In this document: one piece after another, positions 1-54,251 of the stretch
Layout of the letters: the number at the start of each line of letters is the position of its first letter
Position numbering within the stretch: the stretch's first letter is position 1
Assembly (NCBI GenBank): GCA_945868825.1
Contig: CAMBMM010000002.1
Coordinates: forward strand, 1-54,251
Source of the DNA: Sphingobacterium thalpophilum
GTDB taxonomy: Bacteria > Bacteroidota > Bacteroidia > Sphingobacteriales > Sphingobacteriaceae
DNA: 54,251 nt
Direction of reading: 5' to 3'
Made by a program: the position numbers and the translations under genes
Notes under the pieces: generated by a model
What the model saw: only the letters and a program-made list of their open reading frames with translations
The model's database searches: none
What the model was told of the DNA's origin: nothing

Positions 1-614
1 TTTGAGTTATTTTTTTTATTATCGGCTGCCCCACGCAAATCCATGATGGCAAAATTATACTTCAACAAGCGTACATCCAATTCATTACGATCAAATACAC
101 GATCGTCTCCCTGGTAATAAATGTTTTGCAATTTAGGTGCATTGGTTGCACCCGATTTTTTGTTCCCCCAAATTACATTGGCGCCTTTGCCTAATTTTTT
201 CCAATCGATTAATTTTTTAGCACCAGGTGCAGTACTTGGTGTTTTGGATTTGATAAAATATTTATCGTCTTTCAAATAATCGATAATGGCAATAGAATCA
301 CGAACCCAATTCACAAATTGGCGGTATTCGCTGTTGGTAATTTCGGTTTCGTCCATAAAAAAGGCTGAAACAGATGCCTGTTTGTTTTGCGCCAACTGAC
401 CAAAGGTAACATCTTGATCGGTTTGACCCATTACAAAGGTGCCAGATGGAATATATACCATGCCATATGGCACTTCGTTGCTTTTAAAATTTTTTGCACC
501 AGCACCAACTAATTCGCCACTAGCGCCGCTTTTTCCGCAGCTACTAAGTAAGGCTCCAAAAGCCGTAAAAAGAATAAGAAAAATGGTGTTTTGGTGTATT
601 TTTAGTAAACCCAT
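1..614 (-). CDS. gldK: GldK-like gliding motility / type IX secretion lipoprotein (3' end outside window)
   Basis: Partial gene running off the left edge; about 204 codons are visible. The start ATG at 614-612 begins a lipoprotein signal peptide ending in an ALLSSC lipobox (Cys near residue 26). The mature part enters a formylglycine-generating-enzyme-like (SUMF) fold with the segment GMVYIPSGTFVMGQTDQDVT and then FFMDETEITNSEYRQFVNWV, which is typical of GldK/PorK. Known role of the family: GldK is an outer-membrane lipoprotein that forms a periplasmic ring with GldN in the type IX secretion and gliding apparatus. gldL, gldM and gldN would be expected beyond the left edge. Some SUMF-domain lipoproteins are not GldK, but the N-terminal motif fits GldK best. 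Confidence 0.85.
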   Translation of the reverse strand, partial: MGLLKIHQNTIFLILFTAFGALLSSCGKSGASGELVGAGAKNFKSNEVPYGMVYIPSGTFVMGQTDQDVTFGQLAQNKQASVSAFFMDETEITNSEYRQFVNWVRDSIAIIDYLKDDKYFIKSKTPSTAPGAKKLIDWKKLGKGANVIWGNKKSGATNAPKLQNIYYQGDDRVFDRNELDVRLLKYNFAIMDLRGAADNKKNNS

Positions 615-631
615 AATGTTCAAAAATATTC

Positions 632-639
632 CAAATATA
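632..639 (-). promoter_or_regulatory. -7 box of the Bacteroidota promoter type (TATATTTG) for gldK
   Basis: On the minus strand the bases read TATATTTG, an exact match to the Bacteroidota -7 consensus TAnnTTTG. It ends 17 nt upstream of the gldK ATG, predicting a leader of about 14 nt. No clear -33 TTG is seen at the usual distance, so this is a motif-based prediction only. Confidence 0.4.
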
Positions 640-723
640 AGTATTTGCTATTAATTGTTTGTTAAAAAATAAATTTAAACCCGTTTTTTGGCCCTAATTG
701 TCTTCGAAAAAATTTGCTTAGGT

Positions 724-1494
724 TTACTTATTGGCTAGTTTAATGTATTCATCCAAAGCCATGGTCATGCTAGGAGCCTTTGGTGAAGGAGCCGGAATAT
801 CCAAGATTAATTCCCTGTCTAACAGTGCTTTGTGTGTGGTTGGCCCAAAAGCAGCCAAGCGGGTATTGTTTTGCTGAAAGTCTGGGAAGTTCTTGTACAA
901 CGATTGTATACTAGATGGGCTGAAAAAGACAATGATGTCGTAAAAAACATCAGCCAAATCAGACAAATCGCTGCAAACGGTTTTAAACAGTACCGCCGTA
1001 GTAAAAGTATAGCCGTTGGTCTGCAAAAAGTTTTGCGTTTCTTCTCCAGCTACATCCGAACAGGGATATAAAAAGTTTTCGGCGGTGTGTTTTTTTAACA
1101 AATCTGCCAAATCTGCAGCGCTTTGTTTGCCAAAAAATATTTTACGTTTGCGGTATTGTATGTATTTCTGCAGATAGAGCGCAATGTTTTCCGAAAGGCA
1201 GAAATATTTCATATCGGCAGGGACCTCAAAACGCATTTCTTCACAAATTCTAAAATAGTGGTCGGCTGCATTTCTGCTAGTAAAAATAACCGCTGTAAAA
1301 TCAGCAAGGTTAATTTTATCCTTTCTAAAGTCTTTAGCAGGCACCCCTTCTACGTGTATAAAAGACCTGAAATCAATTTTCAGATTATGCTTTTTAGCCA
1401 AATCAAAATACGGCGATTTCTCCGTTTCTGGCTTTGGCAATGTAAAAAGAACACTTTTTACTTTTTTATTTCTAATTGATGACGATACCGGCAT
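724..1494 (-). CDS. hemD: uroporphyrinogen-III synthase (HemD family)
   Basis: 256 aa cytosolic protein of normal length for HemD. It shows the two-lobe pattern of the family: an early segment ADFTAVIFTSRNAADHYF, a middle segment FLYPCSDVAGEETQNFL, and the late FFSPSSIQSLYKNFPDF followed by AAFGPTTHKAL. The enzyme closes hydroxymethylbilane to uroporphyrinogen III in heme synthesis. It lies 12 nt downstream of the DUF4271 gene and is probably cotranscribed with it. HemD is poorly conserved in sequence, so the call rests on motif layout and the recurrent Bacteroidota pairing with DUF4271. hemW lies nearby and ctaA/ctaB further on, but they are separate units. Confidence 0.85.
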   Translation of the reverse strand: MPVSSSIRNKKVKSVLFTLPKPETEKSPYFDLAKKHNLKIDFRSFIHVEGVPAKDFRKDKINLADFTAVIFTSRNAADHYFRICEEMRFEVPADMKYFCLSENIALYLQKYIQYRKRKIFFGKQSAADLADLLKKHTAENFLYPCSDVAGEETQNFLQTNGYTFTTAVLFKTVCSDLSDLADVFYDIIVFFSPSSIQSLYKNFPDFQQNNTRLAAFGPTTHKALLDRELILDIPAPSPKAPSMTMALDEYIKLANK

Positions 1495-1506
1495 AAGCTA
1501 TTTTTC

Positions 1507-2469
1507 CTAAAATCTGAGAACTTTAATTAGTACCAGTAGGGGGCAAATTTCAAGGGTACAAAAGTAAATAAATAAATAAAACTTTGGAAATTGATAATGC
1601 GATAAAACGTGAATGGCCCCTCTAATGGCCTGAAACACAGTAATAAATAACAAAATAGCTATACCGGCATAGATAAATAGCACGGCATGAGCACTTGTAC
1701 TAAGACTGAAAGCAACAATAAGGGGTAAAAAAAGCAGAGCCGCATGAAAATAACTGAGCAATAAAATAGAGGTATACACCCGTACTGCTTTCTGCACCAC
1801 TAATAAATAACCTAAACAACGTAAAACGTATACTTTTAAGATAATTAGCGCCATAATTAAGAGTGATAAAATCACATACCAATTAACTCCAGTATACGCA
1901 TACGATAACTGCAGGTAGCTACCCACTAAATATAAATACATACCAATAGTAAAGCCAAAAAGCACAAAGAGTAGCATAAAAGGCCAAGAGCCTAAAAACC
2001 CGACGCTGGTGGTTTGTTGAGTTAAGAACCGATGATCGAAGAATGCATTCATGAGTATCGATATATCATTTCTAAAAGCTATTCGAAGGACAGAAAAGCC
2101 CAGCACCAAGCACAGAATAACCAACAATACCCAACGTTGGCCATGTTTTTTCAATTTCCCTTCGCCCTCATGATTAGTAGGATGTCCGAATTTCTTTGCC
2201 CAAGCAATAAAATCGAGATTTTTAACCTGATAAAGTTGCATTAAACTATCTATAAAACGATTTTTACGATTCGGATCGGGGAATTTGATATACAACACGG
2301 CTAAAGAATCAGAAACTCTTTTGAGTGAGTCGTTCTTTGCGACATTCTGCACACGCCCAATAGAATCGGCCAATTTTGGCGCAGGACTTTGCAACACCGA
2401 ATCGGTTTGTGCCCACAAGCCCAAAGGCAAAAGCAAAAGCACAAAAAATACGAAACGAGGACAGGTCAT
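1507..2469 (-). CDS. DUF4271 domain integral membrane protein
   Basis: 320 aa. An N-terminal signal peptide (cleavage after LGLWAQ) is followed by a polar region of about 90 residues with repeated DSL/DSLMQLY segments, and then by about six or seven hydrophobic membrane segments from residue ~113 to the end. The C-terminus FYLFIYFCTLEICPLLVLIK matches the conserved end of DUF4271. The function is unknown. It is the first gene of a likely two-gene unit with hemD, 12 nt upstream, behind an exact TAnnTTTG box. Confidence 0.85.
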   Translation of the reverse strand: MTCPRFVFFVLLLLPLGLWAQTDSVLQSPAPKLADSIGRVQNVAKNDSLKRVSDSLAVLYIKFPDPNRKNRFIDSLMQLYQVKNLDFIAWAKKFGHPTNHEGEGKLKKHGQRWVLLVILCLVLGFSVLRIAFRNDISILMNAFFDHRFLTQQTTSVGFLGSWPFMLLFVLFGFTIGMYLYLVGSYLQLSYAYTGVNWYVILSLLIMALIILKVYVLRCLGYLLVVQKAVRVYTSILLLSYFHAALLFLPLIVAFSLSTSAHAVLFIYAGIAILLFITVFQAIRGAIHVLSHYQFPKFYLFIYFCTLEICPLLVLIKVLRF

Positions 2470-2499
2470 TCTCTAATGCGGTGCGTGATTACTAAACCG

Positions 2500-2507
2500 C
2501 AAATTTA
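2500..2507 (-). promoter_or_regulatory. -7 box (TAAATTTG) for the DUF4271-hemD unit
   Basis: The minus strand reads TAAATTTG, an exact TAnnTTTG match, 30 nt upstream of the DUF4271 ATG. A TTG lies 15 nt upstream of the box, somewhat closer than the usual spacing. The predicted leader is about 27 nt. Confidence 0.45.
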
Positions 2508-2544
2508 CCGTAAATTTTAAATCAATGTAGAATAAAAAATGATA

Positions 2545-2913
2545 CTAGGGTAGGTAGCTTAATTTAAACCAACCGGCATAGTCGGCATCTATAGGTATGA
2601 TAAAATCTTGTTGTTTTACTACTTCATTATCAACGCTTATGGTGAGCGTTGCTTTTTGAGCTTCCTTCAGGTTTGGAGTATAAATAAAGGTCCGTAGTTC
2701 TATAGGTTTTTTAATAGTTGGTTTATGTACCAACTCCGTTTGCCAACGTTGAGCCTTAAAGCGTTTTAGTCGTAGGCGGTTGTCGGTATCTTTAAAACCA
2801 ACTTGCGCACTTGCCTCAAAACTAAATTGTACTGCAAGCGATATGGTACTTGCCGAAGCATGCGACGACACGGCTCTTTTAGAGAATATTTTGTCTAAAA
2901 CTTTTTTTAACAT
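2545..2913 (-). CDS. small uncharacterised protein
   Basis: 122 aa, not recognised. No signal peptide or membrane segment is evident. The N-terminus is basic (MLKKVLDKIFSKRAV). The rest looks beta-rich, with alternating polar and hydrophobic stretches such as ATLTISVDNEVVKQQDF and a C-terminal DADYAGWFKLSYLP. The ATG follows a TAG stop directly and in the same frame; that stop closes an open stretch reaching 3093 which has no ATG or GTG. The gene may therefore be a 5'-truncated or stop-interrupted remnant, or may simply start here. It is divergent from hemW. Confidence 0.5.
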   Translation of the reverse strand: MLKKVLDKIFSKRAVSSHASASTISLAVQFSFEASAQVGFKDTDNRLRLKRFKAQRWQTELVHKPTIKKPIELRTFIYTPNLKEAQKATLTISVDNEVVKQQDFIIPIDADYAGWFKLSYLP

Positions 2914-3081
2914 CTACTGACCCAAGCGACATGCTAGATAAACAACTTGAAAATTATCGCCATAAGACAAATTTATATACAAGGCATGGGGGCTTTCGTC
3001 CCATATTTCACCCGTATTGTCCCAATTTTTAAAATAATGGCCACAAAAGGTCCTATAAAACGTAAAACGAGTTAAAAAGCC

Positions 3082-3089
3082 TAACTTTA
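3082..3089 (+). promoter_or_regulatory. -7-like box (TAACTTTA) immediately before hemW
   Basis: TAACTTTA matches TAnnTTTG at all but the last base and ends 6 nt before the hemW ATG. If functional, transcription would start at or next to the start codon, giving an almost leaderless mRNA. Confidence 0.3.
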
Positions 3090-3095
3090 CGGGCT

Positions 3096-4235
3096 ATGGC
3101 TGGCATTTACCTCCACATCCCTTTTTGCAAAAAAGCATGTCATTACTGCGATTTTCATTTTAGCACAAGCTTGGGGCCAAAAGCCGATATGGTTAAGTCC
3201 ATTTGCAAGGAACTAACGTTAAGAAAAAGCTATTTAGAAGCTGAACAGGTAGAAACAATTTATTTTGGCGGTGGCACACCTACCCTACTTAGCACCGATG
3301 AGCTACAAAAAATACTCGATACTATACATCAGCTTTTTACAGTATCGGGTAAGGCGGAAATTACTTTAGAAGCCAACCCCGATGATTTACATGCACAAAA
3401 GGTAAAAGAGCTTAGTCAAAGCCCCATCAATCGCTTAAGTATTGGTGTGCAATCGTTTTTTGATGACGATCTTTTATGGATGAACCGATCGCACACCGGT
3501 GCCGAGGCCGATAGCTGCATAAAACGGTCGCAAGATGCCGGATTTGAGAACAGCAATGTAGACCTCATTTATGGCTTTCCTTTGCTATCGGATAACAAGT
3601 GGGAACAAAATATAGCACAAATTATACACCTTAATATCCCTCACTTATCTAGCTATGCTATGACTGTAGAACAGGGTACCGCTCTGCATCATTTTATCGA
3701 AAATAAAAAACAAACGCCGCTAAACGAAGTCCAAAGTGCACAGCAATTTTTGTACTTACTACACCAAACCGAACAAGCCGGACTACAACAATATGAGATT
3801 TCAAATTTTGCAAAAGCTGGCAAAGAATCTATACACAATAGCAACTATTGGAAAGGAGAAAAGTACCTAGGCATTGGGCCATCGGCACATTCGTTTAATG
3901 CACATAGTCGACAATGGAATGTAGCCAATAATACCAAATACATGCAAAGCATTGCCCAAAATAAAGTACCGCAAAGCATAGAAATACTAAGTTTAAATAA
4001 TCGATTTAATGAATATCTTATGACAAGCTTACGAACCACTTGGGGTACCGATCTAAGTAAAATTTACACCGATTTCGGACCTGATTTTAAAACACATATT
4101 CTTAGCAAATTAACGCAATACGAAGAAAAAGAATGGCTATTTTTAGAAGCCGATCATCTTTTTTTAACAAAAAATGGCAAACTTTTTGCCGATCGTATTG
4201 CAGCAGATTTATTTATTGTAGATGATGAAAACTAA
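3096..4235 (+). CDS. hemW: HemW, radical SAM heme chaperone (coproporphyrinogen oxidase-like)
   Basis: 379 aa, normal family length. The radical SAM CX3CX2C motif is Cys11, Cys15, Cys18 (IPFCKKACHYCDF), followed by the GGGTPTLL glycine motif near residue 57 and the NVDLIYGFP and SYAMTVEQGT blocks of the HemN/HemW family. It starts directly with the motif (MAGIYLHIPFC), as HemW does; HemN proper carries a longer N-terminal part before its cluster motif. Known role: HemW binds heme and is thought to deliver it to acceptor proteins; older annotations call it oxygen-independent coproporphyrinogen III oxidase. It overlaps the next gene by 14 nt, so the two are cotranscribed. Confidence 0.9.
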   Translation: MAGIYLHIPFCKKACHYCDFHFSTSLGPKADMVKSICKELTLRKSYLEAEQVETIYFGGGTPTLLSTDELQKILDTIHQLFTVSGKAEITLEANPDDLHAQKVKELSQSPINRLSIGVQSFFDDDLLWMNRSHTGAEADSCIKRSQDAGFENSNVDLIYGFPLLSDNKWEQNIAQIIHLNIPHLSSYAMTVEQGTALHHFIENKKQTPLNEVQSAQQFLYLLHQTEQAGLQQYEISNFAKAGKESIHNSNYWKGEKYLGIGPSAHSFNAHSRQWNVANNTKYMQSIAQNKVPQSIEILSLNNRFNEYLMTSLRTTWGTDLSKIYTDFGPDFKTHILSKLTQYEEKEWLFLEADHLFLTKNGKLFADRIAADLFIVDDEN

Positions 4236-5019
4236 CCCTCAAATAGTTTGGATAACTGGAGCATCCTCTGGTATTGGCGAAGCCTTGGTGTATGCCTACA
4301 GCCAAAAAGGCGCAAAATTAATTATCTCTTCGCGGAATAAAGAGCGTTTATATGAAGTAAAAACAGCCTGCAAGCGCAACCCATTAGACATTCATGTACT
4401 AACCTTAGATTTAGATGAAATAGACACATTACCTAAAAAAGTAGCGGATGCCCTAAATATTTTTAGAAAAATTGATGTCGTTATACACGCTGGAGGCCTA
4501 AGTCAACGTTCTATAGCTATAGAAACAAATTTATCCGTGATAGAACGTTTAATGAAGGTAAATTATATAAGTACGGTTGCTATTAACCAAGCTTTATTGC
4601 CAAGTATATTGGCGCAAGGTAGTGGAACCATTGTCTTAATTAGCAGTTTGGTGGGCAAATTTGGCACGCCATTTCGATCGGCTTATGCCGCATCTAAACA
4701 TGCACTACATGGCTACTACGATTCGTTACGAGCAGAGTTGGCGAACAAAAACATACAAATTACCCTGGTTTGTCCGGGATTTATAAAAACAAACGTAAGT
4801 ATAAACGCATTGGTGGGCGATGGCTCGGCACAAAACTCCATGGATGCTGCTCAAGCAAATGGCATGAGCCCCGAACGCTGTGCACAAAAAATAATACAGG
4901 GAATTACAAGAAAGAGAGAAGAAATATATGTGGGTGGAAAAGAAATTTATGGAGTTTGGCTAAAACGGTTCTTTCCAACATTATTTTCACGATTTGTAAA
5001 AAAAGCCAAAGTGCGATAA
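4222..5019 (+). CDS. short-chain dehydrogenase/reductase (classical SDR)
   Basis: 265 aa. It has the NAD(P) glycine motif TGASSGIG at residues ~12-19, a conserved Ser in VLISSLVGK, and the catalytic YxxxK as YAASK near residue 155, followed by the PGFIKTNVS block. SSRNKERL after beta-2 hints at NADP(H) preference. It resembles the DHRS7-like SDR group, but the substrate cannot be read from sequence. It starts inside the hemW reading frame; MMKT offers two adjacent ATGs (4222 or 4225). Confidence 0.88.
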   Translation: MMKTNPQIVWITGASSGIGEALVYAYSQKGAKLIISSRNKERLYEVKTACKRNPLDIHVLTLDLDEIDTLPKKVADALNIFRKIDVVIHAGGLSQRSIAIETNLSVIERLMKVNYISTVAINQALLPSILAQGSGTIVLISSLVGKFGTPFRSAYAASKHALHGYYDSLRAELANKNIQITLVCPGFIKTNVSINALVGDGSAQNSMDAAQANGMSPERCAQKIIQGITRKREEIYVGGKEIYGVWLKRFFPTLFSRFVKKAKVR

Positions 5020-5035
5020 TCTGTATAAACACGTT

Positions 5036-5090
5036 TGTTACGCAATGTAACAGAATTGATATTACCTAGTAGGTAAATATACCTATATTT
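5036..5090. repeat. cluster of three short perfect inverted repeats
   Basis: Three palindromes stand head to tail in the 100 nt between the SDR gene and the broken kinase: TGTTAC-gcaat-GTAACA (5036-5052), TTACCTA-g-TAGGTAA (5062-5076) and AAATATA-cc-TATATTT (5075-5090). The last contains TATATTTA, a near match to TAnnTTTG. The spacing suits an operator/promoter region better than a terminator, since no T-run follows. No regulator can be assigned. Confidence 0.5.
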
Positions 5091-5119
5091 ATAAGCGCTA
5101 TATTAACTAGTAGTATAAA

Positions 5120-6609
5120 ATGCGTTCGATGAATAAAAATCTTGAGCATCCCGATTTTCTTAAAAATGAGCATTTCAAGCTACTGGAGCAGGCATTACAT
5201 GCGGGCTTATTCCAAATTAGCGAAAATAACGACAGTTTAATTTGCTCTCACGCTTTTTGTGAGCTATTGGGCTACTCAAACAAATCCATTTTATCCAAAT
5301 CGTTTTTTTCGATCAACTTGTTTTTCCTGCAGACAAAGAAATTCTGCTTAAAGCGGTAGAAAACAACTATCAATCGAGTAAGCAGTTTCTATTAGAAATT
5401 CAACTTTTACATAAAGCAGGGGCTTATAAATGGTTTAAAATTGCTGGTAACACAAACAGAACTTCCGAAGGGCCTGCCTATATGCTATGCAGTATAATGG
5501 ATATCAATGAGCGTGTTGAACAAAAAATTGCGCTATAAAAAAGTGAGCATTTATTAGAAGAAGCTGGCAAAATGGTCCGTGTAGGCGTGTGGGAATTGTA
5601 TACAAATCCACCCCTACTTACTTGGTCAAAAGAAGTGTGTCATATTCACGAAGTGCCCGACAATTTTACACCCGATCTGAATACTGCCATCAATTTTTAC
5701 AGCCCACCGGCTATACCAATTATACAACAAGCCGTAAACGATGCGCTAAGCCTAGGTACACCCTTCGACTTGGAGCTAAAAATTTGTACAGCTACCCAAA
5801 AAGAAATTTGGGTAAGAGCTATAGGTAGAGCTATTCTGGACAAAAAAACGAAAGAAATTATTGGCGTAAGGGGAATTTTTCAAGATATTAATGAACAAAA
5901 AGAGAAGCAAGTAGCCATTGATGAATCTACCAAAATAATTACCAGCCAAAACAAGCGGCTGGTTAATTTTGCCCATATTGTTTCGCATAATTTGCGTGCT
6001 CATGCTGCCAATTTAAGCCTTACCCTCGAATTAGAGTCCGATGAAACAGACCCAGTGGAAAAAACAAAGTTGCAAGAAAACTTACGAAAAATTAGTGTAT
6101 CGTTAAACGAAACTATTACGCATTTAACAGACTTAGTAGTTGCACAAACAGAAACGCATGAAATTAAGAAAAGAGTTGCCTTAGATAAAGCAATGCAACA
6201 TGTTGAAGATGTTTTGCAAGCCGAAATTCATGAAAGTAAAGCAACCTTAAAAGTGAATTTTAGTAAATGTGCCGAGATAGATTTTGTACCTGCCTATTTA
6301 GAAAGTATACTACTAAATTTTACCTCTAATGCACTCAAATACAGAAACCCAAATGTGCCACTGGTGATAACTATAGAAAGTGATATAGAAGCAGGTAAAC
6401 CCATACTGCAAGTTAGCGACAACGGCTTAGGTATTGATTTAACAAAACATGGTGAGCAGATTTTTGGGATGTATAAAACCTTTCATGGAAACGCAAATGC
6501 ACGAGGTATTGGTTTATTTATGACCAAAAATCAGGTTGAATCTTTGGGCGGTAAAATTAGTGTTCAGAGCGAACCAAATGAGGGAACAGCATTTAAAATA
6601 CGCTTTTAA
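5120..6609 (+). pseudogene. PAS-PAS sensor histidine kinase, disrupted by a frameshift and an in-frame stop
   Basis: The reading frame opened at 5120 (or 5129) encodes the start of a PAS domain, FCELLGYSNKSILSKSFF, and breaks in a run of seven T at 5303-5309. Adding one T joins it to the frame at 5311 (DQLVFPADKEILLKAVENN), which runs to a TAA at 5536-5538 inside KIAL*KSEHLLEEAGKM. The same frame then continues to 6609. Downstream of the stop lie a second PAS/PAC region (ending GIFQDINEQ), the His box SHNLRAHAANL, an N box (NALKYRNP), DNGLGID and the RGIGLFM ATP-lid motif. A shortened kinase could start at Met 5572 and keep the catalytic part, with most of the second PAS domain. Two independent lesions favour a real pseudogene, but a sequencing error in the T-run cannot be excluded. 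The regulator 2 nt downstream is intact. Confidence 0.8.
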
Positions 6610-6611
6610 CC

Positions 6612-7007
6612 ATGCATAATAAACTGCTTACATTTTTAATTGATGATGATGAAATTTTTGTATTTGCAACGAAACGACTCATTCAATTAAAGAATTTCTG
6701 CAAAGATGTGTATCACTTTAGTACCGTTGCTGAAGCCATTGCTTATTTTAAAAATCATAAGAAAAACCCAGATTTAATCCCGGATGTAGTGTTTATTGAT
6801 ATAAACCTACAAGCAGAAACAGGCTGGGATTTTATCAATCATTACAAAGAACTGAGCCCCGAACTAGCCAAAGAAACACATATTTATATGCTTAGCGCAT
6901 CTTTATCCCATGCAGATTTAGAAAAAGCTACACAATACCCCTTCGTAAAAGGCTTCTTTAATAAGCCACTCAGCAAAGAAAATCTAGCCCAAATTTTCGC
7001 TTCTTAA
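6612..7007 (+). CDS. single-domain response regulator (receiver only)
   Basis: 131 aa CheY-like receiver with no output domain. Acidic pocket residues are Asp11-Asp13 (LIDDDE), the phosphoacceptor is Asp63 (VVFIDINL), Ser/Thr lies in MLSASLS, and the conserved Lys is in FNKPLS near residue 118. It starts 2 nt after the kinase stop, so translation is likely coupled to the kinase. Its partner should be the kinase whose 5' half is broken. It may act by protein contact or phosphotransfer rather than by DNA binding. Confidence 0.9.
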   Translation: MHNKLLTFLIDDDEIFVFATKRLIQLKNFCKDVYHFSTVAEAIAYFKNHKKNPDLIPDVVFIDINLQAETGWDFINHYKELSPELAKETHIYMLSASLSHADLEKATQYPFVKGFFNKPLSKENLAQIFAS

Positions 7008-7029
7008 ACTGTTGTAATTACAGTTTTTT
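7007..7029 (+). terminator. weak intrinsic terminator after the response regulator
   Basis: AACTGT (7007-7012) pairs with ACAGTT (7020-7025) across a 7-nt loop, followed by four more T. The stem is short and AT-rich, so it is only a weak candidate. Confidence 0.35.
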
Positions 7030-7071
7030 GGTAAAAAATCATAATTTAGGGCACACATTCAAACCCGCTAC

Positions 7072-8328
7072 ATGGCTAACCGAATTTTCATACTACTAAC
7101 CCTGGTTCTAGTAGTTCTTGCATTAGACTTTTATATCTATAAAGCCATTTTAAGCGCACGAACAAATTGGTCTGAAGCTAAAAAAAAACGATTTAGTATA
7201 AGCTGGTGGGCTATTACTCTCCTATTTTTTATTGGCATTTTCCTAAGCATTTACTTCAATATACGCCTAACCATCCGAGCCATTATTCTAGTGGCCTTTT
7301 TCTTAGGTTTTGTAGGTAAAGTATTTTTTGCACTCTTTTTATTAGTTGATGATGTACGTAGATTGACTATTTGGGCAACACGAAAAACCACTAAAACAAA
7401 ATCGAGCAACATTGTTGGCGAACCCATAAAACGTTCCGATTTTTTATTAAAAGCAGGCACCATTGCTGCTGCTCTACCTATTAGTTCCTTGTCTTTTGGT
7501 ATAATTTCAGGTGCATACAATTATAAAATAGTTCGACAGAAATTGTATTTGGCCAACCTCCCCAAAGCTTTTGATGGACTTAGCCTAGCTCAAATTTCAG
7601 ATATTCACTCGGGTAGCTTTTATGATCGAAAAGCTGTGTTGGGTGGTGTAGAAATGCTTATGAAAGAAAAGCCCGATCTTATTTTCTTTACCGGCGATTT
7701 GGTAAATAATATAGCTAGTGAAATGAAAGATTATCAAGATATTTTCTCAAAACTAAAAGCCCCATTAGGCGTATACTCGGTGCTCGGCAATCACGATTAT
7801 GGTGATTATTTTTTTGGCAGAGGCCCCTCAACTGCTAAATCAAAAAATCTAGCCGATGTAAAACAAACGCACAAAAACATGGGCTGGAATTTGCTGCTTA
7901 ACGAACACCGTAGTATAAAAGTAGCTGGAGAAGAAATAGGTATTTTAGGTATAGAAAATTGGGGAGCCGGCCGTTTTGCAAAATATGGGCGCATGGATTT
8001 GGCCGTTCAAAACACAGACCATTTTCCGGTAAAATTATTACTTTCTCACGATCCCTCTCATTGGCGTGCGCAAGTACTAGAAAACTACCCACAAATTGAC
8101 GCTATGTTTAGCGGACACACCCACGGCATGCAATTTGGTGTACGTACTGAAGAGTTTCAATGGAGCCCTGTAGAATATATTTACAAAGAATGGGCAGGCC
8201 TCTATCACGAAAAAAATCAGCAACTATATGTAAACGTGGGCTATGGATTTTTGGGCTACCCGGGCAGGGTGGGCATTTTACCCGAAATCACCATATTTGA
8301 ACTAAAGTCGGGCGTAGCTCCAGCTTAA
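7072..8328 (+). CDS. membrane-anchored metallophosphoesterase (calcineurin-like)
   Basis: 418 aa. There are three or four hydrophobic segments in the first ~150 residues, then a calcineurin-like phosphoesterase domain. Its dimetal motifs are in order: DIHSG (~175), TGDLVNN (~205), LGNHDYGDY (~240), LLSHDP (~328) and SGHTHGMQ (~347). It resembles the YaeI/YkuE-type membrane phosphoesterases found widely in Bacteroidota. The substrate is unknown; related proteins act on lipid-linked or UDP-sugar phosphates, which is only suggestive here. It lies 4 nt before the UbiA-like gene, so the two are probably cotranscribed. Confidence 0.85.
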   Translation: MANRIFILLTLVLVVLALDFYIYKAILSARTNWSEAKKKRFSISWWAITLLFFIGIFLSIYFNIRLTIRAIILVAFFLGFVGKVFFALFLLVDDVRRLTIWATRKTTKTKSSNIVGEPIKRSDFLLKAGTIAAALPISSLSFGIISGAYNYKIVRQKLYLANLPKAFDGLSLAQISDIHSGSFYDRKAVLGGVEMLMKEKPDLIFFTGDLVNNIASEMKDYQDIFSKLKAPLGVYSVLGNHDYGDYFFGRGPSTAKSKNLADVKQTHKNMGWNLLLNEHRSIKVAGEEIGILGIENWGAGRFAKYGRMDLAVQNTDHFPVKLLLSHDPSHWRAQVLENYPQIDAMFSGHTHGMQFGVRTEEFQWSPVEYIYKEWAGLYHEKNQQLYVNVGYGFLGYPGRVGILPEITIFELKSGVAPA

Positions 8329-8332
8329 CTCA

Positions 8333-9190
8333 ATGAAAACATACCTAAGGCAAGCCGTAGAATTTATACTTTTCAGCCAATTATTTATTGCAAGCGGTGC
8401 TGCTGCACAAACCGCATTTACGTATCAGCTCATTGGGCAGGCTATCGATTTTCGGGTAGTAGCCCTTGTTTTTTTTGCTACGCTAGCGCAGTATAATTTG
8501 AGCATGGTATTGTCAAACCCCGGGAAAAACCCAAGTTCTCTGCTAAAAAGAGTGCAGTGGATGAGTAAACATCAGCATTTATGTAGTTCGTTTACCTTAA
8601 TTGGCGGATTATCTACCCTTTTCCTGAGTTTCTTTTTATCTGCAGCTACCCAAATCGTATTGGCTAGCTTAGCACTTATCTCTATTGCTTACGGCCTTCC
8701 GTTAGTACCCTTTAGAGGTGAACGTGTAAGCCTCCGAAACATCCCGGGCTTAAAACTGTTGCTTATTGCACTTGTTTGGGCACTCAGCACCACGCTACTT
8801 CCCATTATCGATAATCCAACAAGTTTTAGTGCAGGTATGCTGTGGATGCTCTTAGCTCACCGTATTTTATTTTTTATGGCCATTGCCATCCCTTTTGATG
8901 TGCGTGATATTTATCAAGACAGCATATATTCTCTAAAAACCATTGCAGTAAGCTTGGGTAAGCACAAATCTCAATATATTGCACACCTATCTTTAGCACT
9001 TTCTTCTGCCAGTTGGTGGCACTTATCTACCTATTCTGTGGGCCATTTAATACCTATTATAGTAGTATGGGGAGTAGCTGCCTGGTGTATACAAACAGCC
9101 GACAGGCAGAAAGAATTATTCTATTTTATTGTATTAGATGGCTTACTATTCTTAGCCCCAGCATTGTTAGCTTTACACACTATAGTTTAA
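8333..9190 (+). CDS. UbiA-like integral membrane protein, first Asp-rich motif missing
   Basis: 285 aa with about eight or nine hydrophobic segments and the overall layout of UbiA prenyltransferases. The second Asp motif is present as PFDVRDIYQD near residue 187. Where UbiA enzymes carry NDxxDxxxD, this protein reads AQYNLSMVLSNPGKNP, which lacks the aspartates. Family knowledge: divergent UbiA-like proteins of this kind are common in Bacteroidota and often listed as hypothetical. Prenyltransferase activity therefore cannot be assumed. It overlaps the convergent GH31 gene by 11 nt. Confidence 0.7.
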   Translation: MKTYLRQAVEFILFSQLFIASGAAAQTAFTYQLIGQAIDFRVVALVFFATLAQYNLSMVLSNPGKNPSSLLKRVQWMSKHQHLCSSFTLIGGLSTLFLSFFLSAATQIVLASLALISIAYGLPLVPFRGERVSLRNIPGLKLLLIALVWALSTTLLPIIDNPTSFSAGMLWMLLAHRILFFMAIAIPFDVRDIYQDSIYSLKTIAVSLGKHKSQYIAHLSLALSSASWWHLSTYSVGHLIPIIVVWGVAAWCIQTADRQKELFYFIVLDGLLFLAPALLALHTIV

Positions 9191-11450
9191 ATAACACCAC
9201 TTTTTTCCCGCCACTATAGCTTAGCTCTGTAAATATAGATGCCCGTCCGGCTTGAACCAGTTCTATACGAATATTACGTAGCCTACCAGTTTTACCGCCC
9301 GTTATTTCTACCTTTTGGGTGTGTTTACCAGGTATTCCCTTAAAGTTAATTAGCTCGTATTGTTTTTGCGCAATAGCCTGAGGGTCTTTGCCATTATCGT
9401 CATAAAGCGTAAACTCCGCTCTCTGGGTGGCATCGGCAAAATAGCGCAACACCAAAGTATCGCCGGTATAGGCCTCTGTATTTTTTAAGTTGATTGTCAT
9501 CGGTACAATACTTCCGCTTTTAGCAAAAATAGGCAGTTGTTCCAATGGCGCATGTACCACGGATGAATCGCTAGCCACTTCTGAGGTCCACCAATTTATC
9601 CACCTGCCCTTAGGAAAGTAAACTGTTCTACTTGATTTTTCTTTTTCTTGTATGGGTGCTATCAACAAATCTTTCCCCCATAAATATTCATCGTTAACAG
9701 CCGAAAGCTTGATATTGTTTGGCTCAAAATAATTGATTGGCATAGCCAATGGACGGCCACTACTCGTATTCTGATAGGCCAAAGAATAGGTATAAGGTAA
9801 AAAGCGATAGCGCATGTTTACATACTCTTTCACTATTTTTTGAGTAGCATCATCCCAAAAAACAGGCTCTGGTGCGGCTACAGCCGGATCGGCATGTGCT
9901 CGGTAAATGGGTGTAAACGCCGCGAATTGCATCCATCGGATATATAATTCGGTATCTTTTTCTCCTTGGGCAAAGCCCCCTGCATCGGCATGCATATAAC
10001 CAATTCCGCTCATACTCATGCCCAACATAATGGGGATTTGTGCATTGTAGCCACTCCAAGAACGAAACACATCACCACTCCAAGGGAAGGTGGCATAGCG
10101 CTGCATTCCTGCACCACCCGAACGAGCCAAGTTAAACACCCGTTGCTCGGGAAAATCTTTTTGATAACCATCAAAAATTGTTTTAGCCCAAGTTAAGGGG
10201 TAAATGCTGTGTACATCTCTGGCTTTGCCTATGCTATGCACCACCTCATCGGGGTGTTTCTCGGGTTCGCCCAAATCGCACCACCAACCGGCTACACCCT
10301 CAGTAATACGCTGACGGTAAAAGTTCCATAAATACTGTTGTGCCTGAGGCTTAAAAATATCTACCAAACCCGCTGCTCCGGCCCAAAAATCTTCAATTAT
10401 ATAATCTTCGCCTTTGGCATTTTTTGCCAAAAGATTACCCGAGCTAGCCGCAGCAAAATTATCGGAAAGCTTGGTTACAAAGGTTTGAGTAATGGGAATG
10501 GTTTTTACACCCAGCTCTTTTAGGGTACGCAACATCTTCTCGGGCTCAGGAAATGAATCGCGGCGCCATGCGTGATTGCCCATAGTTTTTACTTCGCCAT
10601 ACCAAAATAAATCTAATACTGTGGCATCAATTGGATAACCTGCAGCAATAGTTTTTTTAACCGTTTCGATGGTTTCGGTGGCCGATTTATAGCCAAACCG
10701 AGATTGTATAAAGCCCAAAGCCCAACGTGGAGGCAAGGGCTGTTTGCCAGTTAAATAGGTATAGGAGGCTAATAATTGGTCGTTGCTCCCCGTCATAATA
10801 AAATAAGATGCCTTGCCACTCTCGGTAAGGTAGCGCAACTCATCCGTTTTGGTTTTACCTAAATCGAAGGTACCGGCCGCAATATTATCGAAATAAATAC
10901 CATAGCCTTTTGAAGAAATGATGAGAGGAATAGAAACGTTGAGATTTTGTTCGCCAAGACTGTAGCCATAATGTGGCTGATGAAAATTTTGAAAGGCAAA
11001 CCCTCGTCGATTTTGCGCAATGGCTCTAGAGCCGGTCCCATACAGCGCCTCATTTGGCGCCAAACTGAACTGTAATTGTTGGGCATTGGAGCTGACGCTA
11101 GTATAGCGATTTTGTGTTTTTCTATTCACAATTTCTATTGCAAGGCTCTGTTTATCAATACGGAGTTGTAGTGAATCGCTTGTTAAACTAATAAGATTTG
11201 TATCTTCCTTTATTTTAAGTTTTACGGCTTGAGGGCTAGCTACCAACACAGCCGTAGTATCTGTTGTGGCCGTAGCCGGACCATATACTACCTTAAAAAT
11301 AGTGGAACTGTAAGGCCGTATGCTTAGCATGCCTTGGCTTGTTTGCAAACTAAAAATTTGAGAGTTATAGGTATAGCTTTTTTGAGTTTGCTGCGCACTA
11401 GCTCCAATAAAACTAAGTAAAAAGAAGGTTAAAAATACAGGTACTTTCAT
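9180..11450 (-). CDS. secreted glycoside hydrolase family 31 (alpha-glucosidase / alpha-xylosidase type)
   Basis: 756 aa with a Sec signal peptide (cleavage after FIGASAQ). An N-terminal beta-sandwich (galactose mutarotase-like) leads to a TIM barrel. The GH31 nucleophile region is GWWCDLGEPE (Asp near residue 392), the acid/base region is WSGDVFRSWSGYN (Asp near residue 458), and DAGGFAQGEKDTELYIRWMQ follows. C-terminal beta domains complete the fold. GH31 enzymes cleave alpha-linked glucose, xylose or sulfoquinovose; the exact substrate is not readable. It is the last gene of a unit with a secreted peptidase and a two-component pair, 25 nt after the regulator. Confidence 0.88.
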   Translation of the reverse strand: MKVPVFLTFFLLSFIGASAQQTQKSYTYNSQIFSLQTSQGMLSIRPYSSTIFKVVYGPATATTDTTAVLVASPQAVKLKIKEDTNLISLTSDSLQLRIDKQSLAIEIVNRKTQNRYTSVSSNAQQLQFSLAPNEALYGTGSRAIAQNRRGFAFQNFHQPHYGYSLGEQNLNVSIPLIISSKGYGIYFDNIAAGTFDLGKTKTDELRYLTESGKASYFIMTGSNDQLLASYTYLTGKQPLPPRWALGFIQSRFGYKSATETIETVKKTIAAGYPIDATVLDLFWYGEVKTMGNHAWRRDSFPEPEKMLRTLKELGVKTIPITQTFVTKLSDNFAAASSGNLLAKNAKGEDYIIEDFWAGAAGLVDIFKPQAQQYLWNFYRQRITEGVAGWWCDLGEPEKHPDEVVHSIGKARDVHSIYPLTWAKTIFDGYQKDFPEQRVFNLARSGGAGMQRYATFPWSGDVFRSWSGYNAQIPIMLGMSMSGIGYMHADAGGFAQGEKDTELYIRWMQFAAFTPIYRAHADPAVAAPEPVFWDDATQKIVKEYVNMRYRFLPYTYSLAYQNTSSGRPLAMPINYFEPNNIKLSAVNDEYLWGKDLLIAPIQEKEKSSRTVYFPKGRWINWWTSEVASDSSVVHAPLEQLPIFAKSGSIVPMTINLKNTEAYTGDTLVLRYFADATQRAEFTLYDDNGKDPQAIAQKQYELINFKGIPGKHTQKVEITGGKTGRLRNIRIELVQAGRASIFTELSYSGGKKVVLFKL

Positions 11451-11475
11451 GAATGGTGTTGCTTAAACAGGCGAA

Positions 11476-12165
11476 CTAATTTACCAAAAATTTATAGCCC
11501 ACACCCCGTACTGTTTGTAAATAAAGGGGCTGCTCGGGGTCCGTTTCTATTTTTTTGCGCAAACGCACAATGTGCATATCTAGAGTGCGGGTATTTACAT
11601 CGGCTTGGTAACCCCACACTTGCAGCATGAGCTCTTCGCGGGTAACCACTTGGCCTAGATGTTTTAAAAAATAAAGTAGAATGCGATTTTCGAGAATAGT
11701 GAGTTCTATTTTTTTACCGTTTTTATACAAGAGATGAACATTGGGATGGTGGGCAATGTCGCCAAATGTATGTACCTCCGTTTTTTCATTATTGATAAAG
11801 TAGGTCACCTTATTTTGAATCATGGTAACCAATAAATCCATGTTAAATGGTTTGGTTACATAATCGGAAATGCCACTGCCATAGGCATCTATTTTATCCA
11901 CTTCTTGTGCCTTGGCAGTCATCATGATAATCAATTTATCGAAGCCCGCTTTGCGTAAATCTTTACACACGTCAATGCCCTGTTTTTCTGGCAACATCCA
12001 ATCAAGCAGTACAATATCGGGTTCAGTGCTACTAATCATCGCTTCGCCTTGTTTTCCATCGGCGGCTTCAAGCACGTCGTAGCCTTCTACTTTAAGCCTA
12101 TGACTAATCAAAAAGCGTAGATTTTCATCGTCTTCTACTAATGCTATGGTAATTTTCTTTTGCAT
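11476..12165 (-). CDS. OmpR/PhoB-type response regulator
   Basis: 229 aa. The receiver domain has ALVEDDENLR (acidic pocket), phosphoacceptor Asp in IVLLDWMLPEKQG (near residue 55) and Lys in YVTKPFNMD (near residue 105). A C-terminal winged-helix DNA-binding domain ends in DMHIVRLRKKIETD and TVRGVGYKF. It starts 1 nt after the kinase stop and should be phosphorylated by that kinase. Autoregulation of the four-gene unit is plausible but not shown. Confidence 0.95.
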   Translation of the reverse strand: MQKKITIALVEDDENLRFLISHRLKVEGYDVLEAADGKQGEAMISSTEPDIVLLDWMLPEKQGIDVCKDLRKAGFDKLIIMMTAKAQEVDKIDAYGSGISDYVTKPFNMDLLVTMIQNKVTYFINNEKTEVHTFGDIAHHPNVHLLYKNGKKIELTILENRILLYFLKHLGQVVTREELMLQVWGYQADVNTRTLDMHIVRLRKKIETDPEQPLYLQTVRGVGYKFLVN

Positions 12166-12166
12166 A

Positions 12167-13837
12167 TTAATGGGTATAAGGAATGCTTACTATGAACGTT
12201 GAACCTTTACCGGGCTGGCTTTTCACGGTGATATCGCCCTTCATAAAATTAACCAGTTCTTTACAGAATGCCAAGCCTAGGCCAACACTACCATTTTGGT
12301 TGTATTGATTTTCTATACGGTAAAACTTCTTAAAAATATGTTTTGCATTGGCCTTAGTCATACCAATACCTTTATCTTTAAACAAGAACAAGATATGATC
12401 ACCTTCTTTTTTTATCTCTATGGCCAGTTCTTGCCTATCGGGTGGAGAATATTTATAGGCATTATCCATTAGATTGTTAAAAATACTAGACAAAAGAATG
12501 GGGTCAGATTGAATTTCTGTAACTCCCTTAATATCAATGCTAAGTATAAAACTGGGCTTATCTAATAAAAATGCATGGGTAATGTCCGAACAGAAATCGG
12601 CTAGCACTATGCGTTCTGCTTTCCAGGTAATAGATTTGTTTTCAAGCTGTGTAAAGCTCAAGAGTTTATTCATTAAGGTATTTAATTTTTCGGCCTCCTG
12701 ATCCAAAATAGTAGCATAGCGTTTACGCTCAGCAAGAGTCAAATTAGAACTACTGCCAATATTATTGCCAGCAACTTTAATAACACTTAGGGGTGTTTTA
12801 AACTCATGAGTAAGGTTATTAATAAAATCGTATTGCAGTTTAAATAATTGCTGATTGATAAACAGATTGCGGTAAATAAGGTAGGCAATGAGTAACAAAA
12901 AAGCATAAATAAGTAGGATGGCACCAAAAATTGGTAAGAACCGATGGTAGATTTCGGTTTTTAAAAATGCTGGGGTCGACGAGAAGTATAATTTATACCC
13001 AGAAAATGCCCCAGGCAAAGCAATTTCGGTAGTTAACTGTTCCCCCTCAGTACTTAAGGGTTCAAATACGAGCGGTACAATTTTCAATTGCTGATATAGC
13101 TCGGGCCGGGTATTTACCAAGCGCAAACGTTTGGGATTGAGATAAAATGTAAACATATCTTTCTCAAACACTGGCGATTTAGGCTGCTTACTCAGCATAA
13201 GTTTTTTAAACATGACCAATTCCTCTTTTCGAGTCACATTTAGGTAACTTATTTTATTGGCATCTATGCCGTAAAACGTGGCGAAGGTTTCATCGGGGCT
13301 GGGAGCTTGAGTTGTATCTGCCGATTCTACATACTTGCTCAGCTTAATGGCCATTTTATTAAACTCATCGGCAGTTTTTAACGACAGCGTATTGGGGTTT
13401 TTGCTGCTAAAAATAACCAGGGATCCTTTACGCACACCGGGACCAATTTGGTAAATAGCTTTCGGTTGAACCGAAAAATAACCGGCCTTAATGCCATCAC
13501 TAATAGGCCAGTTACTAACCTCCGTGTCGTAGAAAATTACCTTTTCTATAAAAGCATATCGGGCAATTAATCGTCGGGCATAACTATCGGCCGAGGCCGA
13601 ATCTAAATAGCCATGGTAATAGGATATCTCGGGAATACCTTGTTGGAAAAAATTAGTGTATGGCTGAATGGTTCGCTCAAATACCTCAACTTTATCGGTG
13701 GCAAATTCGTTTTCTACATACTTCTTGGTAAAATTATAGGCCAATAAAATAGCAATAAGCAAGGAAACGGTGATTAACACCATGAAGGAAATAATTAGAG
13801 ATAGATTTTTGCGGTAAATGGGTTGACTATGTTCCAT
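12167..13837 (-). CDS. membrane sensor histidine kinase
   Basis: 556 aa. TM1 is at about residues 12-33, followed by a large extracytoplasmic sensor region of roughly 260 residues not recognised as a known domain, and TM2 at about 296-318. The cytoplasmic kinase core has the His box FINNLTHEFKTPLSVIK (His near residue 343), N box NLMDNAYKYSPP, G1 motif FKDKGIGM and G2 motif VGLGLAFCKELV. It pairs with the OmpR-type regulator directly downstream and lies 10 nt after a secreted S9 peptidase, so its signal may relate to peptide or glycan substrates of the operon's enzymes (inference). Confidence 0.93.
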   Translation of the reverse strand: MEHSQPIYRKNLSLIISFMVLITVSLLIAILLAYNFTKKYVENEFATDKVEVFERTIQPYTNFFQQGIPEISYYHGYLDSASADSYARRLIARYAFIEKVIFYDTEVSNWPISDGIKAGYFSVQPKAIYQIGPGVRKGSLVIFSSKNPNTLSLKTADEFNKMAIKLSKYVESADTTQAPSPDETFATFYGIDANKISYLNVTRKEELVMFKKLMLSKQPKSPVFEKDMFTFYLNPKRLRLVNTRPELYQQLKIVPLVFEPLSTEGEQLTTEIALPGAFSGYKLYFSSTPAFLKTEIYHRFLPIFGAILLIYAFLLLIAYLIYRNLFINQQLFKLQYDFINNLTHEFKTPLSVIKVAGNNIGSSSNLTLAERKRYATILDQEAEKLNTLMNKLLSFTQLENKSITWKAERIVLADFCSDITHAFLLDKPSFILSIDIKGVTEIQSDPILLSSIFNNLMDNAYKYSPPDRQELAIEIKKEGDHILFLFKDKGIGMTKANAKHIFKKFYRIENQYNQNGSVGLGLAFCKELVNFMKGDITVKSQPGKGSTFIVSIPYTH

Positions 13838-13847
13838 GTACCTTGCC

Positions 13848-15734
13848 TTAATTTTGTAAATGTTTAGCTAAAAACACTTCTAAATGGCGGTAAAAATCGA
13901 GCCTATTTTCTTCATTCCTAAATAAATGACCTTCTTTTTGTTTTACTAAATAAGTAACCGATATACCTCGTTTGCGTAACTGTCTTACCAATTGTTCGGT
14001 TTCGTTACTATTTACTCTTGAATCTCGAGCACCTTGTGCAACTAACAATGGAGCAACAATATTTTCGGTATGAAAAATGGGCGATACTTGGCGGAAATAA
14101 TCGGCATCTGCTTCCGGGTTGCCCACCATTTCTTCGTACATCAATCGGTACGGCTTATAATATGGCGGAATATCTTTTAGATAGGAGAATAGATTGCTTA
14201 AACCAGAATAAGAAGCACCACATGCATACAGGTTGGGTTCAAAACATAAACCCCAGAGTGCTGAATAACCTCCGAAACTAAAGCCATAAATTCCTACCCG
14301 TTTTGGGTCAACAATGCCTTTTTTAATTAGCAAATGTACTCCGTCGGTAATATCGTGTTGGCTTCGTTTACCCCATTGCTTAAAACCAGCAGTCCAAAAC
14401 TTTTTTCCGTACCCGGTTGAACCTCTATAATTTACCTGGAATACAGCATAGCCCCTATTCGCCAAAAACTGTACTTCTGCATTATAGGTCCAGGTGTTAC
14501 GAGCACCTGGGCCGCCGTGAGGCAATACTACCAAAGGCAAATTTTTAGGACTTTTGCCTTGAGGTAAAGTAAGATAACCCTGCAAAGGTTGACCATCCGC
14601 AGCGGTGTACGAAACTGGTTTCATGGCGCACAACTCCATAGGTTTTATAGCCGTATTAATAACGGCTAATTGGCTTAATTTTTTTGTTCTTACTTGGTAT
14701 AGGTAAAATGCGCCTGGGTTTTTATCGGTAAAGGTGCGTATAATCCATTTATCTTCTGTGGCATTGGTACTGCTTAGCCGTATTTCGGTAGCGGGTAGTT
14801 TTTTGCTCAAATCGGCAAAAATGCGTTTACTTTCTTCATCTAAAAATACCCGTTGGCTTTTCCAAGTGGTATAGGTGGCATAGCGAATTTTTTGATGTAG
14901 GGTAGAGTATTCGGCATCGCTCACATCTACATTTTCTGTGCTAAGAATAACCCTGATTTCTTTACCCGTGCGGCAATCTATTTCTACCAATGCGGTTTTG
15001 TCTCTCCCTCTATTTGATAGTGCATACAAACAATCTTTTTCAGGGCAAAAACCTATAGGGCGTACCGATGATTTAAAATTGGTGGTAAACAAGGCCTTAA
15101 AAGATTGGGCCTCTGTGGTGCGATATAGAATGGTTTCGTTCACCCCATCGTTAGACATGGCTAAACGCAATTGTCCTTTGGCATCAGCCATCCAATCGGT
15201 AATTGTACCGGTATTTTGGGCCACTAATTTCAATACCCCGGTAACAATATTTAAACGATAGGCATCAAAAATAGTGGAATCTCTTTTATTAAGTGCCAAT
15301 AATACTTCGTTGTTTTGCAAGGCATCGGCACTAATAATACGAACTCTAACTTTAGTATCTGGTATAAGTAACCGGGTTTGGCTTCCGTCTTTATTTACAG
15401 CATAAAGACGTCTATTCTCATCTCCGTCATTATCTTTTAAATACAATATTTGCTGGTTATTTGCCCAGTAAAAATTAGAAATATTTCGGTCGGATCCTGA
15501 ACTTACCCGAAGTACTTTTTCTTCATTGAGCTTGCGTACGTAAATATTTAAGCGATTTTTATAGGGTTGCAAGTAGGCAATACATTGGCCATCTGGCGAA
15601 AGCTTAAATGCTGTTTTCTCGGGATTTTTAAAAAAATCTTCGATAGGTATTTGACGCACAGCACCTCCTCCCGAACACGCAAATAAGCCTGCAAAAAGCG
15701 AAAAGAAGAAAAATTGCTTTACGATACGTATCAT
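13848..15734 (-). CDS. S9 family (prolyl oligopeptidase-like) peptidase, lipoprotein
   Basis: 628 aa. The signal sequence ends in a lipobox-like LFAC (Cys near residue 20), so it is probably a lipid-anchored periplasmic or surface enzyme. The N-terminal ~350 residues have beta-propeller repeats (SPDGQCIAYL, DGSQTRLL and similar). The C-terminal alpha/beta hydrolase has the nucleophile Ser in GIYGFSFGGYSALWG (~485), Asp in GARDSRVNSNE (~569) and His in KEGHLF (~601). The family cleaves dipeptides or acyl-peptides from short peptides. It is the first gene of the S9-kinase-regulator-GH31 unit. No TAnnTTTG box is apparent in the 124 nt upstream. Confidence 0.9.
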   Translation of the reverse strand: MIRIVKQFFFFSLFAGLFACSGGGAVRQIPIEDFFKNPEKTAFKLSPDGQCIAYLQPYKNRLNIYVRKLNEEKVLRVSSGSDRNISNFYWANNQQILYLKDNDGDENRRLYAVNKDGSQTRLLIPDTKVRVRIISADALQNNEVLLALNKRDSTIFDAYRLNIVTGVLKLVAQNTGTITDWMADAKGQLRLAMSNDGVNETILYRTTEAQSFKALFTTNFKSSVRPIGFCPEKDCLYALSNRGRDKTALVEIDCRTGKEIRVILSTENVDVSDAEYSTLHQKIRYATYTTWKSQRVFLDEESKRIFADLSKKLPATEIRLSSTNATEDKWIIRTFTDKNPGAFYLYQVRTKKLSQLAVINTAIKPMELCAMKPVSYTAADGQPLQGYLTLPQGKSPKNLPLVVLPHGGPGARNTWTYNAEVQFLANRGYAVFQVNYRGSTGYGKKFWTAGFKQWGKRSQHDITDGVHLLIKKGIVDPKRVGIYGFSFGGYSALWGLCFEPNLYACGASYSGLSNLFSYLKDIPPYYKPYRLMYEEMVGNPEADADYFRQVSPIFHTENIVAPLLVAQGARDSRVNSNETEQLVRQLRKRGISVTYLVKQKEGHLFRNEENRLDFYRHLEVFLAKHLQN

Positions 15735-15846
15735 CTATGTTGATGTCTCATTTAGATGTTGTAATTTACTAAACTTCGCATGTTTTTATGGTAACAAATG
15801 CACTACATATTTAGCTCAAAGCAATAGCGGCTTCTGTGCAAATACG

Positions 15847-15854
15847 TATATTAG
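15847..15854 (+). promoter_or_regulatory. -7-like box (TATATTAG) directly before the DUF4286 gene
   Basis: TATATTAG matches TAnnTTTG with one mismatch and ends 4 nt before the ATG at 15859, which would make the transcript leaderless or nearly so. Confidence 0.3.
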
Positions 15855-15858
15855 CAGC

Positions 15859-16164
15859 ATGATTTTGTACAATGTAACGCTTATTTTAGATGCCGATATA
15901 GAAGCAGATTGGTTAGAGTGGATGCATGCCGAGCACATTGCGGAGGTAATGGCTACAGGTTGTTTTAGTGCTAAGCGCATGTTAAAAGTATTAGATTCGC
16001 CAAACGAGGGCGTAACCTATTGCATGCAATACATAGCAGATAATATGGAAAATTATAAGCGCTACCAAACTGAATTTGCTCCAAGCTTACAAGCTAAGGG
16101 GTTAGCCCAGTTTGAAAATAAATTCGTGGCCTATCGTACTTTAATGGAAAGTGTAACTTCGTAA
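15859..16164 (+). CDS. DUF4286 family protein
   Basis: 101 aa, the usual length for DUF4286, with the conserved opening ILYNVTLILDADIEADWLEW and a ferredoxin-like/ABM-type fold pattern (ending FENKFVAYRTLM). It is soluble with no signal peptide, and its function is unknown. It is followed after 6 nt by rmlC, so it is cotranscribed with it. Confidence 0.88.
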   Translation: MILYNVTLILDADIEADWLEWMHAEHIAEVMATGCFSAKRMLKVLDSPNEGVTYCMQYIADNMENYKRYQTEFAPSLQAKGLAQFENKFVAYRTLMESVTS

Positions 16165-16170
16165 TTAGCT

Positions 16171-16722
16171 ATGGAATTTAGCCCAACCCCCATTTCTGGA
16201 CTTTATAGTATTAAACCACAAGTTTTTTCAGACGAACGTGGCTATTTTTACGAAAGTTATAACAAAGAGGAATTTGATAATACGGGTATTTCTACCAACT
16301 TTGTGCAAGACAACCAATCGCTCTCTCATAAAGGAACCTTACGTGGCTTACATGCTCAGGCTCCTCCTTTTGCGCAGGGTAAATTAGTACGTGTAATACA
16401 AGGCGAAGTATTAGATGTAGTCGTAGATATTCGCAAAGAATCACCAACCTACGGGCAACAATTCTCTATTCATTTAAGCGGTGAAAACAAAACCATGCTT
16501 TGGATTCCACCCGGGTTTTTACACGGATTTATTACCCTAGCCAACGATACTATTTTTAGCTATAAGGTTAGTGGGGCTTTATATAACAAGGCTTCTGAGA
16601 TTGGTATTTGCTGGAACGATGGCTCTTTAGCTATAAATTGGCAATTAGGAGCAAGCGATATTTTGCTATCGGAAAAAGACAAACATCTGCCGGCATTTGC
16701 TACATTCAATAGTCCCTTTTAA
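16171..16722 (+). CDS. rfbC: dTDP-4-dehydrorhamnose 3,5-epimerase
   Basis: 183 aa cupin enzyme of normal length. It shows GTLRGLHAQAPPFAQGKLVRV with the catalytic His near residue 62, then GEVLDVVVDIRKESPTYGQ and IPPGFLHGFITL, all diagnostic of RmlC/RfbC. It epimerises dTDP-4-keto-6-deoxyglucose toward dTDP-L-rhamnose or related sugars for surface polysaccharide. No other rml gene lies in the window, so the pathway is split elsewhere. It ends 1 nt before a strong hairpin terminator. Confidence 0.93.
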   Translation: MEFSPTPISGLYSIKPQVFSDERGYFYESYNKEEFDNTGISTNFVQDNQSLSHKGTLRGLHAQAPPFAQGKLVRVIQGEVLDVVVDIRKESPTYGQQFSIHLSGENKTMLWIPPGFLHGFITLANDTIFSYKVSGALYNKASEIGICWNDGSLAINWQLGASDILLSEKDKHLPAFATFNSPF

Positions 16723-16723
16723 C

Positions 16724-16756
16724 AAAAAAGCCCCGAGAAATTCTCGGGGCTTTTTT
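16724..16756. terminator. bidirectional intrinsic terminator
   Basis: GCCCCGAG (16730-16737) and CTCGGGGC (16743-16750) form a perfect 8-bp GC-rich stem with a 5-nt loop, flanked by six A on the left and six T on the right. It can end both the rfbC unit (plus) and the long oxidase-OmpA unit (minus), which converge here. Confidence 0.92.
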
Positions 16757-16762
16757 CGATAC

Positions 16763-17602
16763 TTATTTTATCAACTGATACAATTCATCTAATTTTGGCG
16801 AAAGCACAATTTCTATGCGGCGGTTACGGCTCCGCATTTCAGGCGTAGTGCCTTCTGCAACAGGTTGGTACTCCCCTTTACCGGTTGCAGTAATGCGGCT
16901 ACTTTCAATTTTCTCGGTATCGGTAAGGTATCGTACTACCGAGGTGGCACGCAATACACTCAAATCCCAATTATCTTTTATTTGGCCCAGGTTGTTTACT
17001 TTCTGATTATCGGTATGACCTTCTACCGAAATATTAATCTCGGGTTGTGTTTTTAGCACTTTAGCAAGTGCTTTAAGTGCTTGCTCTCCTTTCTCATCAA
17101 TCACTATACTGCCCGTATCAAACAATAATTTATCGGTAAGCGATACGTATACTTTTCCATTTCGAATTTCTACAGTTAGCCCATTTTGCTGAAACCCTAA
17201 CAAAGCTTTCTGCAGTTTATCTTTTAAGGCATTGGTTGCTTCGTCACGTTTTTTCAGAATTTCTTCTACCTCGGTTAAACGAGCTTCCCTTTTTTTCAAA
17301 TCTTCGGCTAAGCGTTTAATTTCTGAGGATGTGTTGTTACGCAAGGCAGTATAATTCGAATCGAGGCCCTGATATTTTGCCTGTAAATCAGCCAATCGTT
17401 TGTGTAACCGAGAGGTATCCGCTTTTAAACGATCTATCGATAGCTCTAAATTTTCTACTCTAATTTGCGACTGATCCCAACCTACCGATAAGGAGTCACG
17501 TTGAGCTAAAATAGCATTGTATTTTTTTGTAGATAATACCATGCAAGAGTTTAGGGCAGCAAGGGCGCCTATACAACATGCGAACAAAATGATTTTTTTC
17601 AT
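16763..17602 (-). CDS. OmpA-family peptidoglycan-binding lipoprotein
   Basis: 279 aa from the ATG at 17602. A longer start at 17632 would overlap the upstream gene and precede the lipoprotein signal (MKKIILFACC...ALNSC), so the shorter start is preferred. A coiled-coil region spans roughly residues 30-135 (heptad-like RVENLELSIDRLKADTSRLH). The C-terminal OmpA domain has LLFDTGSIVIDEKG, SVEGHTDNQ and RSRNRRIEIVLSP, and binds diaminopimelate in peptidoglycan in known relatives. It probably anchors the outer membrane to the wall. It is the last gene of the minus-strand block before the terminator. Confidence 0.9.
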   Translation of the reverse strand: MKKIILFACCIGALAALNSCMVLSTKKYNAILAQRDSLSVGWDQSQIRVENLELSIDRLKADTSRLHKRLADLQAKYQGLDSNYTALRNNTSSEIKRLAEDLKKREARLTEVEEILKKRDEATNALKDKLQKALLGFQQNGLTVEIRNGKVYVSLTDKLLFDTGSIVIDEKGEQALKALAKVLKTQPEINISVEGHTDNQKVNNLGQIKDNWDLSVLRATSVVRYLTDTEKIESSRITATGKGEYQPVAEGTTPEMRSRNRRIEIVLSPKLDELYQLIK

Positions 17603-17618
17603 GTCAACTAATTTTGTG

Positions 17619-18281
17619 TTAAGATAATGCATTTCTTAGAAAAACGCTCAGGGGATAAATTTCATTCCATACTGCCAATACATCTTTTACCGCAGTAGCG
17701 CTGCATAATGCAGCAGGACTAATGGCATAATGGGCTGTAAAACTCTTTAATTTGAGCAACTCAATAGCTGGATGTTCAACCGTATATCCTTTTGGAACGG
17801 TTTTTAACTTTTCGCTAGTATCTAAACTAGTAAAATATTTTTTAAATAAAGGCTTTGCCAACACTGCGCTAAGTTCATCTCCATTGTAATCAATCTCTTG
17901 GCGTATGGCTTTTAAATCTTCGGGCTGTGGCATCCAGCAGCCTCCGGCAACAAAAGAATCTTCTGGATGAATGTGCAAGTAATAGCCTGGACCATCAAAA
18001 TTTTTACCTTTGGGAGAAATGGCAATAGCAAAATTTTCTTTATAGGGAGTTTTATCTTTGCTAAAACGCACATCGCGATAAATGCGCATAACGCAAGATT
18101 TCGGATCTAAATCTGAAGGTATTAATGGATCTAATTGAGCTAGGCCTAAAATGAGTGCTGCAGCAAATTGGTGAACGTCTTGCTTTGCTTTTTCGAAATC
18201 GGGTTTATGATCTAAAAACCATTCCCGATTGTTATGCTGACTTATCCCTTGTAAAAAATTTAAGGTGGTGGCATGCAGCAT
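17619..18281 (-). CDS. DUF2461 domain protein (TIGR02453 family)
   Basis: 220 aa. Typical family blocks are FLQGISQHNNREWFLDHKPDFEKAK, VMRIYRDVRFSKDKTPYKEN and YYLHIHPEDSFVAGGCWMP. Soluble; the biochemical function is unknown. It lies 11 nt after the small CxxC membrane protein gene and 16 nt before the OmpA gene, so it is probably cotranscribed but not obviously linked to respiration. Confidence 0.88.
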   Translation of the reverse strand: MLHATTLNFLQGISQHNNREWFLDHKPDFEKAKQDVHQFAAALILGLAQLDPLIPSDLDPKSCVMRIYRDVRFSKDKTPYKENFAIAISPKGKNFDGPGYYLHIHPEDSFVAGGCWMPQPEDLKAIRQEIDYNGDELSAVLAKPLFKKYFTSLDTSEKLKTVPKGYTVEHPAIELLKLKSFTAHYAISPAALCSATAVKDVLAVWNEIYPLSVFLRNALS

Positions 18282-18292
18282 AAAGGCGTGTG

Positions 18293-18574
18293 TTAATTTA
18301 GGTTCAAGGTTTCGTCGTTTAACTGATTGATACCAGTTTTACGGCGATACTTTTTATACCACACAAATCCTACGCCTGCAATGGCCAAATAAGGTGCTGC
18401 TAAAAGATATAATATGCCATTATTTAAGGTAGTGCCTTGTTTATTGCCATTTTTTACAGAGTTTTCTGCATTAAGGGTACACATAGCGCACTGTGCCACA
18501 CTTTTTTGCGGGATAGCAAACAAACTAGCAAAAACTAAAAACGTAAAAATCAGTTTAAACAATTTCATATACAA
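18293..18574 (-). CDS. small secreted/membrane protein with CxxC, candidate oxidase assembly factor
   Basis: 93 aa. A signal peptide ends near KSVAQ, and the mature N-terminus opens with CAMC (QCAMCTLNAENSVKNGN). One transmembrane helix (ILYLLAAPYLAIAGVGFVWY) and a basic cytoplasmic tail follow. The CxxC would lie at the outer face of the inner membrane. Neighbours are DUF420 and SCO, both associated with cytochrome oxidase biogenesis, so a copper or thiol role is possible; this is inference. Similar proteins are commonly seen as hypotheticals beside Bacteroidota oxidase genes. The start could also be the second Met at 18568. Confidence 0.75.
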   Translation of the reverse strand: MYMKLFKLIFTFLVFASLFAIPQKSVAQCAMCTLNAENSVKNGNKQGTTLNNGILYLLAAPYLAIAGVGFVWYKKYRRKTGINQLNDETLNLN

Positions 18575-18591
18575 AGATACCTAAAATTGAG

Positions 18592-19122
18592 TTAGAAGGT
18601 ATAATACGGAGCAATCATTATGTAAACGATAACACCTGTTACGGTTACATATAACCAAATCGGGAAGGTCCAACGTACCAATTTGCGATGTTTATCCACC
18701 TGCAATTTTAAACCACTATTAAAGCTTAATAAAACCAATGGCAAAACGGCTGCCGCTAAAATAATATGGCTAATAAGTATGGTATAATATACTAATCTAA
18801 TAGCGCCTGTACCCCCAAACGTAGTTTCTTTTACGAAATAGTGAAATAAGATATAGGAAACTAAAAATCCGGATGACAGTATGAAGGTGATAATGTTTAG
18901 CCTTTTGTGCATGGCTACGTTTTTGTTCGTGATAAAATAAAGTGATACCAATAGCAAAACAGAACAGGTGCCATTGAGGATGGCATTAAGCTTGGGTAAA
19001 AAATAAACGAAAGAAGGAGTGGCAATTGTAACTGGAAGGACCTTCCGATTTAAAATAACTACTACAGCAAATACAAAAATAGAAATAACAGTTACAAGTC
19101 TTTTAATGGTTTTATCAGTCAT
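18592..19122 (-). CDS. DUF420 membrane protein (CtaM-like oxidase assembly)
   Basis: 176 aa with about five transmembrane segments. The layout matches DUF420: PSFVYFLPKLNAILNGTCSVLLL, NKNVAMHKRLNI with a conserved His, SYILFHYF and SHIILAAAVLPLVLL. The conserved histidines in membrane segments fit a heme or copper role. DUF420 proteins such as Staphylococcus CtaM are required for heme-copper oxidase maturation. It stands between SCO and the CxxC protein in the oxidase block. Confidence 0.88.
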   Translation of the reverse strand: MTDKTIKRLVTVISIFVFAVVVILNRKVLPVTIATPSFVYFLPKLNAILNGTCSVLLLVSLYFITNKNVAMHKRLNIITFILSSGFLVSYILFHYFVKETTFGGTGAIRLVYYTILISHIILAAAVLPLVLLSFNSGLKLQVDKHRKLVRWTFPIWLYVTVTGVIVYIMIAPYYTF

Positions 19123-19134
19123 AATTAAGCTTAG

Positions 19135-19839
19135 TTATCTATCGGTTCTGGTTCTTAATTCTTCGTTTATAAGCACTTTTAATTCATCATCTAATTTTTC
19201 CATTTGCTCTTTATTCAACGAATCGTAGTAGCCTCTAATACGTTTTTGAGGATCTAACAAGATCAACATGGAGGAATGGATAATATTTGTAGCTTGAGAA
19301 GGATCGGGTAAAACATCTACCAAAAAACTTTGTTTTGCTAGTTCGGCAATCTCTTTTTGCGGGCCCGTAAGTAGCAGCCAATTTATCGAACGAAACCCAG
19401 TAGTTTGTTGGTAGCTGCGCAATGTAGTGGGCGAATCATGAGCACCATCTACCGAAATACTCACAAACTGCAACAAAGAATTACGTTGATACTTTTTAGC
19501 CAAATAATGTACCTGTTGGTTCATGGTAGCACAAAACACCGTACAGCGGGTATAAAAAAAGTTGACCACGAAAATGCGATGCGTTTTAGCCGGAAAATTA
19601 AAGGCCGCACTGTCTTGGTTAAGAATTGTGAAATCACGAACAGTATGATACAAGGTATCGGGAATTTTAACCCCCCGTTTGGTATGAAAGGTACTTGCTA
19701 CTTGTTTAGGGCCAAAAAATGATAAAGATTTATATCGATTTTTGCCCTTCACGGTCAGCATCCAATATAAAAATCCAGGGAAAGCCAGAATGGTTACCAG
19801 GATTAAAATCTTTTTTAAAGTAAATTTTGGGAAGCGCAT
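19135..19839 (-). CDS. SCO1/SenC family copper-binding assembly protein
   Basis: 234 aa. An N-terminal anchor (ILILVTILAFPGFLYWML) is followed by a thioredoxin-like domain. The copper motif CxxxC reads RCTVFCATMN near residue 105, and the distal His is in TNIIHSSMLILLD near residue 190. Usual SCO proteins have CPxxC; here the proline is Thr, a minor variation. It loads CuA of oxidase subunit II. Its ATG overlaps the COX IV stop (TAATG), so translation is probably coupled. Confidence 0.92.
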   Translation of the reverse strand: MRFPKFTLKKILILVTILAFPGFLYWMLTVKGKNRYKSLSFFGPKQVASTFHTKRGVKIPDTLYHTVRDFTILNQDSAAFNFPAKTHRIFVVNFFYTRCTVFCATMNQQVHYLAKKYQRNSLLQFVSISVDGAHDSPTTLRSYQQTTGFRSINWLLLTGPQKEIAELAKQSFLVDVLPDPSQATNIIHSSMLILLDPQKRIRGYYDSLNKEQMEKLDDELKVLINEELRTRTDR

Positions 19840-20177
19840 TAATAGGTTTGGAGGTGTATATAATTGCCTTCTATAAGCATGAGAACAATGAAATAAATAA
19901 TAAAAAGCAAAGAAAACACTATACTGGCTTTAAATGCAAATTTTTCGAATTTAAGGTGCATGAAATATGCAACAATATAAAATGCCTTTACAAGTGTTAA
20001 AATGATATAGGCAAAATTACCAACACCGTGTGATACTATGCCTTTGGGAATGAGGTAAAGCGCAATGATGAATTCTAAAGCGGTAATACCCAACAAATAA
20101 AAGAATACTTGCCAAATTTTTCTTTTGGTCATACTTGCATGCTCGTGAGCATGTTCTTGTGTGTGTTCTGCCGACAT
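19839..20177 (-). CDS. cytochrome c oxidase subunit IV (caa3 type)
   Basis: 112 aa with three transmembrane helices and a His-rich N-terminus (AEHTQEHAHEHAS). The pattern IWQVFFYLLGITALEFIIAL ... VKAFYIVAYFMHLKFE is characteristic of the bacterial COX IV family (prokaryotic cytochrome oxidase subunit IV). A small structural or stabilising subunit of the oxidase whose other subunits are encoded upstream. Confidence 0.9.
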   Translation of the reverse strand: MSAEHTQEHAHEHASMTKRKIWQVFFYLLGITALEFIIALYLIPKGIVSHGVGNFAYIILTLVKAFYIVAYFMHLKFEKFAFKASIVFSLLFIIYFIVLMLIEGNYIHLQTY

Positions 20178-20190
20178 ATGCTTTTTAAAA

Positions 20191-20880
20191 TTATACTAAA
20201 TAAAAGAAGGTGAAAACGAAAACCCAAACTAGGTCTACAAAGTGCCAATACAGACCTACTTTTTCTACCATAAGATAAGAACCTCGTTTTTCGAAGGTAT
20301 TGGCTAAAACCATACCTAAAATAATACAATTGATAACCACACCTGTAAATACGTGAAAACCGTGAAAACCGGTAATGGTGAAAAACAAATTAGCAAATTG
20401 AAGCGCCCCAATCGTATCTACACCGGTGTATGTTGCTGGAAAGCTACCCCACCAAAAACCCTCATGGTGCAAATGGCTCCACTCTAAGGCTTGACAACCC
20501 AAGAACATAAACCCACCAACTATGGTCCAAATCATCCAAGTTACTACTTCTTTTTTGGCTTTTCGATGGCCAGCTTCTACGGCCAAAACCATAGTTACCG
20601 AGCTCATAATTAAAATAAAAGTCATAATACCCACAAACACCAAAGGGTAGCCCTCATTGGCAATGCCGGGAATAGATTGAAATACATGATCGGGATCTGG
20701 CCAGGTAAGTTTACTAAAACGCTGGGCACCATAATAAATTAAAAATGCGGAAAATGTGAATGCATCAGATAATAAGAAAAACCACATCATTATTTTGCCA
20801 TATTCTACCTCAAATGGCGATTTGCCTCCGCTCCAAGGGCCTGTTTTTACGTAGTCAAGTGGTGATACTTTAGTACTCAT
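20191..20880 (-). CDS. ctaE: cytochrome c oxidase subunit III
   Basis: 229 aa with five or six transmembrane helices. Family blocks are KIMMWFFLLSDAFTFSAF, TYTGVDTIGALQFANLFFTITGFHGFHVFTG and the C-terminal VGLYWHFVDLVWVFVFTFFYL. It is the first of two subunit III-like proteins read in the order 20904 then 20191 and is the closer match to classical subunit III. It is part of the heme-copper oxidase. Confidence 0.93.
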   Translation of the reverse strand: MSTKVSPLDYVKTGPWSGGKSPFEVEYGKIMMWFFLLSDAFTFSAFLIYYGAQRFSKLTWPDPDHVFQSIPGIANEGYPLVFVGIMTFILIMSSVTMVLAVEAGHRKAKKEVVTWMIWTIVGGFMFLGCQALEWSHLHHEGFWWGSFPATYTGVDTIGALQFANLFFTITGFHGFHVFTGVVINCIILGMVLANTFEKRGSYLMVEKVGLYWHFVDLVWVFVFTFFYLV

Positions 20881-20903
20881 GTAGGAATTTTATTTGAAAG
20901 AAA

Positions 20904-21470
20904 TTATTGGTTCAAAAGTAAGAAAACATATAGATAAATCCATAGTATATCTATAAAATGCCAAAAAATGGAGGCCGTTTCTAAGCGGAATAAATTGTTT
21001 GCTTGTGGTATGTTTTTAACCCCACCAAGCCAAGCTGCCAATACCATCATTAATCCGGCAAATACGTGTACCAAATGGGCACCGGTAAATACATAAATAA
21101 ACGATTGTGAGGCATTGGGGTTTACAAAATATATGCCTTGGCTAATAAGTGTTTGCCAAGCGCTGAGTTGCAAAACAAAAAAACCAATACCAAAACCCAT
21201 GGTTAGCAGTAAATACATTTTTTGTTGCTTCAACTGCAAGCGTTTGGCCGATAAATAGGCCATGTGCATGGTGATACTACTTAGCACAATAAGTAGGGTA
21301 CTTAATTTAAACGCCTGGGGCAAAATAATTTTTAATCCTCTATCTACACTTCCACCGGTGTATACAATAAAACCGCTGGTTAAACCAGCAAAAAGCATAA
21401 ATGAGGCAATTACGAAAAGCAAAACCAAAAACTTTTTGGCCTTAAAATTAATTCTTTCTTGTTCGGTCAT
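20904..21470 (-). CDS. second cytochrome c oxidase subunit III-like protein
   Basis: 188 aa with five hydrophobic segments. Subunit III hallmarks are present: FIYVFTGAHLVHVFAGLMMVL and the C-terminal ASIFWHFIDILWIYLYVFLLL. It is shorter than its downstream neighbour, lacking the N-terminal hydrophobic segments, and clearly paralogous to it. Tandem subunit III genes are common in Bacteroidota ACIII-caa3 clusters. Both may be subunits of the same oxidase. Confidence 0.9.
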   Translation of the reverse strand: MTEQERINFKAKKFLVLLFVIASFMLFAGLTSGFIVYTGGSVDRGLKIILPQAFKLSTLLIVLSSITMHMAYLSAKRLQLKQQKMYLLLTMGFGIGFFVLQLSAWQTLISQGIYFVNPNASQSFIYVFTGAHLVHVFAGLMMVLAAWLGGVKNIPQANNLFRLETASIFWHFIDILWIYLYVFLLLNQ

Positions 21471-21486
21471 TGGAGTTATATGAGGG

Positions 21487-22353
21487 TTAAGAAATAAAAT
21501 CTAGCAATAAGCCTACCTGTACAAGGGGCAAATATACAAAAGAGACGTACATCATTCGTCGTGCCGATGCAATATCTAATTGCCTATACAATTGAATGGC
21601 TGTATATAAAAAATACAAGCCGGCAACAAGTGAAATGAACGCAATACTGTTCCCACCAATGTGGTACAGTGTAGGCATTAAACTTACTGGTATAAGTACA
21701 ATGGTGGTGAGTAAAATTATCAATGCGCTGGTTTTGTCGGGTTTGGTGGTGGGCAACAAACGGAAACCTGCTTTTTTATAATCTTCATCTAATACCCAAG
21801 CAATAGACCAAAAGTGTGGAAACTGCCATACAAACTGGACCAAAAACAAGATAATAGGTGCCCAAGAAATGGCCGGATTTTCGAATGCCGCAAAATAGCC
21901 AATAAGTGGAGGCAATGCCCCGGGTATGGCCCCAAGAAAAACCGCAATGGGCGATTTGCGTTTCATGGGGGTGTAGATAAAGGCGTAAAAAAAGATAGAG
22001 AATACAGAGAGTACGCCGGTTAAAAAATTAAGTCGCACCAAAATTAGGGTGCCTATAATGCTCATAAAAATACTTAGAACTAAGGCTTGCCCCGTGGTCA
22101 TCCGCTCAGCAGGAATTGGCCGATCAGCAGTGCGTTTCATTAATTTATCTAAATCTTTCTCAATAATCTCGTTGAACCCATTGGCTGCAGCCGTCACCAA
22201 AAAACCGCCAATGGTTAACAAAAACCAATTGGTCCAATTCACAAATCCCTGCTCTTTACTCCCAATTAAAAAAGAGATAGAGGCAGAAAATACCACCAAG
22301 AAACTTAAACGTAGTTTTACCAATTTGGCAAAATCGGATAAGAAATTATACAT
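21487..22353 (-). CDS. ctaB: protoheme IX farnesyltransferase (heme O synthase)
   Basis: 288 aa with about nine transmembrane helices. The UbiA-family motif reads NGFNEIIEKDLDKLMKRT, giving the NxxxDxxxD pattern (residues ~60-70), followed by RPIPAERMT and the second loop DEDYKKAGFRLLP. It converts heme B to heme O, which CtaA then oxidises. It overlaps ctaA by 8 nt, indicating coupled expression. Confidence 0.95.
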   Translation of the reverse strand: MYNFLSDFAKLVKLRLSFLVVFSASISFLIGSKEQGFVNWTNWFLLTIGGFLVTAAANGFNEIIEKDLDKLMKRTADRPIPAERMTTGQALVLSIFMSIIGTLILVRLNFLTGVLSVFSIFFYAFIYTPMKRKSPIAVFLGAIPGALPPLIGYFAAFENPAISWAPIILFLVQFVWQFPHFWSIAWVLDEDYKKAGFRLLPTTKPDKTSALIILLTTIVLIPVSLMPTLYHIGGNSIAFISLVAGLYFLYTAIQLYRQLDIASARRMMYVSFVYLPLVQVGLLLDFIS

Positions 22354-23407
22354 GCGCTCCCTCCTCTTCTTTCCGAGTACTTTTTCCTAAAGCCAGCACT
22401 AAATAGAATTGTGCACCAAACAATAAACTAGCAAATACAAGATGTAAGGCCTGGGCCACTGGCGGCAATGCGAAATAGGCTAAGGAAATACCTAAAACTG
22501 CTTGTGCTCCAAGAAAAGCGAAGGAGTAGTTTATGGCACGTATAGCCTGTGATTTTTCTGCATACTGTTTTACCAAGCGACGCTCCAATGCAAAAGTTAG
22601 TGAAATAACTAAAATGGTTAAACTTCGGTGGACTTTAAAAAAATCTGCTTTATCTACCCAAAGTTCTCGGCCAGTATTATTCATGAATGAAGCAATAGCA
22701 TCTATTTGCTCACGCACTTCGGTGCCCAATACAATTTGCCCAATAGTCAGTGCAAACAAAAAGAAAGCCATAACCTTTACTGCACGATTTATGGGAAGAG
22801 CAACTTTTTGAAAATTCTTAGCATCGTAAAAGGTATACATACTGATGGCGATAATGGCCAAAGCCACTAACATATGTACGGTTACCACCCAAGCCAGTAA
22901 ATTGGTAGATACCACTATAGAACCCAACCATGCTTGGAAACCTATTAAAAACACGTTGAAGGCACTTAAAAAGAAAATACGTTTTCGAGTTTTTAAATAA
23001 GGGAAAGAGAGAAACACCGCCCCTAACAAAAACAAGCCACAAATAGCCCCAATTAACCGATTGATATATTCGGTCCAGGTTTTGGTGGCGTTAAACTCCT
23101 CAGGGAGTAAAATACTTTTATCTTCTCTAATGCGCAGGGCTAAATCGCCATAGCCCAATACATCGAGTGTTTTAGCAAAGCGCTCATTTTTAGCTACTCT
23201 ACCGGCTACATATTTTTCTTGATAATTGGCAGGCAATTGCGAAACCGAGGTTGGCGGTACGTATTGATCAAAACACTTCGGCCAATCTGGGCAGCCCATT
23301 CCCGAGCCCGAACTACGCACCACACCACCGGCCAATATCACCAAAAATAAGCTGATAATACCTAATAGGTTGACTCGTAAAAATCGTTTTTCGGCTGCTG
23401 AATGCAT
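22346..23407 (-). CDS. ctaA: heme A synthase (COX15/CtaA)
   Basis: 353 aa with eight transmembrane helices in two four-helix halves. It has the N-terminal GGVVRSSGSGMGCPDWPKCF motif with the paired Cys-containing loop and conserved histidines in each half (VHMLVALAI, VHRSLTILV, LHLVFASLLFG). It oxidises heme O to heme A for the aa3-type site. ATG at 23407. It sits just downstream of a terminator-like hairpin after ctaD, so it may be read from a separate promoter or by readthrough. Confidence 0.95.
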   Translation of the reverse strand: MHSAAEKRFLRVNLLGIISLFLVILAGGVVRSSGSGMGCPDWPKCFDQYVPPTSVSQLPANYQEKYVAGRVAKNERFAKTLDVLGYGDLALRIREDKSILLPEEFNATKTWTEYINRLIGAICGLFLLGAVFLSFPYLKTRKRIFFLSAFNVFLIGFQAWLGSIVVSTNLLAWVVTVHMLVALAIIAISMYTFYDAKNFQKVALPINRAVKVMAFFLFALTIGQIVLGTEVREQIDAIASFMNNTGRELWVDKADFFKVHRSLTILVISLTFALERRLVKQYAEKSQAIRAINYSFAFLGAQAVLGISLAYFALPPVAQALHLVFASLLFGAQFYLVLALGKSTRKEEEGAHV

Positions 23408-23415
23408 CGTGCTAT

Positions 23416-23466
23416 AAAAAATTAGGGTATCGGTAAGTTCAAAAAAACTTAGGCCAGATACCCTAA
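23416..23466 (-). terminator. intrinsic terminator-like hairpin between ctaD and ctaA
   Basis: On the minus strand TTAGGGTATC (23466-23457) pairs perfectly with GATACCCTAA (23431-23422). An inner stem AAGTT/AACTT (23450-23446 with 23439-23435) extends it. Six T follow immediately (23421-23416). This splits the 18-kb block into an act-ctaCD unit and a ctaA-to-OmpA unit, or attenuates the distal part. Confidence 0.75.
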
Positions 23467-23486
23467 AAATAGGTGATAATTATATC

Positions 23487-25442
23487 TTAAGGCTTTTTAG
23501 TAGGCGTTGTTTTTTTCTTTGCTGCAGGCTTTTTAGCATTTTTTAATACCGCTTTTATCGCCGGCTTAGCCGCATCAACCGGTTTTTTGGCTCCTTTAGC
23601 TGCAAACTCTTCTTGCAAACGCTCTGCTTGTGCATTGCCCTCAAAATCGTGCGCCACGTTGGAGCTCATCGTTTCTGAGAACGGTGTAGTTTGCGGAATA
23701 AAGTCTTCATCATGACCTGGTTTACTATAATCGTATGGCCAACGGTATACCGTTGGAATTTCTCCTGGCCAGTTACCGTGTAAATGTTCTACCGGAGTAG
23801 TCCATTCCAAGGTGTTCGATTTCCATGGATTTTGCGTAGTTTTCTTACCGTAAAAAATAGAATGGAAGAAATTGTACAAGAATGCCAATTGAGCTAATGC
23901 TGCTACAATGGCAGCCCAGGTAATAAATACGTTTACCGTTAACCATTCTTTCATAAACTCAAATTCGGTAAAGGCATAATATCTACGAGGCACCCCATCT
24001 AAGCCCATAAAGTGCATGGGGAAAAATACCAAATATGCACAAACAAAAGTTATCCAAAAGTGGAGATAGCCTAGTTTTTCGTCCATTTCACGACGGAACA
24101 TTTTAGGGAACCAATGGTAAACACCACAAAGCATTCCGAAAATAGCCGCAGAACCCATAACCAAATGGAAGTGGGCAACTACGAAATACGTATCGTGTAG
24201 GTTGATATCTAAGGCTGCATTTCCTAAGAAAATTCCGGTTAAACCACCAGAGATAAAGAAGGAAACCAAACCAATAGCAAAAAGCATGGCCGGAGTAAAA
24301 CGGATGTTTCCTCTCCAAAGCGTAGCCAAATAATTAAATGTTTTTACTGCCGATGGCACCGCAATGATTAACGTGGTAATCATAAACACTCCGCCCAAAA
24401 ACGGATTCATGCCGGTAAGAAACATGTGGTGACCCCACACAACAAACGACAATACGGTAATACCAATTAAAGAGTAGACCATGGCATGGTAACCGAAAAT
24501 TGGTTTACGCGAATTAGTTGCAATTACTTCAGAAGTAATACCCAAAGCAGGCATCAATACAATATACACCTCTGGGTGACCTAAGAACCAAAATAAGTGT
24601 TGCCATAAAATTGGGCTACCCCCTTGGTTGGGTAATACCTGCCCTTGCAACACAATATCAGATAAATAGAAACTGGTCCCAAAACTACGGTCGAAAATTA
24701 ACAATACCACCGCTGATACAAGTACTGGAAAAGATAAAACCCCAGTTATGGCAGTTAAGAAAAAGGCCCAAATGGTTAAAGGCATCCGCCATAAACTCAT
24801 ACCTTTAGTACGCATGTTTAATACCGTACTGATATAGTTTAAGGCTCCCATTAAAGAAGAGGCTACAAACAATACCATACTCATTAACCACAAGGTCATA
24901 CCCAAACCTGAACCCGAAATTGCTTTTGGCAAGGCCGATAAAGGTGGATAAACAGTCCAACCGGCACTAGCAGGTCCGCTTTCTACAAAGAAAGAACCCA
25001 TCATAATTACACAAGCCAAAAAGAAGAACCAGTATGATAACATGTTCAGAAATGGCGAAGCCATGTCTCTTGCGCCTAATTGTAAAGGAATTAATAGGTT
25101 ACTAAACGTTCCGCTTAAGCCTGCAGTAAGTACAAAAAATACCATCATGGTACCGTGAATGGTTACCAATGCCAGGTAAAAATCTGGTTTTATACGACCG
25201 CCCTCAGCCCATTTACCTAAAAAGGTTTCTAAAATTGGGAATGATTTATCTGGCCACCCCAATTGTAAACGGAACAATACGGATAAAAACATGGCAATAA
25301 CCCCCATAACAATTCCTGTAATAAGAAATTGTTTTGCAATCATTTTATGATCTTGACTAAACACATATTTAGTCAAAAAGGTTTCATGGTGATGACCGTG
25401 ATCGTCGTGGTGTACTGCTGTATTGTGTGCTGTGCTTGCCAT
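23487..25442 (-). CDS. ctaD: cytochrome c oxidase subunit I
   Basis: 651 aa with at least 12 transmembrane helices. Heme-copper ligands and channels are visible: WFLGHPEVYI (CuB His, cross-linked Tyr and the A1-type channel Glu), WGHHMF (CuB His pair) and HDTYFVVAHFHLVMG (heme a and a3 ligands). The N-terminus is His-rich. The C-terminus has a soluble tail with an Ala/Lys/Pro-rich stretch of about 35 residues (from AKKPVDAAKP), an add-on beyond the usual fold. It is the catalytic O2-reducing subunit of the aa3/caa3 oxidase. Confidence 0.97.
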   Translation of the reverse strand: MASTAHNTAVHHDDHGHHHETFLTKYVFSQDHKMIAKQFLITGIVMGVIAMFLSVLFRLQLGWPDKSFPILETFLGKWAEGGRIKPDFYLALVTIHGTMMVFFVLTAGLSGTFSNLLIPLQLGARDMASPFLNMLSYWFFFLACVIMMGSFFVESGPASAGWTVYPPLSALPKAISGSGLGMTLWLMSMVLFVASSLMGALNYISTVLNMRTKGMSLWRMPLTIWAFFLTAITGVLSFPVLVSAVVLLIFDRSFGTSFYLSDIVLQGQVLPNQGGSPILWQHLFWFLGHPEVYIVLMPALGITSEVIATNSRKPIFGYHAMVYSLIGITVLSFVVWGHHMFLTGMNPFLGGVFMITTLIIAVPSAVKTFNYLATLWRGNIRFTPAMLFAIGLVSFFISGGLTGIFLGNAALDINLHDTYFVVAHFHLVMGSAAIFGMLCGVYHWFPKMFRREMDEKLGYLHFWITFVCAYLVFFPMHFMGLDGVPRRYYAFTEFEFMKEWLTVNVFITWAAIVAALAQLAFLYNFFHSIFYGKKTTQNPWKSNTLEWTTPVEHLHGNWPGEIPTVYRWPYDYSKPGHDEDFIPQTTPFSETMSSNVAHDFEGNAQAERLQEEFAAKGAKKPVDAAKPAIKAVLKNAKKPAAKKKTTPTKKP

Positions 25443-25450
25443 AAACGTTT

Positions 25451-26791
25451 TTAGTTGTTAGAAGTTAATGCTACTTGAGCGGATGTGCTAGCAGAAGCCA
25501 TTTGGAGTTCTTTTTTCACATCATCATTATAATATAATGGTTGTTTAGTTAACCACTCTTGATATTCTTTCTCAGATACTACACGCACTTTAACTTGCAT
25601 ATTGTAGTGACCTGCTCCACAAACTTTCGCACATAATAAGATGTAGTCAAACTTGGGATCATTTAATTTTTCACGCATTTCTGCAGTGGTATACTTTGGC
25701 GTAAACTGGAAATTCGTTGGCATACCCGGTACTGCATTCATTTGTACCCTAAAGGTTGGGACATAAAAACTATGCAAAACATCTTTAGAACCAATATTGA
25801 AACGTACCGAACGATTGAGTGGCAAAACAATATCACCGGCTAAACGGTCATCCCAACTTTTCTTATCGCTAAAATCAATGCCTAAACCGTTGGTAGGGCT
25901 TATCAGCTTATAATTACGGGTGCCAATTTGGTTATCGTCACCAGAATAACGAAGAGACCATTTGAATTGCTCTCCGGTAACCTCTATTTGAAGGGCGTTT
26001 TTTTGATCTGAATCGGAAATATTGGTAATTCCCTTCCAAGTAAAGAAACCCAATAACACCATCACAGTTAATACAATGGCTGGAGCAATTGTCCATAAAC
26101 GCTCAATGGTATTATTATGCGGATAGAAATATGCTTTTCTTTTTTCGGAACCTGCATAACGTACTGCGAAACCAAACAATAAAAGATGAGTTATTACAAA
26201 AACTATAGTGGTGACAATCACTGTTATTTTAAACAAGAAATCAATACGTTCACCGTGTACGGAACCAGAAATAAAATTAACCATGGACCCTTGAGTGGTA
26301 TACGACCAATAAGCCCCATATAAACCTACCACCAATACAATGCCTAATAAAACAGCTTGCACTCGATACCAATTAATTCCCTTTTCTTTACCCTGAATAC
26401 TACGAGTTAATTCGTATGCTTTTAATGACCTACCAATGATGGCAATAAATGAGCAAAACAAGAAAAATAACAAGAAATAGTAACTGAATGATTTGTATAT
26501 AGGCGTATAATCAGGAGAAATTTTACCAATTTCAACTGGGTTTCCTTGGCCATCGCCCAGGTTCCACGACAATTGCGTGGTATCAACATCTGTGCTAATT
26601 AATGTTGGAATTGCAGGACCAGCCGACGCCGTAGTACTGGCAGTATCCATTGCAGTAGTCATAGATACAGCCGTAGAATCTGTTGTTTGTGCCTGAACAC
26701 TAAGGGCACTCATTAAACCTACAACTAGTACTAAGCTATACAATAAAGGACTTTTGAAAAAATTTATAACTCTCATTTTCTTATCGAACAC
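25451..26791 (-). CDS. ctaC: cytochrome c oxidase subunit II
   Basis: 446 aa, long for the family because of an N-terminal signal plus a Ser/Thr-rich extension of about 90 residues. Three hydrophobic segments lead to a cupredoxin domain with the CuA ligands: His in VLHSFYVPTF and the CAKVCGAGHYNM motif (two Cys, His, Met). No heme c (CxxCH) is fused, so electrons must come from ActA/ActE or a separate cytochrome c. The start may be 26791 or the internal Met at 26776. It lies 8 nt before ctaD. Confidence 0.95.
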   Translation of the reverse strand: MFDKKMRVINFFKSPLLYSLVLVVGLMSALSVQAQTTDSTAVSMTTAMDTASTTASAGPAIPTLISTDVDTTQLSWNLGDGQGNPVEIGKISPDYTPIYKSFSYYFLLFFLFCSFIAIIGRSLKAYELTRSIQGKEKGINWYRVQAVLLGIVLVVGLYGAYWSYTTQGSMVNFISGSVHGERIDFLFKITVIVTTIVFVITHLLLFGFAVRYAGSEKRKAYFYPHNNTIERLWTIAPAIVLTVMVLLGFFTWKGITNISDSDQKNALQIEVTGEQFKWSLRYSGDDNQIGTRNYKLISPTNGLGIDFSDKKSWDDRLAGDIVLPLNRSVRFNIGSKDVLHSFYVPTFRVQMNAVPGMPTNFQFTPKYTTAEMREKLNDPKFDYILLCAKVCGAGHYNMQVKVRVVSEKEYQEWLTKQPLYYNDDVKKELQMASASTSAQVALTSNN

Positions 26792-26811
26792 TAGGTATAT
26801 TTCGTTTACTA

Positions 26812-28032
26812 TTAAATGTGATGATTTACGCTCTCTTCTAAAAACGGATGGTTTGCAGGCGCCAATGGCTTTTTGCTCAACATGGTTAACATGAGGAAGC
26901 TAAACAAGCCTACAAAACAAACAGCAGTACCCACTTCAATAACACCAAAACCACGGTGTTCGGCAACGGTGCCTGGCATAATCATCATGTAATAATCTAA
27001 CCAATGGCCACATAACAATAAGATGGCTACAAAAATTAATGTATTTTCTTTTCGTTTGGCACCTCTACTCATTAAAATTAATAAGGGAGATAAAAAGTTG
27101 ATAACAATGTTTAACCAGAACCATGGCATATATTCTGGCTCCCAGCGTTTGTAGAAATACACCGTTTCTTCTGGTATGTTAGCATAATAAATCAATAAAA
27201 ATTGAGAAAACCATACGTAGGTCCAGAAAATAGAGAAGGCGAACATAAATTTACCTAAATCGTGTAAATGGCTTTCGTTAATCCAACTTATATAGCCATT
27301 ACGTTTTAATAAAATTACGGTTAAGGTTACTGCAGCCATTCCACTTACCCACATAGCGGCAAAGTTATACCAACCAAACATGGTAGAGAACCAATGCGCT
27401 TCTAAAGACATGATGGTATCAAAGGCCCAAATTGGGGTGGTAAAACCAAAAATAACTAAGAATATAGCGGAATAGGTAATGCTTTTACGGTAGTTTTTTA
27501 ATCCTCCTTCTAAATCTTCGCGGTTAGATAATTTAGTTAAAACCATCGCAAAAATGCTATATACTCCTAAAAAAACAACTAAACGGGTTAAAAAGAAAGG
27601 AACATTTAAAAAAGCAGATTTACCAGCAATTAATGCATCGTAATTGGAGCTATTCGGATCCGATAATCCTTCTTCGTTCCAATGGTGGTATAAATTGTGC
27701 GTCTGTAATCCTGCTGCACAAACAATAATTAAAATGATGGAGGCTATGGGCAATACTTTGGCAAAAGCTTGCGGAATTCGTAGTAATCCGGCCGACCAGC
27801 CTGATTGAGATACAAATTGCAGAGCAATAAAGAACGTTCCGGCAGCACATACGCAAGTAAAATAATAGGCCATTAATAGCAAATTGGCAAAAGTACGCTC
27901 AGCATGACCAGAGTAAAAGCCATACACAATGGCAGCAAGGCCAAGTACTATTGCCAATAGGCTCCAGGTTTTTGCTTTCCCTGTAAATTGGAAGTATTGA
28001 GCGAAATTATGTGTTTTAGCGTGAGTTCCCAT
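26812..28032 (-). CDS. actF: alternative complex III membrane subunit ActF
   Basis: About 406 aa from Met at 28032 (28047 is an alternative, adding five residues). About ten transmembrane helices, NrfD-related, with the ActF-like blocks HHWNEEGLSDPNS, WAFDTIMSLEAHWFSTMFGWY and RWEPEYMPWFW. In known complexes ActC and ActF are homologous quinol-interacting or proton-path subunits of alternative complex III. It is placed between actE and ctaC as in other Bacteroidota act-cta operons. Confidence 0.93.
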   Translation of the reverse strand: MGTHAKTHNFAQYFQFTGKAKTWSLLAIVLGLAAIVYGFYSGHAERTFANLLLMAYYFTCVCAAGTFFIALQFVSQSGWSAGLLRIPQAFAKVLPIASIILIIVCAAGLQTHNLYHHWNEEGLSDPNSSNYDALIAGKSAFLNVPFFLTRLVVFLGVYSIFAMVLTKLSNREDLEGGLKNYRKSITYSAIFLVIFGFTTPIWAFDTIMSLEAHWFSTMFGWYNFAAMWVSGMAAVTLTVILLKRNGYISWINESHLHDLGKFMFAFSIFWTYVWFSQFLLIYYANIPEETVYFYKRWEPEYMPWFWLNIVINFLSPLLILMSRGAKRKENTLIFVAILLLCGHWLDYYMMIMPGTVAEHRGFGVIEVGTAVCFVGLFSFLMLTMLSKKPLAPANHPFLEESVNHHI

Positions 28033-28051
28033 ATGGATGTTGAGCAATTAA

Positions 28052-28630
28052 CTACTGTAATTTTTGTAATTCGTGAACGTACATAACAATTTTCCAACGC
28101 TCTGTAGGCGTTATTTGGCTGCGATGCGCTCCCATTAAGTTTACACCATACGTAATGGTATGAAATATCTTCCCATCGGTTAAATCTTTCATAGCACCAC
28201 CACGAGAAGAAGTACCGCCAGCATAAGAAGGAGGGGCAGGAAATTTCTGCATCTTAATAATTGAACCATCTCCCTTACCTTGTAAACCATGGCATTGTGA
28301 GCACATATTTAAATAAAGTGATTTTCCTTGTTCTAAGGTTGGCACCGTAACCGGCAATGGGTTGGATAAATTTTTACCCGCAGACTCATAGCCTTCTAAA
28401 GTATTAGGGTATTGATCTTCTGTTTTAGAGAAGCCAACAGGCATAGTATGGCTTGGTGGCACCTGCGCCGTTTGGCCATTTTTAAAATTTTTATTAGGCT
28501 GATCAGGATTATACGCAATAGGGTCGTACATATTACGTGCAAATTCCCAGCCTGTACTCCTATTACCAGAACAAGCCGAAAGCGCAACTACTAACGCAAC
28601 AAGTATTATGGTCATGCAAGATTTATTCAT
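28052..28630 (-). CDS. actE: alternative complex III monoheme cytochrome c lipoprotein ActE
   Basis: 192 aa from Met at 28630 (28639 is an alternative). Lipobox ALSAC near residue 20. One heme c site, CSQCH, in LYLNMCSQCHGLQGKGDGSI, and a likely distal Met in a downstream GVNLMGAH segment. ActE-type opening YDPIAYNPDQPN. It carries electrons out of the complex together with the ActA hemes. It overlaps actD by 8 nt. Confidence 0.93.
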   Translation of the reverse strand: MNKSCMTIILVALVVALSACSGNRSTGWEFARNMYDPIAYNPDQPNKNFKNGQTAQVPPSHTMPVGFSKTEDQYPNTLEGYESAGKNLSNPLPVTVPTLEQGKSLYLNMCSQCHGLQGKGDGSIIKMQKFPAPPSYAGGTSSRGGAMKDLTDGKIFHTITYGVNLMGAHRSQITPTERWKIVMYVHELQKLQ

Positions 28631-29159
28631 AGCTAACATATTTTCTATCGTTGTACAAAACTTCTACGGCCCCAGCATCTTTTAATAAACTTTCTATTTT
28701 TTTAGCGTCACGTACTTCTTGAGCATCTATGGCAATAATAAATCGGTCGTTGGTAGCACGTAAATGCATCACCCTTGGGGAGCGGCCCGGAAATAAATGA
28801 TTTTTAAAGAAAAAAGTGAACACCATACCAAAAGCTGCAAATAATATGGTTAATTCAAACATTACGGGTATAAAATCGGGAAAGGCAAAGGCTGGTTTAC
28901 CGCCAATGTTCATGGGCCAATCAAATACCAACATATAATAAACCATGGCAAAAGCAGTACAGGTACCTGTAAGACCAAACCAAAAGGCAGCTTTAGGCAA
29001 ACGCGATGCTTTAATGCCTAATTTAGCTTCAATTCCATGAATGGGCATTGGAGTAAACACATCGTAAATGGCAATATTATGCTCCTGTAGCTTGTCAATG
29101 CCAAGCAACATTTCATCCGGATCGGCAAAAGCGCCTAATATGTATTTCGTTTTACTCAT
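28623..29159 (-). CDS. actD: alternative complex III subunit ActD (DUF3341)
   Basis: 178 aa. An N-terminal soluble part (LGAFADPDEMLLGIDKLQEHNI) is followed by two transmembrane helices and a C-terminal FIIAIDAQEVRDAKKIESLLKDAGAVEV segment, the normal DUF3341/ActD layout. A small structural membrane subunit, 2 nt after actC. Confidence 0.93.
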   Translation of the reverse strand: MSKTKYILGAFADPDEMLLGIDKLQEHNIAIYDVFTPMPIHGIEAKLGIKASRLPKAAFWFGLTGTCTAFAMVYYMLVFDWPMNIGGKPAFAFPDFIPVMFELTILFAAFGMVFTFFFKNHLFPGRSPRVMHLRATNDRFIIAIDAQEVRDAKKIESLLKDAGAVEVLYNDRKYVSYE

Positions 29160-29161
29160 AA

Positions 29162-30634
29162 TTAAATTTTTGCGTAATCAGCCGGATTCACACTATCGTA
29201 TTTGGATAAAGAATCTACATAAAATTTAGTGTGCTCTTTATTTAGATTGCCTTTAGCTATCAGTTCCTTTTTAGCTTGTTCACTAGAAGATTTTACTAGA
29301 AGTTTAACCTCGGCCATGGCTATGGCTGGTAAAAAGCGTAAAAACAACAAGAATAAAGTAAAAAATAGTCCAATGGAGCCCACAAAAATAGCTACGTCTA
29401 CCCATGTTGGATAAAACATAGTCCAACTAGATGGTAAATAATCGCGGTGTAGGGAGGTTACGATAATTACAAAACGCTCAAACCACATACCAATGTTTAC
29501 GACAATAGATAAAATCCAAGAGGCTGCAATACTGGTACGAATTTTCTTAAACCAGAACAATTGAGGAGAGATTACGTTACAAGTCATCATTGTCCAATAC
29601 GCCCACCAATACGGACCACTTACACGGTTTAAGAACGCATATTGTTCGTACTCAGCGCCAGAATACCAAGCAATAAATAATTCAGTTAAATAGGCTACAC
29701 CCACAATAGATCCCGTAACGATGATGATTTTATTCATCGATTCGATATGGAACATGGTAATGTAGTTCTCAAAATTCATCACCTTACGGGTAATTAATAA
29801 CAAGGTTTGCACCATGGCAAAACCAGAAAAAATTGCACCAGCCACAAAGTAAGGTGGGAAAATGGTGGTGTGCCATCCGGGTACAACCGAAGTGGCAAAA
29901 TCCATAGATACAATGGTGTGTACCGAAAGTACAAGGGGTGTAGAAATACCGGCTAGGATTAAAGATACTGCTTCAAATCGTTGCCATGTTTTTACCGAAC
30001 CATTCCAACCAAAAGAAAGCGTGGAATAGATTTTACGACGAAGACCAGTAGCACGGTCGCGAATAGTGGCAATATCTGGCAATAAACCGGTATACCAAAA
30101 TATCAGGGATACGGAGAAATAGGTAGAAATAGCAAACACGTCCCATATCAATGGGGAGTTAAAATTTACCCATAAAGAACCAAATTGATTAGGTAAAGGC
30201 AATGCCCAATAAAATAACCATGGGCGGCCCATGTGTGAAACAATATATGTAGCAGCACAAATTACAGCAAAAATGGTCATTGCCTCTGCCGAACGATTGA
30301 TGGAGTTACGCCAATTCTGACGGAAAAGTAAAAGTACTGCAGAAATTAATGTTCCGGCGTGACCAATACCTACCCACCATACGAAACCTGTAATATCCCA
30401 GGCCCAACCCACAGTTTTGTTTAAACCCCAGGCACCTATACCCGTCCAAAAAGTATAACTTACTGCAATTACCCACAATAAGGCGCCAAGCGATGCAATG
30501 GTGAAACCAATCCACCAGGCTTTGTTCGCTTTGTTTTCCACAGGAACCAATACATCTTCAGTGATTTTAGCATACGTGATGTTTTCACCGGTAATTAATG
30601 GTTCTCTAAGTATTGATTCGTGATGCGATGACAT
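29162..30634 (-). CDS. actC: alternative complex III NrfD-like quinol-binding subunit ActC
   Basis: 490 aa with about ten transmembrane helices. It carries the NrfD/PsrC pattern WWVGIGHAGTLISAVLLLFRQNWR, YIVSHMGRPWLFYW and VHTIVSMDFATSVVPGWHTTIFPPYF. In solved complexes ActC holds the quinol oxidation site next to ActB. It sits 28 nt after actB and 2 nt before actD. Confidence 0.95.
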   Translation of the reverse strand: MSSHHESILREPLITGENITYAKITEDVLVPVENKANKAWWIGFTIASLGALLWVIAVSYTFWTGIGAWGLNKTVGWAWDITGFVWWVGIGHAGTLISAVLLLFRQNWRNSINRSAEAMTIFAVICAATYIVSHMGRPWLFYWALPLPNQFGSLWVNFNSPLIWDVFAISTYFSVSLIFWYTGLLPDIATIRDRATGLRRKIYSTLSFGWNGSVKTWQRFEAVSLILAGISTPLVLSVHTIVSMDFATSVVPGWHTTIFPPYFVAGAIFSGFAMVQTLLLITRKVMNFENYITMFHIESMNKIIIVTGSIVGVAYLTELFIAWYSGAEYEQYAFLNRVSGPYWWAYWTMMTCNVISPQLFWFKKIRTSIAASWILSIVVNIGMWFERFVIIVTSLHRDYLPSSWTMFYPTWVDVAIFVGSIGLFFTLFLLFLRFLPAIAMAEVKLLVKSSSEQAKKELIAKGNLNKEHTKFYVDSLSKYDSVNPADYAKI

Positions 30635-30662
30635 AATTTTTTAATTACTTTTCTACGAAATT

Positions 30663-33600
30663 TTATAGTTCTGACGTATTTCTAACTTTTACTTGATACC
30701 CAACACCTGGCTGAACGTTTAGTTCTTCCAACACATAATACGTACGTTCGCTTTTTAATGCTTTGGACACCTCTGAGTTTGGATCATTACCGTCGCCAAA
30801 AATAATGGCATTGGCCGGACAAGTTTGTTGGCAGGCAACCTTAACATCACCATCTTTCAAGGGACGTTTTTCTAATTTTGCTTGCAATTTACCAGCTTGT
30901 ATACGTTGAATACACATAGAGCATTTTTCCATTACCCCACGTGAACGTGTAGTAACATCTGGATTTAATACCAATTGTGTAAACTCATTATTTAAATAGT
31001 TGTCAAAACGAGAATCGTTCCAGTAGTTAAACCAGTTGAAACGACGTACTTTGTAGGGACAGTTGTTCGCACAATAACGAGTACCAATACACCGATTATA
31101 GGCCATTTGGTTAATTCCCTCTGAAGAGTGCGTAGTAGCCAATACCGGGCAAACTGTCTCACACGGAGCATGCTCACAATGCTGACACATCATAGGTTGA
31201 TGAATCACGGATACATCGTCCAGGTTTTCTAAATTGGCAATCTCGTTTTCTTCGGTAACAGCAGTACCATTTTCAGTATAGCTATAGTAGCGATCGATAC
31301 GGATCCAGTGCATTTCACGACGACGACGAACCTCATCACGGCCTACCACCGGCACATTATTTTCGGCACTACACGCTACAATACACGCACCACAACCCGT
31401 ACATGCATTTAAATCGATTGCCATTACCCAATTATTGCCTGGCTTTTCATATTTATCCCATAAATCATAGGTTTTATGGTCTGAATGCTTGTTGCCTGCA
31501 TGTGGATCTTTTAAATATTCCTTTAAAGTGGTTTCTCGAATAATATTGCGACCCTCAATAGAATGATGAGTTTGTGTTTGTGCCAACTCATATCGGCCAC
31601 TTACCTTACTTACGCTAGCTTTTGCGACCGTTTGAAAGGTTCCATTTTCGAAAGTGATAAAAGGATAGGCATTTTTACCAACCTCATTACCAGCTTGACC
31701 CGCTTTAGTTCGGCCATAACCTAGCGCTACAGATATTGTTCCGTTGGCTTGACCCGGCTGAACCAGTACTGGAAGTGTGATGCTATATGTAGCCGTTTTT
31801 ATTTCAACTAAATCAAATTCAGTTACACCTATTTCTTCAGCATAGGTCGAAGAAATAGCGGCGTAGTTATCCCAAGTTACTTTAGAAACCGGATCTGGTA
31901 ATTCTTGTAACCACGGGTTATTGGCCACTTGACCATCGCCTAAAGCTACATTTTGGTATAGCTGAATTTCTACTCCTTTGCTACCGGCAGCTAGCTTAGC
32001 GCTTTCAGCAACAATAGTATTAGCAACCGCAGTAACATCTAAATTAAATGATACTGGAGTAGCGTTTGCCGAGCCGGTGTTTACAAAACCTGTTTGCAAT
32101 ACATCGTCCCAAGATTTACCACTGCTAGCCAATACTGTTTTCTCCCAAGTATTACGTACAAATTGGAAGTAATCTGTAACCGCACTTCCCGACCAGTTTA
32201 ATAAACTTTCTTCGGCCATACGGGTGTTGTAAACCGGATTAATAGTTGGCTGAACCAAGGTATAATAACCTGCTACAGGGTTGCTATCTCCCCAAGATTC
32301 TAAATAATGATTTGCCGGAGCAATTACGGTACATAAGCTAGCGGTTTCATCGGCACGATCGGCAAAGGAAACACGTAAGCTCACGAAACGGAGAGCATCG
32401 GTAAATTCTTTAGTATTTACGTAGCTATAAACTGGGTTACTATTCAAAAAGAATACCGCACCTACTTCGCCACGTTTCATCTCATTAATAAGCGCTACAA
32501 ACTCAGCGTCGTTTCCGGCAAATTGATTTGAAGGGTTATTAAGATTAATGGTGCTACCATAACTACCCAATAAAGCATTAATGGCATTTACTATAATTTG
32601 ACTAGAAACATCGTTAGAACCACAAACTACTAAGGCTTTGCCTTTAGCGTTTGCCAATTCTCTAGCTGCTAGCTGAATGGCTTTATCTGCTTTAGGGTTA
32701 TTGGCTAATTTTTTAGCGCTTACCTTACCACCCAAAGCTTGGTATAAGTTTAATAATGCAATCCCTTCTTCAGATGGTTTAATAGCAATACGAGCATCGG
32801 CATTGGTACCGGTTAAGCTCATGCCTGTTTCAAACTGAATGTGGCGTGACATCTTTTTGTTTTCCAACGATGCTGCACCACGGTTTGCGGTATACTGACG
32901 AGTAAATTCTACTGGCGAAATCCACGTTCCTAAGAAATCGGCACCGAAACTTACAATAACATCTGCCTTATCAAATTGATATTGTGGTAAAACCGCTTTG
33001 CCAAAACTGTTTTGATTGGCCTGGATGATACCTGTATACGATACGGCATCAACCTGAACTAATTTTGCAGTTGGATTGGCTGCTACAAACTCAGCAATAA
33101 CTGCTTTGGTTGAAGGGCTGTTTACAGTTGAGCTAACCAAACGAATTTTTTTGCCACTAGCTCTCACTTTAGTCAATTCGCCTTTTACAAAGCTATCAAC
33201 CTGAGTCCAACTAGTTTCGCGGCGGTTTAGTACTGGTGCTTGCAAACGAGAAACATCGTATAAATCTAATACCGATGCCTGAGCTTGGGCATTTAAGCGT
33301 CCGCCACTAAGCAAACATGCAGGGTTACCCTCTACTTTAATAGGTCTACCTTCGCGGGTTTTCACCAAAATACTATGGCCATTATAGCTCGATGCATAAT
33401 AGTTAGGAATTCCTGGAACAATTTCTTCTGGTTTTACCAAGTAAGGAATTGCTTTGTGAACAGGGGCTGGCTGACATGCGGCAAGGGTAACTGCACCTAC
33501 CCCAAAACCCAATGCTTTCAAGAAATCTCTACGAGGCGTAACGGTACTTAAACCAGCTTCATTTAACACTTCTTCAATTGGCAATGATTCTGCGAATTCG

Positions 33601-33677
33601 TTTTTGCTTTGTTTAACAAATTCGGGAGTTTGCTTTAGTTCTTCTAAACCTTTCCAGTATTTTTTATTGCTTTCCAT
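30663..33677 (-). CDS. actB: alternative complex III iron-sulfur subunit ActB (molybdopterin oxidoreductase-like)
   Basis: 1004 aa. A Tat-type motif lies unusually far in, near residue 48 (PRRDFLKALGFGVGAVTLAAC), as in the TAT-variant-translocated group. The central ~650 residues are molybdopterin-oxidoreductase-like; the family is known to lack the molybdenum cofactor. The C-terminal ferredoxin-like part has CTGCGACIVAC, CQHCEHAPCETVC, CIGTRYCANNCPYK and CSMC...CQQTC motifs for four iron-sulfur clusters (three 4Fe and one 3Fe in relatives). It transfers electrons from quinol to the ActA/ActE hemes. Confidence 0.96.
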   Translation of the reverse strand: MESNKKYWKGLEELKQTPEFVKQSKNEFAESLPIEEVLNEAGLSTVTPRRDFLKALGFGVGAVTLAACQPAPVHKAIPYLVKPEEIVPGIPNYYASSYNGHSILVKTREGRPIKVEGNPACLLSGGRLNAQAQASVLDLYDVSRLQAPVLNRRETSWTQVDSFVKGELTKVRASGKKIRLVSSTVNSPSTKAVIAEFVAANPTAKLVQVDAVSYTGIIQANQNSFGKAVLPQYQFDKADVIVSFGADFLGTWISPVEFTRQYTANRGAASLENKKMSRHIQFETGMSLTGTNADARIAIKPSEEGIALLNLYQALGGKVSAKKLANNPKADKAIQLAARELANAKGKALVVCGSNDVSSQIIVNAINALLGSYGSTINLNNPSNQFAGNDAEFVALINEMKRGEVGAVFFLNSNPVYSYVNTKEFTDALRFVSLRVSFADRADETASLCTVIAPANHYLESWGDSNPVAGYYTLVQPTINPVYNTRMAEESLLNWSGSAVTDYFQFVRNTWEKTVLASSGKSWDDVLQTGFVNTGSANATPVSFNLDVTAVANTIVAESAKLAAGSKGVEIQLYQNVALGDGQVANNPWLQELPDPVSKVTWDNYAAISSTYAEEIGVTEFDLVEIKTATYSITLPVLVQPGQANGTISVALGYGRTKAGQAGNEVGKNAYPFITFENGTFQTVAKASVSKVSGRYELAQTQTHHSIEGRNIIRETTLKEYLKDPHAGNKHSDHKTYDLWDKYEKPGNNWVMAIDLNACTGCGACIVACSAENNVPVVGRDEVRRRREMHWIRIDRYYSYTENGTAVTEENEIANLENLDDVSVIHQPMMCQHCEHAPCETVCPVLATTHSSEGINQMAYNRCIGTRYCANNCPYKVRRFNWFNYWNDSRFDNYLNNEFTQLVLNPDVTTRSRGVMEKCSMCIQRIQAGKLQAKLEKRPLKDGDVKVACQQTCPANAIIFGDGNDPNSEVSKALKSERTYYVLEELNVQPGVGYQVKVRNTSEL

Positions 33678-33709
33678 TTAAGCTATATAACTCTATTGAA
33701 ATTCTACTA

Positions 33710-34981
33710 TTAATAATGACATTTGCCACACTCTAATCCACCTAAAACGGCTGCAGTAATTTTGCCGCCTTTTTTCAATTGCTCGTGCGCAGCAATCAAC
33801 TTATCGTAATAGGCATTGCCTTTAGTTTTTACTTCCGTTTCGCGGTGGCAGTTGATACACCATTTCATGGTTAGTGGAGCATATTGATACACTTCATCCA
33901 TATTTTGAATTGGACCGTGGCATTTTTGACACTGTATACCAGCTACAGAAACGTGTTGAGAGTGGTTAAAGTAAGCCAAATCGGGTAAATTGTGAATACG
34001 AATCCATTCAACCGGTTTTTGATTAGAACCATATACTTTGGTATCTGGGTTATAATCTAATGCGGTATAAATTTTAGCAATCTCGGGAGAAATTTCGCCG
34101 TTATATTTTTCTCTTGCTTGCACGTAGTTATGACAATTCATACATACATTTAAAGAAGGAATAGAGGCGTTTTTAGATTTAAAAGCTCCGCTATGGCAGT
34201 ATTGGCAACTCACTTGGTTTACACCTGCGTGTAATTGATGCGAAAATTTAATGGGTTGTACCGGTTGATAACCTGTATGCACACCAGTATTCCACATACC
34301 CATCCAAGCAGCAGTACTTAATCCGCCCAATACGAATAGCACTACAAAAAATACAATCTTTTTATTTTTACCTAATTTTTTAAGTTGGGCTAGGCGATTC
34401 TTAGGAACTTTAACCTCTTCTTCTACTTTAATGCCTTGTTTCTTTAAAGACAAGGATTCCAATGTAGAATTTACACGGTTTAATACTAAAATCACCAAGA
34501 AGGCGACTATAATTAAAACCACAATACCACCAATCATCAAACTACTAACCTCTTCGTTCTGAGAAGCTCCGGCAGTAGCAGTACCTGCGGCTGGTGCCGC
34601 GGGCTTGTCTCCTTCTTCTTTGATATAAGTTAAAATGCTTTTAACATCGTTATCACTTAGCTCAGGAAAAGCGGTCATTGCCGATTGATTGTACTCCTTA
34701 TACAATTTCACTGCATAAGCATCGCCAGAGGCGATTACAGCCTGCGAATTTTTTATCCACGGAATCAGCCAAGCTTCGTCTCTTCGTTCGAGGATTCCCT
34801 TAAGTGCCGGACCAATTACTTTTTGGTTGAGTGCATGGCACGAGGTACATTTCTGTTTGAATAGTACGGCTCCTTCTGCTGCACTCTCTGCAGAAGCAAC
34901 ATTACTGCTTACTAGGCTTAATGAAACTAGAAGGATGAAAGACCGTAAAACATTGTAAAAAATGAATGAGATGCTTCTCAT
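33710..34981 (-). CDS. actA: alternative complex III multiheme cytochrome ActA, with an N-terminal monoheme domain
   Basis: 423 aa with a signal peptide. An N-terminal class I cytochrome c domain has CTSCH at Cys45-His49 and a probable distal Met in QSAMTAFPELS. Two hydrophobic segments follow (about 149-172 and 210-230), then a C-terminal part with five further sites: CQYCH (~259), CMNCH, CQKCH, CINCH and CGKCH at the extreme C-terminus. This makes six heme c sites in one polypeptide, against five in the basic ActA. The extra domain could act as a built-in carrier to the oxidase. It is the first gene of the act-cta unit. Confidence 0.95.
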   Translation of the reverse strand: MRSISFIFYNVLRSFILLVSLSLVSSNVASAESAAEGAVLFKQKCTSCHALNQKVIGPALKGILERRDEAWLIPWIKNSQAVIASGDAYAVKLYKEYNQSAMTAFPELSDNDVKSILTYIKEEGDKPAAPAAGTATAGASQNEEVSSLMIGGIVVLIIVAFLVILVLNRVNSTLESLSLKKQGIKVEEEVKVPKNRLAQLKKLGKNKKIVFFVVLFVLGGLSTAAWMGMWNTGVHTGYQPVQPIKFSHQLHAGVNQVSCQYCHSGAFKSKNASIPSLNVCMNCHNYVQAREKYNGEISPEIAKIYTALDYNPDTKVYGSNQKPVEWIRIHNLPDLAYFNHSQHVSVAGIQCQKCHGPIQNMDEVYQYAPLTMKWCINCHRETEVKTKGNAYYDKLIAAHEQLKKGGKITAAVLGGLECGKCHY

Positions 34982-35067
34982 ATTGAGTATGTTATGCTTT
35001 AAATTATTGAATTTTATCGTATAAAAATAGCAAACGAAAAAAGAGCAAAAACCCTATTTTCGTCCTG

Positions 35068-35075
35068 CAAAAGTA
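35068..35075 (-). promoter_or_regulatory. -7 box (TACTTTTG) for the act-cta operon
   Basis: The minus strand reads TACTTTTG, an exact TAnnTTTG match in the 191-nt gap before actA. It predicts a leader of about 80 nt, the longest in this window. The rest of the gap (34982-35172) is AT-rich and holds a 10-bp palindrome TATACGTATA (35151-35160); nothing else is recognised. Confidence 0.5.
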
Positions 35076-35172
35076 TGATTTATTCAAACAAGGCTTATAA
35101 TAAGAAGGCGATAAAAAACAATTTATAATCATTCTAAATAAGAAGTTCCGTATACGTATAAATTAATAGATT

Positions 35173-36153
35173 TTATTGCTTTAAAATCCATGCAAAAATT
35201 AAAGGGACAACAATGGTCGCATCACTTTCTACAATAAATTTTGGCGTGTGAATATCTAATTTACCCCAAGTAATTTTTTCGTTAGGCACGGCACCCGAGT
35301 ACGAGCCATATGAAGTTGTAGAATCGGAAATTTGACAGAAATAACTCCAAAACGGAATGTTCTCCATTTCCATATCTTGATACAACATAGGCACTACGCA
35401 AATAGGAAAATCGCCGGCAATACCACCGCCAATTTGAAAAAAGCCTACACCTTTTCCATCCGAATTTTTTACGTACCAATCGGCTAACCAGGTCATATAC
35501 TCAATACCACTTTTCATGGTGCTGGCTTGTAACTGGTTTTTAATTACGTATGAAGCAAAAATATTCCCCATAGTAGAGTCTTCCCAACCGGGTACTACAA
35601 TTGGAATATTTTTTTGAGCGGCAGCCAACATCCAACTGTTTTTAGGATCAATTTCGTAGTACTGCTCCAAATCGCCACTTAAGAGCATTTGGTACATATA
35701 CTCATGCGGAAAATAACGTTCGCCTTTATCTTCAGCATCTTTCCAAACTTGATGTATGTGTTTTTGTAAACGGCGGAAGGCTTCTTCTTCCGGAATGCAC
35801 GTATCGGTTACTCGGTTGTAATGGTTTTCCAATAAATCCCATTCATCTTGCGGACTTAAATCGCGGTAGTTGGGCACCCGTTTATAATGAGAATGTGCCA
35901 CCAGGTTCATAATATCTTCTTCTAAATTGGCTCCAGTACACGAAATAATAGCCACTTTATCTTGACGAATCATTTCGGCAAGCGAAATACCCAACTCGGC
36001 AGTACTCATAGCACCAGCTAGGGTAATCATCATTTTTCCGCCTTCGGCTAAATGGGTTTCATAACCTTTAGCAGCATCCATTAGGGCAGCGGCATTAAAA
36101 TGCAAGTAATTTTTTTCAATAAACTGAGAAATAGGTCCTCTGGTAGTGCTCAT
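35173..36153 (-). CDS. deoxyhypusine synthase-like protein (probable polyamine enzyme)
   Basis: 326 aa, full length for the family. Conserved blocks are LAGAMSTAELGISLAEMIRQ, IISCTGANLEED, VPGWEDSTMGN and the C-terminal TWGKLD, whose Lys (~295) corresponds to the catalytic Lys of eukaryotic deoxyhypusine synthase. The GGGxxKHH motif of the eukaryotic enzyme reads GGGIAGDFP here. Bacteria lack eIF5A, so related proteins are thought to act on free polyamines (homospermidine/spermidine-type aminobutyl transfer). No polyamine gene is adjacent. An exact TAnnTTTG box stands upstream. Confidence 0.88.
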   Translation of the reverse strand: MSTTRGPISQFIEKNYLHFNAAALMDAAKGYETHLAEGGKMMITLAGAMSTAELGISLAEMIRQDKVAIISCTGANLEEDIMNLVAHSHYKRVPNYRDLSPQDEWDLLENHYNRVTDTCIPEEEAFRRLQKHIHQVWKDAEDKGERYFPHEYMYQMLLSGDLEQYYEIDPKNSWMLAAAQKNIPIVVPGWEDSTMGNIFASYVIKNQLQASTMKSGIEYMTWLADWYVKNSDGKGVGFFQIGGGIAGDFPICVVPMLYQDMEMENIPFWSYFCQISDSTTSYGSYSGAVPNEKITWGKLDIHTPKFIVESDATIVVPLIFAWILKQ

Positions 36154-36169
36154 GCGTTCAAATTTTGGC

Positions 36170-36177
36170 CAAAAATA
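36170..36177 (-). promoter_or_regulatory. -7 box (TATTTTTG) for the deoxyhypusine synthase-like gene
   Basis: The minus strand reads TATTTTTG, an exact TAnnTTTG match ending 16 nt before the ATG, predicting a leader of about 12 nt. Confidence 0.45.
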
Positions 36178-36213
36178 ACAATATATACTGGGTATAAAAA
36201 AGGTTTTATCGGC

Positions 36214-36660
36214 TTAAAATCGGATTTTAAAATCTTCTTTGGCTTGACTTTTTCTAAAGTAAACCAAACCTACATAAAATAGGTCGATAGTGACCGTTAC
36301 GGCCGAATGGGCTTGTATCAATTTCCATTGATTTTTCAACTCGTTGCTATCGTAAATATCCAGAATGATGAGGAGCGTATCCGGCTTGGCTTGAGCTAAA
36401 ACTTCGGCGGATGTATTTGGGGTTTCAATAATAAATACGTTGGCAAAATCGGGATGTGCTTGCAATACCCTGCCAAGCATGGCTTGGACTTTAGGAGCTA
36501 GTTTTTTTAGACTTTCGGGCAAGGAAATTAGCTCGATCGATTGCGTGTCATAAATTACCTCATCTACTAATTGGTATACAAAGGGCGAATGCACGCCATG
36601 ACGGGACTTGGCGCTTAGCCAATGCCACACATAATCGAGCAGTTTTCTGAAAAATTTCAC
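36214..36660 (-). CDS. shortened methyltransferase-family protein lacking the SAM-binding core
   Basis: 148 aa from a GTG at 36660. ATG starts further upstream (36711 or 36726) would overlap the divergent gene and add a region unlike the family. The N-terminus, SAKSRHGVHSPFVYQLVDEV, and C-terminus, VTVTIDLFYVGLVYFRKSQA followed by KEDFKIRF, match a common Bacteroidota class I methyltransferase of about 240-260 aa. Between them, roughly 100 residues with the glycine-rich SAM motif and acidic loop are missing; only IIETPNTS marks the place of the first motif. The frame is intact. It is probably not an active methyltransferase. A TAnnTTTG box ends 3 nt before the GTG. Confidence 0.6.
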   Translation of the reverse strand: MKFFRKLLDYVWHWLSAKSRHGVHSPFVYQLVDEVIYDTQSIELISLPESLKKLAPKVQAMLGRVLQAHPDFANVFIIETPNTSAEVLAQAKPDTLLIILDIYDSNELKNQWKLIQAHSAVTVTIDLFYVGLVYFRKSQAKEDFKIRF

Positions 36661-36663
36661 ATG

Positions 36664-36671
36664 CAAAAATA
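36664..36671 (-). promoter_or_regulatory. -7 box (TATTTTTG) 3 nt before the GTG start
   Basis: Exact TAnnTTTG match on the minus strand. Its position supports the GTG start at 36660 and implies a leaderless transcript; with the upstream ATG it would lie inside the gene. Confidence 0.4.
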
Positions 36672-36715
36672 CGCAATGCTTTGGCTTCGCTAAAAAAATG
36701 TGTATTTTCATAGTG

Positions 36716-37566
36716 ATGGATATCAAAAAAATTGAATCACTTATTAAACTGCTCGACGATCCGGATACCGAAATTTCTAGTCACGTTACCGAAAAAATTA
36801 AGGAATACGGACCAGAGGTTATTGTGTATTTAGAACAAGCTTGGGAGCAATCGTTAGATACGCAATTACAAGAACGTATCGAAAACTTGGTTCATCAACT
36901 CCAATTTGAGCAAGTAAAAACCGATTTGCAGTTGTGGGCACTTAGCGGAAGTTTCGATTTATTGCAAGGCATTCTAATTATTAACCGCTATCAATACCCC
37001 GATTTAGATGAGCAAAAAATCATCATTCAATTGGAAGATATTAAACGGGAGGTGTGGATGCAACTCATTTACGACATGGGTGCGCTAGAAAAAGTAAAAC
37101 TACTCAACCACGTATTTTACACCGTTTTTGGCTTTAGCGGCAATACCAAAAATCACCACGATCCCCAAAACTCCTATTTAAGCCACGTATTGGAGAGTAA
37201 AAAGGGAAATCAAATTTCGCTTTCTATTATATATGCCACCATTGCGCAAAAACTAGACATCCCGGTATATGGCATTAACCTGCCCCAGCATTTCATTTTA
37301 GGATATGTAGATAAAACCAAAGAATACGATGTAGATGGAGGCGTTTTATTTTATATTAACCCCTTTAACAAAGGTTTTGTGTTTTACAAACGAGATGTAA
37401 ATGCCTTTTTGCAACAGTTAAAACTATCTCCTAGCGCACAATTCTACGAACCCTGCAGCAATACCGATATGGCTATTCGGGTACTACGTAACCTCATAAG
37501 CGCTTACGAAAAATTAGGCCAAAGCGAAAAAGTAGCCGAAGTAAAAGAATTATTAGCTGTACTACT

Positions 37567-37570
<4 letters not shown>
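36716..37570 (+). CDS. transglutaminase-like / SirB1 family protein
   Basis: 284 aa from Met at 36716 ([13 protein letters not shown]); the in-frame ATG at 36698 adds six unlikely residues. An N-terminal HEAT-like helical part (~1-80) precedes the SirB1/transglutaminase-like region: [34 protein letters not shown] and [10 protein letters not shown]. The Cys of catalytic transglutaminases is Ser in the GNQISLS block, as in most of this family, so enzyme activity is doubtful. A C-terminal TPR-like segment ([20 protein letters not shown]) follows. The stop overlaps the prfB stop on the other strand. Confidence 0.8.
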
Positions 37571-41414
<3,844 letters not shown>

Positions 41415-41419
41415 AAAAT

Positions 41420-41782
41420 TTATTCGGGCCAAAAGGCATCAATTATATGGTTAACGCTGGGTTCTTGATCTTGGTTTACCAAAATGGCGAAAATATCAAA
41501 TCGTACTTCGCCTTGGTGGTTCATTAAGCGAATATATTCTTCGGCGGCACGTTGTATGTGTTTTTGTTTGGCTGCATCTACAAATTCTTCGGGTTTACCA
41601 AAGGCTTGGCCACTACGGGTTTTTACTTCAACAAAAATTAGGGTTTCATCTTGGTAGAGTATTAAATCAACCTCAGCTCGATCAAAGGTCCAGTTTTGTT
41701 CTAAAATTTCGTAATGCTGTTTCAAAAAATAGGTCCGAGCCCATTCTTCTCCTTGCCTACCCAATACACCGCCAGCTGTCAT
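41420..41782 (-). CDS. yraN: YraN / UPF0102 family putative endonuclease
   Basis: 120 aa, normal length. PD-(D/E)XK-like nuclease fold with motif EVDLILYQDETLIFVEVKTR and an N-terminal GRQGEEWARTYFLKQHYEIL. Biological role not established. Its ATG overlaps the dnaG TAA (TAATG), implying translational coupling. Confidence 0.9.
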   Translation of the reverse strand: MTAGGVLGRQGEEWARTYFLKQHYEILEQNWTFDRAEVDLILYQDETLIFVEVKTRSGQAFGKPEEFVDAAKQKHIQRAAEEYIRLMNHQGEVRFDIFAILVNQDQEPSVNHIIDAFWPE

Positions 41783-43698
41783 TATTTTATAATTACCGAA
41801 CCCAATTGCTGCGAAATCAATTTCTCCATATCTTTCACCTGCATGTATTTTTTCATCAAAATAGCCTGATTATCGGGATCATTTTCTTCTTGTATTTCGG
41901 CACGTACGGCTAAAATAAGTTGGTCTATTTTTTTCTTTTTGAGGTGAAAAATGCCACCCAAAATAGTTCCTTTTAGATTTTCGGCTTCAGTACGTACATA
42001 TATTCTACGCTTAGCATACCAATTTTCACTTAAGGAATATGGGGTTGAAATTAAAGATATAGCCAAATCGGCTAAAGCCGAGTCGCGGTGTTTAATAAAC
42101 TCTTGGTCGCTTGGAATAGTACCCATTGCCAACTGTTTTTTGTACTCTTCAATAAATAAGGCACAAACGGGATGTTCAAAGGCTACATCGCCTAAATTGG
42201 CCATTACATAAGGACCAATAAAGGTATTGGTATGGCTATCCCAATCTACTTGCTCTTTCCCATAAGCCAATAGCAGGCGTACAATTTCTTTTTCTTGATT
42301 TTCATCGCCAGTTGAAGCCCTAGAAACACTACTTTCAATAAGCGGCTCTTCTAGTTGCGGAGCGCTAGGCTGTGGAAAGGGCACTCGTTTTTGCTTGGCT
42401 TGCTTAATTTTATTAAGCTCGGTAAGCAATACCCGCTCTTCCATTTGCATTAGAGAGCTACATTCTCGTAAAAAAACCGAGGCAATAATACTATCGGGAA
42501 TTTTGGCAATGCTCTCTACCACTTCGCGAATAAGTGCGGCCCGTTTTAAAGGGTCGGTACCGGCATCTTTTAATAAGATGGCGGTTTTATACAAAATAAA
42601 ATCTTTTTTCTGATCTTCTATATAGGTTTTAAAGGCCGAACTACCCACTTCTTGAGCATAGGAATCGGGGTCGTGCCCTTCAGGAAAAGAAACCACTTTT
42701 ACATTCAGCCCCTCTTCCAAAATCATATCTAATCCTCGTAAAGAAGCTTTAATACCGGCAGCATCGCCATCGTATAAAATGGTGATATTTTTTGTAAAAC
42801 GACCAATAAGGCGTATTTGTTCGGTAGTTAGAGAAGTGCCCGAAGAAGCCACCACATTTTCGATACCGGCTTGTTGTACCGAAAGTACATCGGCATAGCC
42901 TTCTACTAAAAAACAATTGTCTTCATCGCGAATGGCTTTTTTTGCTTGAAATAAGCCATACAACACACTCGATTTGTGGTAAATATCGCTCTCTGGCGAA
43001 TTCACATATTTAGGTACACTTTTGTCATTCTTGAGGGTACGCCCTCCAAAACCAATTACACGCCCAGTAAAATTGTGTATAGGAAACATCACCCTACCGC
43101 GAAAACGATCGTAGGTTTTGCCTTTATCGTTGCGAACGCTTAGGCCAGTTTCTTCTAAAAATTCTTCTTTAAAGCCTTCTTGTATGGCTTTCTGAATAAG
43201 CGCATCCCAATCTTCGGGCGAATAGCCCAATTCAAATTTCTTTACAATATCATCGCGAAAGCCACGCTCTTTAAAATAACTTAAGCCTATGGCTTTGCCT
43301 TCTTCGCTTTCCCATAATTGTTCTTGAAAAAACTTGGCTGCCCAGGCCGACACAATGTATAAACTTTCTCTCCGGTTATTGTGTGCTTGTTCTTCGGGGG
43401 TATTTTCTACCTCGGCAATTTCAATCTGGTATTTTTGGGCCAAATATTTTAAAGCCTCGGGGTAAGAATACTTTTCATGATCCATTACAAAATGAACCGA
43501 ATCGCCACCTTTGCCACAACCAAAACATTTGTAAATGCCTTTGGTTACAGAAACGTTAAAAGATGGTGTTTTTTCGTTATGGAACGGACATAAGCCAATA
43601 AGGCTGGTGCCCCGTTTCTTAAGGTGTACGAAATCGCCAACCACCTCTTCAACACGGGCGGTTTCTATAATTTTATCGACGGTTTCTTGTGGAATCAT
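41782..43698 (-). CDS. dnaG: DNA primase
   Basis: 638 aa from ATG at 43698 (MIPQETVDKIIE); a longer open frame upstream begins only with TTG. The N-terminal zinc-binding domain has CPFHNEKTPSF and CFGCGKGG. The TOPRIM core has the YGLFQAKKAI, LVEGYADVLSVQQAG and ILYDGDAAGIKASLRG (acidic DxD-type) motifs. The C-terminal region is probably the DnaB-interacting part. It makes RNA primers for replication. Confidence 0.97.
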   Translation of the reverse strand: MIPQETVDKIIETARVEEVVGDFVHLKKRGTSLIGLCPFHNEKTPSFNVSVTKGIYKCFGCGKGGDSVHFVMDHEKYSYPEALKYLAQKYQIEIAEVENTPEEQAHNNRRESLYIVSAWAAKFFQEQLWESEEGKAIGLSYFKERGFRDDIVKKFELGYSPEDWDALIQKAIQEGFKEEFLEETGLSVRNDKGKTYDRFRGRVMFPIHNFTGRVIGFGGRTLKNDKSVPKYVNSPESDIYHKSSVLYGLFQAKKAIRDEDNCFLVEGYADVLSVQQAGIENVVASSGTSLTTEQIRLIGRFTKNITILYDGDAAGIKASLRGLDMILEEGLNVKVVSFPEGHDPDSYAQEVGSSAFKTYIEDQKKDFILYKTAILLKDAGTDPLKRAALIREVVESIAKIPDSIIASVFLRECSSLMQMEERVLLTELNKIKQAKQKRVPFPQPSAPQLEEPLIESSVSRASTGDENQEKEIVRLLLAYGKEQVDWDSHTNTFIGPYVMANLGDVAFEHPVCALFIEEYKKQLAMGTIPSDQEFIKHRDSALADLAISLISTPYSLSENWYAKRRIYVRTEAENLKGTILGGIFHLKKKKIDQLILAVRAEIQEENDPDNQAILMKKYMQVKDMEKLISQQLGSVIIK

Positions 43699-43703
43699 GA
43701 ATG

Positions 43704-43711
43704 GAAAATTA
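43704..43711 (-). promoter_or_regulatory. -7-like box (TAATTTTC) 5 nt before dnaG
   Basis: Matches TAnnTTTG except for the last base and ends 5 nt before the dnaG ATG. A second near-box TATTTTG (43714-43720) lies just upstream and would give a normal short leader, so this site is uncertain. Confidence 0.25.
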
Positions 43712-43768
43712 CGCAAAATAGCGTGGAAGATAAAATTTTGAAAAGAAGCGTGAACTTAATGCTTGTTT

Positions 43769-44464
43769 TTAACCTATTTTGGGGTTTTTAGTCCCATTGG
43801 GTTTAAGGGAATAAATGAGCGAAACCCCATTGATATGGAATAAGCGGTTGTAGGTTGCTTTCGCAAAATCGGGGCGATAAATATAGTAGGCGTCTAGTTT
43901 AAGTTGTTTGCTAAACTTATACTTAAAGCCAATGGTATTTCGCCAATTGTCTATAAAATATACGCCGCCAAACTTCATAATGGGTTCGGTTTGCACGTAC
44001 ATATCTAACTTCTTAATTAACCCAAATTTGGCCCCTAAACGCACTCTCCAATAGCCACTTTTATCATTTTGTACCGTTGAATCATCAAAATCTTGAATTC
44101 TGTTTTGAATGATTGCCCTTAAAGAAATATCTACCGGGCCCAATTCATGACTAGCTTCTGCACCTATGCTAAATCGGTGAGAGGTTATTCCGGAAACTAA
44201 GGCCAAACGATATTCTGCTTTCAAGCTTAAAAAATCGCTTACTTCTTTACTTGCGCCAACAGATAAATAAGACCCGTTAAAGGTGCGAACATTGTTAAAA
44301 TAGCGGGCTTGGTAATCTAATTCAGCAGCCCATTTATTTGGTAAATTGATGTCTAAAGTACCACCAAACCAGCCTTGCACATCGGTAGGATCTGCTTTGC
44401 TAGTTTGCGCCAAAACAGATTGGTACGCCCCTATAAAAAAGAGTATACAGAACAACTTTTTCAT
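43769..44464 (-). CDS. DUF2490 outer-membrane beta-barrel protein
   Basis: 231 aa from Met at 44464 (MKKLFCILFF), Sec signal peptide ending near SVLAQ. The mature part has alternating beta strands with WFGGTLDINLPNKWAAELDYQ, RLALVSGITSHRFSIGAEA and a C-terminal strand typical of barrel proteins, matching DUF2490. Probably in the outer membrane; function unknown. Last gene of the Rieske-VTC-DUF4956 unit; an alternative start at 44494 would overlap DUF4956. Confidence 0.83.
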   Translation of the reverse strand: MKKLFCILFFIGAYQSVLAQTSKADPTDVQGWFGGTLDINLPNKWAAELDYQARYFNNVRTFNGSYLSVGASKEVSDFLSLKAEYRLALVSGITSHRFSIGAEASHELGPVDISLRAIIQNRIQDFDDSTVQNDKSGYWRVRLGAKFGLIKKLDMYVQTEPIMKFGGVYFIDNWRNTIGFKYKFSKQLKLDAYYIYRPDFAKATYNRLFHINGVSLIYSLKPNGTKNPKIG

Positions 44465-44468
44465 GTAC

Positions 44469-45041
44469 TTAGTTGAAATAAACGGTGAGCACACAGGTAT
44501 CTTTTAAAAAATCAATTTCACTGACTTCATACCGATGAATAGTTAAGCCCGTTCTGTTTTGTAAATCGGCCAAAAGTTCGTCCTCTCTACCAGCTTGTAT
44601 AAGCTGTACATTATCGTACACAATGATATTTATTTGTTCTTTTTTAACCACCCATTTACTCTCTAATAAGAATATGAGTAAAAGCATGGTTAAACTCAAA
44701 ATAGATAAAGAAATAAAATCGGCCGGGGCAACTGCATTTAGCATACCCAGGGTAATGCATAAAAACAGATAGGTCATATCTTTGGTAGAAATGCCCGTAG
44801 TACGGTAACGTAGCATAGAAAATACGGCAAACAAACCAAAGGCCGAGCCAATACTCATATCTACCCGATTAAGCATATACGAAGTAAAAAATATAACTGT
44901 ATTGAACGAAAAAAAGGTTAAAAAAAGATCGGTGCGTTTGTAATTAGTGTAATAAATCCCTCTAATAAGTATAATGGTAGCCAACAAATTAACTACAAAT
45001 CTTACTCCAATTTCGCTAGTGAGTAAATTTAGGTATGTCAT
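44469..45041 (-). CDS. DUF4956 membrane protein
   Basis: 190 aa with about four transmembrane helices and a soluble C-terminal domain of about 70 residues (NIIVYDNVQLIQAGREDELL...). The block SAFGLFAVFSMLRYRTTGISTKDMTYLF is typical of DUF4956. Function unknown. It directly abuts the VTC-domain gene, a pairing seen in many bacteria, so both probably act in one process. Confidence 0.88.
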   Translation of the reverse strand: MTYLNLLTSEIGVRFVVNLLATIILIRGIYYTNYKRTDLFLTFFSFNTVIFFTSYMLNRVDMSIGSAFGLFAVFSMLRYRTTGISTKDMTYLFLCITLGMLNAVAPADFISLSILSLTMLLLIFLLESKWVVKKEQINIIVYDNVQLIQAGREDELLADLQNRTGLTIHRYEVSEIDFLKDTCVLTVYFN

Positions 45042-45776
45042 TTAAGATGCTTGATTAAGTGCAGCAAATCTACGATAGATTGGCTTAAATGCATTGGATT
45101 TTATAGGTTGTTGGAGTGCGATTAAACCCAAACAATATTTACTGATAGCCCCACTGCGTATGGCTAACTGTTTCATCAATTTTGCAAAGTCCATATCGCG
45201 GCCTCTTTCTGTTTTAACTTCTACAATCACTTGGTTAGAAAAATCGGCGGTGGCCTGTTCTTTACTAAACTTCAGATTAAAATCGAAGGTAACTTTTTCG
45301 GGTTTTGTTTTATGTAAAAGCGTAATTCGTTGGTACTGAATGGCCAAACTTTGGACTAAAGCATCGCTTTTAATAGCTGTATTATCGAAAATAAAGTCCG
45401 AAGCCGTTGTTAAATCGCTTGCCGGTATTCGGTACTTTTCGGTAATTCCTTTATTGTTTTTTTTCTTCACCTCTACAAAAGTTTCGCCACTGTGCACATA
45501 TACACGTTTACGCACCTTAAAACGGTTTCCTTTACCCTGATGATGATGGTGATATAAAGTGTACTCAGGTGTATCGTAATACCAGGTATCGTAATCAAAA
45601 ACGTGCTGGCTATGTATAGTTAATAGTTGATATGCAGATGCACATGCTGCCAATACTGCCGGCAATGCCTCTTTTGGGAGTACATATTTACGGTCAACCC
45701 GGCGGTTCATAGGCGCACGCTCCTCCAGTTCTTCCAAAGAAAACTGATCAAAAAAACCCAGCTCAGGAGCTTGCAT
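45042..45776 (-). CDS. VTC-domain polyphosphate polymerase-like protein
   Basis: 244 aa. The VTC/CYTH-like tunnel fold is suggested by the charged motifs RRVDRKYVLP, GNRFKVRKRVYV, FVEVKKKNNKGITEKYR and VIVEVKTERGRDMDF. Yeast Vtc4 makes polyphosphate from ATP with such a domain; bacterial members have been proposed to act similarly, but substrate is not proven. No membrane segment; the adjacent DUF4956 could supply one. Confidence 0.87.
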   Translation of the reverse strand: MQAPELGFFDQFSLEELEERAPMNRRVDRKYVLPKEALPAVLAACASAYQLLTIHSQHVFDYDTWYYDTPEYTLYHHHHQGKGNRFKVRKRVYVHSGETFVEVKKKNNKGITEKYRIPASDLTTASDFIFDNTAIKSDALVQSLAIQYQRITLLHKTKPEKVTFDFNLKFSKEQATADFSNQVIVEVKTERGRDMDFAKLMKQLAIRSGAISKYCLGLIALQQPIKSNAFKPIYRRFAALNQAS

Positions 45777-45779
45777 CTA

Positions 45780-46211
45780 TTAAGAATAAATTCTTAAAGT
45801 TGAATTTGTTAAAGAGGTATTATAGCTTTTTAAATTGGTAGTAGCTGGACCAAGTGTAACCATACCCGTACTGCTAAATTTTGCACCATGATTGGGGCAT
45901 ACAAAATTATTGTTTGCCGAATTGTAGTTTACTGTGGTGCCTTCGTGGGTACACGCAGCCGATACAGCTAAAAATGCACCGGCATTGGTACGAGCAACTA
46001 AAATTCCTTGACTAACCAAAAAACCTCCATTGCTTGCTAAAGCTCCCGAACTCACATCAAGGGTAAAATCTACATTGCTAGGTGCAGTAGGTACACTAGA
46101 GGTTGAGCCTGTAGATGATTTGCCACATCCGGCAATACCGCCCAAGCAAATAGGGGCTAGAAATGCAGCGGCACCAACGCCAACCTGCGATAAAAAATCT
46201 TTTCTGTCCAT
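45780..46211 (-). CDS. Rieske-type [2Fe-2S] protein, exported
   Basis: 143 aa. The N-terminus MDRKDFLSQVGVGAAAFLAP resembles a Tat signal with RK in place of RR and is followed by a lipobox-like IAGC near residue 29. Cluster ligands are CTHEGT and CPNHGAKF, a normal Rieske CxH...CxxH pair. It is not next to a cytochrome b, so it is unlikely to be part of a bc1 complex, which this organism seems to replace with alternative complex III. First gene of a unit with VTC, DUF4956 and DUF2490 (3 nt, 0 nt, 4 nt gaps). Confidence 0.88.
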   Translation of the reverse strand: MDRKDFLSQVGVGAAAFLAPICLGGIAGCGKSSTGSTSSVPTAPSNVDFTLDVSSGALASNGGFLVSQGILVARTNAGAFLAVSAACTHEGTTVNYNSANNNFVCPNHGAKFSSTGMVTLGPATTNLKSYNTSLTNSTLRIYS

Positions 46212-46302
46212 AACATCTGGTTTTTAATTAAAATCAATTTACCAAATTTTACGCACAAAACGAAAAAACAAGCATTAAAAATGTTAAAAACAAGTATTTT
46301 TT

Positions 46303-47487
46303 TTAATTACCCAATCGTTTTAAGGCAATATAGGCCATTAATCCGGTGCTTATGGCGAAAGCATTTTCATCGATATCAAAGGTTGGCGTATGCACGGAAG
46401 AAGTAATTCCTTTGGCTTCGTTACGGGTTCCTAAGCGGTAAAAACAAGCATCAGCTACTTGAGAATAGTAGGCAAAATCTTCGGCAGCCATCCAAATATC
46501 TAGGTCGAGCACATTTTCTTTTCCTAAATATTCTTGGGCATATTGTTTGGCTTGTGCGGTTAGTTTTTCTTCGTTTACTAAAAATGGATAGCCTATTCTA
46601 ATTTCGAATTCGCAACTTCCACCCATACTTTCGGCAATACCTTCGGCCATTTTTTTCATGCGGATGTGCGCCTCGGCACGCCAAGCTTCGTCCATGGTTC
46701 TAAAGGTGCCCTCTAGCTTTACTTCGTTGGGAATAACGTTGGTAGCGCCATTGGCTATTACCTTACCAAACGACAATACCGATGGGGTATTCGGGTTGGC
46801 CGTACGGCTAACAATTTGTTGTAATGAAACCAAAATCTGAGCGGTTATCATTACCGGATCGATGTTCTGCTGCGGTTGAGCAGCGTGGCCGCCTTTACCT
46901 TTTACGGTTACATACAACTCATCGGTAGAGGCCATGTATTTACCCGAACGAAAGCCTACTTTACCGGTTTCGATAAAAGGCATAACGTGTTGACCAATTA
47001 CTGCTTGAGGGGTTGGATTTTCTAGCACGCCTTCTTTAATCATTTGGTTGGCACCGCCAGGCAATAGTTCTTCTGCCGGTTGAAATATCAATTTAATAGT
47101 GCCGCCAAATTCCGCTTTTAGTTCTTGTAAAATAGAGGCCGTTCCCAATAAAGAGGCAGTATGCGCATCGTGCCCACAGGCATGCATTACGCCGGCTTGG
47201 GTTGATTTGTAAACAACTTCATTCGCTTCTTGAATGGGTAAAGCATCCATATCGGCACGCAGAGCAACCACTTGGTCGGAAGGTTTATCACCTGTAATAA
47301 GCGCTACCAAACCGGTGTTAGCCATAGGCTTATAGGCAATTCCCAATTCATCGAGTTTAGCGGCTACAAACGCAACCGTTTTATGCTCCTGAAAAGATAA
47401 TTCGGGATGAGCATGCAAATGTCTTCTGTTTTGAATAGTTGATTCCAAAACACTAGCGGCTAATTCTTGAATTCGATTTTTAAGCAT
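46303..47487 (-). CDS. M20 family amidohydrolase / metallopeptidase
   Basis: 394 aa, normal length. Metal-site motifs are MHACGHDAHTASLLGTA, IFQPAEELLPGGANQMI and WMAAEDFAYYSQ, matching the hippurate hydrolase / N-acetyl-amino-acid deacetylase subgroup (M20D). A dimerisation domain lies between (VTVKGKGGHAAQPQQNIDPV). Soluble and cytosolic. It follows secA by 12 nt; the pairing has no obvious functional logic. Substrate unknown. Confidence 0.92.
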   Translation of the reverse strand: MLKNRIQELAASVLESTIQNRRHLHAHPELSFQEHKTVAFVAAKLDELGIAYKPMANTGLVALITGDKPSDQVVALRADMDALPIQEANEVVYKSTQAGVMHACGHDAHTASLLGTASILQELKAEFGGTIKLIFQPAEELLPGGANQMIKEGVLENPTPQAVIGQHVMPFIETGKVGFRSGKYMASTDELYVTVKGKGGHAAQPQQNIDPVMITAQILVSLQQIVSRTANPNTPSVLSFGKVIANGATNVIPNEVKLEGTFRTMDEAWRAEAHIRMKKMAEGIAESMGGSCEFEIRIGYPFLVNEEKLTAQAKQYAQEYLGKENVLDLDIWMAAEDFAYYSQVADACFYRLGTRNEAKGITSSVHTPTFDIDENAFAISTGLMAYIALKRLGN

Positions 47488-47499
47488 AGTTAACGCTAT

Positions 47500-50400
47500 T
47501 TAAGCAAGTCCCACCCCGTGGCAAGCTTTGTATTTTTTGCCACTTCCACACGGACAAGGATCATTACGACCTATTTTTTGTTCTACTCTAATCGGTTGGC
47601 TACGTTGTAATTCACGGGTATCATCCATGGGTACACCGTTTGCTTGTTGCACCAATTCGGGTTTAGATATTTTTAATTTACTTAAATCTTGTTTAGGTTG
47701 AGGACGGGCTTCGCGAACAGGGTCTTGGCCTTGGTTAGGAATGATACCTTTAAACAAGAGACCTACCAATTCTTTATTCACGTTTGCCAACATGTCTTTA
47801 AACAAGTTGAAGGCTTCCATTTTGTACACAATTAATGGATCTTTTTGCTCGTAAACGGCATTTTGTACCGATTGCTTTAGCTCATCCATTTCGTGTAAAT
47901 GTTCTTTCCAGGCTTCATCAATAAGGTATAATACCACCGTCTTTTCAAAGGCTTTAAATACTTCTTGGCCTTCGGTTTCTACGGCTTTTCTCAAGTCAGT
48001 TGTTACTTGTAAGCCACGAATACCATCGGTAAATGGCACCACAATGCTTTCAATTTGTGCACCACGCTCTTTTAATACGTCTTTTAATACCGGTAGCGTT
48101 TGCTGAGCAATACTGTCTTTTTTACGTTGATAAAAGGCACTTACCTGAGCAAATACCTTATCGGCTAAGGCATCCATACTTGTCGAAGCAAATTCTTTCG
48201 CATTCAGTTCCGGATCTACCGAGAAAATACGAATCATTTCCAATTCAAATCCCTCGAAATTATCGGTGTCTTTATACTCTACCACAATATCTTCGACTAC
48301 ATCAAAAATGGTATTGCTTAAATCTACATCTAAACGTTCGCCAAAGAGGGCGTTTTTACGCTTGGCGTATACCACAGTACGTTGCGCATTCATTACATCA
48401 TCGTATTCTAACAAACGCTTACGAATACCAAAGTTGTTTTCTTCTACTTTGCGCTGGGCTCGTTCAATAGACTTGGTAATCATAGAATGTTGAATCACCT
48501 CTCCTTCTTCAATACCCATACGCACCATGATGTTAGAAATACGTTCTGAACCGAACAAGCGCATTAAGTTATCTTCCAATGAAACGAAAAATTGCGATGA
48601 ACCCGGATCGCCCTGACGACCGGCACGACCACGTAACTGACGATCGACACGACGAGATTCGTGACGTTCGGTACCTACAATGGCTAAACCTTCGGCTTCT
48701 TTTACACCCGCTCCCAATTTAATATCGGTTCCACGACCGGCCATGTTGGTGGCAATGGTTACGGTGCCCGATGTACCTGCTTCGGCCACGATATCGGCCT
48801 CTTTTTGATGTAATTTGGCATTTAAAACGTTGTGGCGAATGCCTCTTAATTTGAGCATACGGCTCAATAATTCAGAAATTTCTACCGAGGTGGTACCCAC
48901 CAATACGGGGCGTTCGGCTTCGGTTAATTTCACAATTTCATCGGCAACGGCATTGTATTTTTCTCGAGTGGTGCGGTACACCAAATCTTCTAAATCTTTA
49001 CGCTTGGTGTTTACGTTGGTGGGAATTTCTACCACATCCAACTTGTAAATTTGCCATAACTCACCGGCTTCGGTGGTGGCGGTACCCGTCATACCACACA
49101 ATTTGTGATACATACGGAAATAGTTCTGCAAAGTAACTGTGGCATAGGTTTGGGTAGCATCTTCTACCTTCACATTTTCTTTGGCTTCAATGGCTTGGTG
49201 CAAGCCATCAGAATATCTACGGCCTTCCATAATACGGCCGGTTTGCTCATCTACAATTTTTACTTTGCCTTCATCAATAATGTATTCCACATCATTTTCG
49301 AACAAGGTATAGGCTTTTAAGAGTTGATTTACTGCATGAATACGTTCCGATTTGATAGAGAAATCACGCATTAAGGCGTCTTTTTGAGCAATTTTTTCTT
49401 CGTTGCTCAAAGTTGATTTTTCCAATTCGGCAATCTCAGTACCCACATCCGGCATCACAAAGAACGTTGCATCTTCACCAGAACTGGTGATTAATTCAAT
49501 ACCCTTTTCGGTTAATTCTACCTGATTATTTTTTTCATCAATTACAAAAAACAACTCAGCATCGGCCTTTGGCATTTCTTTGCCTTGATCTTGCATGTAG
49601 TAGTTTTCTGATTTTGTAAGCACTTGTTTGATGCCCGGCTCACTTAAAAATTTAATTAGGGCTTTGTTTTTAGGTAAACCACGGTACGAACGCAATAAGG
49701 CCAAGCCCCCTTCTTCAGGGCCGGATTTTCCGTCAGTAATTGCTTTTTTGGCTTCGTTTAAAGCCGTGTTGATGTAATTTTTTTGCGCCGTTACCAAACG
49801 TTCTATACGTGGTTTTAGTTCATGAAATTCGTGTTCATCGCCTTTTGGAATAGGACCCGAAATAATTAATGGGGTACGAGCATCATCAATTAACACCGAA
49901 TCCACCTCATCTACCATAGCAAAGTGCAATTTGCGTTGCACCAAGCCTTCGGGGTTAAGTGCCATGTTGTCACGTAAATAATCAAAACCAAACTCGTTGT
50001 TGGTTCCAAAAGTAATATCGGCTAAATAGGCTTGGCGACGCTCTTCTGAATTGGGCTGATGCTTATCAATACAATCTACACTTAAGCCATGAAATTCAAA
50101 TAAAGGGCCATTCCATTCCGAGTCACGACGAGCCAAGTAATCATTCACCGTTACAATATGCACCCCTTGACCGGCCAAGGCATTTAAATAGGCAGGCAAG
50201 GTACCTACTAAGGTTTTACCCTCACCGGTAGCCATTTCTGATACTTTTCCTTGATGCAGTACAATACCGCCAATCAACTGCACATCGTAATGCACCATGT
50301 TCCAAGTAACTTCGGTACCAGCGGCAAGCCAGGTATTTTGGTGAATGGCTTTATCGCCTTTAATTTGCACGTTTGGTTTACGGGCAGCCAAATTACGGTC

Positions 50401-50802
50401 GAATTCGGTGGCGGTAACCTCTATACTTTTATCCTCTGTAAAGCGGCGGGCAGTTTCTTTTACCACGGCAAATGCCTCAGGTAAAATCTGCAACAATACC
50501 TTTTCCAATTGCTCATCGCGTTCTTTTTGTAAACGGTCTAAGTTTTCGTAGATAGCTGTTTTTTGAGCAATGCTTAAGTCTAATGCTTCCGACTGTGTTT
50601 TCACTTCAGCCAGTTCAGCATCAATATTGGCTAAAAAGCTAGCAATAGTTTGCTTAAAAATCTGTGTTTTTACACGCAGCTCGTCGTTGCTTAATGCGGC
50701 TAGTTGTGGGTAAACTGCTTTTATTTGCTCAACTAGGGGCTGAATTTGCTTAATATCTCGATCGGATTTACTTCCGAAAAGTTTACTGAGTAGTCCTAAC
50801 AT
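47500..50802 (-). CDS. secA: preprotein translocase ATPase SecA
   Basis: 1100 aa, the long form typical of Bacteroidota. Walker A is in [20 protein letters not shown], Walker B in [21 protein letters not shown], the second ATPase half has [13 protein letters not shown] and [19 protein letters not shown]. Insertions enlarge the N-terminal and pre-protein-binding regions (for example [14 protein letters not shown]...). The C-terminal zinc-binding [14 protein letters not shown] is intact. It powers export through SecYEG. Divergent from purD. Confidence 0.98.
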
Positions 50803-50924
50803 ATTTTTTATATCAATATCTTCTCTGCTTTACAACAATACTGCCAAGCTTAAAAATAAGCCATGCTGACAGTGGAGGAAGTAAAATTACTGATTTTGAT
50901 TAATATAAACTTGCTCTTTTGTAA

Positions 50925-50932
50925 TACCTTTG
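50925..50932 (+). promoter_or_regulatory. -7 box (TACCTTTG) 5 nt before purD
   Basis: Exact TAnnTTTG match ending five bases before the purD ATG. TTTG at 50895-50898 is a possible -33 element, though 26 nt away, which is long. A leaderless purD transcript is predicted. Confidence 0.45.
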
Positions 50933-50937
50933 CAAAC

Positions 50938-52230
50938 ATGAATATTCTGTTGCTTGGCTCGGGAGGCCGCGAAAATGCATTTGCCTGGAAAATGGCCCAA
51001 AGTGAACATTGTTCTACGCTATTTATTGCCCCAGGAAATGGCGGCACCGAACGTTATGGGAAAAACGTTGCCCTCAACCCTACAGATTTTGACGCCGTAA
51101 AAAAATTCGTACTAAATCATGCTATTGAGATGGTGGTGGTAGGCCCAGAAGAACCTTTGGTGAAAGGTATTCATGATTATTTTTTAGCCGACCAGGCCTT
51201 GAAACATATTGCGGTAATTGGACCACAAAAAGAAGGTGCGCAATTAGAGGGAAGTAAAGATTTTTCGAAGGCTTTTATGCAGCGTCACCACATACCCACG
51301 GCCGCATACGCTACCTTTACCAAAGAAACTTTAGAAGAGGGGCTAGCCTATTTAGAAACACAAAACCTACCCATTGTATTAAAAGCCGATGGCCTAGCCG
51401 CCGGAAAGGGCGTATTAATTTGCGAAAGCTTAGCCGATGCTAAAACAGAATTAACGGCTATGCTAGCCGATGCCAAATTTGGTATTGCTAGCCAAAAGGT
51501 TGTTATAGAAGATTTTTTAAAGGGTATTGAGCTTTCTGTATTTGTTTTAACCGATGGGCAGAGCTATAAAATTTTACCCGAGGCCAAAGATTATAAGCGC
51601 ATTGGCGTTGGCGATACCGGATTAAATACCGGAGGCATGGGCGCTATCTCACCCGTGAGTTTTGCCGGAGGCGATTTCTTGAAAAAAGTAGAAGAACGAG
51701 TAGTCATTCCAACCATTGAAGGCTTAAAAAAAGACAACATCCCGTATAAAGGATTTTTGTTTATTGGCCTAATGAATGTTGGCGGAGACCCTTATGTGAT
51801 TGAGTATAATGTGCGTATGGGCGACCCTGAAACAGAAAGTGTATTGCCTCGTTTAGAATGTGATTTGGTAGATTTATTTTTAGGCGTAGCCAATGGGAAT
51901 TTAGCCCAAAAATCATTCAGCATTTCTCCAAAAACTGCTGTAACCGTAATGCTAGTAGCTGGTGGCTACCCCGGCGATTATAAAAAAGGAGACGCCATTA
52001 CCGGGCTAAACAATATTCAAAATAGCCAGCTTTTCCATGCAGGAACCAAAGCACAAAATGGCCGTATTGAAACCAACGGAGGCCGAGTTTTGGCCGTAAC
52101 AGCTTTGGAAGATTCGCTAGAAGAAGCGGTGAGTACCGCTCTAAACGATGCCGCTAAAGTAAGCTTTGAAGGAGCTTATTTTCGTAGCGACATTGGTGTC
52201 GATTTATTAAAATTTACCAACCCCCAATAA
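50938..52230 (+). CDS. purD: phosphoribosylamine-glycine ligase (GARS)
   Basis: 430 aa from ATG at 50938 (MNILLLGSGGRENAFAWKM); the in-frame ATG at 50863 would add 25 residues that do not belong to the family. ATP-grasp blocks are GPEEPLVKGI, LPIVLKADGLAAGKGVLI, GLNTGGMGAISPV and VIEYNVRMGDPETESVLPRL. Second committed step of purine synthesis. No other pur genes are adjacent. It overlaps the convergent serine hydrolase gene by 17 nt. Confidence 0.97.
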   Translation: MNILLLGSGGRENAFAWKMAQSEHCSTLFIAPGNGGTERYGKNVALNPTDFDAVKKFVLNHAIEMVVVGPEEPLVKGIHDYFLADQALKHIAVIGPQKEGAQLEGSKDFSKAFMQRHHIPTAAYATFTKETLEEGLAYLETQNLPIVLKADGLAAGKGVLICESLADAKTELTAMLADAKFGIASQKVVIEDFLKGIELSVFVLTDGQSYKILPEAKDYKRIGVGDTGLNTGGMGAISPVSFAGGDFLKKVEERVVIPTIEGLKKDNIPYKGFLFIGLMNVGGDPYVIEYNVRMGDPETESVLPRLECDLVDLFLGVANGNLAQKSFSISPKTAVTVMLVAGGYPGDYKKGDAITGLNNIQNSQLFHAGTKAQNGRIETNGGRVLAVTALEDSLEEAVSTALNDAAKVSFEGAYFRSDIGVDLLKFTNPQ

Positions 52231-53296
52231 TCAATCTCAGTTTTCCCCAAAGTTCATTATCAAAACCCGAAACGGCAAATTGAGGTGTTCCTGCAGCATT
52301 TCCCATGCGAATAATTACCAAATTTTGCGACGGTACCACATACACTTTTTGATCATTTTTGCCTAAGGCTGCGTATAAATCAGTGGGGGCATTGGGTATT
52401 AACTGGACAGGAAATACGGTTTGAAATCCGGGAACCATACTGCTACTTTTCCCATTTAACCAAGTTAAATAGCCATAACTTAAATTTAAATTTTGCGAAG
52501 TTGAAACCATGCTGTTAAAATAATTTTCATCACCCAAAATTGCAGTAGTACTCCATTTACCCTTATTTAATAAAAGCAAGCCAAACCTAGCCATACTACG
52601 AGCATTACTGTATAAAACGTTATTGGAGTTGACGGATTTTATCCAAAAGCCGTTCATACCAATACGATCTCTCAATTTATTTTGATAATATTGATTGAAC
52701 GTGCTTCCAGTAGCGTTTTCTATTACCTTATCTAACAAGGTATAGGCTGAATTGTGATAGGCCCAGCGTGTACCAGCATCAGCTTTATATTGCAAACAAG
52801 TGGGTAAAGTACAATCGGCATCCACTACCCCATCATCCAAGCCAGTAGTCATAGTTAGCTGATTTTTAACCGTAATTAGTTGCTCTTTGCTTTGCGGCGC
52901 TGAAGTCCAGCCATTACCCAAATATTGAGAAGTTGGGAGTTGAATATTTAACTTTCCTTCTTGTTGTGCAATACCAACTAATAAGGAGGTAACTGTTTTG
53001 CCGGCAGAGGCCCAATACCATAAACTATCTTTTGTAAAGGTTCCAAAATACTGCTCTGTAACTATTTTCCCATTTTTGAGTATGATGAAGGCCTTTGTAT
53101 TTTTGCTTTGTAAATAAGTATATAACGAATTCAATTCTGTTAAATTCCACCCTAAATCTACCGGAGAGGTGGTTTCCCATTCTGTGCCGGTTGTTGAGGG
53201 AAAATAGAGAGCTACGGAAGATTTTGGGATAGAGGTTTTTTTACAAGAGCTGTAAAGCAAAAGCGATGCTAGTAAAAGAAATAAAACTCTTTTCAT
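52214..53296 (-). CDS. beta-lactamase-family serine hydrolase, lipoprotein
   Basis: 360 aa. Signal peptide with lipobox YSSC near residue 18. Class C / beta-lactamase-like motifs: SAGKTVTSLL (SxxK nucleophile), YHNSAYTLL (YxN) and a late G-rich VSGFDNELWGK. Relatives include esterases, D-aminopeptidases and peptidoglycan-acting enzymes; true beta-lactamase activity is not implied. It lies 48 nt after the TlpA-like gene. Confidence 0.87.
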   Translation of the reverse strand: MKRVLFLLLASLLLYSSCKKTSIPKSSVALYFPSTTGTEWETTSPVDLGWNLTELNSLYTYLQSKNTKAFIILKNGKIVTEQYFGTFTKDSLWYWASAGKTVTSLLVGIAQQEGKLNIQLPTSQYLGNGWTSAPQSKEQLITVKNQLTMTTGLDDGVVDADCTLPTCLQYKADAGTRWAYHNSAYTLLDKVIENATGSTFNQYYQNKLRDRIGMNGFWIKSVNSNNVLYSNARSMARFGLLLLNKGKWSTTAILGDENYFNSMVSTSQNLNLSYGYLTWLNGKSSSMVPGFQTVFPVQLIPNAPTDLYAALGKNDQKVYVVPSQNLVIIRMGNAAGTPQFAVSGFDNELWGKLRLIIGGW

Positions 53297-53344
53297 ACAT
53301 TTTTTATCCTATGATTATTTGACTTCGCTTTAGTTTAATCTCAA

Positions 53345-53845
53345 CTAGTGAATAAACTTAGCTAAAGTGCTACCCAGGTCTTCGCCACGTAAATTTATGG
53401 CAATAATTTTACCTTTTGGGTCTAGCAAGAAATTTGCGGGAATGCTATTTACATCGTATAAGCGGGCCACCGCATTATTCCAATATTGAAGATCAGATAC
53501 CTGAGGCCATACTAAGCCGTCGTCTTTAATGGCTTTTAGCCAATTTTCTTTGCTTCGATCTAAAGAAACGCCTAAAATGGTAAAGCCTTTATCTTTAAAT
53601 TGCTTGTAAGCAGCCACCACATTCGGATTTTCCTGGCGACAGGGGCCACACCACGATGCCCAAAAATCTACCAATACGTATTTACCTCTTAATGAATTTA
53701 AGGCTAGCGCTTTGCCCTCGGGCGTATTTTGTGTAAAATCTGGGGCAATGGTTCCAATGCCAGAACTGGTTTGGGCATGAGCTGTATTAAAGAAGCTTAA
53801 ACCTAGAATAAATAGAACAATGGGAAATAGCTTTTTCATAATCAT
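53345..53845 (-). CDS. TlpA-like exported thioredoxin (disulfide reductase family)
   Basis: 166 aa from Met at 53845, whose ATG overlaps the upstream TGA as ATGA; 53839 is a close alternative. Signal peptide ending near TAHAQ. Thioredoxin fold of the TlpA/ResA type with active site WASWCGPCRQENP, preceded by LRGKYVLVDF and followed by GVSLDRSKENW and the cis-Pro in NSIPANFLLDPKGKI. It probably reduces periplasmic thiols, for example apocytochromes, but no cytochrome biogenesis gene is adjacent. Confidence 0.92.
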   Translation of the reverse strand: MIMKKLFPIVLFILGLSFFNTAHAQTSSGIGTIAPDFTQNTPEGKALALNSLRGKYVLVDFWASWCGPCRQENPNVVAAYKQFKDKGFTILGVSLDRSKENWLKAIKDDGLVWPQVSDLQYWNNAVARLYDVNSIPANFLLDPKGKIIAINLRGEDLGSTLAKFIH

Positions 53846-54251
53846 ACAAGTTTTTGTTGTGTGCGCCACCATAAATTGGGCATTTCGCCATTTACGGCTA
53901 ATTGATAATCGTCGTAACTGCAAGGTACTAAATGATAGCGTTCATTTTTAGAGGAAGTACTCGGATAGGCTACTTGCATCCACCAACGATCGGTTTTTTT
54001 ACTTTTTACAAATAACAATTCGTGGCCATCTTCTTTTAAAGACGTACGGTAAATTAAATATTGCGATTTGGGCTGTAATGGGATATCTTTTTTACGCTGA
54101 TAAAATCCATCTACAAAATACCAAATCATTTGTGCCAATAACAAGGCTGTTTGACCATTTTGGTCGAAAGCAGGATTAAATTCATAAAAACCAATAGAAC
54201 TCAACTTATCGTTCATACCGGCATAGCGACAAATTTGGCAGGCCTCTTCGC
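53842..54251 (-). CDS. formimidoylglutamase / arginase-family protein (5' end outside window)
   Basis: About 136 C-terminal codons are visible; the frame continues past the right edge (EEACQICRYAGMNDKLSSIGFYEFNPAFD), so the Met at 54216 is internal. Features match the Bacteroidota arginase/formimidoylglutamase group: IGFYEFNPAFDQNGQTA, WYFVDGFYQRKKDIP, KSKKTDRWWMQVA and the end PCSYDDYQLAVNGEMPNLWW. The metal ligands would lie mostly outside the window. The stop TGA overlaps the TlpA-like gene start. Confidence 0.82.
   Translation of the reverse strand, partial: EEACQICRYAGMNDKLSSIGFYEFNPAFDQNGQTALLLAQMIWYFVDGFYQRKKDIPLQPKSQYLIYRTSLKEDGHELLFVKSKKTDRWWMQVAYPSTSSKNERYHLVPCSYDDYQLAVNGEMPNLWWRTQQKLV

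Follow-up and report, generated by a model that had tools for sequence, protein, structure and literature searches.

A small QCxMC membrane protein encoded with the aa3 oxidase of Bacteroidota: a candidate factor for oxidase copper loading

Introduction

The copper centers of cytochrome oxidases are served by several families of accessory proteins that differ in fold and motif. Cox11 (PF04442) is a CuB metallochaperone with the copper motif CFCF, SCO1/SenC proteins (PF02630) have a thioredoxin fold with a CxxxC motif and a distal His, and PCuAC (PF04314) and CtaK/YtkA, which act in outer copper delivery to the oxidase, are soluble or lipoprotein beta folds. Caa3_CtaG (PF09678) is an oxidase-type-specific factor encoded beside oxidase genes. 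Elsewhere, CuB loading would be the job of Cox11 or, tentatively, of Caa3_CtaG.

The protein described here under the working name CXMC can be set beside each of these. Like Cox11, it has a single helix, a Cys pair predicted to lie outside, a place in an oxidase cluster and CuB as its proposed target; unlike Cox11, to which it shows no sequence match, it is much smaller, carries an N-terminal QCxMC rather than CFCF, and has its helix behind the Cys part, whereas that of Cox11 precedes it. Like SCO1/SenC, it would be anchored in the membrane and offer a pair of outer Cys residues to the copper of the oxidase, but it has no Pfam match and no sign of a thioredoxin fold in that search, a CxxC in place of CxxxC and a mature length of only 66 residues. 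Its gene adjoins that of CtaM/DUF420 (PF04238), an oxidase assembly protein for which copper export has been proposed; CtaM/DUF420 is multi-helix, unlike CXMC, and no homology is seen between the two. Caa3_CtaG belongs to another family, does not match CXMC, and was seen only next to CoxA of another clade. The outer copper delivery proposed for CXMC is shared with PCuAC and CtaK/YtkA, again with no sequence match and with a different architecture.

A recent article proposes DUF420/CtaM as a copper exporter for oxidase assembly and mentions SCO-DUF420 fusions (mBio 2026, PMC13344008), and a 2022 review of bacterial oxidase assembly places CtaM late, perhaps in CuB assembly, and expects factors yet to be discovered; in the main text of that review the strings 'Bacteroid', 'Flavobacter' and 'Cytophag' do not occur (PMC9145763). 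Within the open-licence literature, we found neither a published description of the CXMC protein nor a study of CuB insertion in Bacteroidota. CXMC goes with a single oxidase clade, in a class whose sampled genomes have no Cox11 and almost no Caa3_CtaG or PCuAC. Since the same respiratory complex can be studied genetically in Flavobacterium johnsoniae (PMC8552683), the ideas put forward here are directly testable.

The CXMC gene and its cluster

The window, that is, the whole analysed stretch of 54,251 nucleotides from Sphingobacterium thalpophilum (GCA_945868825.1, contig CAMBMM010000002.1), carries an extended same-strand run of genes, in the order alternative complex III (ACIII), CoxB, CoxA, CtaA, CtaB, COX3, COX3, COX4, SCO, DUF420, CXMC and DUF2461. 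CXMC thus lies near the end of the run, separated by 23 bp from DUF420 and by 11 bp from DUF2461.

17619..18281, minus strand: DUF2461 gene (PF09365), downstream of CXMC in the same direction
18293..18568, minus strand: CXMC gene, encoding a QCxMC small membrane protein of 91 aa
18356..18424, minus strand: CXMC transmembrane helix, residues about 49-71, with the conserved pattern N.GI..L...PY
18479..18490, minus strand: CAMC motif of CXMC, residues 27-30 (conservation in 145 distinct relatives)
18494..18568, minus strand: putative signal peptide of CXMC, residues 1-25, predicted cleavage before Gln26 (hydropathy and AQC conservation)
18592..19122, minus strand: DUF420 (CtaM-like) gene (PF04238, E 2.8e-42, 144.5 bits)
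19135..19839, minus strand: SCO1/SenC gene (PF02630, E 1e-18, 68 bits)
19839..20177, minus strand: oxidase subunit IV, COX4 (PF03626)
20191..20880, minus strand: oxidase subunit III homologue, COX3 (PF00510)
20904..21470, minus strand: second oxidase subunit III homologue, COX3 (PF00510)
21487..22353, minus strand: heme O synthase CtaB (PF01040, TIGR01473)
22346..23407, minus strand: heme A synthase CtaA (PF02628)
23487..25442, minus strand: oxidase subunit I, CoxA, with the CuB site (TIGR02891, E 2e-177, below its cut-off)
25451..26791, minus strand: oxidase subunit II, CoxB, with the CuA-type motif CAKVCGAGHYNM (TIGR02866, E 1.5e-36, below its cut-off)
26812..34981, minus strand: alternative complex III genes (open reading frames and Qrc/Dsr-type matches), which we take from the known ACIII layout to be ActF to ActA

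The original prediction for this locus had described a 93-aa protein next to DUF420 and SCO. Both neighbours are confirmed upstream of CXMC by their Pfam scores, and the open reading frame stands as listed (18293-18574, 93 aa from a TTG start), on the minus strand, which the original prediction did not specify, but its length has to be revised, as the likely start is the ATG at 18568, which gives 91 aa (MKLFKL...) and agrees with the starts of relatives. The predicted signal peptide, CAMC at the mature N-terminus, single helix and basic tail are all recognisable in the sequence and its hydropathy. The N-terminus is a hydrophobic stretch followed by A-Q, resembling a signal peptide, behind which the mature protein of about 66 residues begins QCAMCTLNAENSVKNG, with QCAMC at its very N-terminus. 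Hydropathy and the structural model agree on one membrane helix besides the signal peptide, and the basic tail YKKYRRK lies directly behind it. Because the signal peptide is followed by the Cys pair, the helix and the basic tail, in that order, the Cys pair should face the outside, where only about 23 residues of the mature protein would lie. An AlphaFold model (44 rows) is of low confidence, with a mean pLDDT of 67.3 and a pTM of 0.32, and gives helices at 2-18, 28-39 and 43-79, so that the part outside the membrane contains one short helix. CXMC is single-copy in its source genome (1.66 Mb, 99.38% complete), as is the COX1 match, and a genome of this size with a single COX1 match still retains the gene; a second, weak match to CXMC in the same genome (E 0.007) proved to be an unrelated deaminase frame and was rejected.

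A conserved family without a Pfam, NCBIfam or PDB match

Matches to CXMC were present in 56 of 60 genomes, its own included, with best E-values in the other genomes from 7.8e-57 to 1.3e-5, a rate far beyond chance. A profile search of 198 genomes of the phylum detected it in 51, comprising 48 from the same class and three from outside; the corresponding rates are 48/50 within the class and 3/148 outside it, with 127 genomes assigned to the outside group from the order of the genome list. All members used to build the profile had the Cys pair, and relatives that have changed strongly may be missing from the count.

Across 145 distinct relatives (166 matched rows), both Cys residues and the Pro of the helix are kept without exception, the helix Asn in 142, the Gln before the first Cys in 144 and the Ala preceding it in 133. 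The middle Met of CxMC is present in 132 and lost in 13, which include six of the seven f25 loci examined and four members of the window's own family; the six f25 loci show QC[SA][IV]C or GCAVC instead of QCxMC, and the seventh, L173, retains Met. The residue behind the second Cys is variable (T, K, R, S, A, Q or G), and the relatives contain neither a c-type heme motif (CXXCH or CXXCK) nor a conserved His. Since Gln precedes the Cys, a lipobox ending in [GAS]C is absent.

The window protein matched no Pfam family up to E 1, and no consistent Pfam, NCBIfam or PDB family was obtained for it and the members searched (29 of 59 CXMC proteins); no PDB chain matched in a file that omits chains of unknown residues. 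Weak member matches, to a FeoB-associated family (best E 0.0047, 4 of 29), DUF334 (0.00025, one member) and TraA (0.00087, one member), differed between members and were rejected, and Cox11 was not among the 25 listed of the 33 families that the 29 members matched. Searches with tblastn returned no relatives among viral-contig candidates and, with one CXMC relative as query, none in plasmids. Among 198 matching frames there was no fusion to DUF420, SCO, COX4, CtaB or DUF2461, and the long open frames look like upstream read-through. CXMC is a real, conserved family without a name and without a fitting entry in these three databases.

Gene neighbourhood in close and divergent genomes

Two sets of loci were compared, namely close loci, the best 80 of 485 relatives in a contig scan, all near the window's group, and a breadth sample of 56 stretches from divergent genomes. 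Upstream of CXMC, the first recognised cox-cluster gene is DUF420, on the same strand, in all 80 close loci, and the spacing is within 200 bp in 77 of them. Among the divergent loci, 40 of 56 have a cox-cluster gene at most 600 bp from CXMC, the nearest being DUF420 in 36, COX4 in three and SCO in one; in one of the 36, L170, DUF420 adjoins CXMC on the opposite strand, and in the genomes G074, G127 and G098 CXMC directly follows COX4, with DUF420 located elsewhere.

In the other divergent loci, a cox-cluster gene was found 5-7 kb from CXMC in four, and none within the stretch examined in 12, of which at least one lies on a short contig. All seven f25 loci are unlinked, with a cox gene 5-7 kb away or none in the stretch. 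In some genomes with an unlinked CXMC (clusters L206 and L210-L213) the oxidase cluster itself is split or cut by the contig, and in G065, G089 and G020 CXMC lies outside an oxidase cluster in which the structural genes still run to DUF420 together. Linkage of homologues to cta genes, the test named in the original prediction, thus gives a mixed result: it is seen in every close locus and in the 40 divergent loci with an adjacent gene, and is loose in the four at 5-7 kb and not seen in the 12 with none in the stretch. On the other side of the gene, DUF2461 was found near CXMC in 72 of the 80 close loci.

Co-occurrence with the CuA-type oxidase

The class of the window was sampled with 158 genomes, the source genome included, of completeness 95 or more. 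The CXMC profile matched 145 of these at E 0.01, and 143 after two near-chance matches had been counted as absent (G262, E 0.0051; G343, E 0.0016, a 28-position match in a 356-aa frame). COX1 (PF00115) was detected in 153 and CoxB (TIGR02866) in 149 of the 158. CXMC occurs in 143 of the 149 genomes with CoxB and in none of the nine without it (Fisher p 4e-11, uncorrected for kinship), and the families f63 and f23 each include positive and negative members. Four of the nine CoxB-less genomes (G057, G262, G285 and G292) contain COX1, perhaps cbb3- or NOR-like, and lack CXMC, which means that the gene goes with the CuA-type oxidase.

Six genomes have CoxB and no CXMC, namely G256, G280, G343, G309, G337 and G358. 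Of the 15 class genomes that lack CXMC, 12 lack DUF420 as well, and the other three (G256, G280 and G309) have it. The contig of G256 that encodes a Bacteroidota-type CoxA (L218) ends just behind this gene, and DUF420 lies elsewhere without CXMC behind it; in its congener G286, CXMC follows CoxA-COX3-COX4-SCO and DUF420 is likewise not followed by CXMC, and hence the expected place of CXMC in G256 falls off the contig. G343 has CoxB and neither CXMC nor DUF420, which its congener G363 has side by side, and this lack is perhaps an assembly gap. In G280 (300 contigs, completeness 95), which has a Bacteroidota-type CoxA and DUF420 split over two contigs, no CXMC was found; the contig continues past DUF420 with a gene, presumably tgt-like, where CXMC would be expected, so a contig end does not account for the lack. 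G309 has no aa3-type CoxA among its matches (best COX1 E 3.8e-83), and its CoxB match is a short frame. Its locus L225 keeps CtaB-SCO-DUF420; compared with the congener G058 (L160), its DUF420 and acyltransferase-like genes lack, between them, CXMC and the next gene, which we take to be a TrhO-like rhodanese. CXMC therefore appears tied to the oxidase rather than to DUF420 and SCO.

Known copper factors and CoxA types

In searches that were positive in control genomes, Cox11 was found in none of the 158 class genomes, Caa3_CtaG in only one and PCuAC in only one, near a contig end. Named exceptions aside, the sampled class therefore builds its aa3 oxidase with SCO and DUF420 and with none of the known CuB factors. 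Across the phylum sample, Cox11 was found in 4 of 198 genomes (two full matches, one partial and one below the cut-off), and outside the class the majority of genomes carry neither CXMC (3 of about 148) nor Cox11. An oxidase without the known copper factors need not imply a further one: G337 and G358 (family f90; L215 and L216), whose CoxB scores above the cut-off and whose CoxA forms a separate clade, yielded none of CXMC, DUF420, Cox11, Caa3_CtaG and PCuAC in profile searches.

Genomes with two cox clusters are informative here. G074 and G127, of one genus in another class, each combine a first cluster with CtaB-Cox11-COX3 (L222, L223), the Cox11 showing CFCF, with a second containing COX4-CXMC-SCO (L188, L190); the objection that CXMC cannot replace Cox11 where the two coexist is answered by these separate clusters. 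In G089, a second CoxB-CoxA-COX3 set is directly followed by Caa3_CtaG; the Bacteroidota-type cluster has another location (L207), and CXMC is linked to no cluster (L166). In a CoxA tree of 38 rows (rows below 400 aa, 2 of 39 matches, omitted in tree building), 33 Bacteroidota-type sequences, including all CXMC-linked ones and L188-L190, split off with support 100/100; outside them fall the CoxA of L208 (CtaG), on a long branch of unsure exact placement, of L222/L223 (Cox11) and of L215/L216 (f90). In these three genomes, from two lineages, Cox11 or CtaG goes with the other CoxA type and not with that of CXMC.

Proposed function and alternatives

We consider CXMC probably to be a dedicated biogenesis factor, in a broad sense, of the Bacteroidota aa3 oxidase. 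The function linked to this enzyme in the original prediction gains from the presence of CXMC in 143 of 149 genomes with CoxB and in none of nine without, and from the invariant Cys pair (145/145); the 12 unlinked divergent loci count the other way. The best reading is more specifically that CXMC is a Cu(I) carrier for assembly of this A-family oxidase, working with DUF420/CtaM and SCO, and we give it even odds: a membrane-held QCxMC peptide whose gene comes straight after DUF420 would fit a carrier between DUF420, SCO and CoxA, and against it stand the Met lost in 13 of 145 relatives, the 12 of 56 unlinked divergent loci, G256 and G280, with DUF420 and a Bacteroidota-type CoxA but no CXMC found, and G074, G127 and G098, where DUF420 is not next to CXMC. 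It is conceivable, at a more speculative level, that CXMC is a third, unrelated CuB chaperone in aerobic Bacteroidota, a membrane peptide of 66 residues that holds one Cu(I) at its N-terminal QCxMC and replaces Cox11 and Caa3_CtaG, with one CuB factor per CoxA clade. CuB is suggested as the target because Cox11 and CtaG are absent and because of the one-factor-per-clade pattern in two lineages. Copper binding, topology, cleavage, partner and CuB target are all matters that we infer.

In such a mechanism, the signal peptide would direct export of CXMC and be removed by cleavage before Gln26, leaving the protein anchored by its one helix, N-terminus outside. The free N-terminal QCxMC could bind one Cu(I) through two thiolates, with Met helping where present, and the helix residues N49, G51, P59 and Y60 may dock the protein on a membrane partner, either oxidase subunit I or DUF420/CtaM. 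CXMC would then pick up copper released on the outer side, possibly by DUF420, and pass it to the oxidase, most likely to the CuB site of CoxA. It is a good candidate for the missing copper-loading helper of the main oxygen-consuming enzyme of Bacteroidota.

The main rival holds that CXMC is a small structural subunit of the aa3 oxidase or of an ACIII-aa3 supercomplex, in which the Cys pair contacts CoxB or forms a disulphide and the helix packs on CoxA or COX3. A structural subunit would give the same co-occurrence with the oxidase as a biogenesis factor, and the tie to one CoxA clade, the position directly behind COX4 in G074, G127 and G098, and the loss of CXMC together with aa3-type CoxA in G309, where CtaB-SCO-DUF420 is kept, all agree with it. 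We nevertheless think it rather unlikely, as the gene comes after SCO and DUF420, both assembly genes, at all 80 close and 36 of 56 divergent loci, has left the cluster in G065, G089 and G020, where the structural genes are still together with DUF420, and encodes a protein that matches no PDB chain in the file searched; to our knowledge, an invariant exposed CxxC would also be unusual for a structural subunit.

Less likely still is a thiol-redox helper, whose CxxC would reduce or guard the Cys residues of CuA in CoxB, or of SCO, for copper loading. Such a role would suit a CxxC encoded next to SCO and DUF420, and a Cys pair that never varies, in contrast to Met, a ligand of the copper type, which 13 of 145 relatives lack. 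However, CXMC has no thioredoxin-family match in Pfam, its outer mature part is confined to some 23 residues with one short helix in the low-confidence model, and two f27 loci with a Cys-less gene at the place of SCO still keep it. Help with heme A insertion or with a DUF420/CtaA step, instead of copper, would accord with CtaA and CtaB lying in the same cluster, and heme maturation was among the options of the original prediction; we now hold it to be very improbable. Among 65 close loci showing both CoxA and CtaB, 13 have lost the window-type CtaA between them and kept CXMC (L065, L071, L072, L076, L079, L083, L085, L086, L088, L089, L093, L094 and L122). The same 13 genomes have a different CtaA elsewhere (PF02628, E 7.8e-82 to 7.2e-93, versus 2.2e-30 and 4.3e-47 in two controls), so that the type of heme A synthase is swapped in them. 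A role in heme A maturation is less likely because CXMC stays where the window-type CtaA has left, and the protein has neither CXXCH nor a conserved His.

Variation at the SCO position

The genes before DUF420 vary among the divergent clusters. In four f27 clusters (L183, L167, L170 and L184), neither SCO nor a window-type CtaA was found; in the two that were read (L183 and L167), the gene at the place of SCO encodes a protein without any Cys, and CXMC, with QCPMC, and DUF420 are kept. A tandem pair of SCO genes precedes DUF420 in 11 of the 56 divergent loci (L141, L164, L165, L168, L169, L175, L179, L180, L185, L195 and L196), which suggests separate roles for the two SCO proteins.
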